Source: Pseudomonas sp. A34-9 (lineage in GTDB: Bacteria > Pseudomonadota > Gammaproteobacteria > Pseudomonadales > Pseudomonadaceae). Taken from it: 64,000 nucleotides of DNA. Positions 1-64,000 of the stretch are shown here, piece by piece. Numbering within the stretch: position 1 is the first letter of the stretch; each line of letters opens with the position of its first letter. The notes under the pieces are model-generated. The model searched no databases. It saw only the letters and a list, made by a program, of their open reading frames with translations, and had not been told where the DNA came from. Both the position numbers and the translations under genes were made by a program. The DNA lies in the NCBI RefSeq assembly GCF_029543085.1, contig NZ_CP119967.1:3374501-3438500 (forward strand). The letters are read 5' to 3'.

Positions 1-2
1 TC

Positions 3-122
3 GGCGAGTTTGGACATAAGAAATTCTCGATGTGGGTAATACCAGAAGGTTACACGATAAATCACGGCCCGCACTTACAAGAAGTAGCGCCTGAGGTCTC
101 TCACCCGGACAGCCGATATTAA
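3..122 (+). CDS. 3' end of an unrecognised protein (5' truncated by window edge)
   Basis: An open frame enters from the left edge and ends at TAA 120-122, giving about 39 residues that end in PEVSHPDSRY. It contains aromatic and Gly/His-rich stretches (FSMWVIPEGY, then INHGPH), which look like real coding sequence rather than random translation. I do not recognise the family. No stop interrupts the frame and the 196 bp after it have no other candidate gene. It could be the C-terminus of an effector or enzyme, but nothing here decides that. Confidence 0.4.
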   Translation, partial: GEFGHKKFSMWVIPEGYTINHGPHLQEVAPEVSHPDSRY

Positions 123-318
123 CGCCGGGAGTTGATAAGTCAGAGCTACACGACAAAGGTTGATCAACTGTGGACGGTCATGGCCAGGTAACAGGTCGTT
201 GAAAGCGCACGGCAGCCTGCATGAGCGGGCCATTGTATCGACTGCAAATCGATAGCACTTTTCACGCTCACCTACCTCCAATGACATGTGCGTTTGTCCT
301 GACAACCTGGAGGTCTCC

Positions 319-876
319 ATGTCGATGCGCAAGATCGTTCTGCTTTCCTGTCTGGGTGTGGCACTCGCCGGGTGCGCTGGCTCACGCCAGGAGCCCCCTC
401 CCACCACCATGCAAGTCGACCTGCAAAAATACCAGGGCACTTGGTACGAGCAGGCCAGGTTACCGATGTTCTTTCAGCGCAATTGCCAGCAGTCAGAAGC
501 GCATTATGGGCTACGTGATGATGGCCGCATTGACGTCACCAATCGTTGCAGGGAAGAGGATGGCGAATGGAAAGAGGTACGCGGAATTGCCGAATCGCAG
601 CAGCCAGGCAAGACAGACAAACTGTGGGTGCAATTTGATAACTGGTTCAGCCGCATCGCGCCAGGAATAACCAAAGGCGAGTATTGGGTGCTTTACCACG
701 ACCCCGCCTACCAGTTCGCACTGGTCGGCCACCCTAACCGGGAATATCTCTGGGTGCTTTCACGCGCCTCTGAAATTAACGGCGTCAACCGTGAACAGCT
801 GCTGAAGATTGCTCAGCAACAGGGGTATGACACCAGCAAACTGATCTGGCGTCAGGCAGATCCGACCAAGCCCTAG
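319..876 (+). CDS. blc: Outer-membrane lipocalin lipoprotein (Blc-like)
   Basis: Lipocalins of the Blc type bind fatty acids and lysophospholipids at the outer membrane. The protein (185 residues from ATG 319) has a lipoprotein signal ending in LAGC with Cys19 as lipidation site, then the lipocalin signature around YQGTWYE (G-x-W at residues 40-42). The C-terminal part has the FALVGHPNREYLWVLSR-type strand of bacterial Blc. ATG 319 is chosen because GGAGG lies just upstream (about 309-313); an upstream in-frame start would spoil the signal peptide. It is followed after 43 bp by another small lipoprotein gene on the same strand. Family assignment is firm; the ligand is unknown. Confidence 0.9.
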   Translation: MSMRKIVLLSCLGVALAGCAGSRQEPPPTTMQVDLQKYQGTWYEQARLPMFFQRNCQQSEAHYGLRDDGRIDVTNRCREEDGEWKEVRGIAESQQPGKTDKLWVQFDNWFSRIAPGITKGEYWVLYHDPAYQFALVGHPNREYLWVLSRASEINGVNREQLLKIAQQQGYDTSKLIWRQADPTKP

Positions 877-919
877 TCCACTGGGCTGCTTAAGCCCTGA
901 GACCGTTGAGGAAATGCGC

Positions 920-1444
920 ATGCTCAAGAAATGGATAATGCTGCTATGCATTGGCCTTGCGAGTTGCAGCCAGGTGGATGTGCAGACCTACAGCCAGGAG
1001 ACGCCCACGCTTGAGTTGCGCGAATTCTTCGAGGGCCGGGTCGAAGCGTGGGGTATGTTTCAAAAGCGCTCAGGCGAGGTCACGAAGCGTTTTCATGTGG
1101 TCATCAATGGCCACTCCGAAGGCCGCAGGCTGATCCTCGACGAGTCGTTTACCTACAGCGACGGTACTACGCAAAAACGAGTGTGGACGCTAACCCCTGC
1201 TGGCCCTGGCCAATGGCGCGGAACCGCTGGCGACGTGGTGGGCGAGGCACTTGGCGAGGTGGCAGGCAACGCACTGCGCTGGAAATATGTGCTGAACCTT
1301 CCGGTGGATGGCAAGGAATACCAGGTCCATTTAGACGACTGGATGTACCTGATGGACAAGAACACCCTGATAAATCGCTCGTTCATGAGCAAGTTCGGTG
1401 TAGAGGTCGGCCAGATCACTTTGTTCTTTCGCAAGGAGCCTTAA
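920..1444 (+). CDS. DUF3833 family lipoprotein
   Basis: 174 residues from ATG 920. The N-terminus is a short lipoprotein signal ending LASC (Cys16), and the body matches the DUF3833 family by general features: a small all-beta-like protein with FEGRVEAWGMFQKRSG and a final FFRKEP. The family has no proven function. ATG 920 is preferred to ATG 914 because TGAGGA (907-912) is correctly spaced only for 920. It probably forms a small transcription unit with the lipocalin gene just upstream; both appear to be cell-envelope lipoproteins. Confidence 0.75.
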   Translation: MLKKWIMLLCIGLASCSQVDVQTYSQETPTLELREFFEGRVEAWGMFQKRSGEVTKRFHVVINGHSEGRRLILDESFTYSDGTTQKRVWTLTPAGPGQWRGTAGDVVGEALGEVAGNALRWKYVLNLPVDGKEYQVHLDDWMYLMDKNTLINRSFMSKFGVEVGQITLFFRKEP

Positions 1445-1589
1445 CGTCCGCCTTTGGCCGTTATTTGCCTGTCGCGAAAAGCAGAAACCCGATTCCAGGC
1501 AGTCGGTGAGCATCGGCTGAAATTGGCCCGGGCGGTTCGAGAACGCGCGCTACCAGTAACAACGCAGGCTGGAAATCTGCTTCGTGTCG

Positions 1590-1806
1590 CTATTTGCCAC
1601 CGAGACTCCCTCCCCTATCGACGCTGATTACCTGGCCGGTAACGAAGGATGCCCCCTCGCTGAGCAGAAAGGTAATCAGCGAGGCCACTTCTGATGGCGC
1701 TCCCAGCCTTTGCATCGGAATCGTGGACAGTATCTGACGCTCACCCTCACTTCCCGCCGGTCGGTTTTTTCGGAAAAGCTCGGTGTCTATAGGGCCAGGT
1801 GCAGAC
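1590..1806 (-). pseudogene. Remnant of a short-chain dehydrogenase (C-terminal third)
   Basis: Read on the minus strand, one frame gives [12 protein letters not shown], then [20 protein letters not shown], then [13 protein letters not shown] and a stop at 1590-1592. These are the consecutive C-terminal motifs of classical SDR enzymes: the PG motif after strand 6, the GxPxEVA helix and the final TGQ-x3-DGG-type turn (here DRGG). The catalytic YxxxK half and the Rossmann N-terminus are absent, and the frame meets a stop just upstream (about 1810). The 461 bp between the neighbouring intact genes hold nothing else I can support. It is a decayed gene at the distal edge of the catabolic operon. 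Confidence 0.7.
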
Positions 1807-1905
1807 GCCTATAGTCAGGGCGCAAAAAAGTGCCATCAGCGGTAATCGCGATAGAGCCATCAGTTTTCTCTTATTGTCGTTGAAGGAATGCCTCGAACAG
1901 CCCGA

Positions 1906-2700
1906 TCACTCTTCGAAAATAGCCACCGCGCGCACAAAACCCGCAGACGCATGCCGGATCTTGTAGGGAAAGCACGAGACGGTGAAGCCGCTAGCTGGCA
2001 GGGATTCGAGGTTGGCCAGTTTTTCCATTTGTCCGTAGCCGATATCGCGCCCGGCCTTATGCCCTTCCCAGATGATCGAGGCATCGCCGCTGGCAGCAAA
2101 ACGTTCACGGGTGTATTTGAACGGTGCGTCCCAGCTCCAGGCATCAGTGCCGACCACGCGCACGCCGCGTTCCAGCAGATACATTGTCGCCTCGCGCCCC
2201 ATGCCGATGCCGGCATCGAGGTAACCCGGCTGCCCAAACAATGCCCCGGCGCGTGTGTTGACCAGCACGATATCCAGTGGTTGCAGCGTGTGCTCGATGC
2301 GCGCCAGTTCCGCTTCGACCTCTTCTGCCGTCACCACGTGACCGTCGGGCAAATGGCGAAAATCCAGTTTGACCCCCGGCTGCAAACACCAATCGAGCGG
2401 CAACTCGTCAATGCCAAACGCCGGTTCGCCGCCATCGGTAGTCGAGGCGTAATGCCACGGCGCGTCCATGTGGGTGCCGCTGTGGGTGGTGATCTGTAAG
2501 CGCTCGGCGGCCCACGATTCATTGCCGGGCATCTGCTCAAGCTGCAAACCCGGGAACATCGCCGCCATCTCGGGCCAGCCTTGCTGGTGGTCCATGTAAT
2601 CGATTGTCGGCAACAGCGGCGGCGGATCTGTGTACGGGTTGTTATCGAGGGTCACCGAAAGGTCGACCAGACGACGTTTACGCTGGATTGGCTGTGACAT
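1906..2700 (-). CDS. Cyclase-family metal-dependent hydrolase
   Basis: 264 residues of the cyclase/kynurenine-formamidase-like superfamily, Mn/Zn enzymes that hydrolyse amides or lactones and cyclise some substrates. The metal-binding motif HSGTHMDAP is at residues 73-81, with the second conserved GTDAWSWDAPF region later. It is the last gene of the large minus-strand operon; its start overlaps the end of the epimerase gene by 23 bp, which suggests translational coupling. In this context I infer a role in processing a ring-cleavage product, for example lactone opening; the substrate cannot be read from the sequence. Confidence 0.8.
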   Translation of the reverse strand: MSQPIQRKRRLVDLSVTLDNNPYTDPPPLLPTIDYMDHQQGWPEMAAMFPGLQLEQMPGNESWAAERLQITTHSGTHMDAPWHYASTTDGGEPAFGIDELPLDWCLQPGVKLDFRHLPDGHVVTAEEVEAELARIEHTLQPLDIVLVNTRAGALFGQPGYLDAGIGMGREATMYLLERGVRVVGTDAWSWDAPFKYTRERFAASGDASIIWEGHKAGRDIGYGQMEKLANLESLPASGFTVSCFPYKIRHASAGFVRAVAIFEE

Positions 2701-3679
2701 GAGACATATCTCCGTTCAACGGCAGAGGCCGATAAGGGGCTGGGTTGAGGGCGTTGCGAATAAGCGTGGCGACATTGCCGTCATGGCCGAAGCCGGCAGC
2801 GCGGGCCTGCGGGGTTTTCAGGGGCGGCATGCGCCCGAACAGATTTTCGAGATCAAGGTCAGCGGCAAAACTGATGAAGGCACGGCGTTGCTCGCCGTAA
2901 ATCGCCGCCAGGGCATCAATGACCTGGGCGATGGACAAATGCAGCACCGGCAGTTGCCAGACCCGCTGTTGTGCGACGGCGTCATCCAGTTCGGCGGCGT
3001 GGATCAGGTTGTTCACGCAACAGCGCGCCGACATCCACCACGCCGTCGCCTGCGGCGACACCGGGCAGCAGTAGTCGGCGCCCTCGGCAAAGGCTCGCAT
3101 CAAGTCGCTCATGAAGGCCGAGCGCAAGCCGTTGGGTTCGCGCGGGCGCGCGACAATGCCCGGCAGGCGCACCGCACGGCTGTCGACCTCGCCACGCCGA
3201 CCCAGATCAATCAGCGCGCGCTCGACCATCACCTTGTGTGTGCCGTACGACAATTGCGGGTGCAGTTCAGCCTGCTCGTTCATTTTCGCCGGCAGATCAG
3301 CGCCGTACACCGCAACGCTGCTGGCATACACCAGCACCGGTGGCCGCGCCTTGTTGCGCAGTTGATCAAGCAGTTCGAGGCTGGCCAGCAGGTTGACCTG
3401 ATAACCCGATTCGTAATGCGCCTCCGCCGCTCCACCGGGGATGCTGACCAGGTGAAACACCACATCGATGCCATCGGCCAGAACCCGGCGCATCAACGCC
3501 GCATCCGTCACGCTGCCGCTGTGCCGACGCAGGCGCGGATCGTCTGGCAGGCCTTGGACGTCAGTGTCCAGCACCAGCAACGAACGAATGACTTGCCCGC
3601 GCAGACTGCCGCGCGCGAGCAGACAACGCAGCAGTTCGCGACCAACAAAGCCATTGGCTCCGGTAATCAGTACACGCAT
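2678..3679 (-). CDS. NAD-dependent epimerase/dehydratase family protein
   Basis: 333-residue extended short-chain dehydrogenase. The nucleotide-binding loop TGANGFVG lies at residues 6-13, an acidic adenosine-ribose residue follows strand 2 (VLDTD), and the catalytic Y145-x3-K149 is in SYGTHKVMVE. The closest style I recognise is the D-erythronate dehydrogenase (DenD)-like branch, where the reaction is NAD-linked oxidation of an alpha- or beta-hydroxy acid. It lies 9 bp after the fumarylacetoacetase-like gene and overlaps the cyclase gene, so it is part of the operon. The likely role is a redox step on a ring-opened intermediate (inference). Confidence 0.8.
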   Translation of the reverse strand: MRVLITGANGFVGRELLRCLLARGSLRGQVIRSLLVLDTDVQGLPDDPRLRRHSGSVTDAALMRRVLADGIDVVFHLVSIPGGAAEAHYESGYQVNLLASLELLDQLRNKARPPVLVYASSVAVYGADLPAKMNEQAELHPQLSYGTHKVMVERALIDLGRRGEVDSRAVRLPGIVARPREPNGLRSAFMSDLMRAFAEGADYCCPVSPQATAWWMSARCCVNNLIHAAELDDAVAQQRVWQLPVLHLSIAQVIDALAAIYGEQRRAFISFAADLDLENLFGRMPPLKTPQARAAGFGHDGNVATLIRNALNPAPYRPLPLNGDMSHVTANPA

Positions 3680-3688
3680 GGGCGTTCC

Positions 3689-4672
3689 TTAGCCGTGGGC
3701 CTTGACGACGCGTTGATCGATCGCACCAAACAGTGACTGACCATCGCTGCCGGTGACGTCCATGCGCACGCGATCGCCGAAACGCATGAAGCCTGTCACT
3801 GGCGCGCCCTGCTCGATCATCTCAATGGCCCGACGTTCGGCGATGCACGCCGAGCCGACGTTGCGCTCGGTATTCGACACCGTGCCGGAACCGATCAGCG
3901 TGCCGGCGCGCAAGCGACGGGTTAAGGCCGCGTGGGCGATCAGTTCGCCAAAATGAAAGTTCATCTGCGCGCCGTGCGGCTGGCCAAACCACTCGCCGTT
4001 CCACTGCACTTGCAGGGGCAAATTGACCCGGCCATCGCGCCAGGCTTCGCCGAGTTCATCCGGGGTAATGGCCAGCGGGGCAAAACTGGAGGACGGTTTG
4101 GCTTGCAGAAAACCGAACCCGGTGCGCATTTCCCGCGGTGCCAGCGCGCGCAGGCTGACATCGTTGATCTGCAGGATCAGCTTGATGTGCTGCAACGCGT
4201 TTTCCGCCGAACACCCCATCGGCACATCATCGACCAGCACGACAAATTCGCCTTCGAAATCGATGCCCTGGCTTTCGCTCGGCAGTTCGATGTCATCGCG
4301 GGCACCGATGAAGTCATCACCGGCGCCCTGGTACATCAACGGCGTACGGTCAGCGCCTTCGATCGGGTCGAGGTTGAACGCTTTCTGCATCAGTGCGCCG
4401 TGACTGAGAAACGCCGAACCGTCGCACCATTGATAAGCGCGCGGCAACGGCGCCATCGCTTGTACGGGATCGAAGGCGAATGCCTGGCGGCAATCTTGTT
4501 TTTCAAGCTCAAGCGACAGGGCCTGCAAACGCGGCTCGGCTTCGCGCCAGTTTTCGATGGCTTGCTGCAAGGTCGGCGCTACCGAACGGGCGTCCAGCGC
4601 CCGGGCCATGTCGCGCGAAACTACCACCAATTGGCCGTCACGGCTGCCATTTTTCAAGGTTGCGAGCTTCAT
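3689..4672 (-). CDS. Fumarylacetoacetate hydrolase family protein
   Basis: 327 residues. FAH-family enzymes hydrolyse C-C bonds of acylpyruvate-type compounds or isomerise/hydrate them. The acidic metal-binding set is visible around DFEGEFVVLVDD and the later QINDVSLR, followed by the conserved LIGSGTVSNTE segment that matches the family's C-terminal GT-rich loop. The length fits the longer (about 330-residue) form seen in aromatic catabolism. The start codon overlaps the cupin stop by 4 bp (ATGA). In this operon it most likely acts on the acylpyruvate made after ring cleavage; the exact substrate is inference. Confidence 0.85.
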   Translation of the reverse strand: MKLATLKNGSRDGQLVVVSRDMARALDARSVAPTLQQAIENWREAEPRLQALSLELEKQDCRQAFAFDPVQAMAPLPRAYQWCDGSAFLSHGALMQKAFNLDPIEGADRTPLMYQGAGDDFIGARDDIELPSESQGIDFEGEFVVLVDDVPMGCSAENALQHIKLILQINDVSLRALAPREMRTGFGFLQAKPSSSFAPLAITPDELGEAWRDGRVNLPLQVQWNGEWFGQPHGAQMNFHFGELIAHAALTRRLRAGTLIGSGTVSNTERNVGSACIAERRAIEMIEQGAPVTGFMRFGDRVRMDVTGSDGQSLFGAIDQRVVKAHG

Positions 4673-5250
4673 GCCGTTTCTCCTGGGCAGTCTTGCGGTT
4701 CAGCGGCAAAACGCCCGTCAAGCAGGATAAACACCATGCGCGCCATGGCGTCCGTGCGGTTGCTCCACGCGTGATTGGTGCCGCGCTGAACCACCACATC
4801 GCCGCGTTTGAGGTGGATATCTTCATCGTCGAGCACCAGCCAGACTTCGCCTTCGGTGACGATGCCGTAATCGAGGGTCTCGGTGCGGTGCATCAGTTTG
4901 TGCCGCGAGTTCGCCTGGCCGGTGCCGGCATGCGCCTGGCCAATCTCGGCAAATGCGGCTGCAGCAGCGGCATCGCTGACCTGGTTTTGCACGCTGTCCG
5001 GCGGAATGTCGACGACACGAATCACGCTGCCCTGCGGGCCGGGGCTCAGCTGTAAAGGTTTGCTGGTTGGATCATCGGCATTGTCGAGCAGTGCCGGACT
5101 GCCGCTGCTGTTCCATATTTCATGAAACACCGTGCCTGGCACCGCTTGCAGTGCAAACACATTAGCGGTCGCTCCGTGACTGGCGACGACGGCGCGGCCG
5201 TGGCCGTCATGCCCGGTGACCACGCGTTTGAAAGGGGGAAGCGCTTGCAT
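4669..5250 (-). CDS. Cupin domain protein
   Basis: 193 residues from ATG 5250, chosen because GAGGA is correctly placed upstream and the start falls 13 bp after the MFS stop. The C-terminal half is a single cupin: the candidate metal ligands are in HRTETLDYGIVTEGE (residues 121-135), and the second motif is RGDVVVQRGTNHAW (149-162, His160). The N-terminal half is less conserved. Single-domain cupins next to FAH enzymes often act as isomerases, dioxygenases or lyases of small carbonyl compounds. Position in the operon points to a step after A-ring opening, which I cannot specify. Confidence 0.75.
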   Translation of the reverse strand: MQALPPFKRVVTGHDGHGRAVVASHGATANVFALQAVPGTVFHEIWNSSGSPALLDNADDPTSKPLQLSPGPQGSVIRVVDIPPDSVQNQVSDAAAAAAFAEIGQAHAGTGQANSRHKLMHRTETLDYGIVTEGEVWLVLDDEDIHLKRGDVVVQRGTNHAWSNRTDAMARMVFILLDGRFAAEPQDCPGETA

Positions 5251-5263
5251 GGAAAATCCTCGT

Positions 5264-6511
5264 TCAATGGCCGTTGCCGATGGAGTCGTGACCGCCAACA
5301 TGGGGGCGGGTCAATAGGCCACCGAGCTTCGGCACGGACAGACAAAACAGCGCCACGACCAGTTGCAGCCAACCGATCATGGCCAACGCTTGCGGCAACG
5401 CCGTGGAAGCCCCGGAGGTGATGGCGAGTACCACCAGCGGGCTGATGAACTCGCCGGCAAAAATCGCGGCGGTGAAGCACCCCGCCGCTCGCCCACGCTG
5501 AGCAAAACCGACTTGCGCCATGATCCAGGTGATCAACGTCGGCAACATCAGGCCGATGCCCAGACCGTTGACCAAGACCGCCACCACCACCTGCGCGTGG
5601 CTGCCGGCGGCGGCCATCAACAGGCCGCCGATGCCGGCCAGGCCATAGGCAATCAGCAACACATGCTGGCTGCGCAGACCGCTCAACAAGCGAAAACTCA
5701 AGGCCCCGGCGAGCACACCGAGTTGATTGGCACCCATGGTCATGCCGATCTGCTGCGGCGCATCCACGTGCAACAAATTGAGCAAGTAGCCGGCCTGCAC
5801 CGGCACGATGAACAGGCTCAGGCCCGCGAGCAGCGACAATGCATACATGGGCGTGAGTGCCCGCCATGGAAATGCGCGCGGGGCTGGCACCGGCACCGTT
5901 GCCGCCAGTGGCGCGCGGGGTTGTGGTTCCCAGAGTTTCCATGCCATTAGCGGCAGGAAAATCAGCCCGACTGCGTACAACGCAAACGGGGTGCGCCAGT
6001 CGTCCTGGCCGAGGAATCCACCCAGCGCGATAAACACCGCAGCCGACAGTGACGTCGCGACCATCTGCAATGCAAACAGGCGTTCACGGCGTGCTCCGCT
6101 GTAGTAGTCGCCCATCAGTGTCGTGCAGCAGGTCATGATCCCCGCCTCTGCCAGACCGATACCGGCGCGGCTGGCGACAATGGCCGGCAGCGAATCCAGC
6201 CACAGCGGCAACACGCCGCAGAGCGTGTACAGCGCCATGCTCGTCAACAACAAAGGCTTGCGCCCGAGCCGATCAGCGATGACCCCGGCGAACGGCGCCA
6301 GTAATGCAATCACCAACGCCGGCAAGGTCAGCACGATCGGCACCAGCACCGTGCTGCCCGCGACCTCGGCAAAATGTGCCTGCATGCGCGGCAATACCGG
6401 CGCGAGCAATACCGCGCCGAGCACTGGCAGACAGCTGCCGAGCAGCAACAGCAACGATTGCGTCAAACCAGCGTGACGTCCGCTGTTTTCAAGTGAAGAC
6501 TCAACGGCCAT
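5264..6511 (-). CDS. MFS transporter
   Basis: 415 residues from ATG 6511, about 12 hydrophobic segments. Motif A of the major facilitator superfamily is clear as GVIADRLGRKPLL between TM2 and TM3. GIGLAEAGIMTCCTTLMGDYY resembles drug/metabolite DHA1-type carriers. It overlaps the MMPL pump gene by 11 bp, so it is co-transcribed and probably coupled. In this operon it is likely to move the growth substrate or an intermediate across the inner membrane; direction (import or export) cannot be told from sequence. Confidence 0.85.
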   Translation of the reverse strand: MAVESSLENSGRHAGLTQSLLLLLGSCLPVLGAVLLAPVLPRMQAHFAEVAGSTVLVPIVLTLPALVIALLAPFAGVIADRLGRKPLLLTSMALYTLCGVLPLWLDSLPAIVASRAGIGLAEAGIMTCCTTLMGDYYSGARRERLFALQMVATSLSAAVFIALGGFLGQDDWRTPFALYAVGLIFLPLMAWKLWEPQPRAPLAATVPVPAPRAFPWRALTPMYALSLLAGLSLFIVPVQAGYLLNLLHVDAPQQIGMTMGANQLGVLAGALSFRLLSGLRSQHVLLIAYGLAGIGGLLMAAAGSHAQVVVAVLVNGLGIGLMLPTLITWIMAQVGFAQRGRAAGCFTAAIFAGEFISPLVVLAITSGASTALPQALAMIGWLQLVVALFCLSVPKLGGLLTRPHVGGHDSIGNGH

Positions 6512-8975
6512 GACAGGTCTCCCGATGACGTGACTGATGAACATCTACTGCCACCGCTCGCGACGGCAGGCTCAGATTGATGGCCTCCTCCGGCGTTTCT
6601 GCGTCGGTGTTCGTGTGCCGTGCAGGCAAGAGGAAGTACGCCAGCGCCGGCAACAGCAGGAGCGCGCCGACCATGTTCCAGACGAACATGAATGCCAGCA
6701 GCACGCCCATGTCTGCCTGGAATTTGATCGGCGAGAAGATCCACGTCGCCACGCCAATGGCGAGTGTGATCCCGGTGAGCATCACCACTTTGCCGGTGGA
6801 CACCAGGGCGCGGTAATAGGCTTCTGACAGGCTCGCGCCTTGGCGCAGATGGCCGAGCAGGATGCTCATCACATACAACGCATAGTCGACGCCAATGCCG
6901 ACACCCAACGCGATCACCGGCAACGTCGCGACCTTCACGCCGATGTTCAGCCAGACCATCAACGCTTCGCAGAGGATCGAGGTGACCATCAGCGGAATCA
7001 CCGCGCACAGCGTGGCGCGCCACGAGCGGAAGGTGATCAGGCACAGGACGATCACCGCCCCGTAGACCCAGAACAGCATCTCCCGATTGGCCTGCTTGAC
7101 CACGATATTGGTCGCCGCTTCGATGCCGGCATTGCCCGCTGCCAGCAGGAACTGCACATCCTTGTCGTTATTGGCAGCGGCGAATTGCTCAACGTGCTCG
7201 ACCAGCCGCGTCAGCGTTTCAGCCTTGTGGTCAGTGAGGTAGGCGTACAGCGTGAGCAGGCTGCAATCCTCGTTGTACAAACCACGCGGCGCACTGGCGG
7301 TGATCATGTTGAGCATCGCCTGATTGTTCTGCAGCTCGTACCACTTGGCGCTGCCTTCGCTGAGGCCGACCAGCATGCGCCGGTTGAGCAAGGCCAGCGA
7401 ATTGGTCGAATCCACCCCCGGCAGTGCCCGCAGTTGCCAGTCCAGTGCATCAACCTTGGCGAGGATGTCGTAACGCGCACATTGCCCGGCCGGGGTCTTG
7501 ACCATCACCGCGAACAAGTCACTGCTGGCGCCGTAATGCCGGGTCAGAAACGCATCATCCTGGTTGTAGCGTGAGTCGGCCCGCAGTTCCGGCGCGCCGG
7601 CATCCAGATCACCGATCTTCAATTGCAGGCTGACCACAAAACCCAATGCCGCCAACGCCAGGCTGATGGCAATGCACAGGCTGGCCCAGCGACGTCGGGT
7701 AAACAGATCGAGAAAGCGCCAGAAGCCATGACGCCGAGCGCCGGCCTGATCGTTCTGCTCGCTTTTGAGGCTCAATTGCGCCGCGCGCGGCGTTACGCCG
7801 ACATAGGACAGCAACACCGGCAGCAGAATCAGGTTGGTGAAAATAAGTACTGCCACACCGATACTGGCGATCACGGCCAGATCCTGAATCACCTGGATCT
7901 TGATCAGCATCAGCACGGCAAAGCCCACTGCATCGCACAGCAATGCCGTCAGCCCGGCGAGAAACAGCCGTCGAAAAGTGAACCGTGCGGCAACCACCCG
8001 GTGCATGCCGCGACCGATGTCCTGCATGATGCCGTTCATTTTCTGCGCACCGTGGCTCATGCCGATGGCGAACACCAGAAACGGCACCAGCACCGAATAC
8101 GGGTCCAGCTGATAGTCGAGCAACGGCAACAGGCCCAGTTGCCAGACCACCGCCACCAATGAGCAGAACACCACCAGCACCGTGCTGCGCAGGCAGCGTG
8201 TGTACCAGAACAGCACGGCGGTGGTGATCAGAATCGCGACAGCGAAGAACAACAGGATCTGCTTTAGCCCAGCAATCAGGTCGCCGACCTTTTTCGCGAA
8301 ACCGGTGATGTGAATGTCGATCCTGTCGTTCTGGTACTCGCTGCGCAACGCCTCCAGTTGCTCGGACAGCACCGAGTAATTCAGCGCCTGGCCGTCGGCG
8401 GTCGTTGCCAGCAACGGCACGTAAATGATGCTCGAGGTTTGATCGAACGCTACCAGTTGGCCGAGCTCGTTGGAGCGCTGCACGTTGCGGCGCAAGGCCT
8501 CAAGACTGGCCGGCGTACCGGCATAATCGTCCGGAATTACCGGGCCGCCATCCAGGCCGTCTTCAGTCACAGCGACCCAACGTGTAGCGGGCGTCCACAG
8601 CGACTTCATGTAGGCGCGATCGACGCCGGGCAGCAGGTAAAGCTTGTCGCTCAACGCCTGCAAGGTTTTCAGATAATCAGCGTCGTAGATATCGCCTTGG
8701 CGATTGGCGACAACGATGCGCAAGGAGTTACCCAGACCGCTGAGCTGCTGTTGATGTTGCAGATAATTGGCGATGTAAGGTTGTTGCGTGGGAATCATCT
8801 TTTCGAAACTGGCGTTCAGCTCGACGCGCGTGGCCTGATAGCCCAAGAAGAGCGTGGTCACCAGGCACACCAGCAACACCCACAACCGGTGATTGAACAA
8901 AGTGCGTTCCACGACCGAGCCGGAGCGCGGGTCGAAACTCGCCAGGCTGGCCGTGGCGTTGTCGAATGGTTTCAT
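6501..8975 (-). CDS. MMPL/RND-superfamily membrane transporter
   Basis: 824 residues. The layout is one N-terminal TM helix, a large periplasmic domain, five to six helices around residues 235-400, a second periplasmic domain, and a final TM bundle (640-790). This is the two-repeat design of the MMPL/hydrophobe-exporter branch of RND proteins, shorter than AcrB. The conserved GVGIGVDYALYVMSILL segment in the second bundle holds the acidic proton-relay Asp typical of the superfamily. The gene follows the Asp-box gene by 4 bp. Pumps of this branch recur with DUF1302 and DUF1329 proteins in steroid and aromatic degradation clusters (recalled). I infer transport of a hydrophobic aromatic. Confidence 0.88.
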   Translation of the reverse strand: MKPFDNATASLASFDPRSGSVVERTLFNHRLWVLLVCLVTTLFLGYQATRVELNASFEKMIPTQQPYIANYLQHQQQLSGLGNSLRIVVANRQGDIYDADYLKTLQALSDKLYLLPGVDRAYMKSLWTPATRWVAVTEDGLDGGPVIPDDYAGTPASLEALRRNVQRSNELGQLVAFDQTSSIIYVPLLATTADGQALNYSVLSEQLEALRSEYQNDRIDIHITGFAKKVGDLIAGLKQILLFFAVAILITTAVLFWYTRCLRSTVLVVFCSLVAVVWQLGLLPLLDYQLDPYSVLVPFLVFAIGMSHGAQKMNGIMQDIGRGMHRVVAARFTFRRLFLAGLTALLCDAVGFAVLMLIKIQVIQDLAVIASIGVAVLIFTNLILLPVLLSYVGVTPRAAQLSLKSEQNDQAGARRHGFWRFLDLFTRRRWASLCIAISLALAALGFVVSLQLKIGDLDAGAPELRADSRYNQDDAFLTRHYGASSDLFAVMVKTPAGQCARYDILAKVDALDWQLRALPGVDSTNSLALLNRRMLVGLSEGSAKWYELQNNQAMLNMITASAPRGLYNEDCSLLTLYAYLTDHKAETLTRLVEHVEQFAAANNDKDVQFLLAAGNAGIEAATNIVVKQANREMLFWVYGAVIVLCLITFRSWRATLCAVIPLMVTSILCEALMVWLNIGVKVATLPVIALGVGIGVDYALYVMSILLGHLRQGASLSEAYYRALVSTGKVVMLTGITLAIGVATWIFSPIKFQADMGVLLAFMFVWNMVGALLLLPALAYFLLPARHTNTDAETPEEAINLSLPSRAVAVDVHQSRHRETCHGR

Positions 8976-8979
8976 AACC

Positions 8980-10083
8980 TCACTCCGAAGCTGTAACAGT
9001 GGGCGACGCCAGGCGCGTCAACCCGGTGAAACCGGCCAGCACCAGGCTGCCATCGGCGGCCTGCACGACGCTGGCAATCGGTTTGCCCAGCGGTTTGCCG
9101 AAAGGCTCCAGGGTTGGTGCATCGCCCGAGGTGCGAAACAACGCGCCGCCCTGATTGACCAACAACAACTGGCCGTCAGCGGTACGGATCGCATCACTGA
9201 AGGACACGGGCATCGGTACGGGCGCGGCCACGAAGCTGTTGCCGCCGTCGGTGGAAATAAACGCGTTACCTTTCAGTCCTGCTGCCAGCAGCGCGCCGTC
9301 ATCGCGCAGTTGCAGGGCGAAGAAACTGCCGCTGTAGGGGCTGTCGAGTGCGACGAAGGATCGTCCACCGTCCTCGGAACGGGCGACATAGCCTTGCTCG
9401 CCGGCGACGAACCAACGCTCACCTTGTTGAGCGATGGCATACAGGTGCGCCCCCATCGGATTGTCGATATGGCCCATCAGCGACTGCCAACTCACGCCGC
9501 CGTCTTCGGTGGTAAACGCGAGGCCGTAGGCGCCGACGATCAGGCCGTGACGCGCATCGGTGAACTTGAGGCTCAGAAACGGTTTGTCCGCGCCTTCGCT
9601 GACCATCCGTTCGGCGGTTTGCACACGTGCCGCCGCTGCGTCGGGGTCAATCGCTGTCGGCAGTTGCTCGCGTGCGGCGCGCAATTCCAGTTGCGTAGCG
9701 CGGTTGCCGTCCAGCTGCAACGCCCAGTTTTCGCCAGCGTCGTGGGTGACCAGCACCGCACCGGCATGGCCGACCGCCCAGCCCGTGTTGGCATCGACAA
9801 ATTGCACCGCCGTGAGACTGACGGACACCGGCACCTGCGCCTGCCGCCAATTGAGACCGTTGTCATCGGAGAGCAAGACAATGCCGCGTTCGCCGACCGC
9901 CACCAACCGCGCACCTGCCCGCGCCAGATCAAGCAAGACCGCTTGCCGGGCCTGCGGCGCGCGCATCGCCGGAGTGTTCAATACATCCCCGACGGCAGCG
10001 GCCTGAGCCTGGCTCACGGGTAATACGCAAGGCAGCGCCAGCAGCGCTAACAACCGCCCGAGCACCTGACAGATTCTGTTCAT
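8980..10083 (-). CDS. Exported Asp-box (YCF48/BNR-like) beta-propeller protein
   Basis: 367 residues with a signal peptide ending near SQAQA. Several Asp-box turns with the form S/T-x-D-x-G-x-x-F/W are visible: SDDNGLNW, THDAGENW, TEDGGVSW, SEDGGRSF and STDGGNSF. That regular spacing indicates a beta-propeller of the YCF48/photosystem-assembly fold. It lies between DUF1329 and the MMPL pump and probably acts in the periplasm as an accessory or assembly factor of that transporter. No catalytic residues of sialidases are evident, so an enzymatic role is unlikely. Confidence 0.8.
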   Translation of the reverse strand: MNRICQVLGRLLALLALPCVLPVSQAQAAAVGDVLNTPAMRAPQARQAVLLDLARAGARLVAVGERGIVLLSDDNGLNWRQAQVPVSVSLTAVQFVDANTGWAVGHAGAVLVTHDAGENWALQLDGNRATQLELRAAREQLPTAIDPDAAAARVQTAERMVSEGADKPFLSLKFTDARHGLIVGAYGLAFTTEDGGVSWQSLMGHIDNPMGAHLYAIAQQGERWFVAGEQGYVARSEDGGRSFVALDSPYSGSFFALQLRDDGALLAAGLKGNAFISTDGGNSFVAAPVPMPVSFSDAIRTADGQLLLVNQGGALFRTSGDAPTLEPFGKPLGKPIASVVQAADGSLVLAGFTGLTRLASPTVTASE

Positions 10084-10107
10084 ACCGACCTCGAAACCAC
10101 CTGTGAA

Positions 10108-10138
10108 ACCGGATCGCCACAGCGTGTGGCGATCCGGT
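10108..10138 (-). promoter_or_regulatory. Perfect 14-bp intra-operon hairpin
   Basis: Arms 10108-10121 and 10125-10138 are exact reverse complements separated by a 3-base loop. The structure lies in the 60-bp gap between the DUF1329 stop and the Asp-box start. There is no T-run on the transcribed side, so it is not a classical terminator. It may stabilise the upstream mRNA segment or attenuate expression of downstream genes. Confidence 0.6.
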
Positions 10139-10143
10139 CCGAT

Positions 10144-11532
10144 TCAACGAACCCCGGCACCCGCCATTGCTGCTGGCGAGAATTCCGACGCCTTGTAGCG
10201 ATCGACCACGCCGTACTGCTCAGGCAACCCGGTGTAGACGTTCTGGATAAACCAGGCGCCGGAGGTCAGGTCGTAGAAACCCGAAGACAGTTGCGCTTGT
10301 GCTGGCAGATCCGGCAGCACGGCCGGCAGCGACCACAAGGTCTTGGCGAGCTGGCCGTTGGCGTCCCAGCGATCGCCGAGCATGGCTTGCCAGGTATCTT
10401 CGTCGAGGTAGTAACGGCCCTTCGGCAGTTGATGACGCTTGCCCGGTGCGAGTTCGGCCTCCACCACCCACACGCGATGCAATTCCCAGCGCACGTAATC
10501 AGGATTCATGTGGTGGGCCAGAAACAGGTCTTCCGGTTTGCCTGCCGTCAGGACTTTGTTGGTGTTGTAGGGGATATACATTTCCTGCTTGCCGACCAGT
10601 TTCCAGTCGAAGCGATCGATGCGCCCCTGGAACACGCTCAACTCATCGAACGACATCACCCCGGCGGTTGCCGGCGTCGGTGTGTCGCAGCAGGCATTCG
10701 GCAACTTGCGCACGCGGCGCTGGCCGGTCAGGTAAACGTGCGCCTGGGACTTGTCGCCGTTGATATTGGTGCGCCCCATGATTTGCTCACCCGCACGCAA
10801 CGGCGGGCCGACGTTAAGCAGGCGGAACAACCAGTAATCACCGGCGAAACTTTCCGGCGTGCCGTCCTGGTAGTAATACGGCATGTCCTGAATCGCCTGG
10901 CCGTCGGTGGTCAGCACCTGTTTGCCGTCTGCAGTCATCAGGTAATGACGAAAGTGCATGGCGAGTGACGTGCCGCGCCAATTCAGGATGTGGTTCCACA
11001 TGGCTTCGGCGCCGTTATGCGGAATCGGGAAGGGAATACCGCCAAACGCACCTTCGGGCACCGGTCCAGCGCTGCTGTCGACCAGTTTGGCGCGGGTAGC
11101 ATTTTTCAGGGTGTTGTCATACACCCATTGCGGTGCGGCGGCCGAGCGACGGGTCGGATAGACATCGATACGATAGGTGTCGGGAAAGCGTTTGAACATC
11201 TCCTTGGTGCCATCGCTGAGCTTGCCGGCGTATTGCGCCAGATTCTTCGAGGTGATGCTGAACAGCGGTTTGTCGGCCGCAAACGGATCGCCGCGCTTGC
11301 CGCCCGGTTTATACGCCGGGTCAACTTTGGTGTAACCGCCCTGCCAGGCTGGAATGCTGCCGTCGGCATTGCCTGCACGCTCGGCACCCAGTGGCGTGAG
11401 ACTGCTCGACAGTTTGGCCGCCTCTTCTGCGGTGGCCGCAGTCGCAACCTGGCTCAGGACGGTCAGCGTTCCGAACAAGGCAAAGCACAAGGCCGTAAGG
11501 CGCGGGACACGATTATGGTGGTGAGAAGTCAT
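10144..11532 (-). CDS. DUF1329 family exported protein
   Basis: 462 residues from ATG 11532; GAGGA lies upstream, whereas a TTG two codons earlier is too close. A signal peptide ends near QVATAATA, after which the mature protein starts with an AEEAAKLSSSLTPLGAERAGN-like segment typical of DUF1329 proteins. Two cysteines (NACCDTP) could form a disulfide. DUF1329 proteins are soluble periplasmic or outer-membrane-associated beta-rich proteins, almost always paired with DUF1302, and are thought to help move hydrophobic molecules. The gene is 12 bp downstream of DUF1302. Confidence 0.87.
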   Translation of the reverse strand: MTSHHHNRVPRLTALCFALFGTLTVLSQVATAATAEEAAKLSSSLTPLGAERAGNADGSIPAWQGGYTKVDPAYKPGGKRGDPFAADKPLFSITSKNLAQYAGKLSDGTKEMFKRFPDTYRIDVYPTRRSAAAPQWVYDNTLKNATRAKLVDSSAGPVPEGAFGGIPFPIPHNGAEAMWNHILNWRGTSLAMHFRHYLMTADGKQVLTTDGQAIQDMPYYYQDGTPESFAGDYWLFRLLNVGPPLRAGEQIMGRTNINGDKSQAHVYLTGQRRVRKLPNACCDTPTPATAGVMSFDELSVFQGRIDRFDWKLVGKQEMYIPYNTNKVLTAGKPEDLFLAHHMNPDYVRWELHRVWVVEAELAPGKRHQLPKGRYYLDEDTWQAMLGDRWDANGQLAKTLWSLPAVLPDLPAQAQLSSGFYDLTSGAWFIQNVYTGLPEQYGVVDRYKASEFSPAAMAGAGVR

Positions 11533-11544
11533 GCGCAAGTCCTC

Positions 11545-13242
11545 TTAAAACGTGGTCTTGACGGAGAAGGCGAGGTAATCCCGATCCTTCAGCGATTGCT
11601 TGAAATTGAACTGGCTGAGGCCGTTGAGGTTGGTGTCCTCGGGGCCGTAGTAATGCGTGTAGGTAAGACCGGCCGTGACGCGATCGAGGTAAGTGGCGGT
11701 GATGCCGATGTTGATGTCGCCACCCTTGTCCGGGCCGAACGAGCTGACCACCGCTGATTTGCCCAGCGGGAAGTAACTGACGCCGACCGGAATGCTGATA
11801 TCGATGCCGGAGAAGAACTGGCGGTAGGTCGGCGTGTAGACAAATTTGAAACCCAGGCCGTCATCGGTGGCGTTCGGGTCCAGTGCGGCGCGATTTTTGG
11901 TGACGCTGAGCAGGCGATTCCACGCCACTTCGCCGACCAGTCCGGACTCTCGGGCGATGAAGTTCGGGCCAAACGAAGCCAACACGTTCAGGTTGACGTG
12001 AGCGGTGCGCCCGACCGCATAGAGCGCGTCATCATCGTTGTCGGCAATGACGCCGGGCAGTACGGTCTGACCATTCGAGACCAGCGGCATGTTCCAGCGC
12101 ATCGACGCTTCACCGGCGAAGCTGTACTCGTCCACCGTGGTGGAAAAGCTTGCGCCCAGCGCGCGAATATCTTCGGGGTAAACCCAGTAGTACTCGCCGA
12201 TCTGCCCGGTGCTGAAGTTCGGCGCTGCCGTCGACGGTTTCAGGTACAGCTTCGGCGTCTTGTCGTGGTACTGGATGGCGTAAAGGCCGTACTCGACGGT
12301 CTCAGCGCTGTATTTCAGTTGCAAACCGCCCTGCCCCGAACTGCGTGCTTCCTTATCATTACCGTGGAAAAACGCGGCGGGACTGGCCGGGTTACCGCCG
12401 AGGAATGCCGGAAACGGCGCACCGACGATCAAGCGCTCATTGCCTTCGCCAATGTTGTCGCTGGTGGAGAAATAACTGCCAGCGGCGGGCAGACGTGTTT
12501 CTTCCCACTCGAGCTGGTAGTAAGCACCGAGCGATACGTCGTCAGTCAGTTGGAACGTGCCAGACAGTTGATTGACCGGACGGGTGATTTCCTTGAACTG
12601 CGTGTTAGGCACCGACTGGGCCTTGACCACGTCGACCGGGGCCATGCCACCGGCAATGCCGTTGGCGCCGAAGAACAGGCTTTCGCCCCAGATCAGGCCA
12701 TGACGGCCGGCGCGCACCGACGTTGCGCGGTCGGCCAGTTCGCCGTTCCAGTAGACGAACGCGTCGAGGATTTCGCCGTCACCGCCGTGCAAATGACGGG
12801 TGTCGTCGGTGAACTCGTCGTAGCCGACCGAACGCGCGTTGGCGCGGGACGGATCGTTATTGTCGTTGTTGCCCTGGTACTCGCTGTCGTACCACGCTGC
12901 GCCGCTCAAACGTGCGCCGAAGTCCTGAAACGACAGATCCAGCTCCGAGAGGATATCGGTGCGATTGGAGATCAGGCCTTTTTTGAACGCACGATCGCCA
13001 TCGTCCTGATTGAGCGCCACCTGACCCTCGGTCAACTTGCTGCTCGGATTCTGCGTGCGCCAGGCAGCGCTGTACTTGATCGTGTTGTCCCAGCGCAACT
13101 TGAAATCCGGGTTGCCGGTATCGATGTCGAAAGCGTGAGCGGCCTGACTGCACAGCACCAGCAGCGCAGCAACGCTCAAACCGAAGGGTGCAGACGAGCA
13201 GACCGGGCGACGCGCGAGCGCCGCAGTCGTAGAACTAACCAT
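11545..13242 (-). CDS. DUF1302 family outer-membrane protein
   Basis: 565 residues with a signal peptide ending SQAAHA, followed by FDIDTGNPDFKLRWDNTIKYS, the typical opening of the DUF1302 family. The rest is rich in alternating amphipathic segments, and the protein ends in an aromatic residue (KTTF), as expected of a beta-barrel. It is probably an outer-membrane channel. GAGG is placed upstream of ATG 13242. It is the first transport gene after the FAD monooxygenase (57-bp gap) and likely forms a trans-envelope route with DUF1329, the Asp-box protein and the MMPL pump. Confidence 0.87.
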   Translation of the reverse strand: MVSSTTAALARRPVCSSAPFGLSVAALLVLCSQAAHAFDIDTGNPDFKLRWDNTIKYSAAWRTQNPSSKLTEGQVALNQDDGDRAFKKGLISNRTDILSELDLSFQDFGARLSGAAWYDSEYQGNNDNNDPSRANARSVGYDEFTDDTRHLHGGDGEILDAFVYWNGELADRATSVRAGRHGLIWGESLFFGANGIAGGMAPVDVVKAQSVPNTQFKEITRPVNQLSGTFQLTDDVSLGAYYQLEWEETRLPAAGSYFSTSDNIGEGNERLIVGAPFPAFLGGNPASPAAFFHGNDKEARSSGQGGLQLKYSAETVEYGLYAIQYHDKTPKLYLKPSTAAPNFSTGQIGEYYWVYPEDIRALGASFSTTVDEYSFAGEASMRWNMPLVSNGQTVLPGVIADNDDDALYAVGRTAHVNLNVLASFGPNFIARESGLVGEVAWNRLLSVTKNRAALDPNATDDGLGFKFVYTPTYRQFFSGIDISIPVGVSYFPLGKSAVVSSFGPDKGGDINIGITATYLDRVTAGLTYTHYYGPEDTNLNGLSQFNFKQSLKDRDYLAFSVKTTF

Positions 13243-13299
13243 CGCGTTAACCTCTTGTTTTTATAGTGGTAACTGCTGTGGATGAGTCGCAGGTGTGGC

Positions 13300-14436
13300 T
13301 TAGATTGGCTCGGCTGTGCGCGCGAGCATTTGCTTGACCAGGCCAATGCGATCGAAGGCGCGGTCGTGCTGCATCTCCTTGTCGCCGGCCAGCACCGAGC
13401 TTTCGCTGATGTATTTGCAACGTTCGAAGCGCCGCGCCATGAAGCGCTGCAACTGCTGCTCGACGCTGCTGGTGGCGGACTGCTCGTGAGTGAGCTCTTC
13501 GCTGAGCACAATTGCGTCTTCGATGGCCATGCCGGCGCCTTGACCGAGGTGCGGCGTGGTCGCGTGGGCCGCATCGCCAATCAGCAGGACGCGTCCGCGA
13601 TGCCACGGCTCATCGACAAACACCACTTCCATTGGCTTGTAGACGACCTGGCTGTTGTCCGTGATTTGCTCGCGCAGTTCGCCGATCAGACCGGTAAAGC
13701 CTTGCAGGCGCTGGCGCATCTGCGCAGCCAGATCGGCAGGATCCATCCACGGATTGGCGGGCTCGTGGGACGTCAGAAACAGGTACATCAAGTCGCCGGC
13801 CAAAGGCACCAGCCCGGCGTTGCCGTCAGTGCTTTGATAGTTGGCCAAATGGTCGATTTGTGGCGCGCGGGGAAAGTTGTAGCGCCACACCGACTGGCCA
13901 GTGAAACGCGGGGTGTAGGCATCGCCGAAGACCAGGCTGCGCACTTTGGAGAACAGACCATCGGCGCCGACCACCAGGTCGTAGCTGCCGCGACTGCCGT
14001 CGGTAAACAGCACGTCGACCTCTGCGCCGTTGTCGTTCAGCGTTTCCACACTCAAGCCCAAACGTACATTGGCACCGAGTTGCAGGGCGGTTTCGCTGAG
14101 GACTTTGTGCAAAGCCAGGCGGGAAATACCGACGTTGGCGGGATACTGCGGGCCGGCGAGGCGTTGACCCGGAATGCGCGCCAGTTGTTGCCCGCCCGGG
14201 CCGTAGATAGCGACGTCTTCGAACGCATAAGCGGCATCGAGATAGCCGTCGAGAACGCCCAGCTTGGCCATTTCACGGACGACGTTGCTCTGTTGAATAA
14301 TCCCGACGCCATAGACTGTCCATTCGGACTTGAGCTCGATCAGGTCGACCTCGATACCTTTACGCCGCAAGGCGATGGCCGCACACAAGCCGCCGATACC
14401 ACCGCCCACGATCAGAACGTTGTTCACTGCACTCAT
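13300..14436 (-). CDS. FAD-dependent aromatic hydroxylase (FdeE-like)
   Basis: 378 residues from ATG 14436 (AGAGAGAA upstream). It is a class A flavoprotein monooxygenase: GxGxxG FAD site GGGIGG at residues 11-16, the DG motif VVGADGLFSKVR at 156-166, and the second FAD motif LLIGDAAHATTPHLGQGAGMA at 284-304. Such enzymes use NAD(P)H and O2 to hydroxylate phenolic rings. It is the first gene of the long minus-strand operon and its promoter holds nod-box-like element A. By position and family it matches the 8-hydroxylase of naringenin in the Herbaspirillum fde operon (recalled); that substrate is inference. Confidence 0.87.
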   Translation of the reverse strand: MSAVNNVLIVGGGIGGLCAAIALRRKGIEVDLIELKSEWTVYGVGIIQQSNVVREMAKLGVLDGYLDAAYAFEDVAIYGPGGQQLARIPGQRLAGPQYPANVGISRLALHKVLSETALQLGANVRLGLSVETLNDNGAEVDVLFTDGSRGSYDLVVGADGLFSKVRSLVFGDAYTPRFTGQSVWRYNFPRAPQIDHLANYQSTDGNAGLVPLAGDLMYLFLTSHEPANPWMDPADLAAQMRQRLQGFTGLIGELREQITDNSQVVYKPMEVVFVDEPWHRGRVLLIGDAAHATTPHLGQGAGMAIEDAIVLSEELTHEQSATSSVEQQLQRFMARRFERCKYISESSVLAGDKEMQHDRAFDRIGLVKQMLARTAEPI

Positions 14437-14525
14437 GGTGTTCTCTCTTTTTATTCTTGTGATCGATGCTGCGTCGGGCACTGCATCGTTGGGTAAAGCT
14501 TCCCGGCAAAGCAGGGATTTGACTA

Positions 14526-14562
14526 ATCGCGAGTAGGGATGCGATGTATCGCCGTACGCGAT
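14526..14562 (-). promoter_or_regulatory. Nod-box-like operator A
   Basis: Two ATC-N9-GAT motifs, 14526-14540 and 14548-14562, are separated by 7 bases, exactly two helical turns centre to centre. The second is embedded in TATCG-N7-CGATA. It lies 90 bp upstream of the FAD hydroxylase start and just beyond the Rieske ferredoxin stop. The surrounding 46 bp (14521-14566) match 40 of 46 bases of element B. It is a likely binding site for the NodD-like regulator at 16147. Confidence 0.75.
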
Positions 14563-14570
14563 ACCTCGAT

Positions 14571-14933
14571 TTATCCCGGCAGCGGCAACTCTTCAGGCAT
14601 TTGCACCAGCAGCCAGCCATCCTTCTCGCAGCTCGGCAGCGCCTGCAGCGTCTGGCCCAGGCACGGGCCGTAGATGCACTCGCCCGTCGCCGGCAGAAAT
14701 TGCGCGCCGTGGGCGTAACAGACGATCAGCTGGCCATCGGCGGACAGGAAACGGTCCTTGCGATACTCCAGGCGCACGTCCAGATGCGGACAACGATTGC
14801 GATAGACCCGCACCTGATTGTCATGACGCAGGGCAAACACACTGTCGCGCCCCTGCGCCAGCGGATCGAACCCCCGCGCCCGGCCCTCCTCCAGTTCGTC
14901 CAGCCGACACAGTGGCTGCGCAATACCGCTCAT
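14571..14933 (-). CDS. Rieske 2Fe-2S ferredoxin-like protein (FdeD-like)
   Basis: 120 residues from ATG 14933. The Rieske cluster ligands are the pairs C-P-H (in NRCPHLDV) and C-x2-H (in VCYAHGAQF). There is no catalytic mononuclear iron domain, so this is a ferredoxin component, not an oxygenase. It starts 14 bp after the dioxygenase gene, forming a two-gene unit. A small Rieske protein beside an extradiol dioxygenase typically keeps the dioxygenase iron reduced or supplies electrons to an oxygenase; here the partner is probably the adjacent VOC enzyme. Confidence 0.85.
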   Translation of the reverse strand: MSGIAQPLCRLDELEEGRARGFDPLAQGRDSVFALRHDNQVRVYRNRCPHLDVRLEYRKDRFLSADGQLIVCYAHGAQFLPATGECIYGPCLGQTLQALPSCEKDGWLLVQMPEELPLPG

Positions 14934-14947
14934 GATCAGCGCCGCCC

Positions 14948-15889
14948 TCATCCGAGTTTTGGCGGTGGTCCGCCCGGGGCCCATTTTTCTTTGGCGCTGA
15001 ACAGGAACAACTGCGAGTTATCCGCCGACAGCGGAGCGCGACGGGCCTCCCAGGCGTCATCGTGCTTATCCATATCGGCGTCATATTCGATGTGGCAGCC
15101 CAGCGGACTGTTGAAATACCAGAACCAGTTGGAGCCAAACACGTGACGGCCCGGCCCCCAGAAGCTGGTCCAGCCTTTTTGCTCGAAACGCGTCCCGGCC
15201 AGCAGCACTTCGGTGCCACTGCCCATGTGGAAGGTGAAGTGTTCGCAACCCTTCATGTGCGGCGGGGTCTGGATCATGAACAGGCAATGGTGATCGTCAG
15301 AACCGGCCGGGCGCATGAACGGCCCGGCGCCAATGAAGGTGTCGGTGGTGCGAAAACCCAAACGCTTGGCGTAAAAGGCTTCAGCTTTTGCCGCATCGGG
15401 GACGAAATACACCACGTGCGACAAAGTGCGCGGAACAGCGCTCATATCGAGGGTGATGCCTGGCTGGTTAAGTGGCCGCTGTGGCGCATGGCCGGCGGCG
15501 TTGGTCAGGTCATCCGGTGCGCTGTAAGGCTTGCGTACGCTGACCTGAAACGCGATCGCGAAACCCATGTCATCAACGCTGTGCAGCACGCCGTGTTGAT
15601 CACGGCGAACAACACGATCACGGGCCAGCTCATCTTCGATGGCATCCAGATCGCTGATCGCAGCGACCCCGTAGACCGTCTCGCGAATGGACGGCGCCGG
15701 GCCGATCGCCACCGGCAAATCAGGATCGTCGGCTCGGCGGATAATCACGGCGGTGCCGTCCAGCGCTTCGAAGCGCCCGCCTTCGCTGTCAACGCCGACC
15801 GGTGCAAGGCCGTAGTCGCGCAGGCAATCGGTGCAGGCTTGAATGTCATCGACGCCAAAAATCAGGGCATCAAGGCCAATGATGTTCAT
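14948..15889 (-). CDS. VOC-family extradiol ring-cleavage dioxygenase (FdeC-like)
   Basis: 313 residues built of two vicinal-oxygen-chelate modules. The C-terminal module carries the expected Fe(II) triad: His158 in LSHVVYF, a histidine near 217-221 in CEHFTFHMG, and Glu268 in CHIEYD. Enzymes of this type open catechol-like rings next to the hydroxyl pair. The gene starts its own minus-strand unit with the Rieske ferredoxin; nod-box-like element B lies about 145 bp upstream. It would act after the FAD hydroxylase has created vicinal hydroxyls. The substrate is not proven by sequence. Confidence 0.85.
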   Translation of the reverse strand: MNIIGLDALIFGVDDIQACTDCLRDYGLAPVGVDSEGGRFEALDGTAVIIRRADDPDLPVAIGPAPSIRETVYGVAAISDLDAIEDELARDRVVRRDQHGVLHSVDDMGFAIAFQVSVRKPYSAPDDLTNAAGHAPQRPLNQPGITLDMSAVPRTLSHVVYFVPDAAKAEAFYAKRLGFRTTDTFIGAGPFMRPAGSDDHHCLFMIQTPPHMKGCEHFTFHMGSGTEVLLAGTRFEQKGWTSFWGPGRHVFGSNWFWYFNSPLGCHIEYDADMDKHDDAWEARRAPLSADNSQLFLFSAKEKWAPGGPPPKLG

Positions 15890-15907
15890 GGCTTACCACT
15901 CCATTGA

Positions 15908-16030
15908 AATTATGATCCGGTGACTGTCGCCATGAACGCCTTGCAGCGCGCCGGGCCTGACTGGAAACCGGTGGTGGTGTCGGCAGCAGGGCCGACTGCG
16001 GCGAAGATTGGCGCAAGGGCCGAGCGCTGA
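15908..16030 (+). pseudogene. Possible 3' coding remnant between VOC gene and LysR gene
   Basis: A short plus-strand frame opens after a stop at 15905-15907 and ends at TGA 16028-16030. It reads NYDPVTVAMNALQRAGPDWK and then VVVSAAGPTAAKIGARAER, which looks like a genuine C-terminal tail with Pseudomonas codon use. The only ATG (15932) would give 32 residues and has no clear ribosome site. It may be a relic of a gene displaced when the cluster was assembled; chance is also possible. Confidence 0.25.
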
Positions 16031-16033
16031 CTA

Positions 16034-16070
16034 ATCGCGAGTCGGGATGCGACCTATCGGCAAACGCGAT
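16034..16070. promoter_or_regulatory. Nod-box-like operator B (divergent promoter)
   Basis: ATC-N9-GAT at 16034-16048 and again at 16056-16070, 7 bases apart, in the intergenic region between the divergent dioxygenase (start 15889) and LysR (start 16147) genes. This places it to control both the dioxygenase unit and regulator autoregulation. It shares 40 of 46 bases with element A, including the flanking GACTAATCGCGAGT. Confidence 0.75.
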
Positions 16071-16146
16071 ACCTGCGACGAAGGTTGACGCGCCGATGGA
16101 TTCGTTCGAATGTATTGCGAAAATAAATACAAGAACGGACCTGCCC

Positions 16147-17109
16147 ATGCGTTTCAACCATCTGGATCTGAACCTGCTGGTCGCGCTCGATGTATTGCTC
16201 GAAGAGCAGAACATCACCCGCGCAGCAGAACGCCTGCACATGACCCAATCCGCCACCAGCGGCGTGCTCGCGCGTTTGCGGACCTACTTTGAGGATGAGT
16301 TGCTGGTTCAGGTGGGGCGCAAGATGCAGCCCACGCCCTATGCCACGGAACTGGCCAGACCGGTGCGTGAAGTCCTGCTGACGATTCAGTCCTCAATCAC
16401 CGCCAAACCGGTGTTCGACCCGGCCACCAGCAAGCGACATTTTCGCTTGGTGACCTCCGACTATCTGATCAGCGTGCTGTTCGCCCAGGTGATCCAGAAC
16501 ATTCATCAGGAAGCGCCCAACATCACCTTCGAAATGCTTGGCCCCAGCGACAATTCCGGCGAGTTGCTGGTACGTGGCGAGGTCGATCTGATGATTGTTC
16601 CCGAGCGCTACATCATTGAAGGCCACCCTTCGCGCCTGCTGTTCGAAGAAGAACACGTGTGCGTGGTGTGGCAAGGCAATACGCAAGTCGGCGACACCCT
16701 GACCCTTGAGCAGTACATGGAGATGGGCCATGTCTCGGTGGGCTTCGGCCGCACACGGCACATGAGCATCGAAGAATGGTTCATGAATCAATACGGCTTC
16801 AATCGGCGTATTGAAGTGATCACCAGCGACTTCAATACCTTGCCGCAACTGATTGTCGGCACACAGCGCATCGCCACGATGCACCAGCGTCTGGCGAACC
16901 TCTACGCGCACTATCTGCCGCTGCGCATCCTGCCGCCGCCGGTGAAAATTCCGATCATGCACGAGTACATGTTGTGGCACCGCAGCGTCGACGGTGACCC
17001 GATGCACCGCTGGCTGCGCGAACGCATCAGCGAATCCATTCAGCATCTGCAACAGGTGCCCATCGTATCTCGCGATACCTCGTATCCGCCGTCACGATTG
17101 GCCAATTAG
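16147..17109 (+). CDS. LysR-type regulator, NodD/NahR/FdeR-like
   Basis: 320 residues from ATG 16147. The opening MRFNHLDLNLLVALDVLLEE with ITRAAERLHMTQSATS helix-turn-helix is the NodD/NahR-type N-terminus. NodD-group proteins are activated by flavonoids, NahR by salicylate. It is divergent from the dioxygenase unit and followed by the alpha/beta hydrolase; three nearby promoters carry the nod-box architecture, so it is the probable activator of the cluster. An upstream in-frame GTG/ATG (16096) would add a tail and run into the operator region, so 16147 is preferred. Its last codons contain nod-box-like element C. Confidence 0.88.
   Translation: MRFNHLDLNLLVALDVLLEEQNITRAAERLHMTQSATSGVLARLRTYFEDELLVQVGRKMQPTPYATELARPVREVLLTIQSSITAKPVFDPATSKRHFRLVTSDYLISVLFAQVIQNIHQEAPNITFEMLGPSDNSGELLVRGEVDLMIVPERYIIEGHPSRLLFEEEHVCVVWQGNTQVGDTLTLEQYMEMGHVSVGFGRTRHMSIEEWFMNQYGFNRRIEVITSDFNTLPQLIVGTQRIATMHQRLANLYAHYLPLRILPPPVKIPIMHEYMLWHRSVDGDPMHRWLRERISESIQHLQQVPIVSRDTSYPPSRLAN
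17062..17098 (+). promoter_or_regulatory. Nod-box-like operator C
   Basis: ATC-N9-GAT at 17062-17076 and 17084-17098 with a 7-base gap, identical spacing to A and B but in opposite orientation, upstream of the plus-strand alpha/beta hydrolase (start 17169). It overlaps the 3' end of the LysR coding sequence. A GGCCAATTAGTC stretch follows, echoing the reverse of the GACTAAT flank of A and B. Confidence 0.7.
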
Positions 17110-17168
17110 TCGGGTGATCCTTAACGTGCCTTGGGAATGCCAAGGCAACCATAAGGACAACAACAATC

Positions 17169-18326
17169 ATGTTTCGCTATTTCCCGACCAACTACGTGTG
17201 GAATCTCTCTGTCGACCTGGCCATTGAAATGGGCGCCCGCATGGGCGAAATCGAAGCGATGTGCGCCCCTTTGCAGGAGGCTGCTAAACAGCCAGACGCG
17301 GCCGGCACCCGTGCCTTTCGCGAGACCTGGGCGAAAATGGCTGACAAGCTCTGCGGTCTGGCCGAAGAAGACGAAGGCAATGGCCGAATGCTCTCGGCTG
17401 GCGAAAAATACAACCGCGCCGCCACCTATTATCTGACCTGCGAGCGCCTGCAAGCCCACGGCGCGCCGGGCCGCACCGAGCTGTATCAGCGTTTTCTGCA
17501 GACCTTCAAGCGCGGCATCGAGCTGTCGCGTGAAAACTGCGAACGGGTAGAAATCCCGTACGAGGGCAAACATCTTTCCGGCTTGCTCGTGCGCGCCGAA
17601 GGCGTCGATGGGCCTGCGCCGATTCTGGTGCAGGTCAACGGTCTGGATTCGACCAAAGAAATGAAATACCGCGTGGGTTTGCCAGCCTGGCTGGCGAAGC
17701 GCGGCATCTCTTCGCTGATCATCGACCAGCCCGGCACTGGCGAAGCGTTGCGCCTGCATGGCCTGACCGCACGATTCGACAGTGAGCATTGGGCCAGCCG
17801 CGTCGTGGATTGGCTGGAAACCCGAAGCGACGTCGATGCCAAACGTATCGGTCTGGAAGGTGTCTCGTTGGGCGGTTATTACTGCCCGCGTGCGGTTGCA
17901 TTCGAACCGCGCTTCGCCTGCGGCGTAGTGTGGGGCGCCAACCATGACTGGCGTGATGTGCAAAAGCGTCGACTGGAAAAGGAAGGCAGCTTCCCGGTGC
18001 CGCACTACTGGGCGCATGTCTGCTGGGTGTGGGGCGCCAAGGACGTCGACGAGTTCATGACCATCGCCGAAGACGTACACCTTGACGGCGTGCTCGACCG
18101 GATCAAGGTGCCGTTCCTGGTGACCCACGGTGAACAGGATTCGCAGATACCGCTGAAATGGGCGCATCGCACCTACGAACAACTGGTCAACAGTCCAAAA
18201 TGTGAACTGAAAGTCTTCACCGAACGTGAAGGTGGTGTGCAGCATTCGAGCTTCGACAACAGCATCAACGCCGGTCATTACATAGCGGACTGGATCGCCG
18301 AAACGCTGGGCGGTCGCACCGCCTGA
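17169..18326 (+). CDS. Alpha/beta hydrolase (pseudooxynicotine hydrolase/Ayg1-like C-C hydrolase)
   Basis: 385 residues. A helical N-terminal half (1-125) precedes an alpha/beta-hydrolase domain with nucleophile Ser233 in GVSLGG, acid Asp324 in THGEQDSQIP and His359 in GGVQHSSFD. This domain order is that of the 2,6-dihydroxypseudooxynicotine hydrolase/FrsA-like family, whose members hydrolyse C-C bonds next to a ketone on phenolic compounds. It stands alone between the regulator and a strong terminator and has nod-box-like element C in its promoter. It probably cleaves the acyl chain or a ring-fission product of the pathway substrate (inference). Confidence 0.83.
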   Translation: MFRYFPTNYVWNLSVDLAIEMGARMGEIEAMCAPLQEAAKQPDAAGTRAFRETWAKMADKLCGLAEEDEGNGRMLSAGEKYNRAATYYLTCERLQAHGAPGRTELYQRFLQTFKRGIELSRENCERVEIPYEGKHLSGLLVRAEGVDGPAPILVQVNGLDSTKEMKYRVGLPAWLAKRGISSLIIDQPGTGEALRLHGLTARFDSEHWASRVVDWLETRSDVDAKRIGLEGVSLGGYYCPRAVAFEPRFACGVVWGANHDWRDVQKRRLEKEGSFPVPHYWAHVCWVWGAKDVDEFMTIAEDVHLDGVLDRIKVPFLVTHGEQDSQIPLKWAHRTYEQLVNSPKCELKVFTEREGGVQHSSFDNSINAGHYIADWIAETLGGRTA

Positions 18327-18350
18327 TCACTGAAAAACACACACAAAAAA

Positions 18351-18382
18351 AACGCCGGACAATCTCTCGATTGTCCGGCGTT
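18351..18382 (+). terminator. Strong bidirectional rho-independent terminator
   Basis: A perfect 13-bp stem (18351-18363 with 18370-18382) and a 6-base loop, preceded by an A-run and followed by TTTTC. It ends the hydrolase transcript 24 bp after the stop. The amidohydrolase downstream therefore needs its own promoter. Confidence 0.9.
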
Positions 18383-18510
18383 TTCGTTAACGGCTGCAGC
18401 CCGGCGCTGCTATTGACGCGATCAATGCGCAGCCATCGATGCAATCTGTTGGTCGGCCCCTCGCCTGCTCTTTAGCCTCATGTGCATAACAATCACACAG
18501 TGAAAACGCC

Positions 18511-19860
18511 ATGACTGCCCTGCATCTGAAATGCCAGACCCTGTTTGATGGCACTGGACTGGAAACCCGCCAACAACAGACATTGATTGTCGAAAACGGC
18601 CTGCTCAGTTACGTCGGGCCCACCGCGCTGGCCCCCGCTCCCCATCCCGGCGATACCCAGCTGGACGCCGGTGATGATTTCGTCATGCCGGGGCTGGTGG
18701 ACGTGCATACGCATCTGGCCTTCGGTAACGCGCAGAGCGAAGAAGACATTGATCTGTGGACCAGCGACGAATTTCGCGCTTTGCGCGGGATGTTTTTCGC
18801 GCAACACGTACTCGCGGCCGGCGTCACCAGCATGGTCTGCCCCGGCGACAGCGGTCAACTCAGCATCGCCGTGCGCAATGCGGTGACCGCTGGTTTGTTT
18901 GAAGGTCCGAGGATCGCAGCCAGCAGCCGCGTCATCACCAATCGGCAGAGTCTGAATGATTGGTTCCCGAGTCGGGTGGGCGCCCCGGAATACTTCACCG
19001 CGCAGTTGGTCACCAGCCGCAGCGACGCCCTTGCGGAGATCCGCAAGCAGGCCAAGGACGGCGTCGACCTGATCAAGATCGCCATGGACGGCACGCACCG
19101 CCGTCCCAATGGCGAAATCATTGCTGCCTTTACCGCCGATGAAACCTTCGAAATGGTCGAGGAAGCGCATCGTCTGGGCTGCAAGGTCGCCACGCATGCC
19201 TACGGTCGCGAGGCCGTGATGTACGCGGCGCGCGCAGGCGTTGATCTGGTTTTCCACGCCTTTTACATGGACGACGCGTGCATCGAGGCACTGCTTGAGG
19301 CCGGTAGCATCCTTGCCCCGACCATGACGTTCCCGCAGAACACTGTGGATTTCTGCCAGCCCCACGACCCGGCCATCAGCACCGGGTATGCCGGTTATTG
19401 TGCACGCACACTGGACGTTGGTTCGGCGGTACTCAAACGCGCCAAAGCGGCCGGCGTACCCTTTGCCTGCGGCAGTGACAGCGGCTTCGCGGTAACGCCT
19501 TACGGCGAGTGGCACGCCCGAGAGCTGGAGCTGCTGGTGGCCCGGCTTGGATTCACCCCGGCCGAAGCGTTATACGCCGCGACTGCTGTCGGCGCGCGCT
19601 GCATGCCGCGCGGTGAAACCCTCGGCTCACTGCAAGTGGGCAAGCAGGCCGACTTCCTGGTGCTCGACGGCTCGCCACTGGATGATATTCGCATCCTTCA
19701 GGATCGTTCACGCCTCAAAGCGGTGTACAAGGCCGGGCAACCGGTGCGCATGGATCGCAGCCCCTACAACCCCAAGCAGGTGTCCGATTTCAACTCGCTG
19801 AAATGGACGGATCTATACACCCGCGACCGCGTTGCCCAACTCGGAAAATGGGCCCTATGA
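18511..19860 (+). CDS. Amidohydrolase-superfamily metal-dependent hydrolase
   Basis: 449 residues. The superfamily metal site is present: HxH at His66/His68 (VDVHTHLAFG), a Lys in VDLIKIAMDGTH, His residues in ATHAYGREA and VFHAFYMDD, and the catalytic Asp in CGSDSGFAV. It belongs to the imidazolonepropionase/prolidase-like branch, which hydrolyses cyclic amides, lactones or peptide-like bonds. It forms an operon with the GlcG-like gene. Whether it belongs to the phenolic regulon is open: no nod-box element was seen in its promoter (18385-18510). Confidence 0.82.
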   Translation: MTALHLKCQTLFDGTGLETRQQQTLIVENGLLSYVGPTALAPAPHPGDTQLDAGDDFVMPGLVDVHTHLAFGNAQSEEDIDLWTSDEFRALRGMFFAQHVLAAGVTSMVCPGDSGQLSIAVRNAVTAGLFEGPRIAASSRVITNRQSLNDWFPSRVGAPEYFTAQLVTSRSDALAEIRKQAKDGVDLIKIAMDGTHRRPNGEIIAAFTADETFEMVEEAHRLGCKVATHAYGREAVMYAARAGVDLVFHAFYMDDACIEALLEAGSILAPTMTFPQNTVDFCQPHDPAISTGYAGYCARTLDVGSAVLKRAKAAGVPFACGSDSGFAVTPYGEWHARELELLVARLGFTPAEALYAATAVGARCMPRGETLGSLQVGKQADFLVLDGSPLDDIRILQDRSRLKAVYKAGQPVRMDRSPYNPKQVSDFNSLKWTDLYTRDRVAQLGKWAL

Positions 19861-19871
19861 GGACACAAGCC

Positions 19872-20318
19872 ATGCAAAGACTGGATCTGCTCACTGCCAC
19901 AAACATGGCGAGCGATGCCATCCGCATTGCTCGCGAAACCGGGATCAAACCGCTGGGCGTCGCCGTACTGGATGCCGCCGCCCATCCATTGGCGGTTCTG
20001 CGCGACGAAAACGCCAGCTTCCTACGCCCGCAAATCGCCGTCGGCAAGGCCCGCGGTTGCCTGGGTATGGGTTTTGGAGGGCGTGAACTGGCGCGACGGG
20101 CGCAGGCCATGCCGGCGTTTTTCGATGCGATCAACAGTTTGACCGACGGTGAGGTGATTCCCGTGGCGGGTGGTGTGTTGATCCGTAATGCCGAGGGGGT
20201 GGTGCTCGGGGCCATCGGCATCAGTGGCGATACCTCCGACAACGACGAGCGCTGCGCATTGCTGGCCATCGCCAAGGCCGGCCTGGTCGCCGACAACGGC
20301 GATCAGCCAGAGGGTTGA
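19872..20318 (+). CDS. GlcG/HbpS-like heme-binding-fold protein
   Basis: 148 residues from ATG 19872, chosen over ATG 19857 because GAGGA lies at 19859-19863. The protein has the HbpS/GlcG fold signature: AIRIARETGIKPLGVAVLD at the start and VAGGVLIRN...LGAIGISGD at the end. These small proteins often accompany catabolic operons; some bind heme or degradation products, others have no known role. It lies 12 bp after the amidohydrolase and its 3' end overlaps the convergent LysR gene by 16 bp. Confidence 0.82.
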   Translation: MQRLDLLTATNMASDAIRIARETGIKPLGVAVLDAAAHPLAVLRDENASFLRPQIAVGKARGCLGMGFGGRELARRAQAMPAFFDAINSLTDGEVIPVAGGVLIRNAEGVVLGAIGISGDTSDNDERCALLAIAKAGLVADNGDQPEG

Positions 20319-21238
20319 TCGAGCAATGCGGCCTGTTCCAGGAGCAGGCCGCGAAACCACTGCATGGCCGGGTCATGTGCTTGATAGGGATGCCATTGCA
20401 AGACTTGCACGGCCTCGGGGAACGCCAGCGGTGCCGGGTGGACGCGCAAGGGATAACGTTGGGCAAAGCATTGCGCCTGGCGTTGAAACACCGTGGCGAT
20501 ACGTGCGGTGCCGACAATGTACTCCGGCATCAGCACAAAGCTTTCAACGGTCACTGCCACTTGCCGCTCAATCCCGAGTTCATGCAGGTGCACGGCATCC
20601 ATTGCCAGGTTCTGCCCGTCGGCAAACTCGCGCACCACATGCGTCGCAGCGCAGTAGTCGGCGAGGCTCAGTTGCTCGGCGAACTGTGGCTGTTGGGCGC
20701 AGACGATGCAACAGAGCTGGTCAGTCATGAGCGGCACATGGGGATAGGCCGGATTCAACCGTCGCTGCGGCACGATCACGCAATCACTGCGCCGATAATC
20801 CAGCGCTTCGCTGACGACATCGCCGTCGCGCGGAACAGGCATGTCACGCAGGCTCAAGCGAATGCCCGGCGCCATGCGCGCCAATGCACGACTGACCGAA
20901 GCCAACAGCACGTCGGCGACGTAATCGGAGGCGACCAGGGTGATGTGCCGGTTGCACTGTGCCGGATCAAAATTGAGCGGAGCGTCGACGATTTCCCGGG
21001 TCAGTGCCAACGCTGCACGCACTTTTGGCAGCAACGCCTGCCCCAACGCGGTGGGCTCCAGGCGTCGTCCCACCGGCACCAGTAACGGGTCATTGAAATG
21101 TTCACGCAAGCGGCCCAGTGCCGAACTGGCCGCTGACTGTCCCAGGCACAGACGCTCGGCCGCCCGGCTGACACTGCATTCACTCAGCAAGGCGTCCAGC
21201 GCAACCAACAGATTAAGGTCGAGGCGGCGATATCGCAT
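20303..21238 (-). CDS. LysR-type regulator, second NodD/NahR-like paralogue
   Basis: 311 residues opening with MRYRRLDLNLLVALDALLSE and VSRAAERLCLGQSAASS, clearly the same subfamily as the regulator at 16147. It overlaps the convergent GlcG-like gene by 16 bp. A near-perfect nod-box-like element (D) lies about 100 bp upstream of its start, suggesting autoregulation or control by the paralogue. It could regulate the amidohydrolase-GlcG pair or tune the whole cluster. Confidence 0.87.
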   Translation of the reverse strand: MRYRRLDLNLLVALDALLSECSVSRAAERLCLGQSAASSALGRLREHFNDPLLVPVGRRLEPTALGQALLPKVRAALALTREIVDAPLNFDPAQCNRHITLVASDYVADVLLASVSRALARMAPGIRLSLRDMPVPRDGDVVSEALDYRRSDCVIVPQRRLNPAYPHVPLMTDQLCCIVCAQQPQFAEQLSLADYCAATHVVREFADGQNLAMDAVHLHELGIERQVAVTVESFVLMPEYIVGTARIATVFQRQAQCFAQRYPLRVHPAPLAFPEAVQVLQWHPYQAHDPAMQWFRGLLLEQAALLDQPSG

Positions 21239-21337
21239 GTCGGTTCCGTCGAAGGCGGTGGGTCAGGTGTTTGCCCGCAATGACGAGCATGGCCCACAAC
21301 ACATCATGACCTTAACCAGCGGCCTGCCGATGCACCA

Positions 21338-21374
21338 ATCGCATGCGTCGCTGGCAGGTATCGTCGACGGTGAT
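21338..21374 (-). promoter_or_regulatory. Nod-box-like operator D with long dyad
   Basis: ATC-N9-GCT at 21338-21352 (one mismatch) and a perfect ATC-N9-GAT at 21360-21374, again 7 bases apart. The second motif is inside an 11-bp perfect inverted repeat (21352-21362 with 21372-21382) with no T-run, so it is an operator rather than a terminator. It lies upstream of the second NodD-like gene. Confidence 0.65.
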
Positions 21375-21403
21375 ACCTGCCAGTGCGCAGGGCAGCCCGC
21401 AGC

Positions 21404-21913
21404 TTACGACCAGAATCCTTGGTGCGGTTCAGCCGCCTCGCCCTCCAGCATCGGTCCCAGCACACTGACCTTGCGCTGCCCCTTGGCAAACACCTCGCGG
21501 CACGGCAGCGAGAACGTCGGGTTCTCAGGATGGTCGCCCGTCAATCCCAGCAACGCATGCTCCGACAAGGCATAAACCACTCGCCCGATCCCCGTCCAAT
21601 ACACCGCCCCGGCACACATGCAGCAAGGTTCGGCGCTGGTGTACAGCGTGCACAATTCAAGCTCTTGCGGCGACAGCAGCTTGGCCGCCGCCGCTGCCGC
21701 CACCAACTCCGCGTGTTGAGTGGGATCACCTTCCGGTGGCATCGAGTTGTTCCCCGCTTCGACAATCACCTTGCCGTTGCGGTCGGCTACCAACGCCGCG
21801 AACGGATGGCGACCGCGTTGTTTCGATGCCTCGGACAAGGCGATGGTCTGGCGCAACAACGCCAGATCCAGTTCGCTGACGCCAGCCGGGATGAGCTGAG
21901 TGAATTGATTCAT
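21404..21913 (-). CDS. Nucleoside/nucleobase deaminase (guanine deaminase-like)
   Basis: 169 residues from ATG 21913 (AGGAG upstream). It is a zinc-dependent cytidine-deaminase-fold enzyme: His67 and catalytic Glu69 in QHAEL, then Cys97 and Cys100 in the PCxxC motif of TSAEPCCMC. Size and motif context fit the bacterial GuaD/TadA-like group that deaminates free purines such as guanine. It lies 32 bp after a xanthine/uracil-type permease, which supports a nucleobase salvage or nitrogen-use role. The exact base is not readable. Confidence 0.85.
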   Translation of the reverse strand: MNQFTQLIPAGVSELDLALLRQTIALSEASKQRGRHPFAALVADRNGKVIVEAGNNSMPPEGDPTQHAELVAAAAAAKLLSPQELELCTLYTSAEPCCMCAGAVYWTGIGRVVYALSEHALLGLTGDHPENPTFSLPCREVFAKGQRKVSVLGPMLEGEAAEPHQGFWS

Positions 21914-21945
21914 GGGTAACTCCTTGGGCAGTGGAAAAAACAAAG

Positions 21946-23286
21946 TCAGTCGGCCAGTTCAGCCGAGGTAGCGCCGATGGTTTCGGTCGATTTTTTTTCA
22001 TTGTTGAGCAGGATGTTGAGCACGATGGCAGTGATCGCGCCGAGGAAAATCCCGCTGTCGAGCACCAGTTTCAGGGTCGGGCCGACGTGTTCGAACAACG
22101 CCGGAAAGGACATCGGCAGCACCCCGACACTCACCGAAACCGCGACGATGATGCCGTTGCGTGTGCCCTCGAACTGGACACGCGACAGTTCCTGAATCCC
22201 CGCCACCGTGGTCATGCCGAACATGACGATCGCGCAGCCACCGAGCACTGGCGTCGGCACTGCGGCGATTAACGCGCCGAGTTTCGGGAACAAGCCCATC
22301 AGCACCATGATTGCCCCGGCAGCGGCCACGACGAAGCGGCTTTTGACGTTCGAAAGCGCAATCAAACCGGTGTTCTGGGTGAACGCGTTGTAAGGAAAAC
22401 TGTTGAACAAGCCGCCGAGCATCGTCGACAAGCCGTCGGCGCGAAATGCGTTGCCGAGGGTCTGTTGCGTGGTTGGTTTGCCGGTCAATTTGCCGATCGC
22501 CAGGCAGTTGCCGGTGGTCTCGGCCATGATTACCAGCATCGCCAGGGTCATGATCAGAATCGGCACCGGAGCGAATTCCGGCGCTCCGAAGGCCATGGGC
22601 GCACTCAGCTCAAACCATGCGGCTTCGCTGACCCGGCTGAAGTGCGTCATGCCGCAGGCCGCGGCGATCAGGCTGCCGATGAACAAGCCAATCAGTACGC
22701 TGAGGTTACCGAGGAAGCCCTTGCATTTGGCATAGATCACTAACGTCACGCTGACCGTGGCCAGGCCCAGCAACAGGTTCGCGGGATTACCGAAATCCGC
22801 CGCGTCGGGATTGCCGCCGCCCAACCAGATCGCCGCCGCTGGCATCAGCGAGATGCCGATAATGGTGATCAGACTGCCAATCACCACCGGTGGAAAGAAG
22901 CGCAGCAAGCGGCTGAACACCGGCGCCAAGGCAATCGTAATGAAGCCTGCGGCAATCACCGCACCGAAAATCTGACTGAGCCCGAACTCTTTACCGATCA
23001 TGATCATCGGCGCCAGAGCAATGAATGAGCAGCCCTGAATCAGGGGCAGACGCGCGCCGAATTTCCAGAAGCCCAGGGTTTGAATCAGCGTCGCCACGCC
23101 GGAGGTCAACAGGTTAGCGTTGATCAGCAACACGATCTGAGCCGAGGTCAGCCCCATCGCACTGCCGAGAATCAGCGGCACCGCCACTGCTCCCGCGTAC
23201 ATCACCAGCACATGCTGCAAGCCAAACGTGAACAACTGTCGCAGTGGCAAAATCTCGTCCACCGGATGAATGCGTTGTGGGGTCAT
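21946..23286 (-). CDS. NCS2 nucleobase:cation symporter (xanthine/uracil permease family)
   Basis: 446 residues from ATG 23286 (AGGAG upstream). About 12-14 TM segments are visible, with the NCS2 features QHVLVMYAGAVAVPLIL near the start and the substrate-site helix ETTGNCLAIGKLTG followed by GGLFNSFPYNAFTQNTGLIAL. These are typical of purine transporters. It is the first gene of a two-gene unit with the deaminase and is divergent from a LysR gene that probably controls it. Expected role: import of a purine or related heterocycle. Confidence 0.9.
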   Translation of the reverse strand: MTPQRIHPVDEILPLRQLFTFGLQHVLVMYAGAVAVPLILGSAMGLTSAQIVLLINANLLTSGVATLIQTLGFWKFGARLPLIQGCSFIALAPMIMIGKEFGLSQIFGAVIAAGFITIALAPVFSRLLRFFPPVVIGSLITIIGISLMPAAAIWLGGGNPDAADFGNPANLLLGLATVSVTLVIYAKCKGFLGNLSVLIGLFIGSLIAAACGMTHFSRVSEAAWFELSAPMAFGAPEFAPVPILIMTLAMLVIMAETTGNCLAIGKLTGKPTTQQTLGNAFRADGLSTMLGGLFNSFPYNAFTQNTGLIALSNVKSRFVVAAAGAIMVLMGLFPKLGALIAAVPTPVLGGCAIVMFGMTTVAGIQELSRVQFEGTRNGIIVAVSVSVGVLPMSFPALFEHVGPTLKLVLDSGIFLGAITAIVLNILLNNEKKSTETIGATSAELAD

Positions 23287-23401
23287 TTCACACGCTCCTG
23301 AAGGTGCGGCATCTGTTGAGATTGCGGGCATGCTCAGGGGCGTTTGTGAGAGTGGATTCGCCCCGGAGATCGTTTGTGCGGGGCCATCATTGAGCGTTTA
23401 T

Positions 23402-23430
23402 AGCGATGAAACAAATTAGCAATCATCGCT
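23402..23430. promoter_or_regulatory. Inverted repeat in the permease/LysR divergent region
   Basis: Arms AGCGATGA (23402-23409) and TCATCGCT (23423-23430) with a 13-base AT-rich spacer. The position between divergent permease and LysR genes fits a LysR-family operator. A T-run follows on the plus strand, so a terminator cannot be fully excluded, but no gene reads into it from the left. Confidence 0.5.
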
Positions 23431-23500
23431 TTTTTCGATGGCACAATCAGGCATTCCTCAGACCCTGCAAACCTCCATTTTCGACCCGGGAGTTCACCGC

Positions 23501-24415
23501 TTGCGCTTCTCACTCGATCAACTGTTGATGTTCGTCCAAGTGGTCAAAAGCGGATCGTTCTCCGCCGCCGGACGCAAACTGGGCAAGACGCAATCGACCA
23601 TCAGCGCGGCGATTGCCAACCTCGAAACCGACTTGGGCGTCGACCTGTTCGACCGCAGCAACCGCAGCCCTGCCCTCACCGCCAGTGGCCAAAAATTGTT
23701 GGTTCAGGCTGAGTCAGTACTGGAACGCTGCATGACCTTCGAAGCCCATGCCGACTGCCTTTCAGACAACGTCGAACCGAGCCTGACGCTGGCGATTGAA
23801 ACGCCGTACGGCCCGATCATGCCGGTGCTCAAAGCCTTCGAAGAGGCGTTCCCCTTCGTCGACCTGATCATCCGCCACCCGGTGTACGGCGACGTCAGCG
23901 AGCTGGTCAGCAGCGGCGAGGCCGTTCTCGGCGTCGCGTTCTCACAGCCCGGCTATCCCAAAGAACTGGCGTTCCAGCAACTGGGCAAACTGATCATGCT
24001 GCACGTCTGCCACCCAGACCATCCGTTAGCGCAACTCGACAACGTCAGCTTCGACGACCTGCATGTCCATCGCCGCCTGGCCTTCAGCGCCCATGCGAGC
24101 AAACTGCCGAGCAGCGAATACCTGCGCTCGACCCAGTTGTGGCAAGCGGAAAGTTATCTGGCGTTATTGGAAATGGTCCGCGCCGGACTCGGCTGGGCCA
24201 CCCTGCCCCGCCAGTTGATTCAGCGTGAACTGGCCAAGGGTGAACTGGTGGAACTGCAGCTCTCGGCGTATCCGCATACGGACTGGCAGATTGGTGTGGA
24301 TCTGTTGTGGGCGCGACAACGACCGCTAGGTAAGGCGGAGCGCTGGCTGAAGGAGAAATTGCAGGGCAACAAGGTGTATGAGCTGGATCGCAACGGGCAG
24401 ATCACCACGCTTTGA
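23501..24415 (+). CDS. LysR-type transcriptional regulator
   Basis: 304 residues if started at TTG 23501, where GGGAG sits 8 bases upstream; an in-frame ATG at 23438 would add 21 residues but has no ribosome site and lies against the operator repeat. The N-terminal winged helix (FSLDQLLMFVQVVKSGSFSAAGRKLGKTQSTIS) is standard, the rest a periplasmic-binding-like effector domain. Divergent transcription from the permease-deaminase unit suggests it regulates purine uptake and deamination. Confidence 0.88.
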   Translation: MRFSLDQLLMFVQVVKSGSFSAAGRKLGKTQSTISAAIANLETDLGVDLFDRSNRSPALTASGQKLLVQAESVLERCMTFEAHADCLSDNVEPSLTLAIETPYGPIMPVLKAFEEAFPFVDLIIRHPVYGDVSELVSSGEAVLGVAFSQPGYPKELAFQQLGKLIMLHVCHPDHPLAQLDNVSFDDLHVHRRLAFSAHASKLPSSEYLRSTQLWQAESYLALLEMVRAGLGWATLPRQLIQRELAKGELVELQLSAYPHTDWQIGVDLLWARQRPLGKAERWLKEKLQGNKVYELDRNGQITTL

Positions 24416-24427
24416 CGTGGGTACAAA

Positions 24428-24449
24428 GAGGCCCGCCAGAGCGGGCCTC
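24428..24449. terminator. Hairpin terminator between convergent genes
   Basis: A 9-bp GC-rich stem (24428-24436 with 24441-24449) and 4-base loop, 12 bp after the LysR stop and 17 bp before the RND stop on the other strand. The T-tract is weak on both sides, but the location between convergent genes supports a shared terminator. Confidence 0.7.
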
Positions 24450-24466
24450 GATTTCAGGCTTTGTCA

Positions 24467-27400
24467 CTACGCCAGTTTGACTGTTTCAGGCTGAGTCTTG
24501 TGGTCAGGGCGGATCTTGAACCAGATGGAGTACATCGCCGGCAGGAACACCAGCGTCATGATAGTGCCAACGAACGTGCCGCCGATCAGGGTGTAGGCCA
24601 GCGTCCCCCAGAACACCGAGTGTGTCAGGGGCATAAACGCCAGGATGGCCGCAAGCGCCGTCAGCAGCACCGGCCGCGCGCGTTGCACCGTGGCTTCGAC
24701 CACGGCATGAAAGGGGTCCAGACCTTCTTGCGTGTTGTGATGAATTTGCCCGATCAGAATCAGCGTATTGCGCATCAAGATCCCCGACAGCGCAATCAGC
24801 CCCACCAGCGCATTGATGCCAAACGGCTGATTAAAGAGAAGCAGCGTCGGCACCACACCAATCAACCCTAACGGCGAGGTGAGGAAGACCATGATCATCG
24901 CCGCGATCGAACGCACCTGCACCATGATGATCAGCAACGTCATGGCGATCATGATCGGCAGCAACGGCAGGATCGCCTTGCCCGCCTTGCCGGATTCCTC
25001 GATAGCCCCCGCCTGCTCTATCCGGTAACCGGAAGGCAGGGTCTCGATGATCGGCTGCAACTGCTTGAGGATCACACCCGAAACATCTGGTGGCTGCAGG
25101 CCTTCGGCAATGTCGCCACGCACGGTGATGGTCGGGGTGCGGTCACGGCGCCGCAGAATCGGATCCTCCATACGCACATCGACCTCGCCGATCTGCGACA
25201 AGGGGATGCGTTGTCCGGCCGCGCCGACCAGGGTGAAACCCCTTATTTGCGCGGGGTCGAGCCTGATATTGCCCGCCGCACGCCCGACGACCTGCACAGA
25301 ACGAATATCCTCGCGGACCGCCGTGATCGGCACTCCGCTCAGGAGAAACTGCAGTTGCTGGGCGACCGCATTGGAGGTCAGCCCCACAGCTTGCAGGCGG
25401 TCCTGATCGAGACTGAAATGCAATGTCGGGGTCAGCGGCCCCCAGTCAGTGTTCACGGTTCTCATCATCGGGCTGTCTTGCAGCACGCCCCGAACCTGCT
25501 CGGCGATATCGCGCAACTTCACGGGATCTGGTCCCATCACCCGGTACGCCACCGGAAACGGCGAATAAGGCCCAAACACAATTTGCGACGCCCTGAGACG
25601 GGCCTCCGGGGCGAGCCCTTCGGCAACGGCCTGACGAAAACGCAATTTGAGGGTTTCCCGCGCCGCCTCACTGTCCGTGAGCACCACGATCTTGGCGAAC
25701 GATGGATCGGGCAGTTCTGGCGCCATCGCCAGGAAAAAACGGGGCGCACCTTGCCCGATGTAGGCCGTGACGATTTTTGCCTCACCCTGCTTGTGCAGCC
25801 AGGCTTCGACCTTGGCGGCCGTGGCGCTGGTCTGCTCGATCGAAGTGCCGTAGGGCATTTGTACTTCGATCATGACCTCGGGTCGGTCAGACGTCGGGAA
25901 GAACTGCTTTTTCACCAGGCCCATGCCCGCCGCCGCCACGAAGAACAGCGAGAAAACCGCTGCCGCGACCAGCCATTTGTGCGCAATAACCTGCGTCAGC
26001 ACCCGACGGAAGCGGTTGTAACGCGGCGTGTTGTAGATAGCCGCATGGCCACCTTCAACCTTCTTGATGTCCGGCAATAACTTCACGCCCAGATACGGGG
26101 TGAACGCCACCGCAACGAGCCAGGACGCGATCAACGCGATGCCGACAATCCAGAACATGTTGCTGGTGTACTCGCCAGCAGTGGACTGTGCAAAACCGTT
26201 CGGCAAAAAACCAATCGCAGTCACCAGCGTACCGGCCAACATCGGCGCCGCCGTATGGCTCCAGGCGTAGGCGGACGCTTTGATGCGATCGTAGCCCTCC
26301 TCCATTTTCACCACCATCATTTCAATGGCGATGATCGCGTCATCGACCAACAGGCCCAGCGCGAGGATCAATGAGCCGAGGGTAATCCGATCGAAATTCT
26401 TGCCGGTGGCGGCCATCACCACGAACACGATCGCCAGAGTCAACGGCACAGCCGCGGCGACCACCACCCCTACTCGCCAGCCCATGCTGAGAAAGCACAC
26501 GAGCATGACCACCAGCAGCGCGACAAAAAACTTGACCATGAACTCGCCGACAGCGGAGTCGATATTGACCGCCTGGTCGGTGACCTTGGAAAGCGTCATG
26601 CCCAATGGCATTTCCACATTGATCCGCGCGGTCTGCGCATCCAGCGCCTTGCCCAGATCCAGACCGTTCCAGCCCTCGCGCATCACCACACCCAGCAGCA
26701 GCGCGTCTTCGCCGTTATTGCGCACAACAAAAGTGGCCGGGTCTTCGTAACCGCGTTCGACCGTCGCCACATCAGAAAGCTTGAGTGTGCGCCCCTGCAC
26801 GAAGACCGGTGTGTCGCGAATTTTTTGCAACTTGTCAAAGGCGCCATCCAGACGCAGAAACACCTGCGGCCCGTTGGTTTCGATGGAGCCGGCGGGCGTC
26901 AGCACGTTCTGACTGTTGAGGGCGGCGAAGATGTCCTGCGGTGACAGGCCCAGGGTCGCCAACCGCTCATGAGAAAACGAAACGTAGATGCGCTCGGCTT
27001 GCTCACCAATGATGTTGACCTTCTTCACTCCCGGCACATGCAACAGGCGCTGGCGCATGGCTTCTGCATCACGCACCAGCAAGCGCTGCGGCTCGCCTTT
27101 GGCTTTGAGGGCGAACAGTGCAAAGGTGACGTCGGAGAATTCATCGTTGACCATTGGCCCGATGACTCCGGCGGGCAACTTGATGGCTTCATCGTCGAGT
27201 TTCTTGCGCGCTTGATAGAACTCCTCCTGCACTTGCGAGGGCGGCGTGCTATCGAGCAACGACACCATCGTGAACGCGAGTCCCGGACGGGTATAGGTTT
27301 CCGAGCGGTCGTACCACTTGAGCTCTTGCAGGCGCTTTTCAAGGGGCTCGGCGACCTGATCCTGCATCTCTTGCGCTGTCGCGCCCGGCCACGCAGTGAT

Positions 27401-27556
27401 GACCGTCAACTGCTTGACCGTGAACGGTGGATCTTCGGCACGCCCCAGCTGAAAGAACGACAACGTCCCTGCAACTGCGATCAGAAATATCAGAAAGACC
27501 GTGATCGCTCGCTCGCGTACGGCGATGGCGGAAATATTGAATCGTCCCTCGATCAT
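24467..27556 (-). CDS. RND multidrug efflux inner-membrane pump (AcrB/HAE1 family)
   Basis: 1029 residues, the full AcrB length. The N-terminus enters the membrane (AITVFLIFLIAVAGTLSFFQLG), a large porter domain follows, and TM4 has the paired proton-relay aspartates in LGLLVDDAIIAIEMM. A second half repeats the design, ending in the GTIMTLVFLPAMYSIWFK helix. The pump exchanges protons for drugs across the envelope with a membrane-fusion partner and an outer-membrane channel. Its start overlaps the adaptor stop by 4 bp. No outer-membrane channel gene is in the window, so it must borrow one. TetR and twin operators upstream imply inducible expression. Confidence 0.93.
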   Translation of the reverse strand: MIEGRFNISAIAVRERAITVFLIFLIAVAGTLSFFQLGRAEDPPFTVKQLTVITAWPGATAQEMQDQVAEPLEKRLQELKWYDRSETYTRPGLAFTMVSLLDSTPPSQVQEEFYQARKKLDDEAIKLPAGVIGPMVNDEFSDVTFALFALKAKGEPQRLLVRDAEAMRQRLLHVPGVKKVNIIGEQAERIYVSFSHERLATLGLSPQDIFAALNSQNVLTPAGSIETNGPQVFLRLDGAFDKLQKIRDTPVFVQGRTLKLSDVATVERGYEDPATFVVRNNGEDALLLGVVMREGWNGLDLGKALDAQTARINVEMPLGMTLSKVTDQAVNIDSAVGEFMVKFFVALLVVMLVCFLSMGWRVGVVVAAAVPLTLAIVFVVMAATGKNFDRITLGSLILALGLLVDDAIIAIEMMVVKMEEGYDRIKASAYAWSHTAAPMLAGTLVTAIGFLPNGFAQSTAGEYTSNMFWIVGIALIASWLVAVAFTPYLGVKLLPDIKKVEGGHAAIYNTPRYNRFRRVLTQVIAHKWLVAAAVFSLFFVAAAGMGLVKKQFFPTSDRPEVMIEVQMPYGTSIEQTSATAAKVEAWLHKQGEAKIVTAYIGQGAPRFFLAMAPELPDPSFAKIVVLTDSEAARETLKLRFRQAVAEGLAPEARLRASQIVFGPYSPFPVAYRVMGPDPVKLRDIAEQVRGVLQDSPMMRTVNTDWGPLTPTLHFSLDQDRLQAVGLTSNAVAQQLQFLLSGVPITAVREDIRSVQVVGRAAGNIRLDPAQIRGFTLVGAAGQRIPLSQIGEVDVRMEDPILRRRDRTPTITVRGDIAEGLQPPDVSGVILKQLQPIIETLPSGYRIEQAGAIEESGKAGKAILPLLPIMIAMTLLIIMVQVRSIAAMIMVFLTSPLGLIGVVPTLLLFNQPFGINALVGLIALSGILMRNTLILIGQIHHNTQEGLDPFHAVVEATVQRARPVLLTALAAILAFMPLTHSVFWGTLAYTLIGGTFVGTIMTLVFLPAMYSIWFKIRPDHKTQPETVKLA

Positions 27557-28662
27557 GGGCGACTCCCGGCAACGCGGGCTTCGCTCTGCGGCAGCAACCT
27601 CACCTCTTCGCCATCACGCAGCAAATGGGCGCCGAGCGCAACAACCTGCTCACCGGCATTGAGGCCCGCAGCGATACGTACCGAATCATCGCTCAATCCC
27701 GACACCTGAACCGCTCGCCAATTCACCTTTGCCGGTGCACCGGCGATCACCCAGACACCCGGACCTTTGCCCGCGTCGTAAACAGCTGCGATGGGGACTT
27801 GTAACGCCGGTGTCTGGCTGGCGCCCTCGGCAATTTTGAGGGTCACTGTTGCACCGATCGGCGCATTGGCCAGCGGCCCCTCGAGCACATAGCGCGCCTC
27901 AAACGTGCGCGTTGTTTGATCGGCCGAGTCCGAAAGCAGCCGCAGTTTCACCGTAACCGCCGCTGAATCCACCCCGTAGAGGCTCGCTTGCGCGGTAGAA
28001 CCCGCAGCCGGACGCAGGGTTTCCGGCAGATGTACGATGGCTTCGCGTTGACCGGCGCGCGCCAGGCGCACCACCGGTTGTCCCGGGCTGATGACTTGTC
28101 CAGGTTCGGCGAGTGTTTCCACCACCACGCCGTCCGCATCAGCGACCAGCAGCGCATAACCTGAAGCATTACGCGCGACGTCCGCTTGCGCTTGCGCGGC
28201 GTTTAGCTGCGCTTTTGCAGTCTCGGCGGCGGCTCTGAACTGATCGTAGGCTGATGCCGAAATGGCGCCAACGCCGACCAGTTTGCGATAGCGAGCCTCA
28301 TCGTCGGCCGTCTGTTTGGCGCGGGCGTGAGCTGCAATGACCGCCGCCTGCTGCGCCCGCGCTTGCAGCCCGAGGTCGATCGGGTCGAGCCGCATCAGCG
28401 GCTGCCCTCGCTTGACGGCCTGTCCCGTATCAACCAGACGTTCGAGTACCTTGCCCGATACACGAAAACCCAAGTCGCCCTGAACGCGCGCCGCGACCAC
28501 GCCGGTGAAAGCGCGAGCGACAGCGGGTGACGTTTGAACAGCAGCGGATCTGACCAGCGGCGCCTGCGTACGGGGATCTGCAACGCTGGCAGATTCGCCA
28601 CAGGCGGTCAGGGCAAAAGGCAACAAGCATGCGGCAATGGGGAAAGGTCGGAGCCGGCGCAT
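27553..28662 (-). CDS. RND efflux periplasmic adaptor lipoprotein (MFP)
   Basis: 369 residues. Lipoprotein signal ends LTAC (Cys21). The core order is typical: a beta-barrel strand (FTGVVAARVQGDLGFRVSGKV), lipoyl half-motifs around VDTGQAVKRGQPLMRLD and VVVETLAEPGQVISPGQPVV, and an Ala/Gln-rich coiled hairpin between them. It links the AcrB-like pump to an outer-membrane channel. It is the promoter-proximal gene of the pair; two similar 22-bp operator-like repeats lie upstream. Confidence 0.92.
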   Translation of the reverse strand: MRRLRPFPIAACLLPFALTACGESASVADPRTQAPLVRSAAVQTSPAVARAFTGVVAARVQGDLGFRVSGKVLERLVDTGQAVKRGQPLMRLDPIDLGLQARAQQAAVIAAHARAKQTADDEARYRKLVGVGAISASAYDQFRAAAETAKAQLNAAQAQADVARNASGYALLVADADGVVVETLAEPGQVISPGQPVVRLARAGQREAIVHLPETLRPAAGSTAQASLYGVDSAAVTVKLRLLSDSADQTTRTFEARYVLEGPLANAPIGATVTLKIAEGASQTPALQVPIAAVYDAGKGPGVWVIAGAPAKVNWRAVQVSGLSDDSVRIAAGLNAGEQVVALGAHLLRDGEEVRLLPQSEARVAGSRP

Positions 28663-28709
28663 AGATTCCCTTACTGAGGAATAGGATGGTCATCATATTC
28701 TCAGTCTTG

Positions 28710-28731
28710 TGACCAATATCGTCAATGGTCA
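28710..28731 (-). promoter_or_regulatory. TetR-type operator, copy 1
   Basis: 22 bp with arms TGACCA and TGGTCA (one extra matching base on each side), centred in the region just upstream of the adaptor start (28662). It has the same layout as a second copy at 28855-28876: TGACCAAT, then a short variable stretch, then GTCAATRGTCA. It is the probable site for the TetR protein at 28931-29557. Confidence 0.65.
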
Positions 28732-28854
28732 CCCATCGAGAAATAACTGCATCCTGACCAGCAGCAATATTGGACTATCAATCGTCTGAGGGCGCGACTC
28801 GCTATTGCTATGGTTACCTGACATCCAGGCGTGCATGTAGTCATATCATTCATA

Positions 28855-28876
28855 TGACCAATTCAGTCAATAGTCA
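28855..28876 (-). promoter_or_regulatory. TetR-type operator, copy 2
   Basis: A second 22-bp element matching copy 1 at 17 or more positions (TGACCAAT...GTCAATAGTCA). It lies between the TetR stop and the efflux promoter, 145 bp from copy 1. Two sites suggest cooperative or looped repression of the pump operon. Confidence 0.6.
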
Positions 28877-28930
28877 CTAAGAGCGTGTCGCCTTGAATTG
28901 ATTCGCCTGAGAATTTTGCTCAGGGAAGGG

Positions 28931-29557
28931 TCAAGGCATGAGGCTGCGCAGGATGAGATTGGTGGTCAGCGTGGGCGCTTGCTCGATCAGATCCAGATTG
29001 TGTTGCAACAGCAGCGGGTTGACGAAAGGTCGCAGCGCCAGATTGATCGCCTCGACGGTCTCGTCCAGCGGCGTCTTGCGTTCGAACTCCCCCGCTTCTC
29101 GACCTTGACGCACGATGTCGAAGATAAAGCCCTTGATCTGCGCTTCATACACCTGGGCACTGTTCCAGCGCTCCGATGCGGAAAACGCCGCGATGTCGTA
29201 GAGCTTGCGATCGTTGAAGAACAGGTCCACACCCGTGGCGATCACGGTTTTCACCAATCGGCGCAGACGCTCGGTCGCTGAAATGGCTTCTGCGTTAACC
29301 GCCTGTTCGACAGCGGCAGCGATCTGGCCCAGACAATTGGCGCAAATGGCCTCGCCAATCGCCTGCTTGGAATCAAAGAATTTATAGATGTACGCTTTGG
29401 AAAAACCGATGGCCTTGGCCAAATCGGAAACCGTGGTTTTAGCGTAGCCATACTGGCTGAAGTGTTCGTTGGCCGCAGCGACAATCTGGTCACGAATGTC
29501 GTGCTCGGCGGGGCCACGAGTGCTCGGCGAGGAGGTAGATAGAGATGGCTGGTTCAT
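28931..29557 (-). CDS. TetR-family repressor of the adjacent RND pump
   Basis: 208 residues. The N-terminal HTH (IVAAANEHFSQYGYAKTTVSDLAKAIGFSKAYIYKFFDSKQAI) is a textbook TetR DNA-binding domain; the C-terminal helices form the ligand pocket. It is transcribed in the same direction as the RND operon but separated from it by 268 bp that carry two operator-like repeats. The probable role is to repress the pump until a toxic ligand binds. Confidence 0.9.
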   Translation of the reverse strand: MNQPSLSTSSPSTRGPAEHDIRDQIVAAANEHFSQYGYAKTTVSDLAKAIGFSKAYIYKFFDSKQAIGEAICANCLGQIAAAVEQAVNAEAISATERLRRLVKTVIATGVDLFFNDRKLYDIAAFSASERWNSAQVYEAQIKGFIFDIVRQGREAGEFERKTPLDETVEAINLALRPFVNPLLLQHNLDLIEQAPTLTTNLILRSLMP

Positions 29558-29629
29558 GAGGGCAGCTTACTCACCCCATCAAGGACTGACAACTCGCCGA
29601 GCATTGTTCAACTGTTCACCGCGAGCTTG

Positions 29630-30796
29630 TCACACCACGGTGGCTGCAATCATTCTGGAACGCCAGGCAAACGCCAACACCATCAGCAGCCCCAGGCCCG
29701 CCATCGCCGCTCCGGCCAGAGAAATCGCCGGATAACCCAGACCCGCGTTGATCACCGCGCCACCCAGCGCCGCGCCAATCGCGTTGCCGAAATTGAAAGC
29801 GCCAATGTTCACTGCCGAGGCGAGATTGGGTGCGTCCTTGGCCGCTTCCATCACGCGCATCTGTAGCGGTGGCACCAGGGCAAAGCTGGCGATCCCCCAA
29901 ATCAGGATGGCCACGGCGGCCGGGAGCGGCCAACGCATCAGTACGGTGAACGCCAACAAGACCAGAATCAGTACGCTCAGCGAGACGATCAGCGTGCGAT
30001 CAATCGAGCGGTCAGCGGCCTTGCCGCCCCACATGTTGCCCAGCGTCAACCCGACACCGTAGAGCACCAGCATGGCGGTGATGTAAGCGGTTGACGCATG
30101 GGTTTCATTGCTGAGGATCGGTGCGATGTAAGTGAACACGGTAAACATGGCGCTCGAACCGACGACGGTCAGGGCCAGCGCGCCCAACACCGGACCGCGC
30201 CCCAATACCCGAATTTCCGCCATGACACCGACGCTTTGCGGCGCCCGCACATTGGGCAGGGCAAACCACAGCGCGACCATGGTCACCACGCCCAGGCCGG
30301 TAATGCCCCAGAAAGCGGTGCGCCAGCCGTACAGTTCGCCAAACCAGGCTGCCAGCGGCACACCGCCGATGGTCGCCAGGGTCAGGCCCATAAACATCGC
30401 AGCAACCGCCCCGGCACGTTTCTCAGGGGCGACCACGCTGGCGGCGACAATGGAGCCAACGCCAAAAAATGCACCATGGTTCAGTGAGGTCACCACCCGG
30501 GCGACCATGAGACTGTAGTAATCGGTGGCCAAGGCCGACATCAGATTACCCAGGGTGAAAATCGCCATGAGTCCGATCAGCAGATAGCGTCGGGGAATCT
30601 TGCCCGTGGTCAGGGTCATCAGCGGAGCGCCGAGCAACACACCCAACGCATAAGCACTGACCAGCAAACCGGCAGCGGGAATGGAAACGCCCAGATCCGC
30701 AGCGATACCCGGCAACATGCCCATGGGGGCGAATTCTGTTACGCCGATGCCAAAGGCACCGATGGCGAGTGCAACAAGTGGTGGATTGATACGCAT
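29630..30796 (-). CDS. MFS transporter (DHA1 AraJ/YdhP-like)
   Basis: 388 residues with 12 predicted TM segments. GIGVTEFAPMGMLPGIAADLGVS near the start is a hallmark of the arabinose-efflux/YdhP-type DHA1 carriers. AAGG-type ribosome site precedes ATG 30796. It is divergent from the LysR gene at 30891 with a 94-bp shared promoter region, so that regulator probably controls it. Substrate unknown; export of sugars, amino-acid derivatives or drugs is usual. Confidence 0.9.
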   Translation of the reverse strand: MRINPPLVALAIGAFGIGVTEFAPMGMLPGIAADLGVSIPAAGLLVSAYALGVLLGAPLMTLTTGKIPRRYLLIGLMAIFTLGNLMSALATDYYSLMVARVVTSLNHGAFFGVGSIVAASVVAPEKRAGAVAAMFMGLTLATIGGVPLAAWFGELYGWRTAFWGITGLGVVTMVALWFALPNVRAPQSVGVMAEIRVLGRGPVLGALALTVVGSSAMFTVFTYIAPILSNETHASTAYITAMLVLYGVGLTLGNMWGGKAADRSIDRTLIVSLSVLILVLLAFTVLMRWPLPAAVAILIWGIASFALVPPLQMRVMEAAKDAPNLASAVNIGAFNFGNAIGAALGGAVINAGLGYPAISLAGAAMAGLGLLMVLAFAWRSRMIAATVV

Positions 30797-30890
30797 GGAA
30801 GGCTCCTTATCTATGCGGCTAATGCTACGATCCCGTCATTTCGGGCGGTAGATAGCATTTTTGGCAATCACCTTTGCGCAGGAGGCACAA

Positions 30891-31784
30891 GTGGATTTCA
30901 ACGGCAGGTCAGGTGACATGAGCGTATTCACCACCGTGGCGCAGGAAGGCAGTCTGTCGGCCGCCGCGCGTGTGTTGGGCCTGACACCCTCGGCAGTCAG
31001 TCGGATCATCGCGCGTACCGAGCAGCGCCTTGGCACCCGCCTGCTCTTGCGCACCACCCGGGCGATCACCTTCACGGCCGAGGGCGAAGCGTTTCTGCGC
31101 GGCGCCCGACGTATCCTGGCCGACATGGACGAGGTCGAAGAAGCCATCGCTGACCAGGGCGTACCCAAAGGGCGATTGCGGGTCAGTGCCGCCCTTGGCC
31201 ATGGACGGCTCGCCATCGTTCCCTTGGTCGCCGCATTCAGCGCCCTTTACCCGAACATTGTCGTCGACCTCACCCTCGGCGACGAAGTGGTCGACATTCT
31301 TGGCGGGCAGGCCGACGTCGCGGTCCGCTTTGGCCATCTGCCCGACAGCCCGCTGACCGCGCGCAGGATCGGCGACACCGGCCAGGTCGTGGTGGCATCG
31401 CCCGGTTATTTGCAGCGTCACGGCATCCCCCAGCAACCGGAAGACCTGCTACAGCACAACTGCCTGCGCTTCAATTTCAAGCGTGCCGAACCCAACTGGC
31501 CGTTCATCCGCGATGGCAAAGAGTTTTCCCTGAAGGTCAGCGGCAACATCGAATGCAGCAGTGGTGAAGCGCTGGCACAACTTGCACGAGTCGGTGCCGG
31601 CATTGCACGTATCGGTGAGTTCAGCGTGCGCGAGGATCTACAGCGCGGCGACTTGATTGCGCTATTGGGGGACTGCAATCCCGGGGATGAGGAACCGATC
31701 CATGCGGTGTTCGTTGGCGGAGCAACAATGCCGGCGCGGGTGCGATTGTTCGTGGACTTTTTGCTGGAGCATCACCGGATGTAA
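30891..31784 (+). CDS. LysR-type regulator of the divergent MFS gene
   Basis: 297 residues from GTG 30891, selected because GGAGG (30881-30884 region) is correctly spaced; an earlier in-frame TTG (30861) overlaps the promoter. HTH: MSVFTTVAQEGSLSAAARVLGLTPSAVSRIIAR. The effector domain (VRFGHLPDSPLTARRIG) is typical of the large CrgA/DsdC-like LysR group that controls adjacent exporters. Confidence 0.88.
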   Translation: MDFNGRSGDMSVFTTVAQEGSLSAAARVLGLTPSAVSRIIARTEQRLGTRLLLRTTRAITFTAEGEAFLRGARRILADMDEVEEAIADQGVPKGRLRVSAALGHGRLAIVPLVAAFSALYPNIVVDLTLGDEVVDILGGQADVAVRFGHLPDSPLTARRIGDTGQVVVASPGYLQRHGIPQQPEDLLQHNCLRFNFKRAEPNWPFIRDGKEFSLKVSGNIECSSGEALAQLARVGAGIARIGEFSVREDLQRGDLIALLGDCNPGDEEPIHAVFVGGATMPARVRLFVDFLLEHHRM

Positions 31785-31833
31785 GCTCCCGCCCGCAGCC
31801 CTGCACCGTCGCGAATGAAACAAGGCGATCGCA

Positions 31834-33009
31834 TTATCGCGCCCCCTGCTGATACTCCCGAGGTGTACAACCCAACTCCCGTCGAAACACCGTGTGCAAA
31901 TACTGCGCAGATTTAAACCCACAACTGCGCGCCACGTCGGCAATCACCGAGTCAGTATTTTTCAAGCCGGCGGTGGCCGCTGCCAGTTTGAAACGCAGGA
32001 TCTCGTCGTGCACGCTGCAACCGCGCTCGGTGCGAAAATGCGCTTCGAGTGACGACCGCGAAACGCCGACATAAGCCGCCACCTGCGCCGTTTTGATGCC
32101 TTGGCAAGCATATTGGCGAATGAACAGCAGCGCTTGCATGACGTACGGATTGCCCAATGGCTGGTGCAAGCTCGACACCTGCACGTTGACCGCATCAGGA
32201 GGAATGAGGATCTGCGAGCCGGTGGACGGCATGCCGTGCAGCATCTGGTGGAGTAATTGCGCGGCGGTACGGCCCATGGTTTCGGTGCCCTGGATGACCG
32301 AGCTCAGGGGCACTCGGGTCAGGCTGCGGGTCAGCGGATCATTGTCGATGCCAATCAATGCCACCTGCTCCGGAACGGCGATGCCGGCGGTCAGACAGGC
32401 TTGCAGCAACTGGCGCGCGCGGGCGTCGCTGACGGCGATGATGCCGATGGGTTTGGGCAGGCTTTGCAGCCAGGCGATCAGTTGTTCGACGGCGCTGTCC
32501 CACAGCGGTGCACTGGTGCCCATGCCGCGATAGATTTCGCCGTGCAGGCCGTCGCGCTGCATCAGTTTGCGAAAGGCTTTTTCGCGCTCCTGCGCCCAGC
32601 GATTGGCCTGCGCTTCAGGCAGGCTGAAGCAGGCAAAGCGCTGCAGTCCCGCCTCGATCAAATGCGAGTAAGCCAGGTTGATCAGCGCATGGTTATCGGT
32701 GGCGACGTAGGGAATCGCTTTCGGATAGGCGCGCTTATCCTCGTACGAGCCCCCTACCGCTACCACCGGCATCTGGATATCGGCCAACGCCTCGCCAATC
32801 AGCGGATCGTCGAAGTCGGCAATGATCCCGTCACCCTGCCAGCGCTCGATGCCTTTCAAACGGCAGAGAAAATCCTCTTCCAGAAACAGGTCCCAGGAGG
32901 CACGGGTGCTGCTCAGGTAGTTGCCGATGCCGCTGATGATGCCGCGGTCGTAGATCTTGCTGCCGTTGAACAACAGCGCGATGCGGTGCACAGGCGGGAC
33001 TGTTTTCAT
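31834..33009 (-). CDS. xylR: Xylose operon activator XylR (AraC family)
   Basis: 391 residues. A LacI-like periplasmic-binding domain (residues 8-280, [19 protein letters not shown] at the start) is fused to a C-terminal AraC HTH pair ([19 protein letters not shown], then [26 protein letters not shown]). This layout is specific to XylR. It is divergent from xylA and should activate xylA and xylFGH when D-xylose binds. The 175-bp divergent region must hold its operators; I could not pick clear direct repeats. Confidence 0.93.
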
Positions 33010-33184
33010 TGTTTTTATGCTTGTTCGAGGCCCCTTGTTTGGGAGGCGATTGGCACAGACTAGGCGCGTGGGCGACGAAGCTCAATACGCAAAATCGCAC
33101 TCGGTGTTGATGTTTTTCATAATCAGCAGGGTCGGGGCCGTTGCTAGTATCGAGACACCGCCAAGAACAACAAGGACAAGGTCC

Positions 33185-34501
33185 ATGCCGTACTTCCCCG
33201 ATGTCGAGCCGATTCGCTACGAAGGCCCGGATAGCGATTCTCCCCTCTCCTTTCGTCACTACGACGCCGACAAACTCATCCTCGGCAAACCCATGCGCGA
33301 ACACCTGCGCATGGCCGCCTGTTACTGGCACACGTTCGTCTGGCCGGGTTCCGATGTGTTCGGCGCGGGGACGTTCAAGCGACCATGGCAACACGCCGGC
33401 GACCCGATGGAAATGGCCATCGGCAAAGCAGCCGCCGCCTTCGAATTTTTCTCCAAACTGGGTATCGACTATTACTGCTTCCATGACACCGATGTCGCCC
33501 CGGAAGGCCAGTCGCTCAAGGAGTACCGCAACCACTTCGCGCAAATGGTTGATCACCTCGAGCAACACCAGGAAGAAAGCGGCATCAAGCTGCTGTGGGG
33601 CACCGCCAACTGCTTCAGCAATCCGCGCTTCGCCGCAGGTGCCGCGAGCAACCCCGATCCGGAAGTGTTCGCCTGCGCCGCTGCTCAGGTGTTCAGCGCC
33701 ATGAACGCAACCCAGCGCTTGAAAGGCGCCAACTACGTGTTGTGGGGCGGTCGCGAAGGCTATGAAACCCTGCTCAACACAGACTTGAAACGCGAGCGTG
33801 AACAACTGGGGCGCTTTATGCGCATGGTGGTCGAGCACAAGCACAAGATCGGTTTTACCGGCGACCTGCTGATCGAACCGAAGCCGCAGGAGCCGACCAA
33901 GCACCAATACGATTACGACAGCGCCACTGTGTTCGGCTTTCTCCAGCAGTACGGGCTGGAGCACGAAATCAAGGTCAACATCGAGGCCAACCACGCGACA
34001 CTGGCCGGACATAGCTTCCATCACGAGATTGCGACGGCGGTCTCGCTGGGGATTTTCGGCAGCATCGACGCCAATCGGGGTGATCCGCAGAACGGCTGGG
34101 ACACCGATCAATTCCCCAACAGCGTCGAAGAAATGACCCTGGCCACTTACGAAATCCTCAAGGCCGGCGGGTTCAAGAATGGCGGCTTCAACTTCGACTC
34201 CAAGGTGCGCCGGCAAAGCCTCGATCAGATTGACCTGTTCCATGGCCACGTCGGCGCGATGGATGTTCTCGCCCTGTCCCTGGAGCGCGCTGCGGCCATG
34301 GTTCAGAACGACCGGCTTCAACAGCTCAAGGATCAACGCTACGCCGGCTGGCAGCAACCGTTCGGGCAGGCGGTGATGGCCGGTGACTTCAACCTTGAGT
34401 CGTTGGCCGAGCACGCATTCACCAACGAGTTAAACCCGCAAGCCGTCAGCGGCCGCCAGGAAATGCTCGAAAACGTCGTCAACCGGTTTATCTATCGCTG
34501 A
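33185..34501 (+). CDS. xylA: Xylose isomerase
   Basis: 438 residues from ATG 33185, the standard length of the class II enzyme, which converts D-xylose to D-xylulose in the cytoplasm. The active-site His100/Asp103 segment [13 protein letters not shown], the metal-binding region [17 protein letters not shown] and [10 protein letters not shown] are all present. A frame extends upstream through the promoter but has no start supported there. The next gene is xylF after 149 bp; a xylulokinase gene is not in the cluster. Confidence 0.96.
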
Positions 34502-34650
34502 TCACACAGGGAGTCTGCGGGCGCGACCACGCGGTGACATTTCTACGACAAATCTGTGCCTGCGGCGTCTGCGGATTCTCTACAGTTTTACCAGCCCGAT
34601 ACTCATCGTCAGGCCGTGTCTTTCCAACAACAATAAAAGGACGCCCCACT

Positions 34651-35652
34651 ATGAAGAACGTAAAACGCACGTTATTGGCCACTGCCCTGGCGTTGCTGTC
34701 ACTGCCGGTGATGGCTGACGCAGCCCACCCGAAAATCGGCTTCTCCATTGATGACCTGCGGCTGGAACGCTGGTCGCGTGACCGTGACTACTTCGTTGCG
34801 GCGGCCGAGAAAATGGACGCCAAGGTCTTCGTGCAATCGGCCGATGCCAACGAGCAGAAGCAGATTTCCCAGATCGAAAACCTGATTTCCCGGGGTGTCG
34901 ATGTCATCGTCATCGTGCCGTTCAACGCCACGGTGCTGACCAACGCGGTGGCCGAAGCGAAGAAAGCCGGGATCAAGGTCGTGTCCTATGACCGGCTGAT
35001 TCTCAACGCCGATATCGACGCCTACATTTCCTTCGATAACGAAAAGGTCGGTGAGATGCAGGCCAGCGGTGTGCTGAATGCAGCGCCCAAGGGCAATTAC
35101 TTTTTGCTCGGCGGAGCGCCCACCGACAACAACGCCAAAGTCTTGCGTGAAGGCCAGATGAAAGTGCTGCAACCGGCCATCGACAAGGGCGATATCAAGA
35201 TCGTCGGCCAACAGTGGGTGAAGGAATGGAACCCGACCGAAGCGCTGAGCATTGTGGAAAACGCGCTGACCCGCAACGACAACAAAATCGACGGCATCGT
35301 CGCCTCCAACGACGCCACGGCCGGTGGTGCGATCCAGGCACTGGCGGCGCAGCAACTGGCCGGCAAGGTGCCGATTTCCGGGCAGGACGCTGACCTTGCA
35401 GCGGTCAAACGCGTGATCGCCGGCACGCAAACCATGACCGTGTACAAACCGTTGAAACTCATCGCCAGCGAAGCGGCCAAGCTCTCGGTGCAACTGGCGC
35501 GCAACGAAAAACCCGCCTACAGCTCGCAGTACGACAATGGCAGCAAAAAAGTCGACACCATCCTGCTCACGCCAACCCCGTTGACCAAGGACAACATCGA
35601 CCTGCTGGAACAGGACGGCTTCTACACCAAGGCGCAAATCGCCGGGAAGTGA
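34651..35652 (+). CDS. xylF: D-xylose ABC transporter substrate-binding protein
   Basis: 333 residues from ATG 34651. Signal peptide ends VMADA; mature protein begins HPKIGFSIDDLRLERWSRD, the XylF signature, and contains SYDRLI and QDADLAAV sugar-site loops. It binds D-xylose in the periplasm and hands it to XylGH. AAGGA upstream of the start. A REP doublet separates it from xylG, which may uncouple the abundant binding protein from the membrane components. Confidence 0.95.
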   Translation: MKNVKRTLLATALALLSLPVMADAAHPKIGFSIDDLRLERWSRDRDYFVAAAEKMDAKVFVQSADANEQKQISQIENLISRGVDVIVIVPFNATVLTNAVAEAKKAGIKVVSYDRLILNADIDAYISFDNEKVGEMQASGVLNAAPKGNYFLLGGAPTDNNAKVLREGQMKVLQPAIDKGDIKIVGQQWVKEWNPTEALSIVENALTRNDNKIDGIVASNDATAGGAIQALAAQQLAGKVPISGQDADLAAVKRVIAGTQTMTVYKPLKLIASEAAKLSVQLARNEKPAYSSQYDNGSKKVDTILLTPTPLTKDNIDLLEQDGFYTKAQIAGK

Positions 35653-35686
35653 TCACATCACAAATCCCCGGTTATGCGAAAACCCT

Positions 35687-35775
35687 TGTGGGAGCGAGCT
35701 TGCTCGCGAATGCGGTGTGTCAGTCAACGCAGCATTGTCTGAACTGACGCCTTCGCGAGCAGGCTCGCTCCCACA
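35687..35775. repeat. REP doublet (REPIN) between xylF and xylG
   Basis: Two inverted copies of the Pseudomonas REP sequence (35687-35709 and 35753-35775), each with the GTGGGAGCGAGC...GCTCGCGA core and together able to form a large cruciform. The 43 bp between them are a smaller dyad. Such elements lie in intergenic spaces of the P. fluorescens group and can stabilise upstream mRNA or terminate transcription. Confidence 0.92.
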
Positions 35776-35816
35776 CAGGTTCAGGTGTGTGAGTCTTTGA
35801 TATACGAGCCCTGTCC

Positions 35817-37373
35817 ATGTCCGACTATCTGCTGCAAATGAATGGCATCGTCAAAACCTTCGGCGGTGTCAAAGCACTCAACGGCATCGACATCAAGGTC
35901 AGGCCGGGTGAATGCGTTGGCCTGTGCGGCGAGAATGGCGCCGGCAAATCCACGCTGATGAAGATCCTTTCGGCGGTCTACCCCCACGGCACCTGGGACG
36001 GCGAAATCCTCTGGGACGGGCAACCACTCAGGGCGCAATCGATCAGTGAAACGGAAGCCGCCGGTATCGTCATCATTCACCAGGAACTGACGCTGGTGCC
36101 CGACCTGTCGGTGGCCGAAAACATTTTCATGGGCCATGAACTGACGTTGCCCGGCGGACGCATGAATTACCCGGCGATGATTCACCACGCCGAAGCGCTG
36201 ATGCGCGAATTGAAAGTGCCGGACATGAACGTATCGCTGCCGGTTTCGCAGTACGGAGGCGGCTATCAGCAACTGGTGGAAATCGCCAAAGCCCTGAATA
36301 AAAAAGCCCGCCTGTTGATCCTCGACGAGCCTTCATCAGCCTTGAGCCGTTCGGAAATCGAGGTGTTGCTGGACATCATCCGCGACCTCAAAGCCAAAGG
36401 TGTCGCCTGCGTCTACATCTCGCACAAGCTCGATGAAGTGGCCGCCGTGTGCGACACCATTGCGGTGATCCGCGATGGCAAACACATCGCCACCACTGCC
36501 ATGGCCGACATGGACATTGCGCAGATCATCACGCAGATGGTCGGCCGGGAAATGAGCAACCTCTACCCCACTGAACCCCACGATGTTGGCGAGGTCATTT
36601 TCGAGGCCCGTCACATCACCTGCTACGACGTCGACAACCCCACGCGCAAACGGGTCGACGATATTTCCTTCGTCCTCAAGCGCGGCGAGATCCTTGGCAT
36701 TGCCGGCCTGGTCGGTGCTGGCCGTACCGAACTGGTGACCGCGTTGTACGGCGCTTACCCCGGTCGCCACGAGGGCGAAGTCTGGCTGGACGGTCACCCC
36801 ATCGACACCCGCACGCCACTCAAGTCCATCCGTGCCGGCCTGTGCCTGGTGCCCGAGGACCGCAAGCGCCAAGGGATCATTCCCGACCTGGGCGTCGGCC
36901 AGAACATCACCCTCGCCGTACTGGACAACTACGCGAAACTGACCCGCATCGACGCCGAAGCCGAACTGGGCAGCATCGATCGGGAAATCTCGCGCCTGCA
37001 CCTCAAGACCGCCAGCCCGTTCCTGCCGATCACCAGCCTGTCGGGTGGCAATCAGCAAAAAGCCGTGCTGGCGAAGATGTTGCTGGCCAAACCCCGGGTG
37101 CTGATTCTCGATGAGCCCACCCGAGGCGTGGATGTCGGCGCCAAATACGAAATCTACAAATTGATGGGCGCGCTGGCCGCTGCGGGCGTGTCGATCATCA
37201 TGGTCTCGTCGGAACTGGCTGAAGTGCTCGGCGTTTCCGATCGCGTGCTGGTGATCGGCGAAGGCCAGTTGCGTGGCGACTTCGTCAACCATGAATTGAC
37301 GCAGGAACAGGTGCTCGCCGCCGCCCTCAGTCAGCCTGGCAGTCATAACAATAATGATCGGAAATCCGCGTAA
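35817..37373 (+). CDS. xylG: D-xylose ABC transporter ATP-binding protein
   Basis: 518 residues with two ABC domains. The first has Walker [10 protein letters not shown] (38-46), signature [16 protein letters not shown] and Walker [12 protein letters not shown]. The second has a degenerate P-loop around [12 protein letters not shown], signature [16 protein letters not shown] and [13 protein letters not shown]. This asymmetric pair is normal for CUT2 sugar transporters. It powers xylose uptake with XylF and XylH; xylH starts right after its stop codon. Confidence 0.95.
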
Positions 37374-38510
37374 ATGAATCAGGTCAAACAACTGTTCACC
37401 CGCTACAAAATGCTCGCGCTGGTGTTTGCCGTGGTGCTGATCTGGCTGTTCTTCAGCTGGCAGACCGAGGGCGGATTCCTGACCCCACGCAACCTTTCCA
37501 ATCTGCTGCGCCAAATGTCGATTACCGGCATTCTCGCCTGCGGCATGGTGCTGGTGATTATCAGCGGCGAGATCGATTTGTCGGTCGGCTCATTGCTGGG
37601 CCTGCTCGGTGGCCTCGCGGCCATTCTCGATGTGATCTACCACATTCCGTTGCTGGCGAATCTCAGTCTGGTCGCCCTGTGCGGACTGTTGATCGGTCTT
37701 GCCAACGGCTACATGGCGGCTTACCTGCGCATCCCGTCGTTCATCGTCGGCCTGGGTGGCATGCTGGCTTTTCGCGGGATTCTGCTGGGAATTACCGGCG
37801 GCACCACCATCGCGCCGGTGTCGCCGGAGCTGGTCTACATTGGCCAGGGCTATTTGCCCCACGCGATCGGCACCGGCCTGGGCGTTCTGCTGTTCGCGCT
37901 GACGCTGTTCCTGACCTGGAAACAACGGCGCAATCGCGCCCTGCACGGCCTCGCGGCGCATTCATTGGTGCGCGATATCATGCGCGTGCTGGTGATCGGC
38001 GCCGTGCTGGCCGGTTTCGTCCAAACGCTAAACAGCTATGACGGCATTCCCGTGCCGGTCTTGTTGCTGCTGATTCTGTTGGGCGTGTTCAGTTACGTGA
38101 CCAGTCAGACCGTGTTCGGTCGCCGCGTCTATGCCGTGGGCAGCAATATGGAAGCGACGCGCCTGTCCGGCATCAATGTGCAGGCGGTAAAGCTGTGGAT
38201 TTTCGGAATCATGGGCGTCATGTGCGCCCTCGCCGGCGTGGTCAACACCGCGCGCCTGGCCGCCGGCTCGCCTTCGGCCGGCAGCATGGGCGAACTCGAC
38301 GCCATCGCCGCGTGCTTCATCGGCGGCACTTCCATGCGCGGCGGCTCTGGCACGGTGTACGGCGCCCTCCTCGGCGCATTGGTCATCACCAGCCTGGACA
38401 ACGGCATGTCGATGCTCGACGTCGACAGCTATTGGCAGATGATCGTCAAGGGCAGCATTCTGGTGTTGGCGGTTTGGGTGGATGTGAGTACACGGACCGG
38501 GCGCCGTTGA
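37374..38510 (+). CDS. xylH: D-xylose ABC transporter permease
   Basis: 378 residues with about 10-11 hydrophobic segments and the CUT2 permease motif SGEIDLSVGSLLGLLGG near residue 62-78 and VGSNMEATRLSGI later. ATG 37374 follows the xylG stop without a gap, so the genes are translationally linked. It forms the membrane channel of the XylFGH system. The next gene is on the opposite strand 10 bp beyond the stop. Confidence 0.95.
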   Translation: MNQVKQLFTRYKMLALVFAVVLIWLFFSWQTEGGFLTPRNLSNLLRQMSITGILACGMVLVIISGEIDLSVGSLLGLLGGLAAILDVIYHIPLLANLSLVALCGLLIGLANGYMAAYLRIPSFIVGLGGMLAFRGILLGITGGTTIAPVSPELVYIGQGYLPHAIGTGLGVLLFALTLFLTWKQRRNRALHGLAAHSLVRDIMRVLVIGAVLAGFVQTLNSYDGIPVPVLLLLILLGVFSYVTSQTVFGRRVYAVGSNMEATRLSGINVQAVKLWIFGIMGVMCALAGVVNTARLAAGSPSAGSMGELDAIAACFIGGTSMRGGSGTVYGALLGALVITSLDNGMSMLDVDSYWQMIVKGSILVLAVWVDVSTRTGRR

Positions 38511-38520
38511 GCCACAGGTA

Positions 38521-39444
38521 TCACGCGGCGGGCGTGGTCACGGCCGCCGGGTTGAGAATCTCCACCAGAAAATCGATGAACACATTGATCCGGCTGGACC
38601 CTCGGTGATTGGGTAAATACAACGCGTTGATGCACGTGCTGGCGCTGCCAGGATTGACCTCGTACTGCTCAAGCAATCGGGTCAGCCGGCCGGCGGCGAC
38701 GTCGTCGCGTACCAGCCAGTCAGCCAGCAGCGTCACCCCGCCGCCGCCGATGGCTGCTTCGCGCAGGATATCGGCATTATTGCTTTGCAGGCGCCCATGG
38801 ACGTTGAGCTGAATAGGCGCGTCTTCATTCTGAAAGGTCCAGTGCTGGTGGGTGGCGCCGTAATCGAAACGCAGGCATTGATGCTCCAGCAAATCCCGTG
38901 GATGACAGAGCGCCGCGCTACGCGCCAGATACGCCGGACTGGCCACCACCCAGCGTTCGAAATGCCCCACGCGTTTGCTGACGATGTCTTCACTGACCAC
39001 GGACGACCCCAGCCGCACCGAAACATCGATCTGCTCGCTGAGCAGATCGCTGACCTGATCGCTCAGCGACAGACTGATCTCCAGACCCGGATGCCGTTCA
39101 AGCAAGCGGCTCAAGTGCGGCGCAATCAGGCGCCGCCCGAACTCCACTGGCACGCTGATGCGCAGACGGCCCTGCGCTTCGGCGCCACGATCGGCAACGA
39201 CGGCATCGGCTTCGTCGATCGCGTCGAGAATCGCCACGGCTTTTTCGAAATAGGTCTGGCCGGCAACGGTCACGCTGGTGTTGCGCGTGGTGCGATTGAG
39301 CAGGCTCGCGCCCAGCTCGTGTTCCAGCCCTGCCACTTGCCGTGTCACTGACGACGTTGATATCCCGAGTTTGCGCGCTGCCGAGGAATAGCCCCCGCAG
39401 CGCACGGTTTCCACAAACATCTTCAGTGCCAGCAACTTGTCCAT
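38521..39444 (-). CDS. LysR-type transcriptional regulator
   Basis: 307 residues from ATG 39444 (an upstream in-frame start overlaps the MFS gene and adds a non-homologous tail). HTH: MDKLLALKMFVETVRCGGYSSAARKLGISTSSVTRQV, of the large CrgA-like subgroup, with effector motif VSVRLG. It lies 94 bp downstream of, and on the same strand as, the MFS gene at 39539, which it may regulate. Effector unknown. Confidence 0.88.
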   Translation of the reverse strand: MDKLLALKMFVETVRCGGYSSAARKLGISTSSVTRQVAGLEHELGASLLNRTTRNTSVTVAGQTYFEKAVAILDAIDEADAVVADRGAEAQGRLRISVPVEFGRRLIAPHLSRLLERHPGLEISLSLSDQVSDLLSEQIDVSVRLGSSVVSEDIVSKRVGHFERWVVASPAYLARSAALCHPRDLLEHQCLRFDYGATHQHWTFQNEDAPIQLNVHGRLQSNNADILREAAIGGGGVTLLADWLVRDDVAAGRLTRLLEQYEVNPGSASTCINALYLPNHRGSSRINVFIDFLVEILNPAAVTTPAA

Positions 39445-39538
39445 AAGCGGGGTCCGGTCGATAGGGAACGCGGATGATTGTGCATCACTGTTGCCCCGTC
39501 GTCTTGTACCGCCGTGCTTGCCCGCACTCGCCGGCTGT

Positions 39539-40738
39539 TCAGGCATCGGCCTGGCGGCTCAGGAACAACCCGAGCGCCAGCGCTGGCAACAGCGCCACCG
39601 CAGCGGCGGACAGGTTCCAGCCGAAATGCTCGTACAGCGGGCTCGCCACCAGCGACCCCAACGCGCCGCCGACGAAAATGCTGGTCATGTACACGGCGTT
39701 GAGGCGCGCGCGGCTGTGGGGGTCGAGGGCGTACACCTCACGCTGGCCGAGCACCATGTTCAATTGCACGGCGAAATCCAGCAGCACCGCGCACACCACC
39801 AGCCAGACATAGCCGCTGCCCGGTAGCGCGGCGACCAACAGCGCCACCGGCGCCAGCAACAACGCGACCAGGGTGCCGCGACGACCATGCCCGGCATCGG
39901 CCAGACGCCCGGCAATCGGCGCCGCAATGGCACCCACTGCACCGACCAGCGCGAAGATCGCCACGTGCGCCTGAGTGAAGCCGTGGTGACGCATCAGTTC
40001 AATCGGTGCGAGGGTCCAGAACAGGCTGAAACTGGCAAACAGCAGCCCTTGATACAGCGAGCGCTGACGCAACAGCGGATAGCGCCGGGCCAAGGTAAAC
40101 ACCGAACCGATCAGCGCAGCATACGTGGCCTTATGCGTCGGCAGCCGGCGCGGCAATGCCACGGCGGTAATCAGCGCGATGACAGCCATCAGGGCCGCTG
40201 CGCTGTAAAACACCCCGCGCCAGCCGAACACTTCCACTAACAGGCTCGACAGTGGCCGCGACAACAGAATGCCCAGCAGCAGACCGCTCATGATATTGCC
40301 GACGACACGGCCACGGCTGGCCTCGGGCGCCAGGTGTGCCGCCAGCGGCACCAGGATCTGCACGGCCACCGACGTCAGGCCGATCAGCAAAGACAACACC
40401 AGGAACATCGACGGTGAATGGCTCAGACCGGCGCACAACAGCGTGACGCTCGCCGCGAGGGTGAAGCCGACCACCAGCCGACGGTTCTCCATCAGGTCGG
40501 CCAGTGGCACCAGCAGCAACAGGCCGAGCGCGTAACCAAACTGCGTCAGCGAAACGATCAGGCTGGCATTGGCGCTGGACAGACCGATCTGCGGTGCAAT
40601 CAGCTCGACGATCGGCTGTGCGTAATAAAGATTGGCCACGACCGCGCCACAACAGAACGCGAGGAACGCGACCATCAGGCCGGAAAGTCCTGCCGGCTGT
40701 TCGGCGTTGGTCGCAACGACCGGATTGCCCGTGAGCAT
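39539..40738 (-). CDS. MFS transporter (YnfM-like)
   Basis: 399 residues, 12 TM segments. CGAVVANLYYAQPIVELIAPQIGLS and the motif A-like LLLVPLADLMENRRLV place it in the YnfM/arabinose-efflux-like group. GAGGTG precedes ATG 40738. It is divergent from the cytochrome c/molybdenum dehydrogenase operon, so the shared 240-bp region could coordinate export or import with oxidation of the same compound. Confidence 0.9.
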   Translation of the reverse strand: MLTGNPVVATNAEQPAGLSGLMVAFLAFCCGAVVANLYYAQPIVELIAPQIGLSSANASLIVSLTQFGYALGLLLLVPLADLMENRRLVVGFTLAASVTLLCAGLSHSPSMFLVLSLLIGLTSVAVQILVPLAAHLAPEASRGRVVGNIMSGLLLGILLSRPLSSLLVEVFGWRGVFYSAAALMAVIALITAVALPRRLPTHKATYAALIGSVFTLARRYPLLRQRSLYQGLLFASFSLFWTLAPIELMRHHGFTQAHVAIFALVGAVGAIAAPIAGRLADAGHGRRGTLVALLLAPVALLVAALPGSGYVWLVVCAVLLDFAVQLNMVLGQREVYALDPHSRARLNAVYMTSIFVGGALGSLVASPLYEHFGWNLSAAAVALLPALALGLFLSRQADA

Positions 40739-40980
40739 GATGACACCTCATTGAGTTCAGGAAAGTGCGGCCAAGGCTACGGCCCTGTGGCGATCCGCAG
40801 AATCCACGCGGCGGGCAACGCTGTGATGCGTGCGGCGCAACGGCGCAGGCGTTGCTTCTCGCGCAACGCGCTGTTGCGTGCGCCGGTGATTCTCCCGCGC
40901 CGGCGGTTTCTCTAGGCTTTGCCCCATGGCGCCGCCGTCTCCGGCGGTGCCCTTCCCCGGCTGTCACAAGGAGCGTTGTC

Positions 40981-41037
40981 ATGACCCGTATCCCATCCGT
41001 TCTGCCATTGCCTGCCGCGTTTTTCTCTGTCCCATGA
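40981..41037 (+). CDS. 18-residue leader peptide coupled to the cytochrome c gene
   Basis: A strong AAGGAG site (40968-40973 region) precedes ATG 40981, which encodes MTRIPSVLPLPAAFFSVP and stops at TGA 41035-41037. The stop overlaps the ATG of the next gene (41034) as ATGA. The cytochrome gene has no ribosome site of its own, so its translation very probably depends on this small reading frame. The peptide has no recognised family. Confidence 0.6.
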   Translation: MTRIPSVLPLPAAFFSVP

Positions 41038-42314
41038 ACCGCCACTTCCTGAAGTCCAGAACGCTTTGGATCAGCGTGGCAGTCGTCGCCGTGCTCGGCC
41101 TGATCGGCGCCGTTTGGCTGATGTGGCGCCCGGCAATCGCGCCGATAGAGCACCCGACGCTGTTCGATACTGCGCAGTTGCAACGCGGGGCGCGGGTGGT
41201 AGAGGCCGGCGATTGTGCGGTCTGCCATACCCGCCCCGGCGGTGAATATCTGGCCGGTGGCCTGCCGCTGGTGACGCCATTCGGCACGCTGTACAGCACC
41301 AACATCACCCCGGACGCAGAGACCGGTATCGGCCAATGGTCGCTGCCGGCTTTCGAGCGGGCGATGCGTCAGGGCATTGCTCGCGATGGTCACTTCCTCT
41401 ATCCGGCGTTCCCCTACGTGCACTACCGGCGCATGAGCGCAGCAGACATCGCCGACGCCTATGCCTACTTGATGAGCGGCCCCGCCGTGCACGCGCCGGT
41501 CGAGCACAACCAGATGAATTTTCCGATGAACATTCGGCCGTTGGTGGCGTTCTGGAACCTGCTGTTCCTGCACGGTGAGCCGCTGACGCCGGTGGCGCAG
41601 CGAAGCGAGGCGTGGAATCGCGGGCGTTATCTGGTCGACGGTCCGGGCCATTGCGCCGGCTGCCATTCGCCGCTGAACCTGATCGGCGCAGAAAAATCCG
41701 CGGACTATCTGCAGGGCGGCAGCGTCGATGGCTGGCAAGCACCCGCGCTGGTCGGTATGGGCCAACGCAGCAACCCGTGGAGTCGCGAGCAACTGGTGGG
41801 CTATCTGCGCGCCGAGATTATTGATGGCCACGGCACACCCGCCGGGCCGATGCGGCCGGTCAGCTTGAGTCTGGCCCGCTTGCCCGCCAGTGAAGCCGAG
41901 GCGATCGCCGAATACCTGCTCAGTCTGGAAAACCCGCGTTCGGTGACAGAGACGACGCCCAAGACGCCTGCCAGTGAACCGGCAGACTCTTCGAACGGCG
42001 CCCTGCTCTTCAGCAGCGCCTGCGCCGGTTGCCATGGCCCGGCGGCGCCGATGCGCACCATCGATGGTCGCCCGGGCCTGCAAAACACCTCGGCGCTGCA
42101 AGCGGCCAGCTCGCGCAACTTCCTCAAAACCGTGCTTGAAGGGTTGCCCGCCACACCCGGATCGCCTGGCCCGGTGATGCCTGCATTCGCCGCCAGTCTC
42201 GACAACGCGCAACTCGGCGCACTGGCCGCGTATCTGCGTCAGCAAGCCAGCCCCGATCAGCCGTGGGCCGACCTCTCTTCCACTATTGAAGCGTTACGTC
42301 AGGAGACGAAATGA
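41034..42314 (+). CDS. Membrane-anchored triheme cytochrome c
   Basis: 426 residues from ATG 41034. One N-terminal TM anchor (LWISVAVVAVLGLIGAVWLM) precedes three CxxCH heme sites: CAVCH (residues 61-65), CAGCH in GPGHCAGCHSPL, and CAGCH in SACAGCHGPAAP. Such triheme cytochromes accept electrons from periplasmic PQQ- or Mo-containing dehydrogenases. Here the following genes code a 2Fe-2S and a molybdopterin subunit; the cytochrome replaces the missing FAD subunit as electron exit. Its stop overlaps the next start by 4 bp. Confidence 0.93.
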   Translation: MNRHFLKSRTLWISVAVVAVLGLIGAVWLMWRPAIAPIEHPTLFDTAQLQRGARVVEAGDCAVCHTRPGGEYLAGGLPLVTPFGTLYSTNITPDAETGIGQWSLPAFERAMRQGIARDGHFLYPAFPYVHYRRMSAADIADAYAYLMSGPAVHAPVEHNQMNFPMNIRPLVAFWNLLFLHGEPLTPVAQRSEAWNRGRYLVDGPGHCAGCHSPLNLIGAEKSADYLQGGSVDGWQAPALVGMGQRSNPWSREQLVGYLRAEIIDGHGTPAGPMRPVSLSLARLPASEAEAIAEYLLSLENPRSVTETTPKTPASEPADSSNGALLFSSACAGCHGPAAPMRTIDGRPGLQNTSALQAASSRNFLKTVLEGLPATPGSPGPVMPAFAASLDNAQLGALAAYLRQQASPDQPWADLSSTIEALRQETK

Positions 42315-42784
42315 GCCAGATCACCCTCAACGTCAACGGGGCCGCGCAACCGCTTGAGCTGGAACCGGACATGCCGCTGCTGTATGCGCTGCGCAATCAC
42401 CTGAACCTCAACGGCGCCAAATACGGCTGCGGACTCGGCCAATGCGGCGCCTGCACGGTGATCGTCGATGATCAACCGGTGTTCGCCTGCCTGACGCCCT
42501 GCGCCGGCCTCGAAGGCAAAAAAATCCGCACCGTGGAAAGCCTCGGCAGCGCGGAAAAACCGGGCCCTCTGCAAGCCGCATTCATCGAGAAACAGGCCGC
42601 GCAATGCGGCTACTGCATTGCCGGCATGCTGATGCGCGCGCAGGCGTTGCTTGAGCGTGATCGACACCCGGATGAGGCGACCATTCGCGAGCACATGGCC
42701 GGTAACCTGTGCCGCTGCGGTACGCACTTGCGGATCATCGAGGCGATCAAACAGGTGGCCGGGCACAACGGGAGCCTGACATGA
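42311..42784 (+). CDS. 2Fe-2S subunit of a xanthine-oxidase-family dehydrogenase
   Basis: 157 residues. The N-terminal plant-type cluster motif is YGCGLGQCGACTV with its fourth Cys in FACLTPC; the C-terminal helical cluster has CGYC and CRCG. This is the small subunit (IorA-like) that passes electrons from the Mo site. It overlaps both neighbours by 4 bp (ATGA), so the three genes form one tightly coupled operon. No signal peptide is visible, so export with the Tat-targeted large subunit is expected. Confidence 0.94.
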   Translation: MSQITLNVNGAAQPLELEPDMPLLYALRNHLNLNGAKYGCGLGQCGACTVIVDDQPVFACLTPCAGLEGKKIRTVESLGSAEKPGPLQAAFIEKQAAQCGYCIAGMLMRAQALLERDRHPDEATIREHMAGNLCRCGTHLRIIEAIKQVAGHNGSLT

Positions 42785-45015
42785 GTGAGTCGAATGAATT
42801 GAACCCAAGCCGACGCGCCTTCCTGCGCGGCGGCGCGTTGCTGATGGCGTTCACCCTGATGCCGGTGGCGCGACGTGTGTTGGCCGATACCGAAGTCGAT
42901 ACGCTCGGCACCGTGGTCCTCGCGCCCGACCTCCCCGGAAGCCTGCGCACCAACCCGTTTCTCGACGCCTGGATCCGCATCGGCGCCGACGGCATTACCG
43001 TCTACACCGGCAAGGTTGAATTGGGCACTGGCGTGAAAACCGCGCTGCTGCAAATCGCCGCCGAGCGTTTGCAGGTGCCGGCAACCTCCATCAATCTGCT
43101 CACCGCCGACACCGCGCTGACGCCCAACGAAGGCTACACCGCCGGCAGCCACAGCATTTTCGACAGCGGTACCGCGTTGTATAACGCCGCCGCACAGGTG
43201 CGCGAACTGCTCGTCGCTGCCGCCGCGCGCAGTTGGCAGGTCGATGCAGCGCTGCTCAGCACCCGCGATGGTGTGATCGAAGGCCCGGCCGCTCAGCGGA
43301 TGAGTTACGCCGACGCGGTCAAGCATGTCGATGTGCATCAATATGCCAAGGCTCAGTCACCGGCGATGGCCGCCGCTGACTTCAAACTCATCGGCCATTC
43401 ATTGCCGCGCCTCGACATCCCGGCGAAGGTCAGCGGTGGTGCAGCATTCGTTCAGGACATGCGCCTGCCGGGCATGTTGCATGCGCGGATGATCCGCCCG
43501 CCTCGTCCGGGCTGCACGCTACAAGCATTCGATGCGGCGTCCATCGAAGCGCTGTCTGGCGTGGTCAAGGTAATCCGCGACGGCAACTATCTGGCGGTGG
43601 TCGCCGGTGATGAGTGGCAAGCGATCAAAGCCATGCGCCGTGCCGGCGAGGTGACGCAATGGAGCGAGGGCGAGGCGATTCCCGAGGCGGCCGAGATTCA
43701 TGGTCTGCTCAAACGCCTGCCTTCACGGCGCTATCCGATCAGCCACAACGGCACGCCGAGCGGCGCGGCCGACACGCGTTTTCAGGCGCGGGTCACCAAG
43801 CAATATCTGATGCACGGCTCGATCGGCCCGTCTTGCGCGGTGGCCTGGTTCAAGGACGGCACGCTCACCGTCTGGACCCACACCCAGGGCGTTTACCCGC
43901 TGCGCGCCGGCATTGCCGAAATGCTCGGTCTGCCACCTGAGCGGGTGCGCTGTATTCATACCGAAGGCTCAGGGTGCTACGGGCACAACGGCGCCGATGA
44001 TGCCGCCGCCGATGCAGCATTGATTGCCCTGCGTGTGCCCGGGACGCCGGTGCGCGTGCAATGGATGCGCGAACAGGAAAATCTTTGGGAGCCGTATAGC
44101 TCGGCGATGGTCACCGAAGTTGACGCCGGTCTCAGCCAGGGCCGCCTGCAGGACTGGGCCTACGAACTGTGGACCACGCCGCACAACGAACGCATCGTCA
44201 ACGCCGGGCGTCTGTTGCCGGCACGCTTGCTCGCACGGCCCTTCGCTTCGGCGCCCTCCGTGCCGATCGCCCAGCCCGAAGGCGATGGTGATCGCAACGC
44301 GGTGCCGCTGTACGACCTCAACTCGACACGCATCAACATGACCTTCGTCACCCAGATGCCTTTTCGCACCTCGGCCATGCGTTCGCTGGGCGCGCACATC
44401 AACATCTTCGCCATCGAGGCGAGTATCGACGAGCTGGCGATCCGGGCCGGCATCGACGCGGTCGCCTTGCGTCTGGCCCATCTCAGCGATCCGCGTGCTC
44501 GCGCGGTCGTAGAACGTGTGCGTGATGAGATCGGCTGGCCGCAAAAAAGCAGCGAGCCCGGCGCCGGTATCGGTTTCGCCTTTGCCCGCTACAAAAACAT
44601 CATGGGTTACTGCGCCATCGCGGTGAAGCTGCGGGTGCATCCGCAGACCGGCGAGATCCGCATCGATCACGTGGTGACGGCGGTTGACGTTGGCCAGATC
44701 GTCAGCCCCGATGGCCTGCGCAATCAGGTCGAGGGCGGGATTGTCCAGTCCGCGAGCTGGACCCTGTACGAAAAAGTCGCCTACGACGCGGGGGGCATTC
44801 GCAGCTACGACTGGAGCGGCTATCCGATTCTGCGTTTCACGCAACTGCCGAAAAAAGTCGAGGTGCATGTGCTCGACCAGCCGGGAGAACCCTTCCTCGG
44901 TGCCGCTGAAATTGTCCAGGGGCCGATGGCCGCCGCCCTTGGCAACGCCGTCGCCAACGCCACCGGCCGGCGCTGGCTGAACCTGCCGCTGACCCGCTCC
45001 AACCCACTCGCCTGA
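42781..45015 (+). CDS. Molybdopterin-binding subunit, isoquinoline 1-oxidoreductase/aldehyde dehydrogenase type
   Basis: 744 residues from ATG 42781. A Tat signal (SRRAFLRGG, residues 10-18) shows folded export to the periplasm. The Mo domain has family motifs: GKVELGTGVKTALLQIAAE, GSIGPSCAVAWF, EGSGCYGHNGADDAAADAAL and the C-terminal GEPFLGAAEIVQGPMAAALGNAV with the catalytic Glu. Members oxidise N-heterocycles or aldehydes by hydroxylation from water. With the 2Fe-2S and cytochrome c subunits it forms a periplasmic dehydrogenase lacking the FAD subunit. The substrate is not clear. Confidence 0.9.
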   Translation: MSESNELNPSRRAFLRGGALLMAFTLMPVARRVLADTEVDTLGTVVLAPDLPGSLRTNPFLDAWIRIGADGITVYTGKVELGTGVKTALLQIAAERLQVPATSINLLTADTALTPNEGYTAGSHSIFDSGTALYNAAAQVRELLVAAAARSWQVDAALLSTRDGVIEGPAAQRMSYADAVKHVDVHQYAKAQSPAMAAADFKLIGHSLPRLDIPAKVSGGAAFVQDMRLPGMLHARMIRPPRPGCTLQAFDAASIEALSGVVKVIRDGNYLAVVAGDEWQAIKAMRRAGEVTQWSEGEAIPEAAEIHGLLKRLPSRRYPISHNGTPSGAADTRFQARVTKQYLMHGSIGPSCAVAWFKDGTLTVWTHTQGVYPLRAGIAEMLGLPPERVRCIHTEGSGCYGHNGADDAAADAALIALRVPGTPVRVQWMREQENLWEPYSSAMVTEVDAGLSQGRLQDWAYELWTTPHNERIVNAGRLLPARLLARPFASAPSVPIAQPEGDGDRNAVPLYDLNSTRINMTFVTQMPFRTSAMRSLGAHINIFAIEASIDELAIRAGIDAVALRLAHLSDPRARAVVERVRDEIGWPQKSSEPGAGIGFAFARYKNIMGYCAIAVKLRVHPQTGEIRIDHVVTAVDVGQIVSPDGLRNQVEGGIVQSASWTLYEKVAYDAGGIRSYDWSGYPILRFTQLPKKVEVHVLDQPGEPFLGAAEIVQGPMAAALGNAVANATGRRWLNLPLTRSNPLA

Positions 45016-45019
45016 GCCA

Positions 45020-45050
45020 CGCCCGTGTTCATCGCCGATGAGCACGGGCG
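45020..45050 (+). terminator. Long hairpin after the dehydrogenase operon
   Basis: Two 15-base arms (45020-45034 and 45036-45050) pair with a single wobble, five bases after the stop of the molybdopterin gene. There is no T-run, so it may act as a rho-dependent stop or mRNA end stabiliser. A second small dyad (CTACGC/GCGTAG) follows near 45060-45078. Confidence 0.55.
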
Positions 45051-45185
45051 CCGTTGCGCCCTACGCAAAACAGCGTAGCGCCGGCCACCGATTATCAGCC
45101 CCGCCGTACCCGGTTAAGTTAGCGCCACTGGTTCGCGGCACCGCTGCCGCGCTTGAATTCCTTTTATTGAAATCTGGAGCTACCC

Positions 45186-46298
45186 ATGACCCGTCGCCTG
45201 TTCCAACCCCTCGCACTCGGTCCTTACACCCTCGCCCATCGCGTGGCGATGGCGCCATTGACGCGCTCACGCGCCGGCCAACCGGGCGATGTGCCGACGC
45301 CGATGAACGCCGAGTATTACCGCCAACGGGCCAGCGCCGCGCTGATCATCACCGAGGCCACGCAAATCTCCCGGCAAGCTCAGGGTTACGCCTGGACGCC
45401 GGGCATCTACAGCCCTGCGCAGGTCGACGCGTGGCGCGACGTCAGCGCGGCGGTGCACGAGGCCGGCGGTCTGATCTTCATGCAACTGTGGCACGTCGGC
45501 CGGGTGTCCCACCAAAGCTTTCAACCCGATGCCGGCCTGCCCGTTGCGCCTAGCGCGCTACCGGTGCCTGGCAAGACGTTTATCGTCGACGAAAACGGTA
45601 ACGGTGTCTGGGGAGATGTGCCGGTGCCGCGCGCGCTGGAAACTGCGGAAATCGCCGGCATCGTCGAAGACTATCGAGTGGCCGCGCGCAACGCATTGCA
45701 GGCGGGCATGGACGGTGTCGAGATTCATGCCGGCAACGGTTACCTGCTCGATCAGTTTCTTAACAGCAACAGCAACCAGCGTGACGATGCCTATGGCGGC
45801 AGCGTGGAAAACCGCGCGCGGTTTCTGCTCGAAGTGGTCGCGGCCGTCGCTGAAGAAGTCGGTGCCGAGCGGGTCGGCGTACGCCTGACACCGATGGGCC
45901 GCTTCATGGGCATGGGCGATGACACCCCGGAGGCGACCTTCGGCCACCTCGTCGAAGCACTTAATCAATGGAATCTGGCGTACCTGCACCTGGTCGAGCC
46001 AGCGATGGTCGGCACAGTCAAAGATGAAAATTTCGACCCGCGCTGGGACGCGATCATTGCCCAGTTGCGCAAGACGTGGAACGGCGTACTGATCCTGGCC
46101 GGCGGCTACGATGCGCAATCTGCCGAACAGGCACTGATCGCCGATCGTGCCGACATCATCGCGTTTGGCCGCCCGTTCCTGGCCAACCCGGATCTGCCGC
46201 GTCGACTGCACGATGGCCTGACACTTAACGCGCCGGATCCAAGTAGCTTTTTTGGCGGGGATCAACGTGGGTACATTGATTATCCATTTCATGCTTGA
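45186..46298 (+). CDS. Old Yellow Enzyme-family NADH:flavin oxidoreductase (ene-reductase)
   Basis: 370 residues, a single TIM barrel binding FMN. MAPLTRSRA (residues 22-30) and MQLWHVGRVSH are typical, the substrate-binding His-x-x-Asn pair is in IHAGNGYLLDQFL, and FGRPFLANPDLP closes the barrel. Such enzymes reduce activated C=C bonds, nitroesters or nitroaromatics with NAD(P)H (NemA/XenA type). A 170-bp gap with hairpins separates it from the molybdenum operon. It probably has its own promoter. Confidence 0.93.
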   Translation: MTRRLFQPLALGPYTLAHRVAMAPLTRSRAGQPGDVPTPMNAEYYRQRASAALIITEATQISRQAQGYAWTPGIYSPAQVDAWRDVSAAVHEAGGLIFMQLWHVGRVSHQSFQPDAGLPVAPSALPVPGKTFIVDENGNGVWGDVPVPRALETAEIAGIVEDYRVAARNALQAGMDGVEIHAGNGYLLDQFLNSNSNQRDDAYGGSVENRARFLLEVVAAVAEEVGAERVGVRLTPMGRFMGMGDDTPEATFGHLVEALNQWNLAYLHLVEPAMVGTVKDENFDPRWDAIIAQLRKTWNGVLILAGGYDAQSAEQALIADRADIIAFGRPFLANPDLPRRLHDGLTLNAPDPSSFFGGDQRGYIDYPFHA

Positions 46299-46329
46299 AC
46301 AGAAACAGACGGGAGCCAGACCAGTGGGA

Positions 46330-46349
46330 GGGGCCGATGGGCCCCTTTT
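46330..46349 (+). terminator. Rho-independent terminator after the OYE gene
   Basis: Stem GGGGCC (46330-46335) with GGCCCC (46340-46345), a 4-base loop and TTTT following. It lies 32 bp after the oxidoreductase stop. Confidence 0.8.
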
Positions 46350-46434
46350 CTATTAGGTCAACAAATGGGCTACGCCAGCATTCTCATGAGGTCGGCATAG
46401 CTATTAAGCGACGCATACTCAATTTTCATCCTGA

Positions 46435-47367
46435 CTATTGATTAGCCATTGCACTGGCGTTTGTCTGGCCTGCTTCGTCCAGCTTCTTTTGCAGATAAAA
46501 AAGCATCAAAACCGAATTTTTCTGAACCTGCCGAGACTGCTGTTCAAACAACGCCACAAGCTCTTCTTCACGTTTGCACTCCGCGTTGACATTGCCCTTG
46601 GCAAATTCGCAGGTAGCGTATTGGCCCCAGCCTATGCGGGCTTCATCGGTGTCTCGGGCGGGATACAGCCAATACGCTTTCCATGCACCGTCGACGACAG
46701 GTTGACCGGCCGAGTCTATCTGCTCTATCGCCTGCAAGGTCGCTGTGGCAGCGGCGTCCAGAAAACGTTGAGGGGTGGCGTCGGCCTTACCCGCCTCATC
46801 GCGCAGCGCCTGACACTGCGCGTCAGACAAGCCGAACACTGGCAGCGCTTCAATGCTTTCGAACTCATCGAACGGATCGGCATGATTGCCTGGCAACTTG
46901 GCGTGGTAAGCCGGCACCACATGGCCGGGGACGCTCATGTCCTGAATGTAATGCAAGACCCGCCCCGCTTGCTCGTACACCTCGACCGGATCGGCAACAG
47001 GTTTCACCAGGAGCTCGTTCAACTGTTCAATGCGTTTGGAAAAAATCACATCCAGGCTGCGATGGGCGAACCAGAATGGCTCGAGTTTTTTGTTGCGGTT
47101 GTAGAAGTGCCAGTTGGTGATGCGCTGAAGAATCGTCAGCGGGCTTGAATCCTCAGCTTCAGTGCCTTTCGCCAATGCCTCGGCCAACTGTTCGGGCAAC
47201 TTTACTCCCGGGCAGCGCTGATACGCCTGAGCTGCTGTCAGTGCATAGGCCGAATGCAGGTCGGGGTTGAAGGCGAAGGCCGGGGTTGAAGGGTTGAACA
47301 GCAGCGATAGGCCAAAGGCTGCGAAGTAACGTGTTGCGGCTGTTCGGCCTATTGGGGTGGCTTCCAT
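46435..47367 (-). CDS. Exported zinc-dependent phospholipase C / P1-nuclease-fold protein
   Basis: 310 residues with a signal peptide ending near STPAFA. The zinc-PLC pattern is visible: an early His in FNPDLHSAYA, WHFYNRN, then AGRVLHYIQDMSVPGHVVPAYH (His-x3-Asp-x5-His arrangement) and NHADPFDEFE. These match the trinuclear zinc ligands of the Bacillus PLC/S1-P1 nuclease superfamily. Enzymes of this fold cleave phospholipids or nucleic acids outside the cytoplasm. The surrounding genes are unrelated, so it is probably monocistronic. Activity is inference from the fold. Confidence 0.7.
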   Translation of the reverse strand: MEATPIGRTAATRYFAAFGLSLLFNPSTPAFAFNPDLHSAYALTAAQAYQRCPGVKLPEQLAEALAKGTEAEDSSPLTILQRITNWHFYNRNKKLEPFWFAHRSLDVIFSKRIEQLNELLVKPVADPVEVYEQAGRVLHYIQDMSVPGHVVPAYHAKLPGNHADPFDEFESIEALPVFGLSDAQCQALRDEAGKADATPQRFLDAAATATLQAIEQIDSAGQPVVDGAWKAYWLYPARDTDEARIGWGQYATCEFAKGNVNAECKREEELVALFEQQSRQVQKNSVLMLFYLQKKLDEAGQTNASAMANQ

Positions 47368-47522
47368 GCTGCTGATCTCCAGAAACGTGCGTAATTGCGC
47401 AACACTGAGCGTACGTGAGGCAATTTAGCACTTGGGTGATGGCCGAAAGCTATTTTTTCTCCGGCCACTCAAGACAAACATAAATGGCAACACCTGCGTC
47501 CTAACGCCGCAGCAAACAGCTA

Positions 47523-47550
47523 TTGGCAAATCCTGCACAAGCCTTAGAAT
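47523..47550 (+). promoter_or_regulatory. Probable sigma-70 promoter of the MFS gene; rest of 47368-47754 gap empty
   Basis: TTGGCA (47523-47528), a 16-base spacer and TAGAAT (47545-47550) lie about 200 bp upstream of the MFS start at 47755. The rest of this 387-bp gap holds a small hairpin (GCCCG/CGGGC near 47660) and no gene I can support. Confidence 0.45.
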
Positions 47551-47754
47551 CCCGCGCTCTCTTGCAGCCCCCGTCGGTGGCTGCCTGCATCAGTGTCACA
47601 AAACGCGTACCTGAATGGCTGGCCACACCTCGCTGACGTGTGTCCGACTCAACCGCCCTGCCCGATCGGCGGGCACTTGAACCACAACACACTTGGGCTT
47701 GGCAATCGCCTGCGCAGAGGCGCACGTTGCGCTGTTCGTTTTCTAGAGGTTTTT

Positions 47755-49044
47755 ATGTCTCCGCGTTTGCTGGCCATGGCGCTGGCGCCCCTGCTCGGGC
47801 TGTTCATTGTTGCGCTGGGCAACGGTTTTCTGTCTTCCCTGACCACCCTTCGCCTCGATGCTGCCGGCGCGTCAACGACGATGATCGGTGTCGTTTCATC
47901 GGCCTACTTCATCGGTCTGACTCTGGGTGCCGTATTCAATGACCGCTTGATTCTGCGCATCGGCCATATCCGCGCCTACGGCAGCTTTGCTTCGCTGATC
48001 GCCGTGACCATCCTGCTGCAGGGATTGTTCTATGACACCTGGGGCTGGTTCGCCCTGCGCCTGATCAATGGCTGGGCCACGGTCGGCGTATTTCTGGTGA
48101 TTGAAAGCTGGCTGCTGCTGGCCGGTGACGCGAAGATTCGCGGGCGCTTGCTCGCGTTGTACATGATCGTTCTGTACGGCGCCGGTGTGCTGGGTCAGGC
48201 CACGCTGGGTAAAATCACCGGGTTGAGCGACAGCGCGCCGTTTATGGTCGCCGGCATGCTCGCCTCTTTTTCGGTGTTGCCGATCGTGATCCTGCCGCGC
48301 GTGTCGCCATTGCTCGATCAGGTTGAGCCACTCAAGCCACGGCAACTGCTGGGCGTGACGCCGACCGGACTGGTCGGGTGTTTCGGCTCGGGCGTGACCA
48401 TCGCGGCGATTTACACCTTGCTGCCGTTGTACCTGCAGCGCACCGGCCTGAATGTCGGTGAGGTCGGCAGCATGATGGCCTGGACGATTCTCGGTGCGAT
48501 GCTCCTGCAATACCCGGTCGGGCGCTGGTCCGACCGCAAGGATCGCTTGCAGGTGCTGACCATTCTGACGATAGCGTGCACTGTGTTATCGCTGGTGATC
48601 GTGCTGCTGCCGCTGTCCTCGACGATGCTCGCGGCGATGCTGTTTTTGCTCGGCGGCGGCGTGTTCGCGCTGTACCCGGTCGCCGTCAGCCACGCCGCCG
48701 ACCGTGCGCCTGCCGAAGCGTTGGTGCCGATGATTCAGGGCTTGCTGCTGATCAACTCGCTGGGCTCGGCGCTCAGTCCGATGATGATTTCGCCGGTCAT
48801 GAACTCATTTGGTGCCAATGGTTTGTTCTGGGTCTTTGCGCTGGTCAACCTGTGCATGGTCACGTTCTTCCTGTGGCGACGTGGCAAACGCCCGGTTCCG
48901 GCCAATCCTGCGCCGTTTGCAGCGGCAGCCACGTTCTCGCCGACAGGTGCTGAACTGCGGGTGACCGAAGATTTGCGTCAGGCGGTGCAAGAGCATCCGC
49001 CGATGGTGGATGCGTTGAGCGGTGAATCGGTGCCCACGGTGTGA
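47755..49044 (+). CDS. MFS transporter (YcaD-like)
   Basis: 429 residues from ATG 47755 (AGAGG upstream). Twelve TM segments, starting LLAMALAPLLGLFIVALGNGFLSSL; VIESWLLLAGDAKIRGRLLALYMIVLYGAG is characteristic of the YcaD/COG0477 subgroup. A cytoplasmic tail of about 45 residues follows the last helix. An upstream in-frame extension lacks hydrophobic or start features. Substrate unknown. It converges with the metallo-beta-lactamase-fold gene. Confidence 0.9.
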   Translation: MSPRLLAMALAPLLGLFIVALGNGFLSSLTTLRLDAAGASTTMIGVVSSAYFIGLTLGAVFNDRLILRIGHIRAYGSFASLIAVTILLQGLFYDTWGWFALRLINGWATVGVFLVIESWLLLAGDAKIRGRLLALYMIVLYGAGVLGQATLGKITGLSDSAPFMVAGMLASFSVLPIVILPRVSPLLDQVEPLKPRQLLGVTPTGLVGCFGSGVTIAAIYTLLPLYLQRTGLNVGEVGSMMAWTILGAMLLQYPVGRWSDRKDRLQVLTILTIACTVLSLVIVLLPLSSTMLAAMLFLLGGGVFALYPVAVSHAADRAPAEALVPMIQGLLLINSLGSALSPMMISPVMNSFGANGLFWVFALVNLCMVTFFLWRRGKRPVPANPAPFAAAATFSPTGAELRVTEDLRQAVQEHPPMVDALSGESVPTV

Positions 49045-49117
49045 AATGTGCTGAGGAGAATCTGGTAAGCCCCACTCCGGTTGCTACCTGTCGCCGAAAG
49101 TAGTTTTCTGATGGGAT

Positions 49118-49146
49118 AAGCGTTGAAGAGATGAACTTCAGCGCTT
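49118..49146. terminator. Imperfect hairpin between convergent genes
   Basis: Arms of 11 bp (49118-49128 with 49136-49146, one wobble) and a 7-base loop between the MFS stop and the convergent 747-residue protein gene. No strong T-run. It probably ends transcription from one or both sides. Confidence 0.45.
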
Positions 49147-49195
49147 ACTACATTGGCCTCTACACCTTGTCTTCCGGTTTTTATCAACTGAAGAT

Positions 49196-51439
49196 CTAAT
49201 TAAGATTTAACCAGTTTGCGTGTTCAAGTAAGTCAGAAAACGTCGGTTTTTTCACTTCCGTATAGTATGTAAGCGGGAGAACGAAATCATCAGCATCAAA
49301 ACCTCCACCGAACAGCAGGTTTTCCCTGGCGCCTATAGAAAGCCCGGCAAACCCAGCACGCTTCATCTTTTTGACAAGAAAATCCATTCCTACTTTAGTT
49401 AAAGATGAATGTTCACTTTCAGGCACATTTAACTTCCACTCCGGGTCGATCAAATCAGGCACCTTGTGCGAATTCGGCGCATTCTTCCTGCGAAGGTGGA
49501 GTAGCAGCTCAGGCGGGTTATCTACGTTAACATTGCACCTCGGGCTCCCGATGGCGCAGACGCGGAAGAAAAAGTTTGAAACCAACGCGGCAAGTGCATG
49601 CGGCATTACCTCTTCTCTGACGACTTGAATAGGTAAGCCGATCTGGCTGGCAAGCAAATAGCAAAAAGACTCTGTATTTGCCGAAGTGATAATCGCCAGT
49701 AAATCCTTCCCTATAATCGAAGCCCTAGTGGCTTCCACTCTAAATATAAAATTTGGCGTTTTCGAAATGATACTTTTAACGTTTTCCAAGTCTTTGGCTG
49801 ATGGCCGAATAAACAATAACGCCCCATCGCTTATACGGTTGAACGAGAGCTCGGGACTCCAGATTATCCCGCGCGAACGTGCAAACTGCAGCACCTGTTG
49901 GGGGGCTTCGATGAAGTGGAATCGACCGTCGATTTTTGCTTGTGCTCTAACTTGAGCCCAAGTCAATGGCGCCATGGCTAAAGCGTCTATAGTGCCTACA
50001 CCACCCATTGCGGATAAAAATCCCGACCTGGAGTTATCAAGAAAGTTAATCAGCCAGTTGGCATGTTTCTCAAGTTCACCACTCGTCCAACGCAGGAATG
50101 TTTCGTCAGGCTCGACCAATCGCTGAGTCATGACGACGATGGGCGTGGCGCCCCTTGCTCCGACGTCGGAAACGCAGCCCGGGCGATCCATCAGTTCCTC
50201 ATTCCAGGTCAATGAAAGTTCGGACTTGATCGGCTGCGTGGCTTTCCCACATGAGAAGGAGTTGAAGCAACTCCGCTCCGTGTCACAAGACTCAGAGGGA
50301 GGCGAGATACGCTCCACTCCGCGAACATTGGTGCACATGACGGCGGCACCTACCGACCGCAGCGCGTCTCGCATTCGATTATGCGGCAAGCCATACCTAC
50401 CGCTAGCGCTGACGATGGCGATGCGAGGCCTGAGCCAGAGATAAGTCTGCTCGACTGCCGCTTCATTAAAATTATTCGCGCCTTTTTTGTTATCCGTCAG
50501 GTAGACCATTCCGCCATGGTGAGGAACCTTGAGCACATCCACGCCCAACCCGGCCGGATGGCGAGAGGCGATATACGCCCAGTTCTCCTGGTCACCCGTC
50601 AGTAAGATCCGCCGCCGATGCTTACCGTCCAGCCACACATCGAGCGCGATAACAAGTGAGGTGTCGTTAAGGACTTTATTGCCGAAGAAATCGGGTTCCT
50701 CAGATTCATCGGCAAACAACTCAGGGCGCTCTGGCTGTACCGAAACAGGGGGAAAATCCGCCCGGAAATCGTTGGGCACGCAGAAAGAACGCTGATCAAA
50801 ACCAGGAAGAGTTTCTTCATCATCGTTAATCGATGGGCCGATCAGCCATTCAAGTGGTAACTGCCCAGTGTTCGTCACCGTTTCTTCAAGTTCTTGTGGG
50901 AGTGATTGATACAGGCGGCGAATCAATCGGGCTGGAGGCGAAATGACACTCGCCGTAACTTTTCCGTCTACCCATCTATCCGAGTGCCCTTCCATTGGAT
51001 AAATGGTCTTTATGTCACGTTCACTGAGTGTAAATTCCAGGAAAGCGGCCGTCTCCACTGCTTGTTGTATCCGGTCGCGAAATAACCACCCTAGTTTCCT
51101 GAAGGCTGGCAAGCAAGGAGCCCAATACGAACCTAAAGTGATTGAATTATTCGAGAACAGTTCGAGCATTCCACCTTGGTGATCGGTGTCGACATGTGAT
51201 AAGACCACCAAATCCAGATCATTCTGTTCCGGTCGTCTATTGGCTTCCAGATAGGCAATCAATTCTTTTACATGCGGGCCTGCTTGGCCGGCATCGTTCA
51301 GCATGCGAAAAACAGCTTTACCGGCGGACAGTAATTCGATTAACAGGCAGTCACCATGACCAACGCCAAACGTATGTATTTTAAGCTCGTCAGCTGGTTG
51401 GCCGTTGGGAGCTTGGGGTTGGCTTGATTTGATTGGCAC
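49196..51439 (-). CDS. Large metallo-beta-lactamase-fold protein of unknown role (possible defence gene)
   Basis: 747 residues from GTG 51439. The N-terminal third is a ComEC/Rec2-like MBL domain: VGHGDCLLIELL, the metal motif SHVDTDHQGG, then LLTGDQENW and the later KVPHHGGM. The C-terminal 350 residues match no family I recognise. The DNA is clearly more AT-rich than its neighbours and uses codons (ATA, AGA, TTA) rare around it, a sign of recent transfer. Lone MBL-fold genes of this size occur in defence islands, but no partner with a known defence domain is here. The next gene upstream is a truncated small ORF. Confidence 0.75.
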   Translation of the reverse strand: MPIKSSQPQAPNGQPADELKIHTFGVGHGDCLLIELLSAGKAVFRMLNDAGQAGPHVKELIAYLEANRRPEQNDLDLVVLSHVDTDHQGGMLELFSNNSITLGSYWAPCLPAFRKLGWLFRDRIQQAVETAAFLEFTLSERDIKTIYPMEGHSDRWVDGKVTASVISPPARLIRRLYQSLPQELEETVTNTGQLPLEWLIGPSINDDEETLPGFDQRSFCVPNDFRADFPPVSVQPERPELFADESEEPDFFGNKVLNDTSLVIALDVWLDGKHRRRILLTGDQENWAYIASRHPAGLGVDVLKVPHHGGMVYLTDNKKGANNFNEAAVEQTYLWLRPRIAIVSASGRYGLPHNRMRDALRSVGAAVMCTNVRGVERISPPSESCDTERSCFNSFSCGKATQPIKSELSLTWNEELMDRPGCVSDVGARGATPIVVMTQRLVEPDETFLRWTSGELEKHANWLINFLDNSRSGFLSAMGGVGTIDALAMAPLTWAQVRAQAKIDGRFHFIEAPQQVLQFARSRGIIWSPELSFNRISDGALLFIRPSAKDLENVKSIISKTPNFIFRVEATRASIIGKDLLAIITSANTESFCYLLASQIGLPIQVVREEVMPHALAALVSNFFFRVCAIGSPRCNVNVDNPPELLLHLRRKNAPNSHKVPDLIDPEWKLNVPESEHSSLTKVGMDFLVKKMKRAGFAGLSIGARENLLFGGGFDADDFVLPLTYYTEVKKPTFSDLLEHANWLNLN

Positions 51440-51639
51440 TCACATCATCCTTGTCTGAACTGCCTTGAAGACAAAATCGGGAGATTCCCGTTATCAGGCA
51501 ATAGTAGTGGAAGACATGTGCGAAGTGCCATCACCTTGTCCGTACTTACGCTGCGCAACTGTCAGTTGGAAATCCTACGTCACTTTAGGGGCCATGTTCC
51601 CGAGGACCTTGCCCTTTGCAGTTCAAGCGGGAGTCAAAT

Positions 51640-51909
51640 ATGCCCTATTCAGATTTGATCGCTCCGCTGTTTGCCAGAGTCCACGAAAATCAGCTCGCGC
51701 TCGAAGCCGCCATCATGGAGCTCTCGAACCGGGTTGAACAACGCGGCCCGGCGGACGTTGCCGACAATGTCCGCGAGGCGCTCTCGGCAAATGACCGAAA
51801 CGAAGAGTTCATCAGAATGACACTCGCGTTGATTGACGCACCTCTAGAGACACCGCCTTCAGACACCGTCAACAATACGTCTCCCGTTTTCCTGCATCCG
51901 CCCGCACAG
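51640..51909 (+). pseudogene. Small conserved-hypothetical gene that has lost its 3' end
   Basis: ATG 51640 has a proper GGGAG site. The first 66 or so residues (MPYSDLIAPLFARVHENQLA, then EAAIMELSNRVEQRG...DVADNVREALSANDRNEEFIR) are a helical, acidic small protein of a type I recall as a roughly 70-residue Pseudomonas hypothetical. The frame then runs without stop to 52344, antisense through the Rieske oxygenase gene, so the natural stop is missing. This marks a recombination junction near 51850-51909. The 200 bp upstream (51440-51639) hold no other gene. Confidence 0.5.
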
Positions 51910-53025
51910 TCATTCGTCTTCGTGGGTGATGTCCACCAGCGGAATCGGCTCGATCGCCCAAGCGCGAACATGACGCCGTTCCGGACTGGGGACTGCACAG
52001 GCCTTGCGCCCGGTGAACGTTCGCGCAAGACGTTCTTCATCGATGCGCCAACCACGCTCTTCCAGTGCCTGCACGCTTCTGCGAAAGGCAATCTGCAGCG
52101 CATCGGACTTCAACGAAACCTCCTGCTGGAAAGACTCCGGTACGCGCTCGGGCCGCACGTTTTTCAGCACCGCATGATCTTGTTCGAAGATGCGGATATT
52201 GCTGGCAATGAACCTGCGATCCAGCAGTCGGGAGCGCAGAAAGGTTCTGCCCATCATCCACCAGGTGCGCGTGCGATTGGCGTCAATCGGGACATGCGCC
52301 GAAACGATGTAGATCCGCCAGCCATTCGGCAAGTTGAGTTCTAGTGTTGTACACGGACCGGACAGGTGAAATCCCGGAACAGTGGCGACGCTGACAAACT
52401 CGGTAGAGGATTTGCGCCGCAGCAGTCCTTTGCGTGCAGGCCTGCGCATGAGCATTTGGGCGCTGCCGCTCCACGCATCGCTTTCGACTTCGAATGATTC
52501 AATCTCGGGATGATCAGGATCGCCGAAGGTTGAACCATGGACAAACGGTGCGTGCGCGAAGTCGAGGCCGTTTTCGATAATCCGGTCCCAGCTGGCTTGC
52601 CAATCGAAATGCCCGGCGACCACCCGAATGGCCGGGTCATCGACCCAGTCGAGGGTGGGTAAAGGCGGACGTTCAGACTCAGGGAGATCCCCCAGAAAAG
52701 CCCAGATCCAGCCGTATCGCTCCAGCGTCGGGTAGGCATCCACTCGGGCCTTTGCCGGAATCCGCAGGTCGGGCTGCGCCGGTATCAGCGTGCACACACC
52801 GTCACCGCCAAACCGCCAGCCGTGATAGGGACACTGCACGCTGTTGCCCACTTTGCTGCCGGCGGACAGTGAACCGCCGCGATGCACGCAAACATCCGAC
52901 AGCAAGCGAGCGACGCCGTCCTCATCACGGAACGCCACGAAGGGTTGGCCGAGCAATCGAACCGGCATCAGTCCGTCAGTCAACTGTGACGATGGGAGAA
53001 CGACATACCAGAGGTTGGTGAGCAT
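51910..53025 (-). CDS. Rieske non-heme iron oxygenase, alpha subunit
   Basis: 371 residues. Rieske site C-V-H and C-P-Y-H (CVHRGGSLSAG, then VQCPYHGWRF) at residues 46-70; the catalytic iron motif is ENGLDFAHAPFVH with two His and the bridging Asp. The C-terminal domain is of the VanA/phenoxybenzoate or carotenoid-like monooxygenase type. It would hydroxylate or O-demethylate an aromatic acid or similar. There is no reductase gene next to it, so electrons must come from elsewhere. It is flanked by unrelated genes and a truncated neighbour. Confidence 0.88.
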   Translation of the reverse strand: MLTNLWYVVLPSSQLTDGLMPVRLLGQPFVAFRDEDGVARLLSDVCVHRGGSLSAGSKVGNSVQCPYHGWRFGGDGVCTLIPAQPDLRIPAKARVDAYPTLERYGWIWAFLGDLPESERPPLPTLDWVDDPAIRVVAGHFDWQASWDRIIENGLDFAHAPFVHGSTFGDPDHPEIESFEVESDAWSGSAQMLMRRPARKGLLRRKSSTEFVSVATVPGFHLSGPCTTLELNLPNGWRIYIVSAHVPIDANRTRTWWMMGRTFLRSRLLDRRFIASNIRIFEQDHAVLKNVRPERVPESFQQEVSLKSDALQIAFRRSVQALEERGWRIDEERLARTFTGRKACAVPSPERRHVRAWAIEPIPLVDITHEDE

Positions 53026-53120
53026 GGGCGGCGTGCGATCCGTCAGTTCGGTGAGTTCGGTGAGTTCAGATCAGAGAAACCCGGCATTCAACACCACGCC
53101 AGGTGGCTCCACTTTGACAA

Positions 53121-53732
53121 TCAGCGAAGCACTTTATAAATCTCTGCAACCACCTGAGTCGTTGCAGCTTCGATGGTTCCTTCATTGCGGCACAACACCC
53201 AGCCTTGATCAGCCACTGCCTGCTCGAACATCTCGCTACACGCGACGTGTTCTGCGTGTTTCTGGATCACCGTGCCGCCCAGTCCACGTGAGCGGGCCGT
53301 TGCCCGCGCCCAGGAAATATCCGGCGCGGTGACGACGCCGACATGCAGATCCGGCACGCGCACGCCTCGCTCCATGTTCAACTGCAGAATCTCGGCAAAC
53401 GGCACGCTATGACGAAATGCGGCATCCGACGGATACCAGCGATCGATCAAGATGATGCTGTTCAATGGCTGTTTGGGCAGCACCTGCCGGGAAATCCAGC
53501 GCCGGCTATCCGCAAAGCGCTGACACACCGCCCACTCCAGATCCCGCGAGGGATGTCTGGCGAGTTGGTTGACGAGGGCCATGGTTTCACCCCGGTCGGG
53601 ATCGCTTTTCCTCTCGCACAGGCGGATGACTTTCTGGTTATCTGCCCGCAGTGCGGCGGTGACGGCCTCCAGCAGTGTGGTTTTGCCGGTGCCCTTGGGC
53701 CCATCCAGAGAAATGAACAGCGGGAGATTCAT
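53121..53732 (-). CDS. Thymidylate-kinase-like P-loop protein
   Basis: 203 residues. The P-loop DGPKGTGKTT lies at residues 10-19, the DRWYPSD segment (about 95-101) corresponds to the DR(Y/H) motif of dTMP kinases, and ARATARSRGLGG to the lid. The family phosphorylates dTMP, but many short paralogues serve other substrates and the chromosomal tmk is normally next to holB. So this is a paralogue, not the housekeeping enzyme. It lies 95 bp from the Rieske gene on the same strand; a tandem TTCGGTGAG repeat occurs between them (53045-53062). Confidence 0.75.
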   Translation of the reverse strand: MNLPLFISLDGPKGTGKTTLLEAVTAALRADNQKVIRLCERKSDPDRGETMALVNQLARHPSRDLEWAVCQRFADSRRWISRQVLPKQPLNSIILIDRWYPSDAAFRHSVPFAEILQLNMERGVRVPDLHVGVVTAPDISWARATARSRGLGGTVIQKHAEHVACSEMFEQAVADQGWVLCRNEGTIEAATTQVVAEIYKVLR

Positions 53733-53861
53733 GGTTTACGCAACGATTGAGACATTGATGAGCACTTTAACCTCATTTTTGCATTTCAATGAGCTGATCC
53801 CTGCCCTTTGCCTACACTTGCTTGCCAATGAAGTTCGCCTCTCTGCCAAAGGAGTCACCCC

Positions 53862-54995
53862 ATGTCACAACTCTACCCCGGTATCGATCCTGAGGGGCTG
53901 GTCGAGTATTCAGTGGTCTATACCGACCGCTCGCTGAACCACATGTCGCAGTCCTTCCAGGGCGTGATGAACAATATTTCCAGGACTCTTAAACAGGTCT
54001 ACCACGCCGAGGCGGTTGCGGTGGTTCCGGGCAGCGGCACCTTCGGCATGGAAGCGGTGGCGCGCCAGTTCGCCACCGGCCAGCAATGCCTGGTGCTACG
54101 CAACGGCTGGTTCAGTTATCGCTGGAGCCAGATTCTGGATATGGGCAACATCCCCGTAGCCACCACAGTGCTCAAAGCCCGGCCGGTCGACACGGGTCGC
54201 CAGGCCGCCTACGCCCCGGCGCCGCTGGACGAAGTGCTGGCCGCCATCGCGGCGCAGAAACCAAAGGTTGTCTTCGCCCCTCACGTTGAAACCTCGTCAG
54301 GGATTATTCTGCCCGACGCGTACCTGCGGGCCGTCGGCGACGCCGTGCATGCGGTGGGTGGCCTGTTCGTGCTGGACTGCATCGCCTCGGGCACGATTTG
54401 GGTGGATATGCACCAATGCGCCGTCGACCTGCTGATCAGCGCACCGCAGAAAGGCTGGAGCGCGTCCCCTTGCTGCGCGCTGGTGATGTTCAGTGCTTTG
54501 GCCCTCGAGCGTATCGAGCAGACGCAAAGCAGCAGCTTCGCCTGTGACCTGAAAAAGTGGCTGCAGATCATGCAGGCCTACGAACAGGGCGGACATGCCT
54601 ATCATGCGACCATGCCCAGCGATTCCCTCGCGCGCTTTAACGATGTGATGAAAGAGACGCAAGCCTACGGTTTCGACAAGGTTCGCGATGAACAACAGGC
54701 GCTGGGTGATCGGGTGCGCGCGATGTTGACCGGCAAGGGTTTCAAAAGTGTGGCCGCAGAAGGCTTTCAAGCCCCTGGCGTGGTGGTGAGCTACACCGAG
54801 GACGCCGATATCAAAAGCGGCAAGAAATTTGCGAGCCACGGCTTGCAGATCGCCGCCGGTGTGCCGTTGCAATGCGACGAACCGGCCGACTTTCAGACGT
54901 TTCGCATCGGGCTGTTCGGACTCGAGAAGCTGCAGAATATCGAGCGCACGGTCAGTACGCTTGAGCAGGCGCTGGACGAGGTGATGGCTGACTGA
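53862..54995 (+). CDS. Class V pyridoxal-phosphate aminotransferase (alanine-glyoxylate type)
   Basis: 377 residues of the fold type I, class V group. VPGSGTFGMEAVARQF (56-71) binds cofactor phosphate, LFVLDCIASGTIWVDMHQ holds the PLP Asp, and the Schiff-base Lys is in SAPQKGWSASP. Members transfer amino groups between alanine, serine or taurine-type donors and glyoxylate or pyruvate. It is a single gene between unrelated neighbours. A strong ribosome site (AAAGGAG) precedes ATG 53862. Donor and acceptor cannot be fixed from sequence. Confidence 0.88.
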   Translation: MSQLYPGIDPEGLVEYSVVYTDRSLNHMSQSFQGVMNNISRTLKQVYHAEAVAVVPGSGTFGMEAVARQFATGQQCLVLRNGWFSYRWSQILDMGNIPVATTVLKARPVDTGRQAAYAPAPLDEVLAAIAAQKPKVVFAPHVETSSGIILPDAYLRAVGDAVHAVGGLFVLDCIASGTIWVDMHQCAVDLLISAPQKGWSASPCCALVMFSALALERIEQTQSSSFACDLKKWLQIMQAYEQGGHAYHATMPSDSLARFNDVMKETQAYGFDKVRDEQQALGDRVRAMLTGKGFKSVAAEGFQAPGVVVSYTEDADIKSGKKFASHGLQIAAGVPLQCDEPADFQTFRIGLFGLEKLQNIERTVSTLEQALDEVMAD

Positions 54996-55114
54996 TCTTG
55001 TGCAGACCGCTCAGCGTCCCGGACACATTGTGTAAAGCGATCAGCGAACCTTTCCCACGGAAACACCGTCCGAGCTAAGGCATCAATGCGTCCCGCTCGC
55101 CACGAGGTTTCCGT

Positions 55115-56017
55115 TTGAAAGCTGCCATCGTCAGAAAATACCGTTTGATCATCAAGACTATGGGCTATGTCGGCTGGGCGTTGTTCTGGCTGCTGCTGTG
55201 GGACATCGCCGTCACCGTCGACTTTATGCTGTTCCTCAACGCCAAGCTGAATCTGCCATTGATGCCCCTGACGTTATTGGGTTCGGCGTTGATTGTGCTG
55301 ATCAGTTTTCGAAACAGCAGCGCTTATAACCGTTGGTGGGAGGCACGGACGTTGTGGGGATCGATGATCAACAATTCGCGCAGCTTCGCCCGACAGGTGC
55401 TGACGTTGCTGGATGACCCCGACGGCGAGGTCAACCCGGTCAAATCTACGTTGTTGCGTCGCCACGTGGCGTATGTGAATTGCCTGGCGGCGCATCTGCA
55501 AGGCCAGCCTTGCCCGGAGGAAGTCCGCGCCTTCATTCCCGCCGATGAGTTCGCCCGCAGTGGCACCACCAATAACTTTGCCAATGACATCCTCACCGGC
55601 TCGGCGACTTTGCTTGCGCGCGAATACAAGGCCGGACGCCTGGACAGCATTCGCCTGGCGCGGCTGGAATCGACGCTGGTCGACCTGTCCAACAGTCAGG
55701 GCGGCATGGAGCGGATTGCCAACACGCCGCTGCCCTACCCTTATGTGTATTTTCCGCGCCTGTTTATTTCGCTGTTTTGCCTGATCGTCCCGGTGGGATT
55801 AGTGGAGTCCCTGGGCTGGTTCACGCCGCTGGCCTCGACCGTGGTGGGTTTTATGCTGCTGGCCATCGAGCGCATTGGCACCGACCTGCAAAGCCCGTTT
55901 CGCCACAGCGAACACCAGATTCAGATGGAAGCCCTGTGCGAAACCATCGAGAAAAACCTGCAGTCGATGCAGCGTGATTCTTTGGGTGACGTGCGCCGGA
56001 TTGAAGAGAACGCTTAA
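55115..56017 (+). CDS. Bestrophin-family chloride channel (RFP-TM)
   Basis: 300 residues from TTG 55115 (GAGG upstream). Two hydrophobic hairpins near the N-terminus (GWALFWLLLWDIAVTVDFMLF, then LTLLGSALIVLISFRNSSAYNRWWEARTLWG) carry the conserved RNSxAYxRWWEAR motif of bacterial bestrophins. The C-terminal helical part has FGTDLQSPF-like IGTDLQSPFRH. These pentameric channels conduct anions across the inner membrane. Monocistronic here. Confidence 0.9.
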   Translation: MKAAIVRKYRLIIKTMGYVGWALFWLLLWDIAVTVDFMLFLNAKLNLPLMPLTLLGSALIVLISFRNSSAYNRWWEARTLWGSMINNSRSFARQVLTLLDDPDGEVNPVKSTLLRRHVAYVNCLAAHLQGQPCPEEVRAFIPADEFARSGTTNNFANDILTGSATLLAREYKAGRLDSIRLARLESTLVDLSNSQGGMERIANTPLPYPYVYFPRLFISLFCLIVPVGLVESLGWFTPLASTVVGFMLLAIERIGTDLQSPFRHSEHQIQMEALCETIEKNLQSMQRDSLGDVRRIEENA

Positions 56018-56059
56018 GGGGGCGGGAACCTTCAGGGCTTCTGACGGTTCCCGAGTCAA

Positions 56060-56839
56060 TCAGAATGCCGGCACGACATCACCGTGATAACGCTCAAGAA
56101 TGAACTGCTTCACTTGCGGGGAATTGAGCAGCGCGCCAAGTTTCTGCACCGCCGGCGCGTTGGCCTTGTCGCGACGCACGTACAGGTAATTGGCATACGG
56201 CGACTCCGAACTTTCGATAAACAGCGCGTCCTTGTGTGGCACCAGTTTGGCTTCCAGCGCGTAGTTGGCATTGATCAACGCCAGATCGACCTGATTCAAC
56301 ACGCGCGGCAGCATCGCCGCTTCCAGTTCCTGAAACTTCAGGTGCTTGGGGTTGCTGACGATGTCCAGGCGCGTCGCCATGATGTTGTCAGGATCCTTCA
56401 GGGTGATCAGGCCTTGTTTAGCGATCAGCAGCAGCGCACGACCGGAGTTGGTCGGGTCGTTGGGAATGGCGATCGTCGCGCCGTCCTTGAGTTCGTTGAT
56501 GTTTTTGATCTTCTTCGAATAGGCACCGAACGGTTCGATGTGCACGGCCACGACCGGCACTTGATCGCTGCTCGGCCGGTCTTTTTTGTAGGCCTCGTAA
56601 TACGGTTTGCTCTGGAAATAGTTGGCGTCGAGCAAGCCTTCATCCGTTTGCCGGTCTGGTTGGATATAGTCCGAGAACACTTTGACGTCCAGCGTCACCC
56701 CTTCCTTGGCCAGCTCCGGTTTCAAGAACTCCAGGATCTCGGCATGGGGCACGGGCACCACGGCGATTTTCAGGGTTTCGGCAGAGGCTGAGCCCATGGC
56801 GGCGACCAACAGTGCTACGGAGAGCGCGACGCGTTTCAC
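56060..56839 (-). CDS. metQ: MetQ-like methionine ABC transporter lipoprotein/binding protein
   Basis: 259 residues from GTG 56839; an upstream frame lies inside solA. Signal peptide ends GSASA. TLKIAVVPVPHAEILEFLKPEL and the DEGLLDANYFQSKPYYEAY, AIPNDPTNSGRALLL and LALINANYALEAKL segments are the NLPA/MetQ signature. It binds D/L-methionine or related amino acids. The GTGA overlap with the solA stop shows coupling to that oxidase. No metN or metI is adjacent, so it must share a distant transporter core. Confidence 0.88.
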   Translation of the reverse strand: MKRVALSVALLVAAMGSASAETLKIAVVPVPHAEILEFLKPELAKEGVTLDVKVFSDYIQPDRQTDEGLLDANYFQSKPYYEAYKKDRPSSDQVPVVAVHIEPFGAYSKKIKNINELKDGATIAIPNDPTNSGRALLLIAKQGLITLKDPDNIMATRLDIVSNPKHLKFQELEAAMLPRVLNQVDLALINANYALEAKLVPHKDALFIESSESPYANYLYVRRDKANAPAVQKLGALLNSPQVKQFILERYHGDVVPAF

Positions 56840-58014
56840 GATAGTTTTCCTTCGAAGCGTTTCAGGGAGAAAGAGGACAGATCCAGGTCGGTCGAGCCAT
56901 GCATGCACCACTGGGCAAACGCCTCGCCCAACGCGGCGGAGTGCTTGAAGCCATGACCCGAGCAGGCCGAGACGAACAGGGTGTGTTGCAGCGACGGGTG
57001 CTCATCGATGATGAAATGACGATCCGGCGTCACGGTATAAGCGCAGACCGCAGTCTTGAGCACTTTAGAGGTGACGCCGGCGATGCGGCCGTGCACCTGG
57101 TGTTCGTACATGTCCTGCTCTTCGGCGGCTGAAACCGTGCGATCAATGGCCTGTGGCGAGGATGAAGTGTGGTATTGCGCGGTGGCGATTTTCAGGCTGC
57201 CTTCGCCGGGGAGCGCGGGAAAACCGTAGTTGATCTTGTCGTCACCACGGCCGTGCGTGAGGATGAACGTCGGTGAGTGGCCAACCAGCCCAGCGCTTTC
57301 ATCCACTTCGAACCAGAACAGTTTTTGCCGGTAAACACTCAGCAGATGCTCATACGGCTCACCGAGCCACTCGCCGTTCCAGTTACCTGCACTGATCACC
57401 AGTTTGTCGGCAAACAGCGTGCGTCGGTCGGTGGTGACCGTGACACCTTGCTCGTTCGAGCGGATAGCCGTGACGGTTTCGCCTTTATGCAGGATCGCCC
57501 CGTGTTGTTCGGCCAATTTGAGCTGCACGTCGATGCAACGCTCGGGGCGCAGGAAACCGCCGCCCGGTTCGAAATAACCAATGGCCGAGTCGTGTACGTT
57601 GGCGAATTGCGGGAAGCGCTGGCGGATCTGCTCAGCAGACAAGACCTCGTGCTCGATGCCATAGGTCTGCGCCAAGCCGATAGTACGCAGGGTGAAGTCG
57701 GTGTGGTCATCAGGATCGAAGTCGGCACTCGACGTCAGGACCAGCAGCCCCGATTGCTCGAACAGTGACTCTCCCGTCAGCGCCTCAAGCTCACGCCAGA
57801 TGCGATGCGCGTTACGCACAATCGGCACGTATTGCGCGCCCTCGCCGACCGAAAGCCGGGTGATGCGTGTATCGCCATGGCTGGAGCCGAGGTTGTGCGG
57901 CGGGTGATGGCGGTCGATGCCGACGACGTTCACACCCGCTTTCGCCAACTGATAAACCGTGGCGGCGCCCATCGCGCCCAAGCCTAAAACCAGCACCTCA
58001 CATCGCTCGGACAT
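56836..58014 (-). CDS. solA: Monomeric sarcosine/N-methyl-L-tryptophan oxidase (SolA family)
   Basis: 392 residues. Rossmann FAD loop GLGAMGAATVYQLAKAG (11-27), SSHGDTRITR (covalent-FAD family SxG..R loop) and the late VSACSGHGFKHSAALGEA with a Cys in the place of the covalent flavin attachment in MSOX/SolA. It oxidises N-methyl amino acids to the amino acid, formaldehyde and peroxide. It is co-transcribed with metQ, which suggests uptake and demethylation of an N-methylated amino acid. Promoter lies in the AT-rich 373-bp gap. Confidence 0.9.
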   Translation of the reverse strand: MSERCEVLVLGLGAMGAATVYQLAKAGVNVVGIDRHHPPHNLGSSHGDTRITRLSVGEGAQYVPIVRNAHRIWRELEALTGESLFEQSGLLVLTSSADFDPDDHTDFTLRTIGLAQTYGIEHEVLSAEQIRQRFPQFANVHDSAIGYFEPGGGFLRPERCIDVQLKLAEQHGAILHKGETVTAIRSNEQGVTVTTDRRTLFADKLVISAGNWNGEWLGEPYEHLLSVYRQKLFWFEVDESAGLVGHSPTFILTHGRGDDKINYGFPALPGEGSLKIATAQYHTSSSPQAIDRTVSAAEEQDMYEHQVHGRIAGVTSKVLKTAVCAYTVTPDRHFIIDEHPSLQHTLFVSACSGHGFKHSAALGEAFAQWCMHGSTDLDLSSFSLKRFEGKLS

Positions 58015-58334
58015 AAATAGCCACCTATCAAAAAGGCGCCAGTTCAGCGGTAAAACACGACGAATTCCAAGATTAAAAAAGCATATCCATATAGCTCTAT
58101 GCGTTTACCGACAGCTCTGGATCGGGCTGATGGGCGGTTATTCGTCGCATTTACATTCCGGCGCGGATAATTTAAGCCTGAGAGCACGGGATCTTATATC
58201 TGTCACAACTGACAATAAATCCTACAGAACAGCGATTTTTTCGCGGATTTCGACAAACTTTTCATCATCTGAGCCCCTCTCAGGCGCGAGTCAAAAGCGC
58301 GAACTACGCTTCACGTTGAAATTTGTGATTTAAC

Positions 58335-58358
58335 TAGGTAGTTACCTAACTATATAAT
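58335..58358 (+). promoter_or_regulatory. gcd promoter with operator-like dyad; only feature seen in the 58015-58387 gap
   Basis: TATAAT at 58353-58358 is a strong -10. The palindrome TAGGTA-GT-TACCTA (58335-58348) lies where the -35 spacer would be, 40 bp before the GTG start at 58388, so a repressor binding there would block the promoter. The rest of this AT-rich gap holds no gene I can support. Confidence 0.55.
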
Positions 58359-58387
58359 GCGCGCCTCATTTCAACGGGACACTCAAC

Positions 58388-60793
58388 GTGAAGCAGAGTC
58401 AACGCCTCTCGGGCATATCAAAATTCATTCTGGTCGGGCTGGGCGTCGTCATCGCCCTGCTCGGCTTGGCGCTGGCTGCGGGCGGCGTGAAGTTGGTCAG
58501 CCTGGGAGGGTCGTGGTACTTCCTGGTGGGTGGCTTGGTCATGGCCGTTTCCGGTCTACTGATCGCGCGCTTCAAGCCGGCCGGTGCATGGCTGTTCGCC
58601 GCGTTCCTGGTGGGCACCGCGATTTGGGCGGTGAGCGATGCAGGCCTGGTGTTCTGGCCGGTGTTCTCGCGCCTGTTTATGTTCAGTGTGATCGGCCTGG
58701 TCGTGGCACTGGTTTATCCGCTGCTCAAGCGTGCCAACGGTGACGTTGCCGGTCGCGGCGCCTACGCCGTGGCGGCGGTGCTGGCGGTCGGCGTGGCTGT
58801 GGCGGCTGGCAATATGTTCGTTGCGCACCCGACCGTTGCCGCCACTGGCACCGGCCCGGGCCTGACCCCGGTCGAGCCGGACAAGGCGCAAAAGGATTGG
58901 GCACACTACGGTAATACCGAAGGTGGCAGCCGCTTCGCCGCGCTGGACCAGATCAATCGCGCCAACGTCGACAAGCTGAAAGTGGCGTGGACCTATCACA
59001 CCGGTGACGTCGCCGAGAGCGATGGCAACGGTGCCGAAGACCAGCTCACCCCGCTGCAAATCGGCAACAAGGTGTTCATCTGCACCCCGCACAACAACCT
59101 GATCGCCCTCGATGCCGACACCGGTAAAGAGCTGTGGAAAAACGCGATCAATGCCCAGTCGAAAGTCTGGCAGCGCTGCCGTGGGATGGCGTATTTCGAC
59201 GCCACTACCGCCATCGCTCAGCCGGCCAATTCGAAAATCATCGAAGCCAAGCCCGCGCCGGCCGCCAATTGCCAGCGTCGTCTGCTGACCAACACCATTG
59301 ATGCGCGTCTGATCGCGGTCGATGCGGACACCGGCGAGTTCTGCCAGGGTTTCGGCAACAACGGCCAGGTTGATCTGAAGGCCGGTCTGGGTAACGTGCC
59401 GGACAGCTACTATCAGTTGTCCTCCGCACCGCTGATGGCCGGTACCACGGTGGTGGTTGGCGGTCGCGTGGCTGACAACGTACAAACCGACATGCCAGGC
59501 GGCGTGATCCGTGGTTTCGACGTGATGACCGGCGCCATGCGCTGGGCTTTCGACCCGGGCAACCCGCAGGATAAAAACGCTCCGGCCGAAGGCAGCACTT
59601 ATGTGCGCAGCACGCCGAACAGCTGGGCGCCGATGTCCTATGACCCGGCGACCAACACCGTGTTCCTGCCGATGGGCAGCTCGTCCACCGACATCTATGG
59701 TGTCGAGCGCAGCAAACTCGATCACACCTACGGTGCTTCGATCCTCGCGTTGGACGCCACCAGCGGTGAAGAGCGCTGGGTGTTCCAGACCGTGCACAAC
59801 GATCTCTGGGACTTCGACCTGCCGATGCAGCCGAGCCTGATCGACTTCACCAAGGACGGCAAAACCGTACCGGCCGTGGTCATCGGCACCAAGGCCGGGC
59901 AGATCTACGTGCTCGACCGCGCCACCGGCAAACCGCTGACCGACGTTAAAGAAGTACCGGTCAAAGCGGCGAACATCCCGAACGAACCGTACTCCCCTAC
60001 TCAGCCGAAATCCCTGGGCATGCCGCAGATCGGTGCTCAGCACCTGACTGAATCGGACATGTGGGGCGCCACGCCGTACGACCAGTTGCTCTGCCGCATC
60101 GACTTCAAAGGCATGCGTTACGACGGCTTGTACACCGCGCCGGGCACTGATAAATCGCTGAGTTTCCCGGGTTCGCTGGGCGGCATGAACTGGGGCAGCA
60201 TCTCCACTGACCCGGTGCACGGTTTCATCTTCGTCAACGACATGCGCCTGGGTCTGTGGATTCAGATGATCCCGTCGCAGAACAAAGGCCAGGCCGCTGG
60301 CGGTGGCGAAGCGCTGAACACGGGCATGGGCGCCGTGCCGCTGAAAGGCACGCCGTACGCCGTCAACAAAAACCGCTTCCTGTCGGTCGCCGGTATTCCT
60401 TGCCAGGCACCACCGTTCGGCACGCTGACCGCGATCGACATGAAAACCCAGAAAGTCGCCTGGCAAGTGCCGGTCGGCACGGTTGAAGACACCGGTCCAC
60501 TGGGCATCCGCATGCACTTGCCGATCAAGATCGGTCTGCCAACCCTCGGCGGCACCCTGTCGACCCAAGGTGGCCTGATCTTCATCGCCGGCACCCAGGA
60601 CTTCTACCTGCGCGCCTTCAACAGCGGCAACGGTGAAGAAGTCTGGAAAGCACGTCTGCCGGTTGGCAGCCAGGGCGGCCCGATGACCTATGTTTCGCCG
60701 AAAACCGGCAAGCAATACATCGTCATCACCGCCGGTGGCGCGCGTCAGTCGACCGATCGTGGCGACTACGTGATGGCTTACGCCCTGCCGTAA
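58388..60793 (+). CDS. gcd: Membrane-bound PQQ-dependent glucose dehydrogenase
   Basis: 801 residues from GTG 58388. Five N-terminal TM segments (residues 14-150) anchor the enzyme; the rest is a periplasmic PQQ beta-propeller with the repeated W-motif blades (KDWAHYGNTEGGSRFAALDQIN near the start, FVFDLPMQPS-like DLWDFDLPMQPSLIDF in the middle, GGARQSTDRGDYVMAYALP at the end). It oxidises glucose to gluconolactone in the periplasm and passes electrons to ubiquinone. Followed by a terminator and the glucose porin gene oprB. Confidence 0.97.
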   Translation: MKQSQRLSGISKFILVGLGVVIALLGLALAAGGVKLVSLGGSWYFLVGGLVMAVSGLLIARFKPAGAWLFAAFLVGTAIWAVSDAGLVFWPVFSRLFMFSVIGLVVALVYPLLKRANGDVAGRGAYAVAAVLAVGVAVAAGNMFVAHPTVAATGTGPGLTPVEPDKAQKDWAHYGNTEGGSRFAALDQINRANVDKLKVAWTYHTGDVAESDGNGAEDQLTPLQIGNKVFICTPHNNLIALDADTGKELWKNAINAQSKVWQRCRGMAYFDATTAIAQPANSKIIEAKPAPAANCQRRLLTNTIDARLIAVDADTGEFCQGFGNNGQVDLKAGLGNVPDSYYQLSSAPLMAGTTVVVGGRVADNVQTDMPGGVIRGFDVMTGAMRWAFDPGNPQDKNAPAEGSTYVRSTPNSWAPMSYDPATNTVFLPMGSSSTDIYGVERSKLDHTYGASILALDATSGEERWVFQTVHNDLWDFDLPMQPSLIDFTKDGKTVPAVVIGTKAGQIYVLDRATGKPLTDVKEVPVKAANIPNEPYSPTQPKSLGMPQIGAQHLTESDMWGATPYDQLLCRIDFKGMRYDGLYTAPGTDKSLSFPGSLGGMNWGSISTDPVHGFIFVNDMRLGLWIQMIPSQNKGQAAGGGEALNTGMGAVPLKGTPYAVNKNRFLSVAGIPCQAPPFGTLTAIDMKTQKVAWQVPVGTVEDTGPLGIRMHLPIKIGLPTLGGTLSTQGGLIFIAGTQDFYLRAFNSGNGEEVWKARLPVGSQGGPMTYVSPKTGKQYIVITAGGARQSTDRGDYVMAYALP

Positions 60794-60831
60794 CCCCCTG
60801 CGTCCACGTTAAACGCGGACGCTTGTTTTAA

Positions 60832-60855
60832 GCGCGGCACCTTCGGGTGCCGCGC
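60832..60855 (+). terminator. Terminator hairpin with TTCG tetraloop after gcd
   Basis: Perfect 10-bp stem (60832-60841 with 60846-60855) closed by TTCG, then TGCTTTCT. A weaker dyad (GCGTCC/GGACGC, around 60800-60822) precedes it. It lies 40-60 bp after the gcd stop and before oprB. Confidence 0.8.
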
Positions 60856-60896
60856 TGCTTTCTCCTAATGCTCGAGTTTTCAGCAGGAAGATTTAC

Positions 60897-62195
60897 ATGC
60901 TATCGGCTGTTCGTTTTTCCCGTTCCGACCTGTTCAAAGGCCTGTTGCTGGGCCTGACGTGCACCGCCACCCTCCCCGCGCTGGCCGACAACGATTCCGA
61001 TCTGTTGACCCGCAGCACCCTCACCGGTGACTGGGGTGGCTTGCGTCACCAGATGGATGAACAAGGAATCAAATTCACCGGCGACTACAGCGGTGAAATG
61101 GCTTACAACGCCGACGGCGGTTTGCATCGATCGGCGCGCTACTCGCAGAACATCAAACTCGGCGTGCAGTTCGATCTGAGCAAACTGTACGGCGTCGACA
61201 ATGCCGGCAAGGTCCAGTTGACCATCAACGACCGACGCGGCAACAGCGCTTCGGAAGACCTCGTCGGCAACCGTTTGCCGATTCAGGAAAACTACGGCGG
61301 CCTGTACACGCGCCTGACCGAACTGAGCTACGAGCGCAGCCTGTTTACCCCGGCGCTCAACGTGAAACTCGGTTACATGGCCATGGGCAATGACCTCGGC
61401 GGCCTCGACAGTGGCATTCTGTGCAACTTCATGAACGCCGGTTTCTGTGGCCACCCGCTGAACATGTCCGGTGGCAGCGGCTGGACCAACTACCCCAACG
61501 CGCGCCTCGGCGTGCGGGTGAAATACGATCTGTCGTCTTCCTGGCAACTGCGGGTGGCTGCATTCAACGTTGATCCTGAAAGCAACGGCAACTCCAGCCG
61601 AGCTTGGCACCTTGACCCGAAACACACCACCGGCACCGTGGTTCCCATCGAGTTGGTGTACAAGCACGCGGGCACCCTGCCCGGCGAATACAAGCTCGGC
61701 TACTACTACGACAGCTCCGATGTAAAACGCATCGGCAGTGACAAAGAAGTGTCCGGTCGCGGCGGTCATTATCTGCTGATCGATCAAGCCATCTGGAGCT
61801 CGCCAACCTCCGAAGGCCGCAGCCTGCACGCCTTCGGTCAATACTCGGCGGCCAGCGAAGCGGCTTCGCCGTTCAGCAAGTGGTACGGCACCGGCGTGGT
61901 TCTGTACAAGCCGTTTGAAGGTCGCCCGCGTGACACCGTCGCCCTGGGTTATGGCCGCGCCGTGCCGAACCCGCGCAGCCGCGATGTGCAGCAGGACGCC
62001 GCATTGAACAACGGCACTGCGTTCCCGAACCTGGACAGCGCCGAGCAATTGATCGAACTCGGTTATGGCTACCAGGCGACGCCTTGGCTGACGCTGCGCC
62101 CGAATGTGCAGTACATCATTGAGCCCGGCGCGTTTTCCGGGCAGGACATCGATAATGCGTTGGTGTTTGGACTGCAAGTGAAAGCGGCGCTCTAA
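60897..62195 (+). CDS. oprB: Carbohydrate-selective porin OprB
   Basis: 432 residues. Signal peptide ends LPALA. LTGDWGGLRHQMDEQGIKFTGDYSGE is the conserved OprB N-terminus and the protein is a 16-strand-like beta-barrel with terminal strand ending in KAAL. It carries glucose and other sugars across the outer membrane to the periplasmic dehydrogenase Gcd upstream. CAGGAAG ribosome site precedes ATG 60897. Confidence 0.95.
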   Translation: MLSAVRFSRSDLFKGLLLGLTCTATLPALADNDSDLLTRSTLTGDWGGLRHQMDEQGIKFTGDYSGEMAYNADGGLHRSARYSQNIKLGVQFDLSKLYGVDNAGKVQLTINDRRGNSASEDLVGNRLPIQENYGGLYTRLTELSYERSLFTPALNVKLGYMAMGNDLGGLDSGILCNFMNAGFCGHPLNMSGGSGWTNYPNARLGVRVKYDLSSSWQLRVAAFNVDPESNGNSSRAWHLDPKHTTGTVVPIELVYKHAGTLPGEYKLGYYYDSSDVKRIGSDKEVSGRGGHYLLIDQAIWSSPTSEGRSLHAFGQYSAASEAASPFSKWYGTGVVLYKPFEGRPRDTVALGYGRAVPNPRSRDVQQDAALNNGTAFPNLDSAEQLIELGYGYQATPWLTLRPNVQYIIEPGAFSGQDIDNALVFGLQVKAAL

Positions 62196-62214
62196 GCCCC
62201 CCATAAAAGGCAAT

Positions 62215-62244
62215 AAAAAACCCGGTTCGAATGCCGGGTTTTTT
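62215..62244. terminator. Bidirectional terminator between oprB and the small acidic gene
   Basis: CCCGG (62221-62225) pairs with CCGGG (62234-62238), extended by A6 on the left and T6 on the right, loop of 8. It serves oprB on the plus strand and the convergent 62257-62457 gene on the minus strand. Confidence 0.9.
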
Positions 62245-62256
62245 ATGGGCTTTGTA

Positions 62257-62457
62257 TTATTTCGGCTCGGGATGTTCGCTCGAGACAGAGTTGTTGGCAT
62301 CGACATCGCTCATGTCTTCATCGACCGGCGAATCGTCGTCCGCCGGCAGCGGCACTTCAGGTTCATCGTGTCGCGGATCATGGCCGGTCTCGTTGTCCGT
62401 AGTGCGGGTGACTGGCTGCTGCGAGATGTTGCCCTGCGCTTTCTCATCAATGTCCAT
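62257..62457 (-). CDS. Small acidic hypothetical protein
   Basis: 66 residues, very rich in Asp, Glu, Pro, Ser and Thr (for example VPLPADDDSPVDEDMSD) and with no hydrophobic core, so probably intrinsically disordered. AGGAGA is correctly placed before ATG 62457. I do not recognise a named family. It ends at a bidirectional terminator shared with oprB. Confidence 0.7.
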   Translation of the reverse strand: MDIDEKAQGNISQQPVTRTTDNETGHDPRHDEPEVPLPADDDSPVDEDMSDVDANNSVSSEHPEPK

Positions 62458-62601
62458 GCTGGCTCTCCTGCTGAAGCACGGAAGTTCCGCGCATAAATGT
62501 CAGAGACGATCCGTCATCGCGAGTGCCAGCCAGTGGACGAATGGCAGCACTCCATGGCTTTGGCCATGAACAATATTCTGTCGTGAATCGCCCAAAAAGA
62601 A

Positions 62602-62622
62602 GCCAGGGCATAAAGCCCTGGC
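62602..62622 (-). terminator. Terminator of the Lys-rich protein gene
   Basis: Stem GCCAGGGC (62602-62609) with GCCCTGGC (62615-62622), 5-base loop, followed on the minus strand by TTCTTTTTGG. It lies 14 bp beyond the stop at 62636. Confidence 0.85.
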
Positions 62623-62635
62623 AGACAGAAAAAGA

Positions 62636-62881
62636 TCACTTTTTCTTTTTAGCCGGCTTATCAGCCTTCTTCGTATCCTTGGCCTTCTCAGGCTTGCTGT
62701 CCGTTTTTTTCGCGGACTTCTTGGGCTCGGCATCTTTCTTCTTGTCTTTCTTGTCGGAAGACTTTGAAAGCGCCGAAGCCGCCGCTGATTTCTTCTCAGG
62801 TGATGACTTCTTGTCTTTCAAATCCTTGCTGGCTTTCGAAGCGTCACCTTTGTCTTTGCTTTTCTTTTCGTCTTTAGCCAC
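62636..62881 (-). CDS. Lysine-rich low-complexity protein (histone-like tail)
   Basis: 81 residues from GTG 62881; another GTG three codons upstream is possible but AGAGGTGG fits 62881. More than a third of residues are Lys, with Ser, Ala and Asp in repeating KKS/DKK/PKK units and a final run of Lys. This resembles the disordered Lys/Ala tails of AlgP-like or histone H1-like Pseudomonas proteins without their repeated KPAA units. Likely role: nucleic-acid or membrane surface binding; unproven. Confidence 0.7.
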   Translation of the reverse strand: MAKDEKKSKDKGDASKASKDLKDKKSSPEKKSAAASALSKSSDKKDKKKDAEPKKSAKKTDSKPEKAKDTKKADKPAKKKK

Positions 62882-62940
62882 GTTGACCACCTCTCGGAGT
62901 GTGCCGTTATTGACACAGCGCCTGTGCGATTGACCACAAG

Positions 62941-63105
62941 CTAATCATTAGGCGAGCAGGCCTCTGAGCGGTTCAGATTATTTTGAGGCATCAGCAACAA
63001 GCCAAATGAAGTGGCGCCGGCTGTCGCCAGCGCCACCCGCACCCCGCGCGCTAGATTCGCGTGCTCACTGATCTGCTGGTCGAGTACTTCGGCGAATCTC
63101 CGCAC
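62941..63105 (-). pseudogene. Possible small membrane protein or remnant
   Basis: A minus-strand frame ending at TAG 62941-62943 reads EVRRFAEVLDQQISEHANLA and then RGVRVALATAGATSFGLLLMPQNNLN, an amphipathic helix followed by one hydrophobic segment. The possible GTG start (63105) has a poor ribosome site and a stop lies upstream at 63124-63126. It looks protein-like but may be a relic. The rest of the 314-bp gap 62891-63204 holds nothing else clear. Confidence 0.3.
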
Positions 63106-63204
63106 CTCGCGGCGCAGCCGCTGTCACAGCACGATGAAGCGCCGGCCTCTGGTTGAGGGTTCCATTGGGAGCTTTTTTGCTGACGCCATGACAGGGGAAA
63201 CGAA

Positions 63205-63666
63205 GTGACGCAACGCCTGCAACCGCCAACGCGTCGGACTGCATTTATCGCAGACACCACGGCGCTGATCCTGTTTTTCACCACCACCGGCATCATCAAT
63301 GAGCGTTTCATTGCCGGCATGACGTGGGATCAGGTTCTGCACGCGCGCCTTCTGGGTGCAGCGCTGATGGTTCCGGTCGCGCGACCTTACGGTATCTGGC
63401 GCGATTGGGTGATGACGCGCGCAGGTCAGGGCCGGGTGTCGAGATTGATATGGGACAGTATTGCCCTGGTCAGCTTTCAAGTGCCGATCTATGCGGCGAT
63501 CATTGCCTTCAGTGGCGCATCGGGAGCAGGACTGGTGCGCGGCACGCTGGGTGCGGCCGTGATGATGCTGGTTCTGGGGCGGCCTTATGGAGCGTTTCTT
63601 AATGGGGTGCGGAGGCTGTTTGGCTTGCCTCCGGGTGGAGACAAGCCGATGTCGTTGAATGGTTGA
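63205..63666 (+). CDS. alaE: L-alanine exporter AlaE
   Basis: 153 residues from GTG 63205 with AGGGGAAA upstream. Four hydrophobic segments and the AlaE landmarks FIADTTALILFFTTTGIINERFIAGM, RPYGIWRDWV and GRPYGAFLNGVRRLFGL are present at family-typical length (about 150). It pumps out excess alanine across the inner membrane. Confidence 0.93.
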   Translation: MTQRLQPPTRRTAFIADTTALILFFTTTGIINERFIAGMTWDQVLHARLLGAALMVPVARPYGIWRDWVMTRAGQGRVSRLIWDSIALVSFQVPIYAAIIAFSGASGAGLVRGTLGAAVMMLVLGRPYGAFLNGVRRLFGLPPGGDKPMSLNG

Positions 63667-63790
63667 GTGGCTGTTATCGGCCAAGAGCGGTCAGTCATGA
63701 TCGACTGTTATCGACCCTTAGAGGACGTTGTCAGTGCACTGAGTAACTAGTAAAAAGGTCATCTCCAGTTCTAGGTGCTGAAACGAATTT

Positions 63791-64000
63791 ATGATTACTG
63801 GCTATGGTCAACGCGTTTGTAATCGTTGCGGCGAGTCAATTACTGCTTATTGTCCATCAACTGAAACGCTAGCAATCATTGGGATTTTCCACGGAAAAGG
63901 TGATCGGGTAGTAGTAGATGAGATAGTCCGCAGAGAAAATATTGATCCGGATGTTGTCTGGGAGTATTTCCACCATCGGATGAATTCTCTGTGCGAGCAA
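63791..64000 (+). CDS. 5' part of an unrecognised protein with a CxxC pair (3' cut by window end)
   Basis: ATG 63791 opens a frame of 70 codons with no stop to the edge of the window: MITGYGQRVCNRCGESITAY at the start, then FHGKGDRVVVDEIVRREN. One CxxC knuckle (CNRCG) and later Cys residues suggest zinc binding. The ribosome site is weak. DNA is less GC-rich than alaE. Family not recognised. Confidence 0.5.
   Translation, partial: MITGYGQRVCNRCGESITAYCPSTETLAIIGIFHGKGDRVVVDEIVRRENIDPDVVWEYFHHRMNSLCEQ

Follow-up and report, generated by a model that had tools for sequence, protein, structure and literature searches.

A nod-box-like operator layout and a candidate NodD-like LysR-type regulator at a putative flavonoid-type catabolic locus of Pseudomonas sp. 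A34-9

The window, that is, the whole stretch of 64,000 nucleotides of Pseudomonas sp. A34-9 DNA that was analyzed, carries a set of catabolic genes together with the genes of two LysR-type regulators, LysR1 and LysR2, as follows.

1906..13242, minus strand: run after the FAD monooxygenase gene, encoding DUF1302, DUF1329, YCF48-like, MMPL, MFS, cupin (4669-5250), FAA hydrolase, epimerase and cyclase proteins
13300..14436, minus strand: FAD-dependent monooxygenase (FAD_binding_3), heading the leftward gene run
14571..14984, minus strand: Rieske ferredoxin-type protein (domain match; FdeD-like by context)
14948..15889, minus strand: VOC-type extradiol dioxygenase, FdeC/IfcB-like (Glyoxalase domain; 69% identical to a metagenomic protein named FdeC by JGI)
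16147..17109, plus strand: LysR1, NodD-like LysR-type regulator, 320 aa (HTH_1 and LysR_substrate, both above cut-off)
17169..18326, plus strand: alpha/beta hydrolase, kin of 2,6-dihydroxypseudooxynicotine C-C hydrolase (domain match; 2jbw, E 8.7e-19)
20303..21238, minus strand: LysR2, paralogous LysR-type regulator, 311 aa (HTH_1 and LysR_substrate, both above cut-off)

Judging from the layout, the run headed by the FAD monooxygenase gene is probably one transcript. A third LysR gene lies at 23438.

The original prediction had placed three exact copies of the pattern ATC-N9-GAT-N7-ATC-N9-GAT, and a fourth with a single mismatch, before four gene units of this locus. A pattern scan confirmed all coordinates and spacings. 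The sites are listed below with the -10-like hexamers, of putative function, that lie at +24..+29 from each.

14520..14565, minus strand: operator site 1, core 14526-14562, 0 mismatches; points to the FAD monooxygenase gene; matrix score 67.5
14497..14502, minus strand: putative -10-like hexamer GAAGCT, site 1
16028..16073, minus strand: operator site 2, core 16034-16070, 0 mismatches; between the divergent dioxygenase and LysR1 genes; matrix score 69.8
16005..16010, minus strand: putative -10-like hexamer CAATCT, site 2
17059..17104, plus strand: operator site 3, core 17062-17098, 0 mismatches; points to the alpha/beta hydrolase gene; matrix score 44.8
17122..17127, plus strand: putative -10-like hexamer TAACGT, site 3
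21332..21377, minus strand: operator site 4, core 21338-21374, 1 mismatch; points to the LysR2 gene; matrix score 21.9
21309..21314, minus strand: putative -10-like hexamer TAAGGT, site 4

Each site matches on both strands because the pattern is its own reverse complement. With a position matrix whose training set left out the window and its closest relatives, the best-scoring strand was minus for sites 1, 2 and 4 and plus for site 3, in each case the one that reads toward the respective gene; site 3, however, is not intergenic and is contained in the final 3′ codons of the LysR1 gene (stop at 17109). The matrix ranked the four sites first to fourth in the 64 kb, with site 4 clearly weaker than the others, compared with scores of at most 2.3 in 10 mononucleotide shuffles. 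The whole-genome scan revealed no flood of equally good sites: the 6,541,947-base genome holds 3 perfect matches, all within 2.6 kb at this locus, and 8 places with one mismatch, site 4 among them. With up to 2 mismatches allowed, the window gave 5 matches against a shuffle mean of 1.74, a count reached in 2 of 100 shuffles. The reversed pattern had 0 matches in 298 genomes, a control that is biased because TAG and CTA are probably rare in the Pseudomonas genomes sampled, and it was not counted as proof. The four elements are genuine.

The conservation of the elements was examined in 43 loci, the window and 42 from related Pseudomonas, at a dioxygenase identity of at least 75%. A box precedes the extradiol dioxygenase gene in 43/43, the alpha/beta hydrolase gene in 41/41 and the FAD monooxygenase gene in 36/39 (the exceptions being L038, L041 and L042), and one lies upstream of LysR1 in 42/42 loci. 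In L035 and L081, the hydrolase gene sits behind LysR2, and there a perfect box precedes it. Boxes with at most 2 mismatches were found before none of the Rieske (0/42), DUF1329 (0/42) or HbpS (0/25) genes, and none was found upstream of the LysR gene in Burkholderia-type loci (0/11), where the encoded protein shares 50-54% identity with LysR1. The amidohydrolase gene is preceded by a box in 10 of 25 loci and not in the window, and it was left out as a regulon member. These locus counts, like the genome counts below, are not independent because the sampled species are related.

Comparison with the relatives revealed a directional 46-bp operator around the 37-bp core. Of the 70 non-redundant sites, 56 show a -10-like A and T at a fixed offset after the box (next best offset, 17); both bases are present in all 8 LysR2 sites, which fit the same promoter geometry, and in only 13 of 23 hydrolase sites. 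If the -10-like sequence is the promoter, this spacing places the two dyads near -65 and -43, which would be the standard geometry of a LysR activator. A plain sigma-70 scan of the region detected no promoter (0 versus 1.9 in shuffles). The fixed spacing also bears on whether the elements are structural repeats or hairpins, such as terminators or mobile repeats, rather than operators. The pattern is indeed palindromic, the first dyad of site 4 is a 12-9-12 perfect palindrome of 33 bp (21351-21383), and in some relatives an extra match bordered by an A run is found 162-166 bp upstream of the amidohydrolase gene. Against these features stand the fixed direction, the fixed distance to the -10-like sequence, the catabolic genes downstream and the co-occurrence with LysR1 described below, and the four boxes are clear of all 7 terminator-like sites listed for the region, so that we regard structural repeats as a very improbable explanation.

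LysR1 and the catabolic gene set occur together in 47 of 298 sampled Pseudomonas genomes, and at least 2 perfect boxes were present in 45 of these 47 compared with 2 of the 251 genomes without LysR1 (Fisher 2e-48, uncorrected for shared ancestry). In G023, where LysR1 is matched at 66% with one stop inside the aligned stretch, there are 1-mismatch boxes and no perfect one; in G160, LysR1 is located elsewhere and boxes are still found at the dioxygenase and FAD monooxygenase genes. Perfect matches recurring in genomes without LysR1 were considered as further LysR operators, a proposal that was withdrawn: in six fetched loci of 8.0-8.5 kb at such matches, two of them from LysR1-positive genomes (G265 and G267), tblastn at E 1e-3 found no gene resembling any of the three LysR genes of the window. 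The sites, their direction, their conservation, their co-occurrence with LysR1 and the -10-like spacing are all read from sequence, and LysR1 is the likely regulator of the boxes.

It had been predicted that LysR1, its paralogue LysR2 or both control all four promoters. LysR2 could, alone or with LysR1, bind the boxes, with site 4 being autoregulatory and sites 1 to 3 shared. Site 4 has the common promoter geometry; LysR2 is present in 31 of 298 genomes, 30 of which also have LysR1 and the dioxygenase; and G019 possesses LysR2, whose promoter has a 1-mismatch box, and shows no match to LysR1 (E 1e-60) or to the dioxygenase. However, 17 of the 47 LysR1 genomes have no LysR2 match (E 1e-90, best 7 candidates scored), and 16 of these 17 keep at least 2 perfect boxes, the other being G023; moreover, a box with at most 1 mismatch was seen in only 13 of the 30 LysR2 promoters scored (30 of the 31 loci). 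We consider a LysR2-based scheme rather unlikely: of the prediction, the part concerning LysR1 is supported, and that placing LysR2 at sites 1 to 3 did not gain support.

The relationship of LysR1 to NodD was evaluated at the protein and DNA levels. The best solved relatives of LysR1 are the ligand domains 9x6w and 9iib, which in turn score 383-386 bits against the NodD-like protein encoded next to nodA on S. meliloti pSymA. Three rhizobial plasmids carry ten proteins that we label NodD-like from similarity and place; LysR1 shares 38-44% identity with them, and its best plasmid matches include an annotated NodD2. In the LysR tree, from which 12 of 96 rows were dropped as coming from near-duplicate loci, the ten NodD-like rows cluster together (100/99) to the exclusion of LysR1, whose orthologues make up a group of their own (100/100). 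LysR1 thus is NodD-like but falls outside the NodD group. Among models of NCBIfam, that of BsrA of Pseudomonas aeruginosa is the best for both LysR1 and LysR2, but they score far under the family cut-off (181.9 and 167.5 versus 480), and BsrA itself has a broad regulatory role. In strain PAK, the bsrA promoter contains a TATC-N9-GATA motif bound by SrpA, according to a portion of PMC8407307.

Like the rhizobial nod box, the elements consist of ATC-N9-GAT dyads separated by an N7 gap. When its last triplet is relaxed, the pattern, now ATC-N9-GAT-N7-ATC-N9-(G/A)AT, matches between the NodD-like gene and nodA at 481766-481802 of S. meliloti pSymA and, with 1 mismatch, at 235350-235386 of R. tropici pRtrCIAT899b. 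The second half of the box (ATCC..ACA..CGATT) looked nod-box-like by eye; sequence identity with the nod box was dropped, however, because the matrix test gave no significant likeness between the spacers of the Pseudomonas boxes and the rhizobial matches (z -1.89 to 1.67 in 29 fetched loci, of which some overlap, each scored in its best orientation). The targets also differ from those of NodD, being catabolic genes rather than nodABC, in a genome without a NodA match; the same search recovered NodA in 3/3 rhizobial plasmids. Hence, the predicted likeness to nod boxes holds for the layout and fails for the spacer sequence and for membership in the NodD group. According to passages of PMC5002191 and PMC8407307, operators built of T-N11-A dyads in pairs are general in the LysR family, and one such site, site 2, lies upstream of LysR1 and the divergent dioxygenase gene in the window. 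The likeness could therefore reflect this general design, in which the two T-N11-A dyads are spaced by about two helical turns, without implying a particular link to NodD or flavonoids, as the spacer result and the tree position of LysR1 would suggest. On the other hand, the boxes agree with the nod box in each of the four ATC/GAT triplets and in the 22-bp period, the best solved relatives of LysR1 are NodD-type domains, its best plasmid matches include an annotated NodD2, and of the other LysR-type genes in these loci just 1 of 7 reaches at most 2 mismatches, a small control. We place this general-design explanation slightly below an even chance.

The FAD monooxygenase, Rieske protein and FdeC/IfcB-type dioxygenase of the fde and ifc clusters are all present in the window. 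As described in parts of the respective papers, FdeR is a LysR-type, NodD-like protein that regulates an operon for flavonoid degradation (PMC10799723), the fde operon for naringenin degradation in Herbaspirillum seropedicae includes the FAD monooxygenase FdeE and the Rieske protein FdeD (PMC8552027), and FdeC is an A-ring dioxygenase (PMC11069340). In both systems, a NodD-like LysR-type regulator would go with these three kinds of genes, FdeR being compared by description; unlike fde, the window has several boxes serving separate transcription units and a dihydroxypseudooxynicotine-hydrolase-like gene. The isoflavone catabolism (ifc) cluster of Variovorax comprises an FAD monooxygenase, a glyoxalase-type dioxygenase, a dihydroxypseudooxynicotine-hydrolase-like protein and two cupins, and sections of the same article report ifcA homologues in Pseudomonas and find the hydrolase gene dispensable for daidzein degradation in Variovorax (PMC11069340). 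The window contains each of these gene kinds, with one cupin found, and has candidates for both regulator and operator, which those sections do not describe for ifc. The fde cluster of H. seropedicae was not among the matches listed in the genome scan (at least 79 loci and at least 441 relatives), nor among the 120 of 2784 protein matches listed, many of them unnamed.

The gene set resembles the flavonoid pathways, and a flavonoid inducer is plausible. LysR1 might instead control these promoters while the compound sensed and degraded is another aromatic. The FAD monooxygenase is ~31-43% identical to that of most named clusters outside LysR1-type loci, and 2jbw, the best solved relative of the hydrolase, is a nicotine-pathway enzyme. 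Clusters of this kind are also found in marine genera, which fits a plant-flavonoid substrate less well. Yet the full set of FAD monooxygenase, Rieske protein, FdeC-like dioxygenase, hydrolase, cupin and FAA hydrolase parallels fde/ifc as outlined in portions of PMC11069340 and PMC8552027, and we give another aromatic somewhat less than even odds.

Taken as a whole, the elements are best explained, with a probability of roughly 80%, as operators of LysR1, a NodD-like LysR-type activator serving flavonoid-type catabolic genes; binding, activation, the tetramer, promoter identity, inducer and substrate are what we infer. Each operator would be a directional site of ~46 bp with two dyads 22 bp apart, of which the first (GTATC-N9-GATAC type), centered near -65, would be the recognition site and the second (ATCC-N9-GATT), near -43, the activation site adjoining a poor -35, with the -10 located 24-29 bp after the box. 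A LysR1 tetramer would occupy both dyads and, with inducer, recruit RNA polymerase to four transcription units, namely, the FAD monooxygenase run, the dioxygenase-Rieske pair, the alpha/beta hydrolase gene and, more weakly, LysR2; LysR1 is perhaps also self-regulated across the divergent region. Through the encoded enzymes, a flavonoid-type plant compound would have its A ring hydroxylated and opened by meta-cleavage, in the manner of fde and ifc.

The predicted regulon, with its nod-box-like layout and adjoining NodD-like regulator, is supported by locus conservation and by co-occurrence with LysR1, and it is now defined with an exact operator, a promoter spacing and a proposed regulator. The LysR operator kind, NodD with the nod box, and fde/ifc are known; no description of this Pseudomonas operator was found in the open-access literature, and the locus appears to add a well-supported further case in Pseudomonas. 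LysR-type genes only 40-48% identical to LysR1, beside such clusters in Paraglaciecola, Trinickia and Comamonadaceae, have 1-mismatch boxes, and a midpoint-rooted tree, weakly supported at its inner nodes, places the NodD-like group among the regulators of these clusters. Both observations lend support to a speculative and rather unlikely reading, in which the nod-box layout would predate nodulation as the ancestral operator of a broad LysR clade over aromatic/flavonoid ring-cleavage clusters, with NodD and the nod box being a branch recruited to symbiosis. If the inducer is a flavonoid, common pseudomonads would sense plant signals of the class that rhizobia perceive, using a related regulator and a related DNA layout, and the system would provide a non-symbiotic reference for the origin of NodD and the nod box and possibly a flavonoid sensor.

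The box pattern ATC-N9-GAT-N7-ATC-N9-GAT was found where the original prediction had placed it, with three perfect elements and a fourth carrying one mismatch, and the whole-genome scan that it had called for revealed only three perfect matches in the 6,541,947-base single-contig genome, every one of them inside this cluster. Places with a single mismatch numbered eight genome-wide, site 4 among them. At up to 2 mismatches, a second pattern, built on the conserved second half, missed site 4 but recovered sites 1 to 3, with a single unrelated place (2 mismatches) in addition. The features concerned are as follows.

14526-14562, site 1, perfect box, preceding the FAD monooxygenase gene
16034-16070, site 2, perfect box, preceding the dioxygenase gene (14948..15889)
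17062-17098, site 3, perfect box, preceding the alpha/beta hydrolase gene (17169..18326)
21338-21374, site 4, one mismatch, preceding LysR2
16147..17109, plus strand, LysR1, NodD-like LysR-type regulator
20303..21238, minus strand, LysR2, paralogue of LysR1
23438, LysR3, third LysR gene

Conservation was evaluated by searching for the dioxygenase (VOC) in 298 Pseudomonas genomes, its own included; at E 1e-60 or better it was detected in 53 genomes at 58 places, all of which were inspected (the window itself and 57 fetched loci). In the 43 loci, window included, with a dioxygenase at least 75% identical, a box with at most 1 mismatch lay no more than 350 bp 5′ of the dioxygenase (43/43), LysR1 (42/42), the hydrolase (41/41), the FAD monooxygenase (36/39), LysR2 (12/25), the amidohydrolase (10/25), and DUF1302 (4/42), with one divergent stretch largely serving as the upstream region of both the dioxygenase and LysR1. 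No box was found, even at up to 2 mismatches, 5′ of the Rieske (0/42), DUF1329 (0/42), or HbpS (0/25) genes of this set. Away from the upstream regions of 13 tracked genes, 605,427 positions of the same loci yielded five perfect matches and one with a single mismatch. In two loci (L035 and L081) the hydrolase sits behind LysR2, still with a perfect box in front of it. Results were mixed for the 15 places whose dioxygenase falls below 75%: boxes were kept where LysR1 is 68 to 72% identical, and places lacking such a LysR1 had no box or a single 1-mismatch box.

Several arrangements were observed at individual loci. In L031, L032, L082, and L083 a box is retained 120 to 290 bp 5′ of DUF1302, and the loci yielded no homologue of the FAD monooxygenase. 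The box matches preceding the amidohydrolase (8 perfect and 2 one-mismatch; L067-L071, L074, L076, L077, L035, and L036) lie 162 to 166 bp 5′ of it, most with an A run alongside; the window has no match there. At 18511-23331 of the window, genes for the amidohydrolase, an HbpS-like protein, LysR2, a deaminase-family protein, and a xanthine/uracil-type permease stand side by side, and 25 of the 43 loci contain the first three together. Perfect matches at L260-L265 belong to sequence types recurring in several Pseudomonas genomes, and no LysR1-, LysR2-, or LysR3-like gene was present within the fetched 8 kb. A perfect box with the extended consensus, about 2.1 kb beyond LysR2 in genome G276 (L259:3304-3340), possibly marks a further regulon member.

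Read in gene direction, the sites could be aligned over an operator of about 46 bp, for which 45 non-redundant sites gave the majority reading AGGTATCGCGTTTGGCGATACNTCGCATCCCNACNCGCGATTNGTCA. A position matrix from 44 non-redundant sites, leaving out the window and its nearest relatives, placed its four top scores in the window on sites 1 to 4, each with one strand scoring far above the other, site 4 being weak (21.9 versus 44.8 to 69.8 for sites 1 to 3). Downstream, an A at +25 with a T at +29 was present at 56 of 70 non-redundant sites (next best offset, 17), distributed as 13/15 for the FAD monooxygenase, 22/24 for the dioxygenase, 13/23 for the hydrolase, and 8/8 for LysR2; the window hexamers at sites 1 to 4 are GAAGCT, CAATCT, TAACGT, and TAAGGT. 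Provided that these hexamers are −10 elements, the dyad centres would fall near −65 and −43, matching the arrangement of recognition and activation sites in the LysR family given in PMC8407307. A plain sigma-70 scan returned 0 promoters in the region (1.9 in shuffles), which is compatible with weak, activator-dependent promoters yet lends them no support. Site 3, the hydrolase operator, lies within the last LysR1 codons (17062-17109; C-terminal PIVSRDTSYPPSRLAN), and in this lineage the LysR1 frame has apparently extended into the operator, since many orthologues of 303 to 307 residues end earlier. A strong terminator-like hairpin of 17 pairs (18348-18385), its T tail being on the minus strand, lies between the hydrolase and amidohydrolase genes.

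To which regulator the boxes belong was addressed by scoring the best 7 candidates per genome and calling LysR1 orthologues at 66% identity or more. Orthologues were present in 47 of the 298 genomes, a 48th match (G043), only 54% identical, being set apart. Two or more perfect boxes were found in 45 of these 47 genomes and at least one in 46, compared with two in 2 and at least one in 64 of the other 251 (Fisher 2e-48 for two or more, kinship among genomes ignored). LysR2 was detected in 31 genomes, 30 of them within the 47. Among the 17 LysR1 genomes without a LysR2 match, 16 had two or more perfect boxes, and the remaining one (G023) had 1-mismatch boxes only. In G160, LysR1 adjoins LysR2 far from the dioxygenase cluster and the boxes are still at the cluster; G129 and G009 each have two perfect boxes next to a second copy of LysR1. 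G019, which has LysR2 with a 1-mismatch box and neither a LysR1 nor a dioxygenase match, argues against LysR1 alone explaining site 4. The regulon is real, conserved, directional, and of the LysR type. The original prediction had assigned all four promoters to LysR1 and/or LysR2; given the boxes in LysR1 genomes without LysR2, LysR1 most likely runs the regulon, although G019 speaks against its sole control of site 4.

Upstream regions were also tested for LysR genes from 79 named loci containing related clusters (among the matches listed), 12 further loci, the window, and three rhizobial plasmids, with sufficient sequence for 94 of 96 rows. Matches with at most 2 mismatches preceded 19/19 LysR1 orthologues (18 at p ≤ 0.02 by dinucleotide shuffling), 19/47 distant cluster regulators of 37 to 61% identity (15 at p ≤ 0.02), 7/13 LysR2 rows, 4/10 NodD-like genes, and 1/5 distant LysR genes; the single perfect match among the distant cluster regulators, in L122, consists simply of a 22-bp direct repeat. 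Non-redundant counts at this threshold over Pseudomonas and the named loci were 37/38 for orthologues, 17/46 for distant cluster regulators, 14/27 for LysR2, and 1/7 for other LysR genes. It was reached by 20 of 600 random 350-bp stretches drawn from these loci, boxes possibly included. Outside the LysR1 clade the layout is patchy, as Burkholderia-type regulators (50 to 54% identity) had no box upstream at up to 2 mismatches (0/11).

LysR1 shares 38 to 44% identity with ten proteins encoded on pNGR234a, pRtrCIAT899b, and pSymA that were labelled NodD-like by similarity and place, as the pSymA sequence used carries no annotation and the other two are annotated in part. Its best structural relatives by sequence are the ligand domains 9x6w and 9iib, which match the NodD-like protein adjoining nodA on pSymA with 383 to 386 bits. 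In an 84-row tree, the LysR1 orthologues and the NodD-like rows made up separate groups (100/100 and 100/99, respectively), each lying among the regulators of comparable catabolic clusters. Close LysR1 relatives carry the source labels "nod box-dependent" or "Nodulation protein D," which we took for automatic names. With the last triplet relaxed, the pattern has matches between a NodD-like gene and nodA; the Pseudomonas spacer matrix gave the rhizobial matches no preference (z −1.89 to 1.67 across 29 fetched loci, of which some overlap), and no NodA match exists in this genome. Thus, the likeness is architectural, and the boxes are nod-box-like without being nod boxes.

The box-headed units code for an FAD monooxygenase, a Rieske protein, an extradiol dioxygenase, and a protein resembling C-C hydrolases. 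The leftward run contributes proteins of the DUF1302, DUF1329, YCF48-like, MMPL, and MFS types, along with a cupin, an FAA hydrolase, an epimerase, and a cyclase. In Herbaspirillum, naringenin is hydroxylated at C8 by FdeE with FdeD before ring cleavage (PMC8552027), and in Variovorax isoflavones are acted on by IfcA, IfcB, and cupins, the hydrolase gene of that cluster being dispensable (PMC11069340). Among the matches listed is a protein named FdeC by JGI, with which the window dioxygenase shares 69% identity. Because of this identity, the enzyme set, and the parallels to the naringenin (fde) and isoflavone (ifc) genes, our leading guess, at slightly better than even odds, is that the gene set would degrade a flavonoid.
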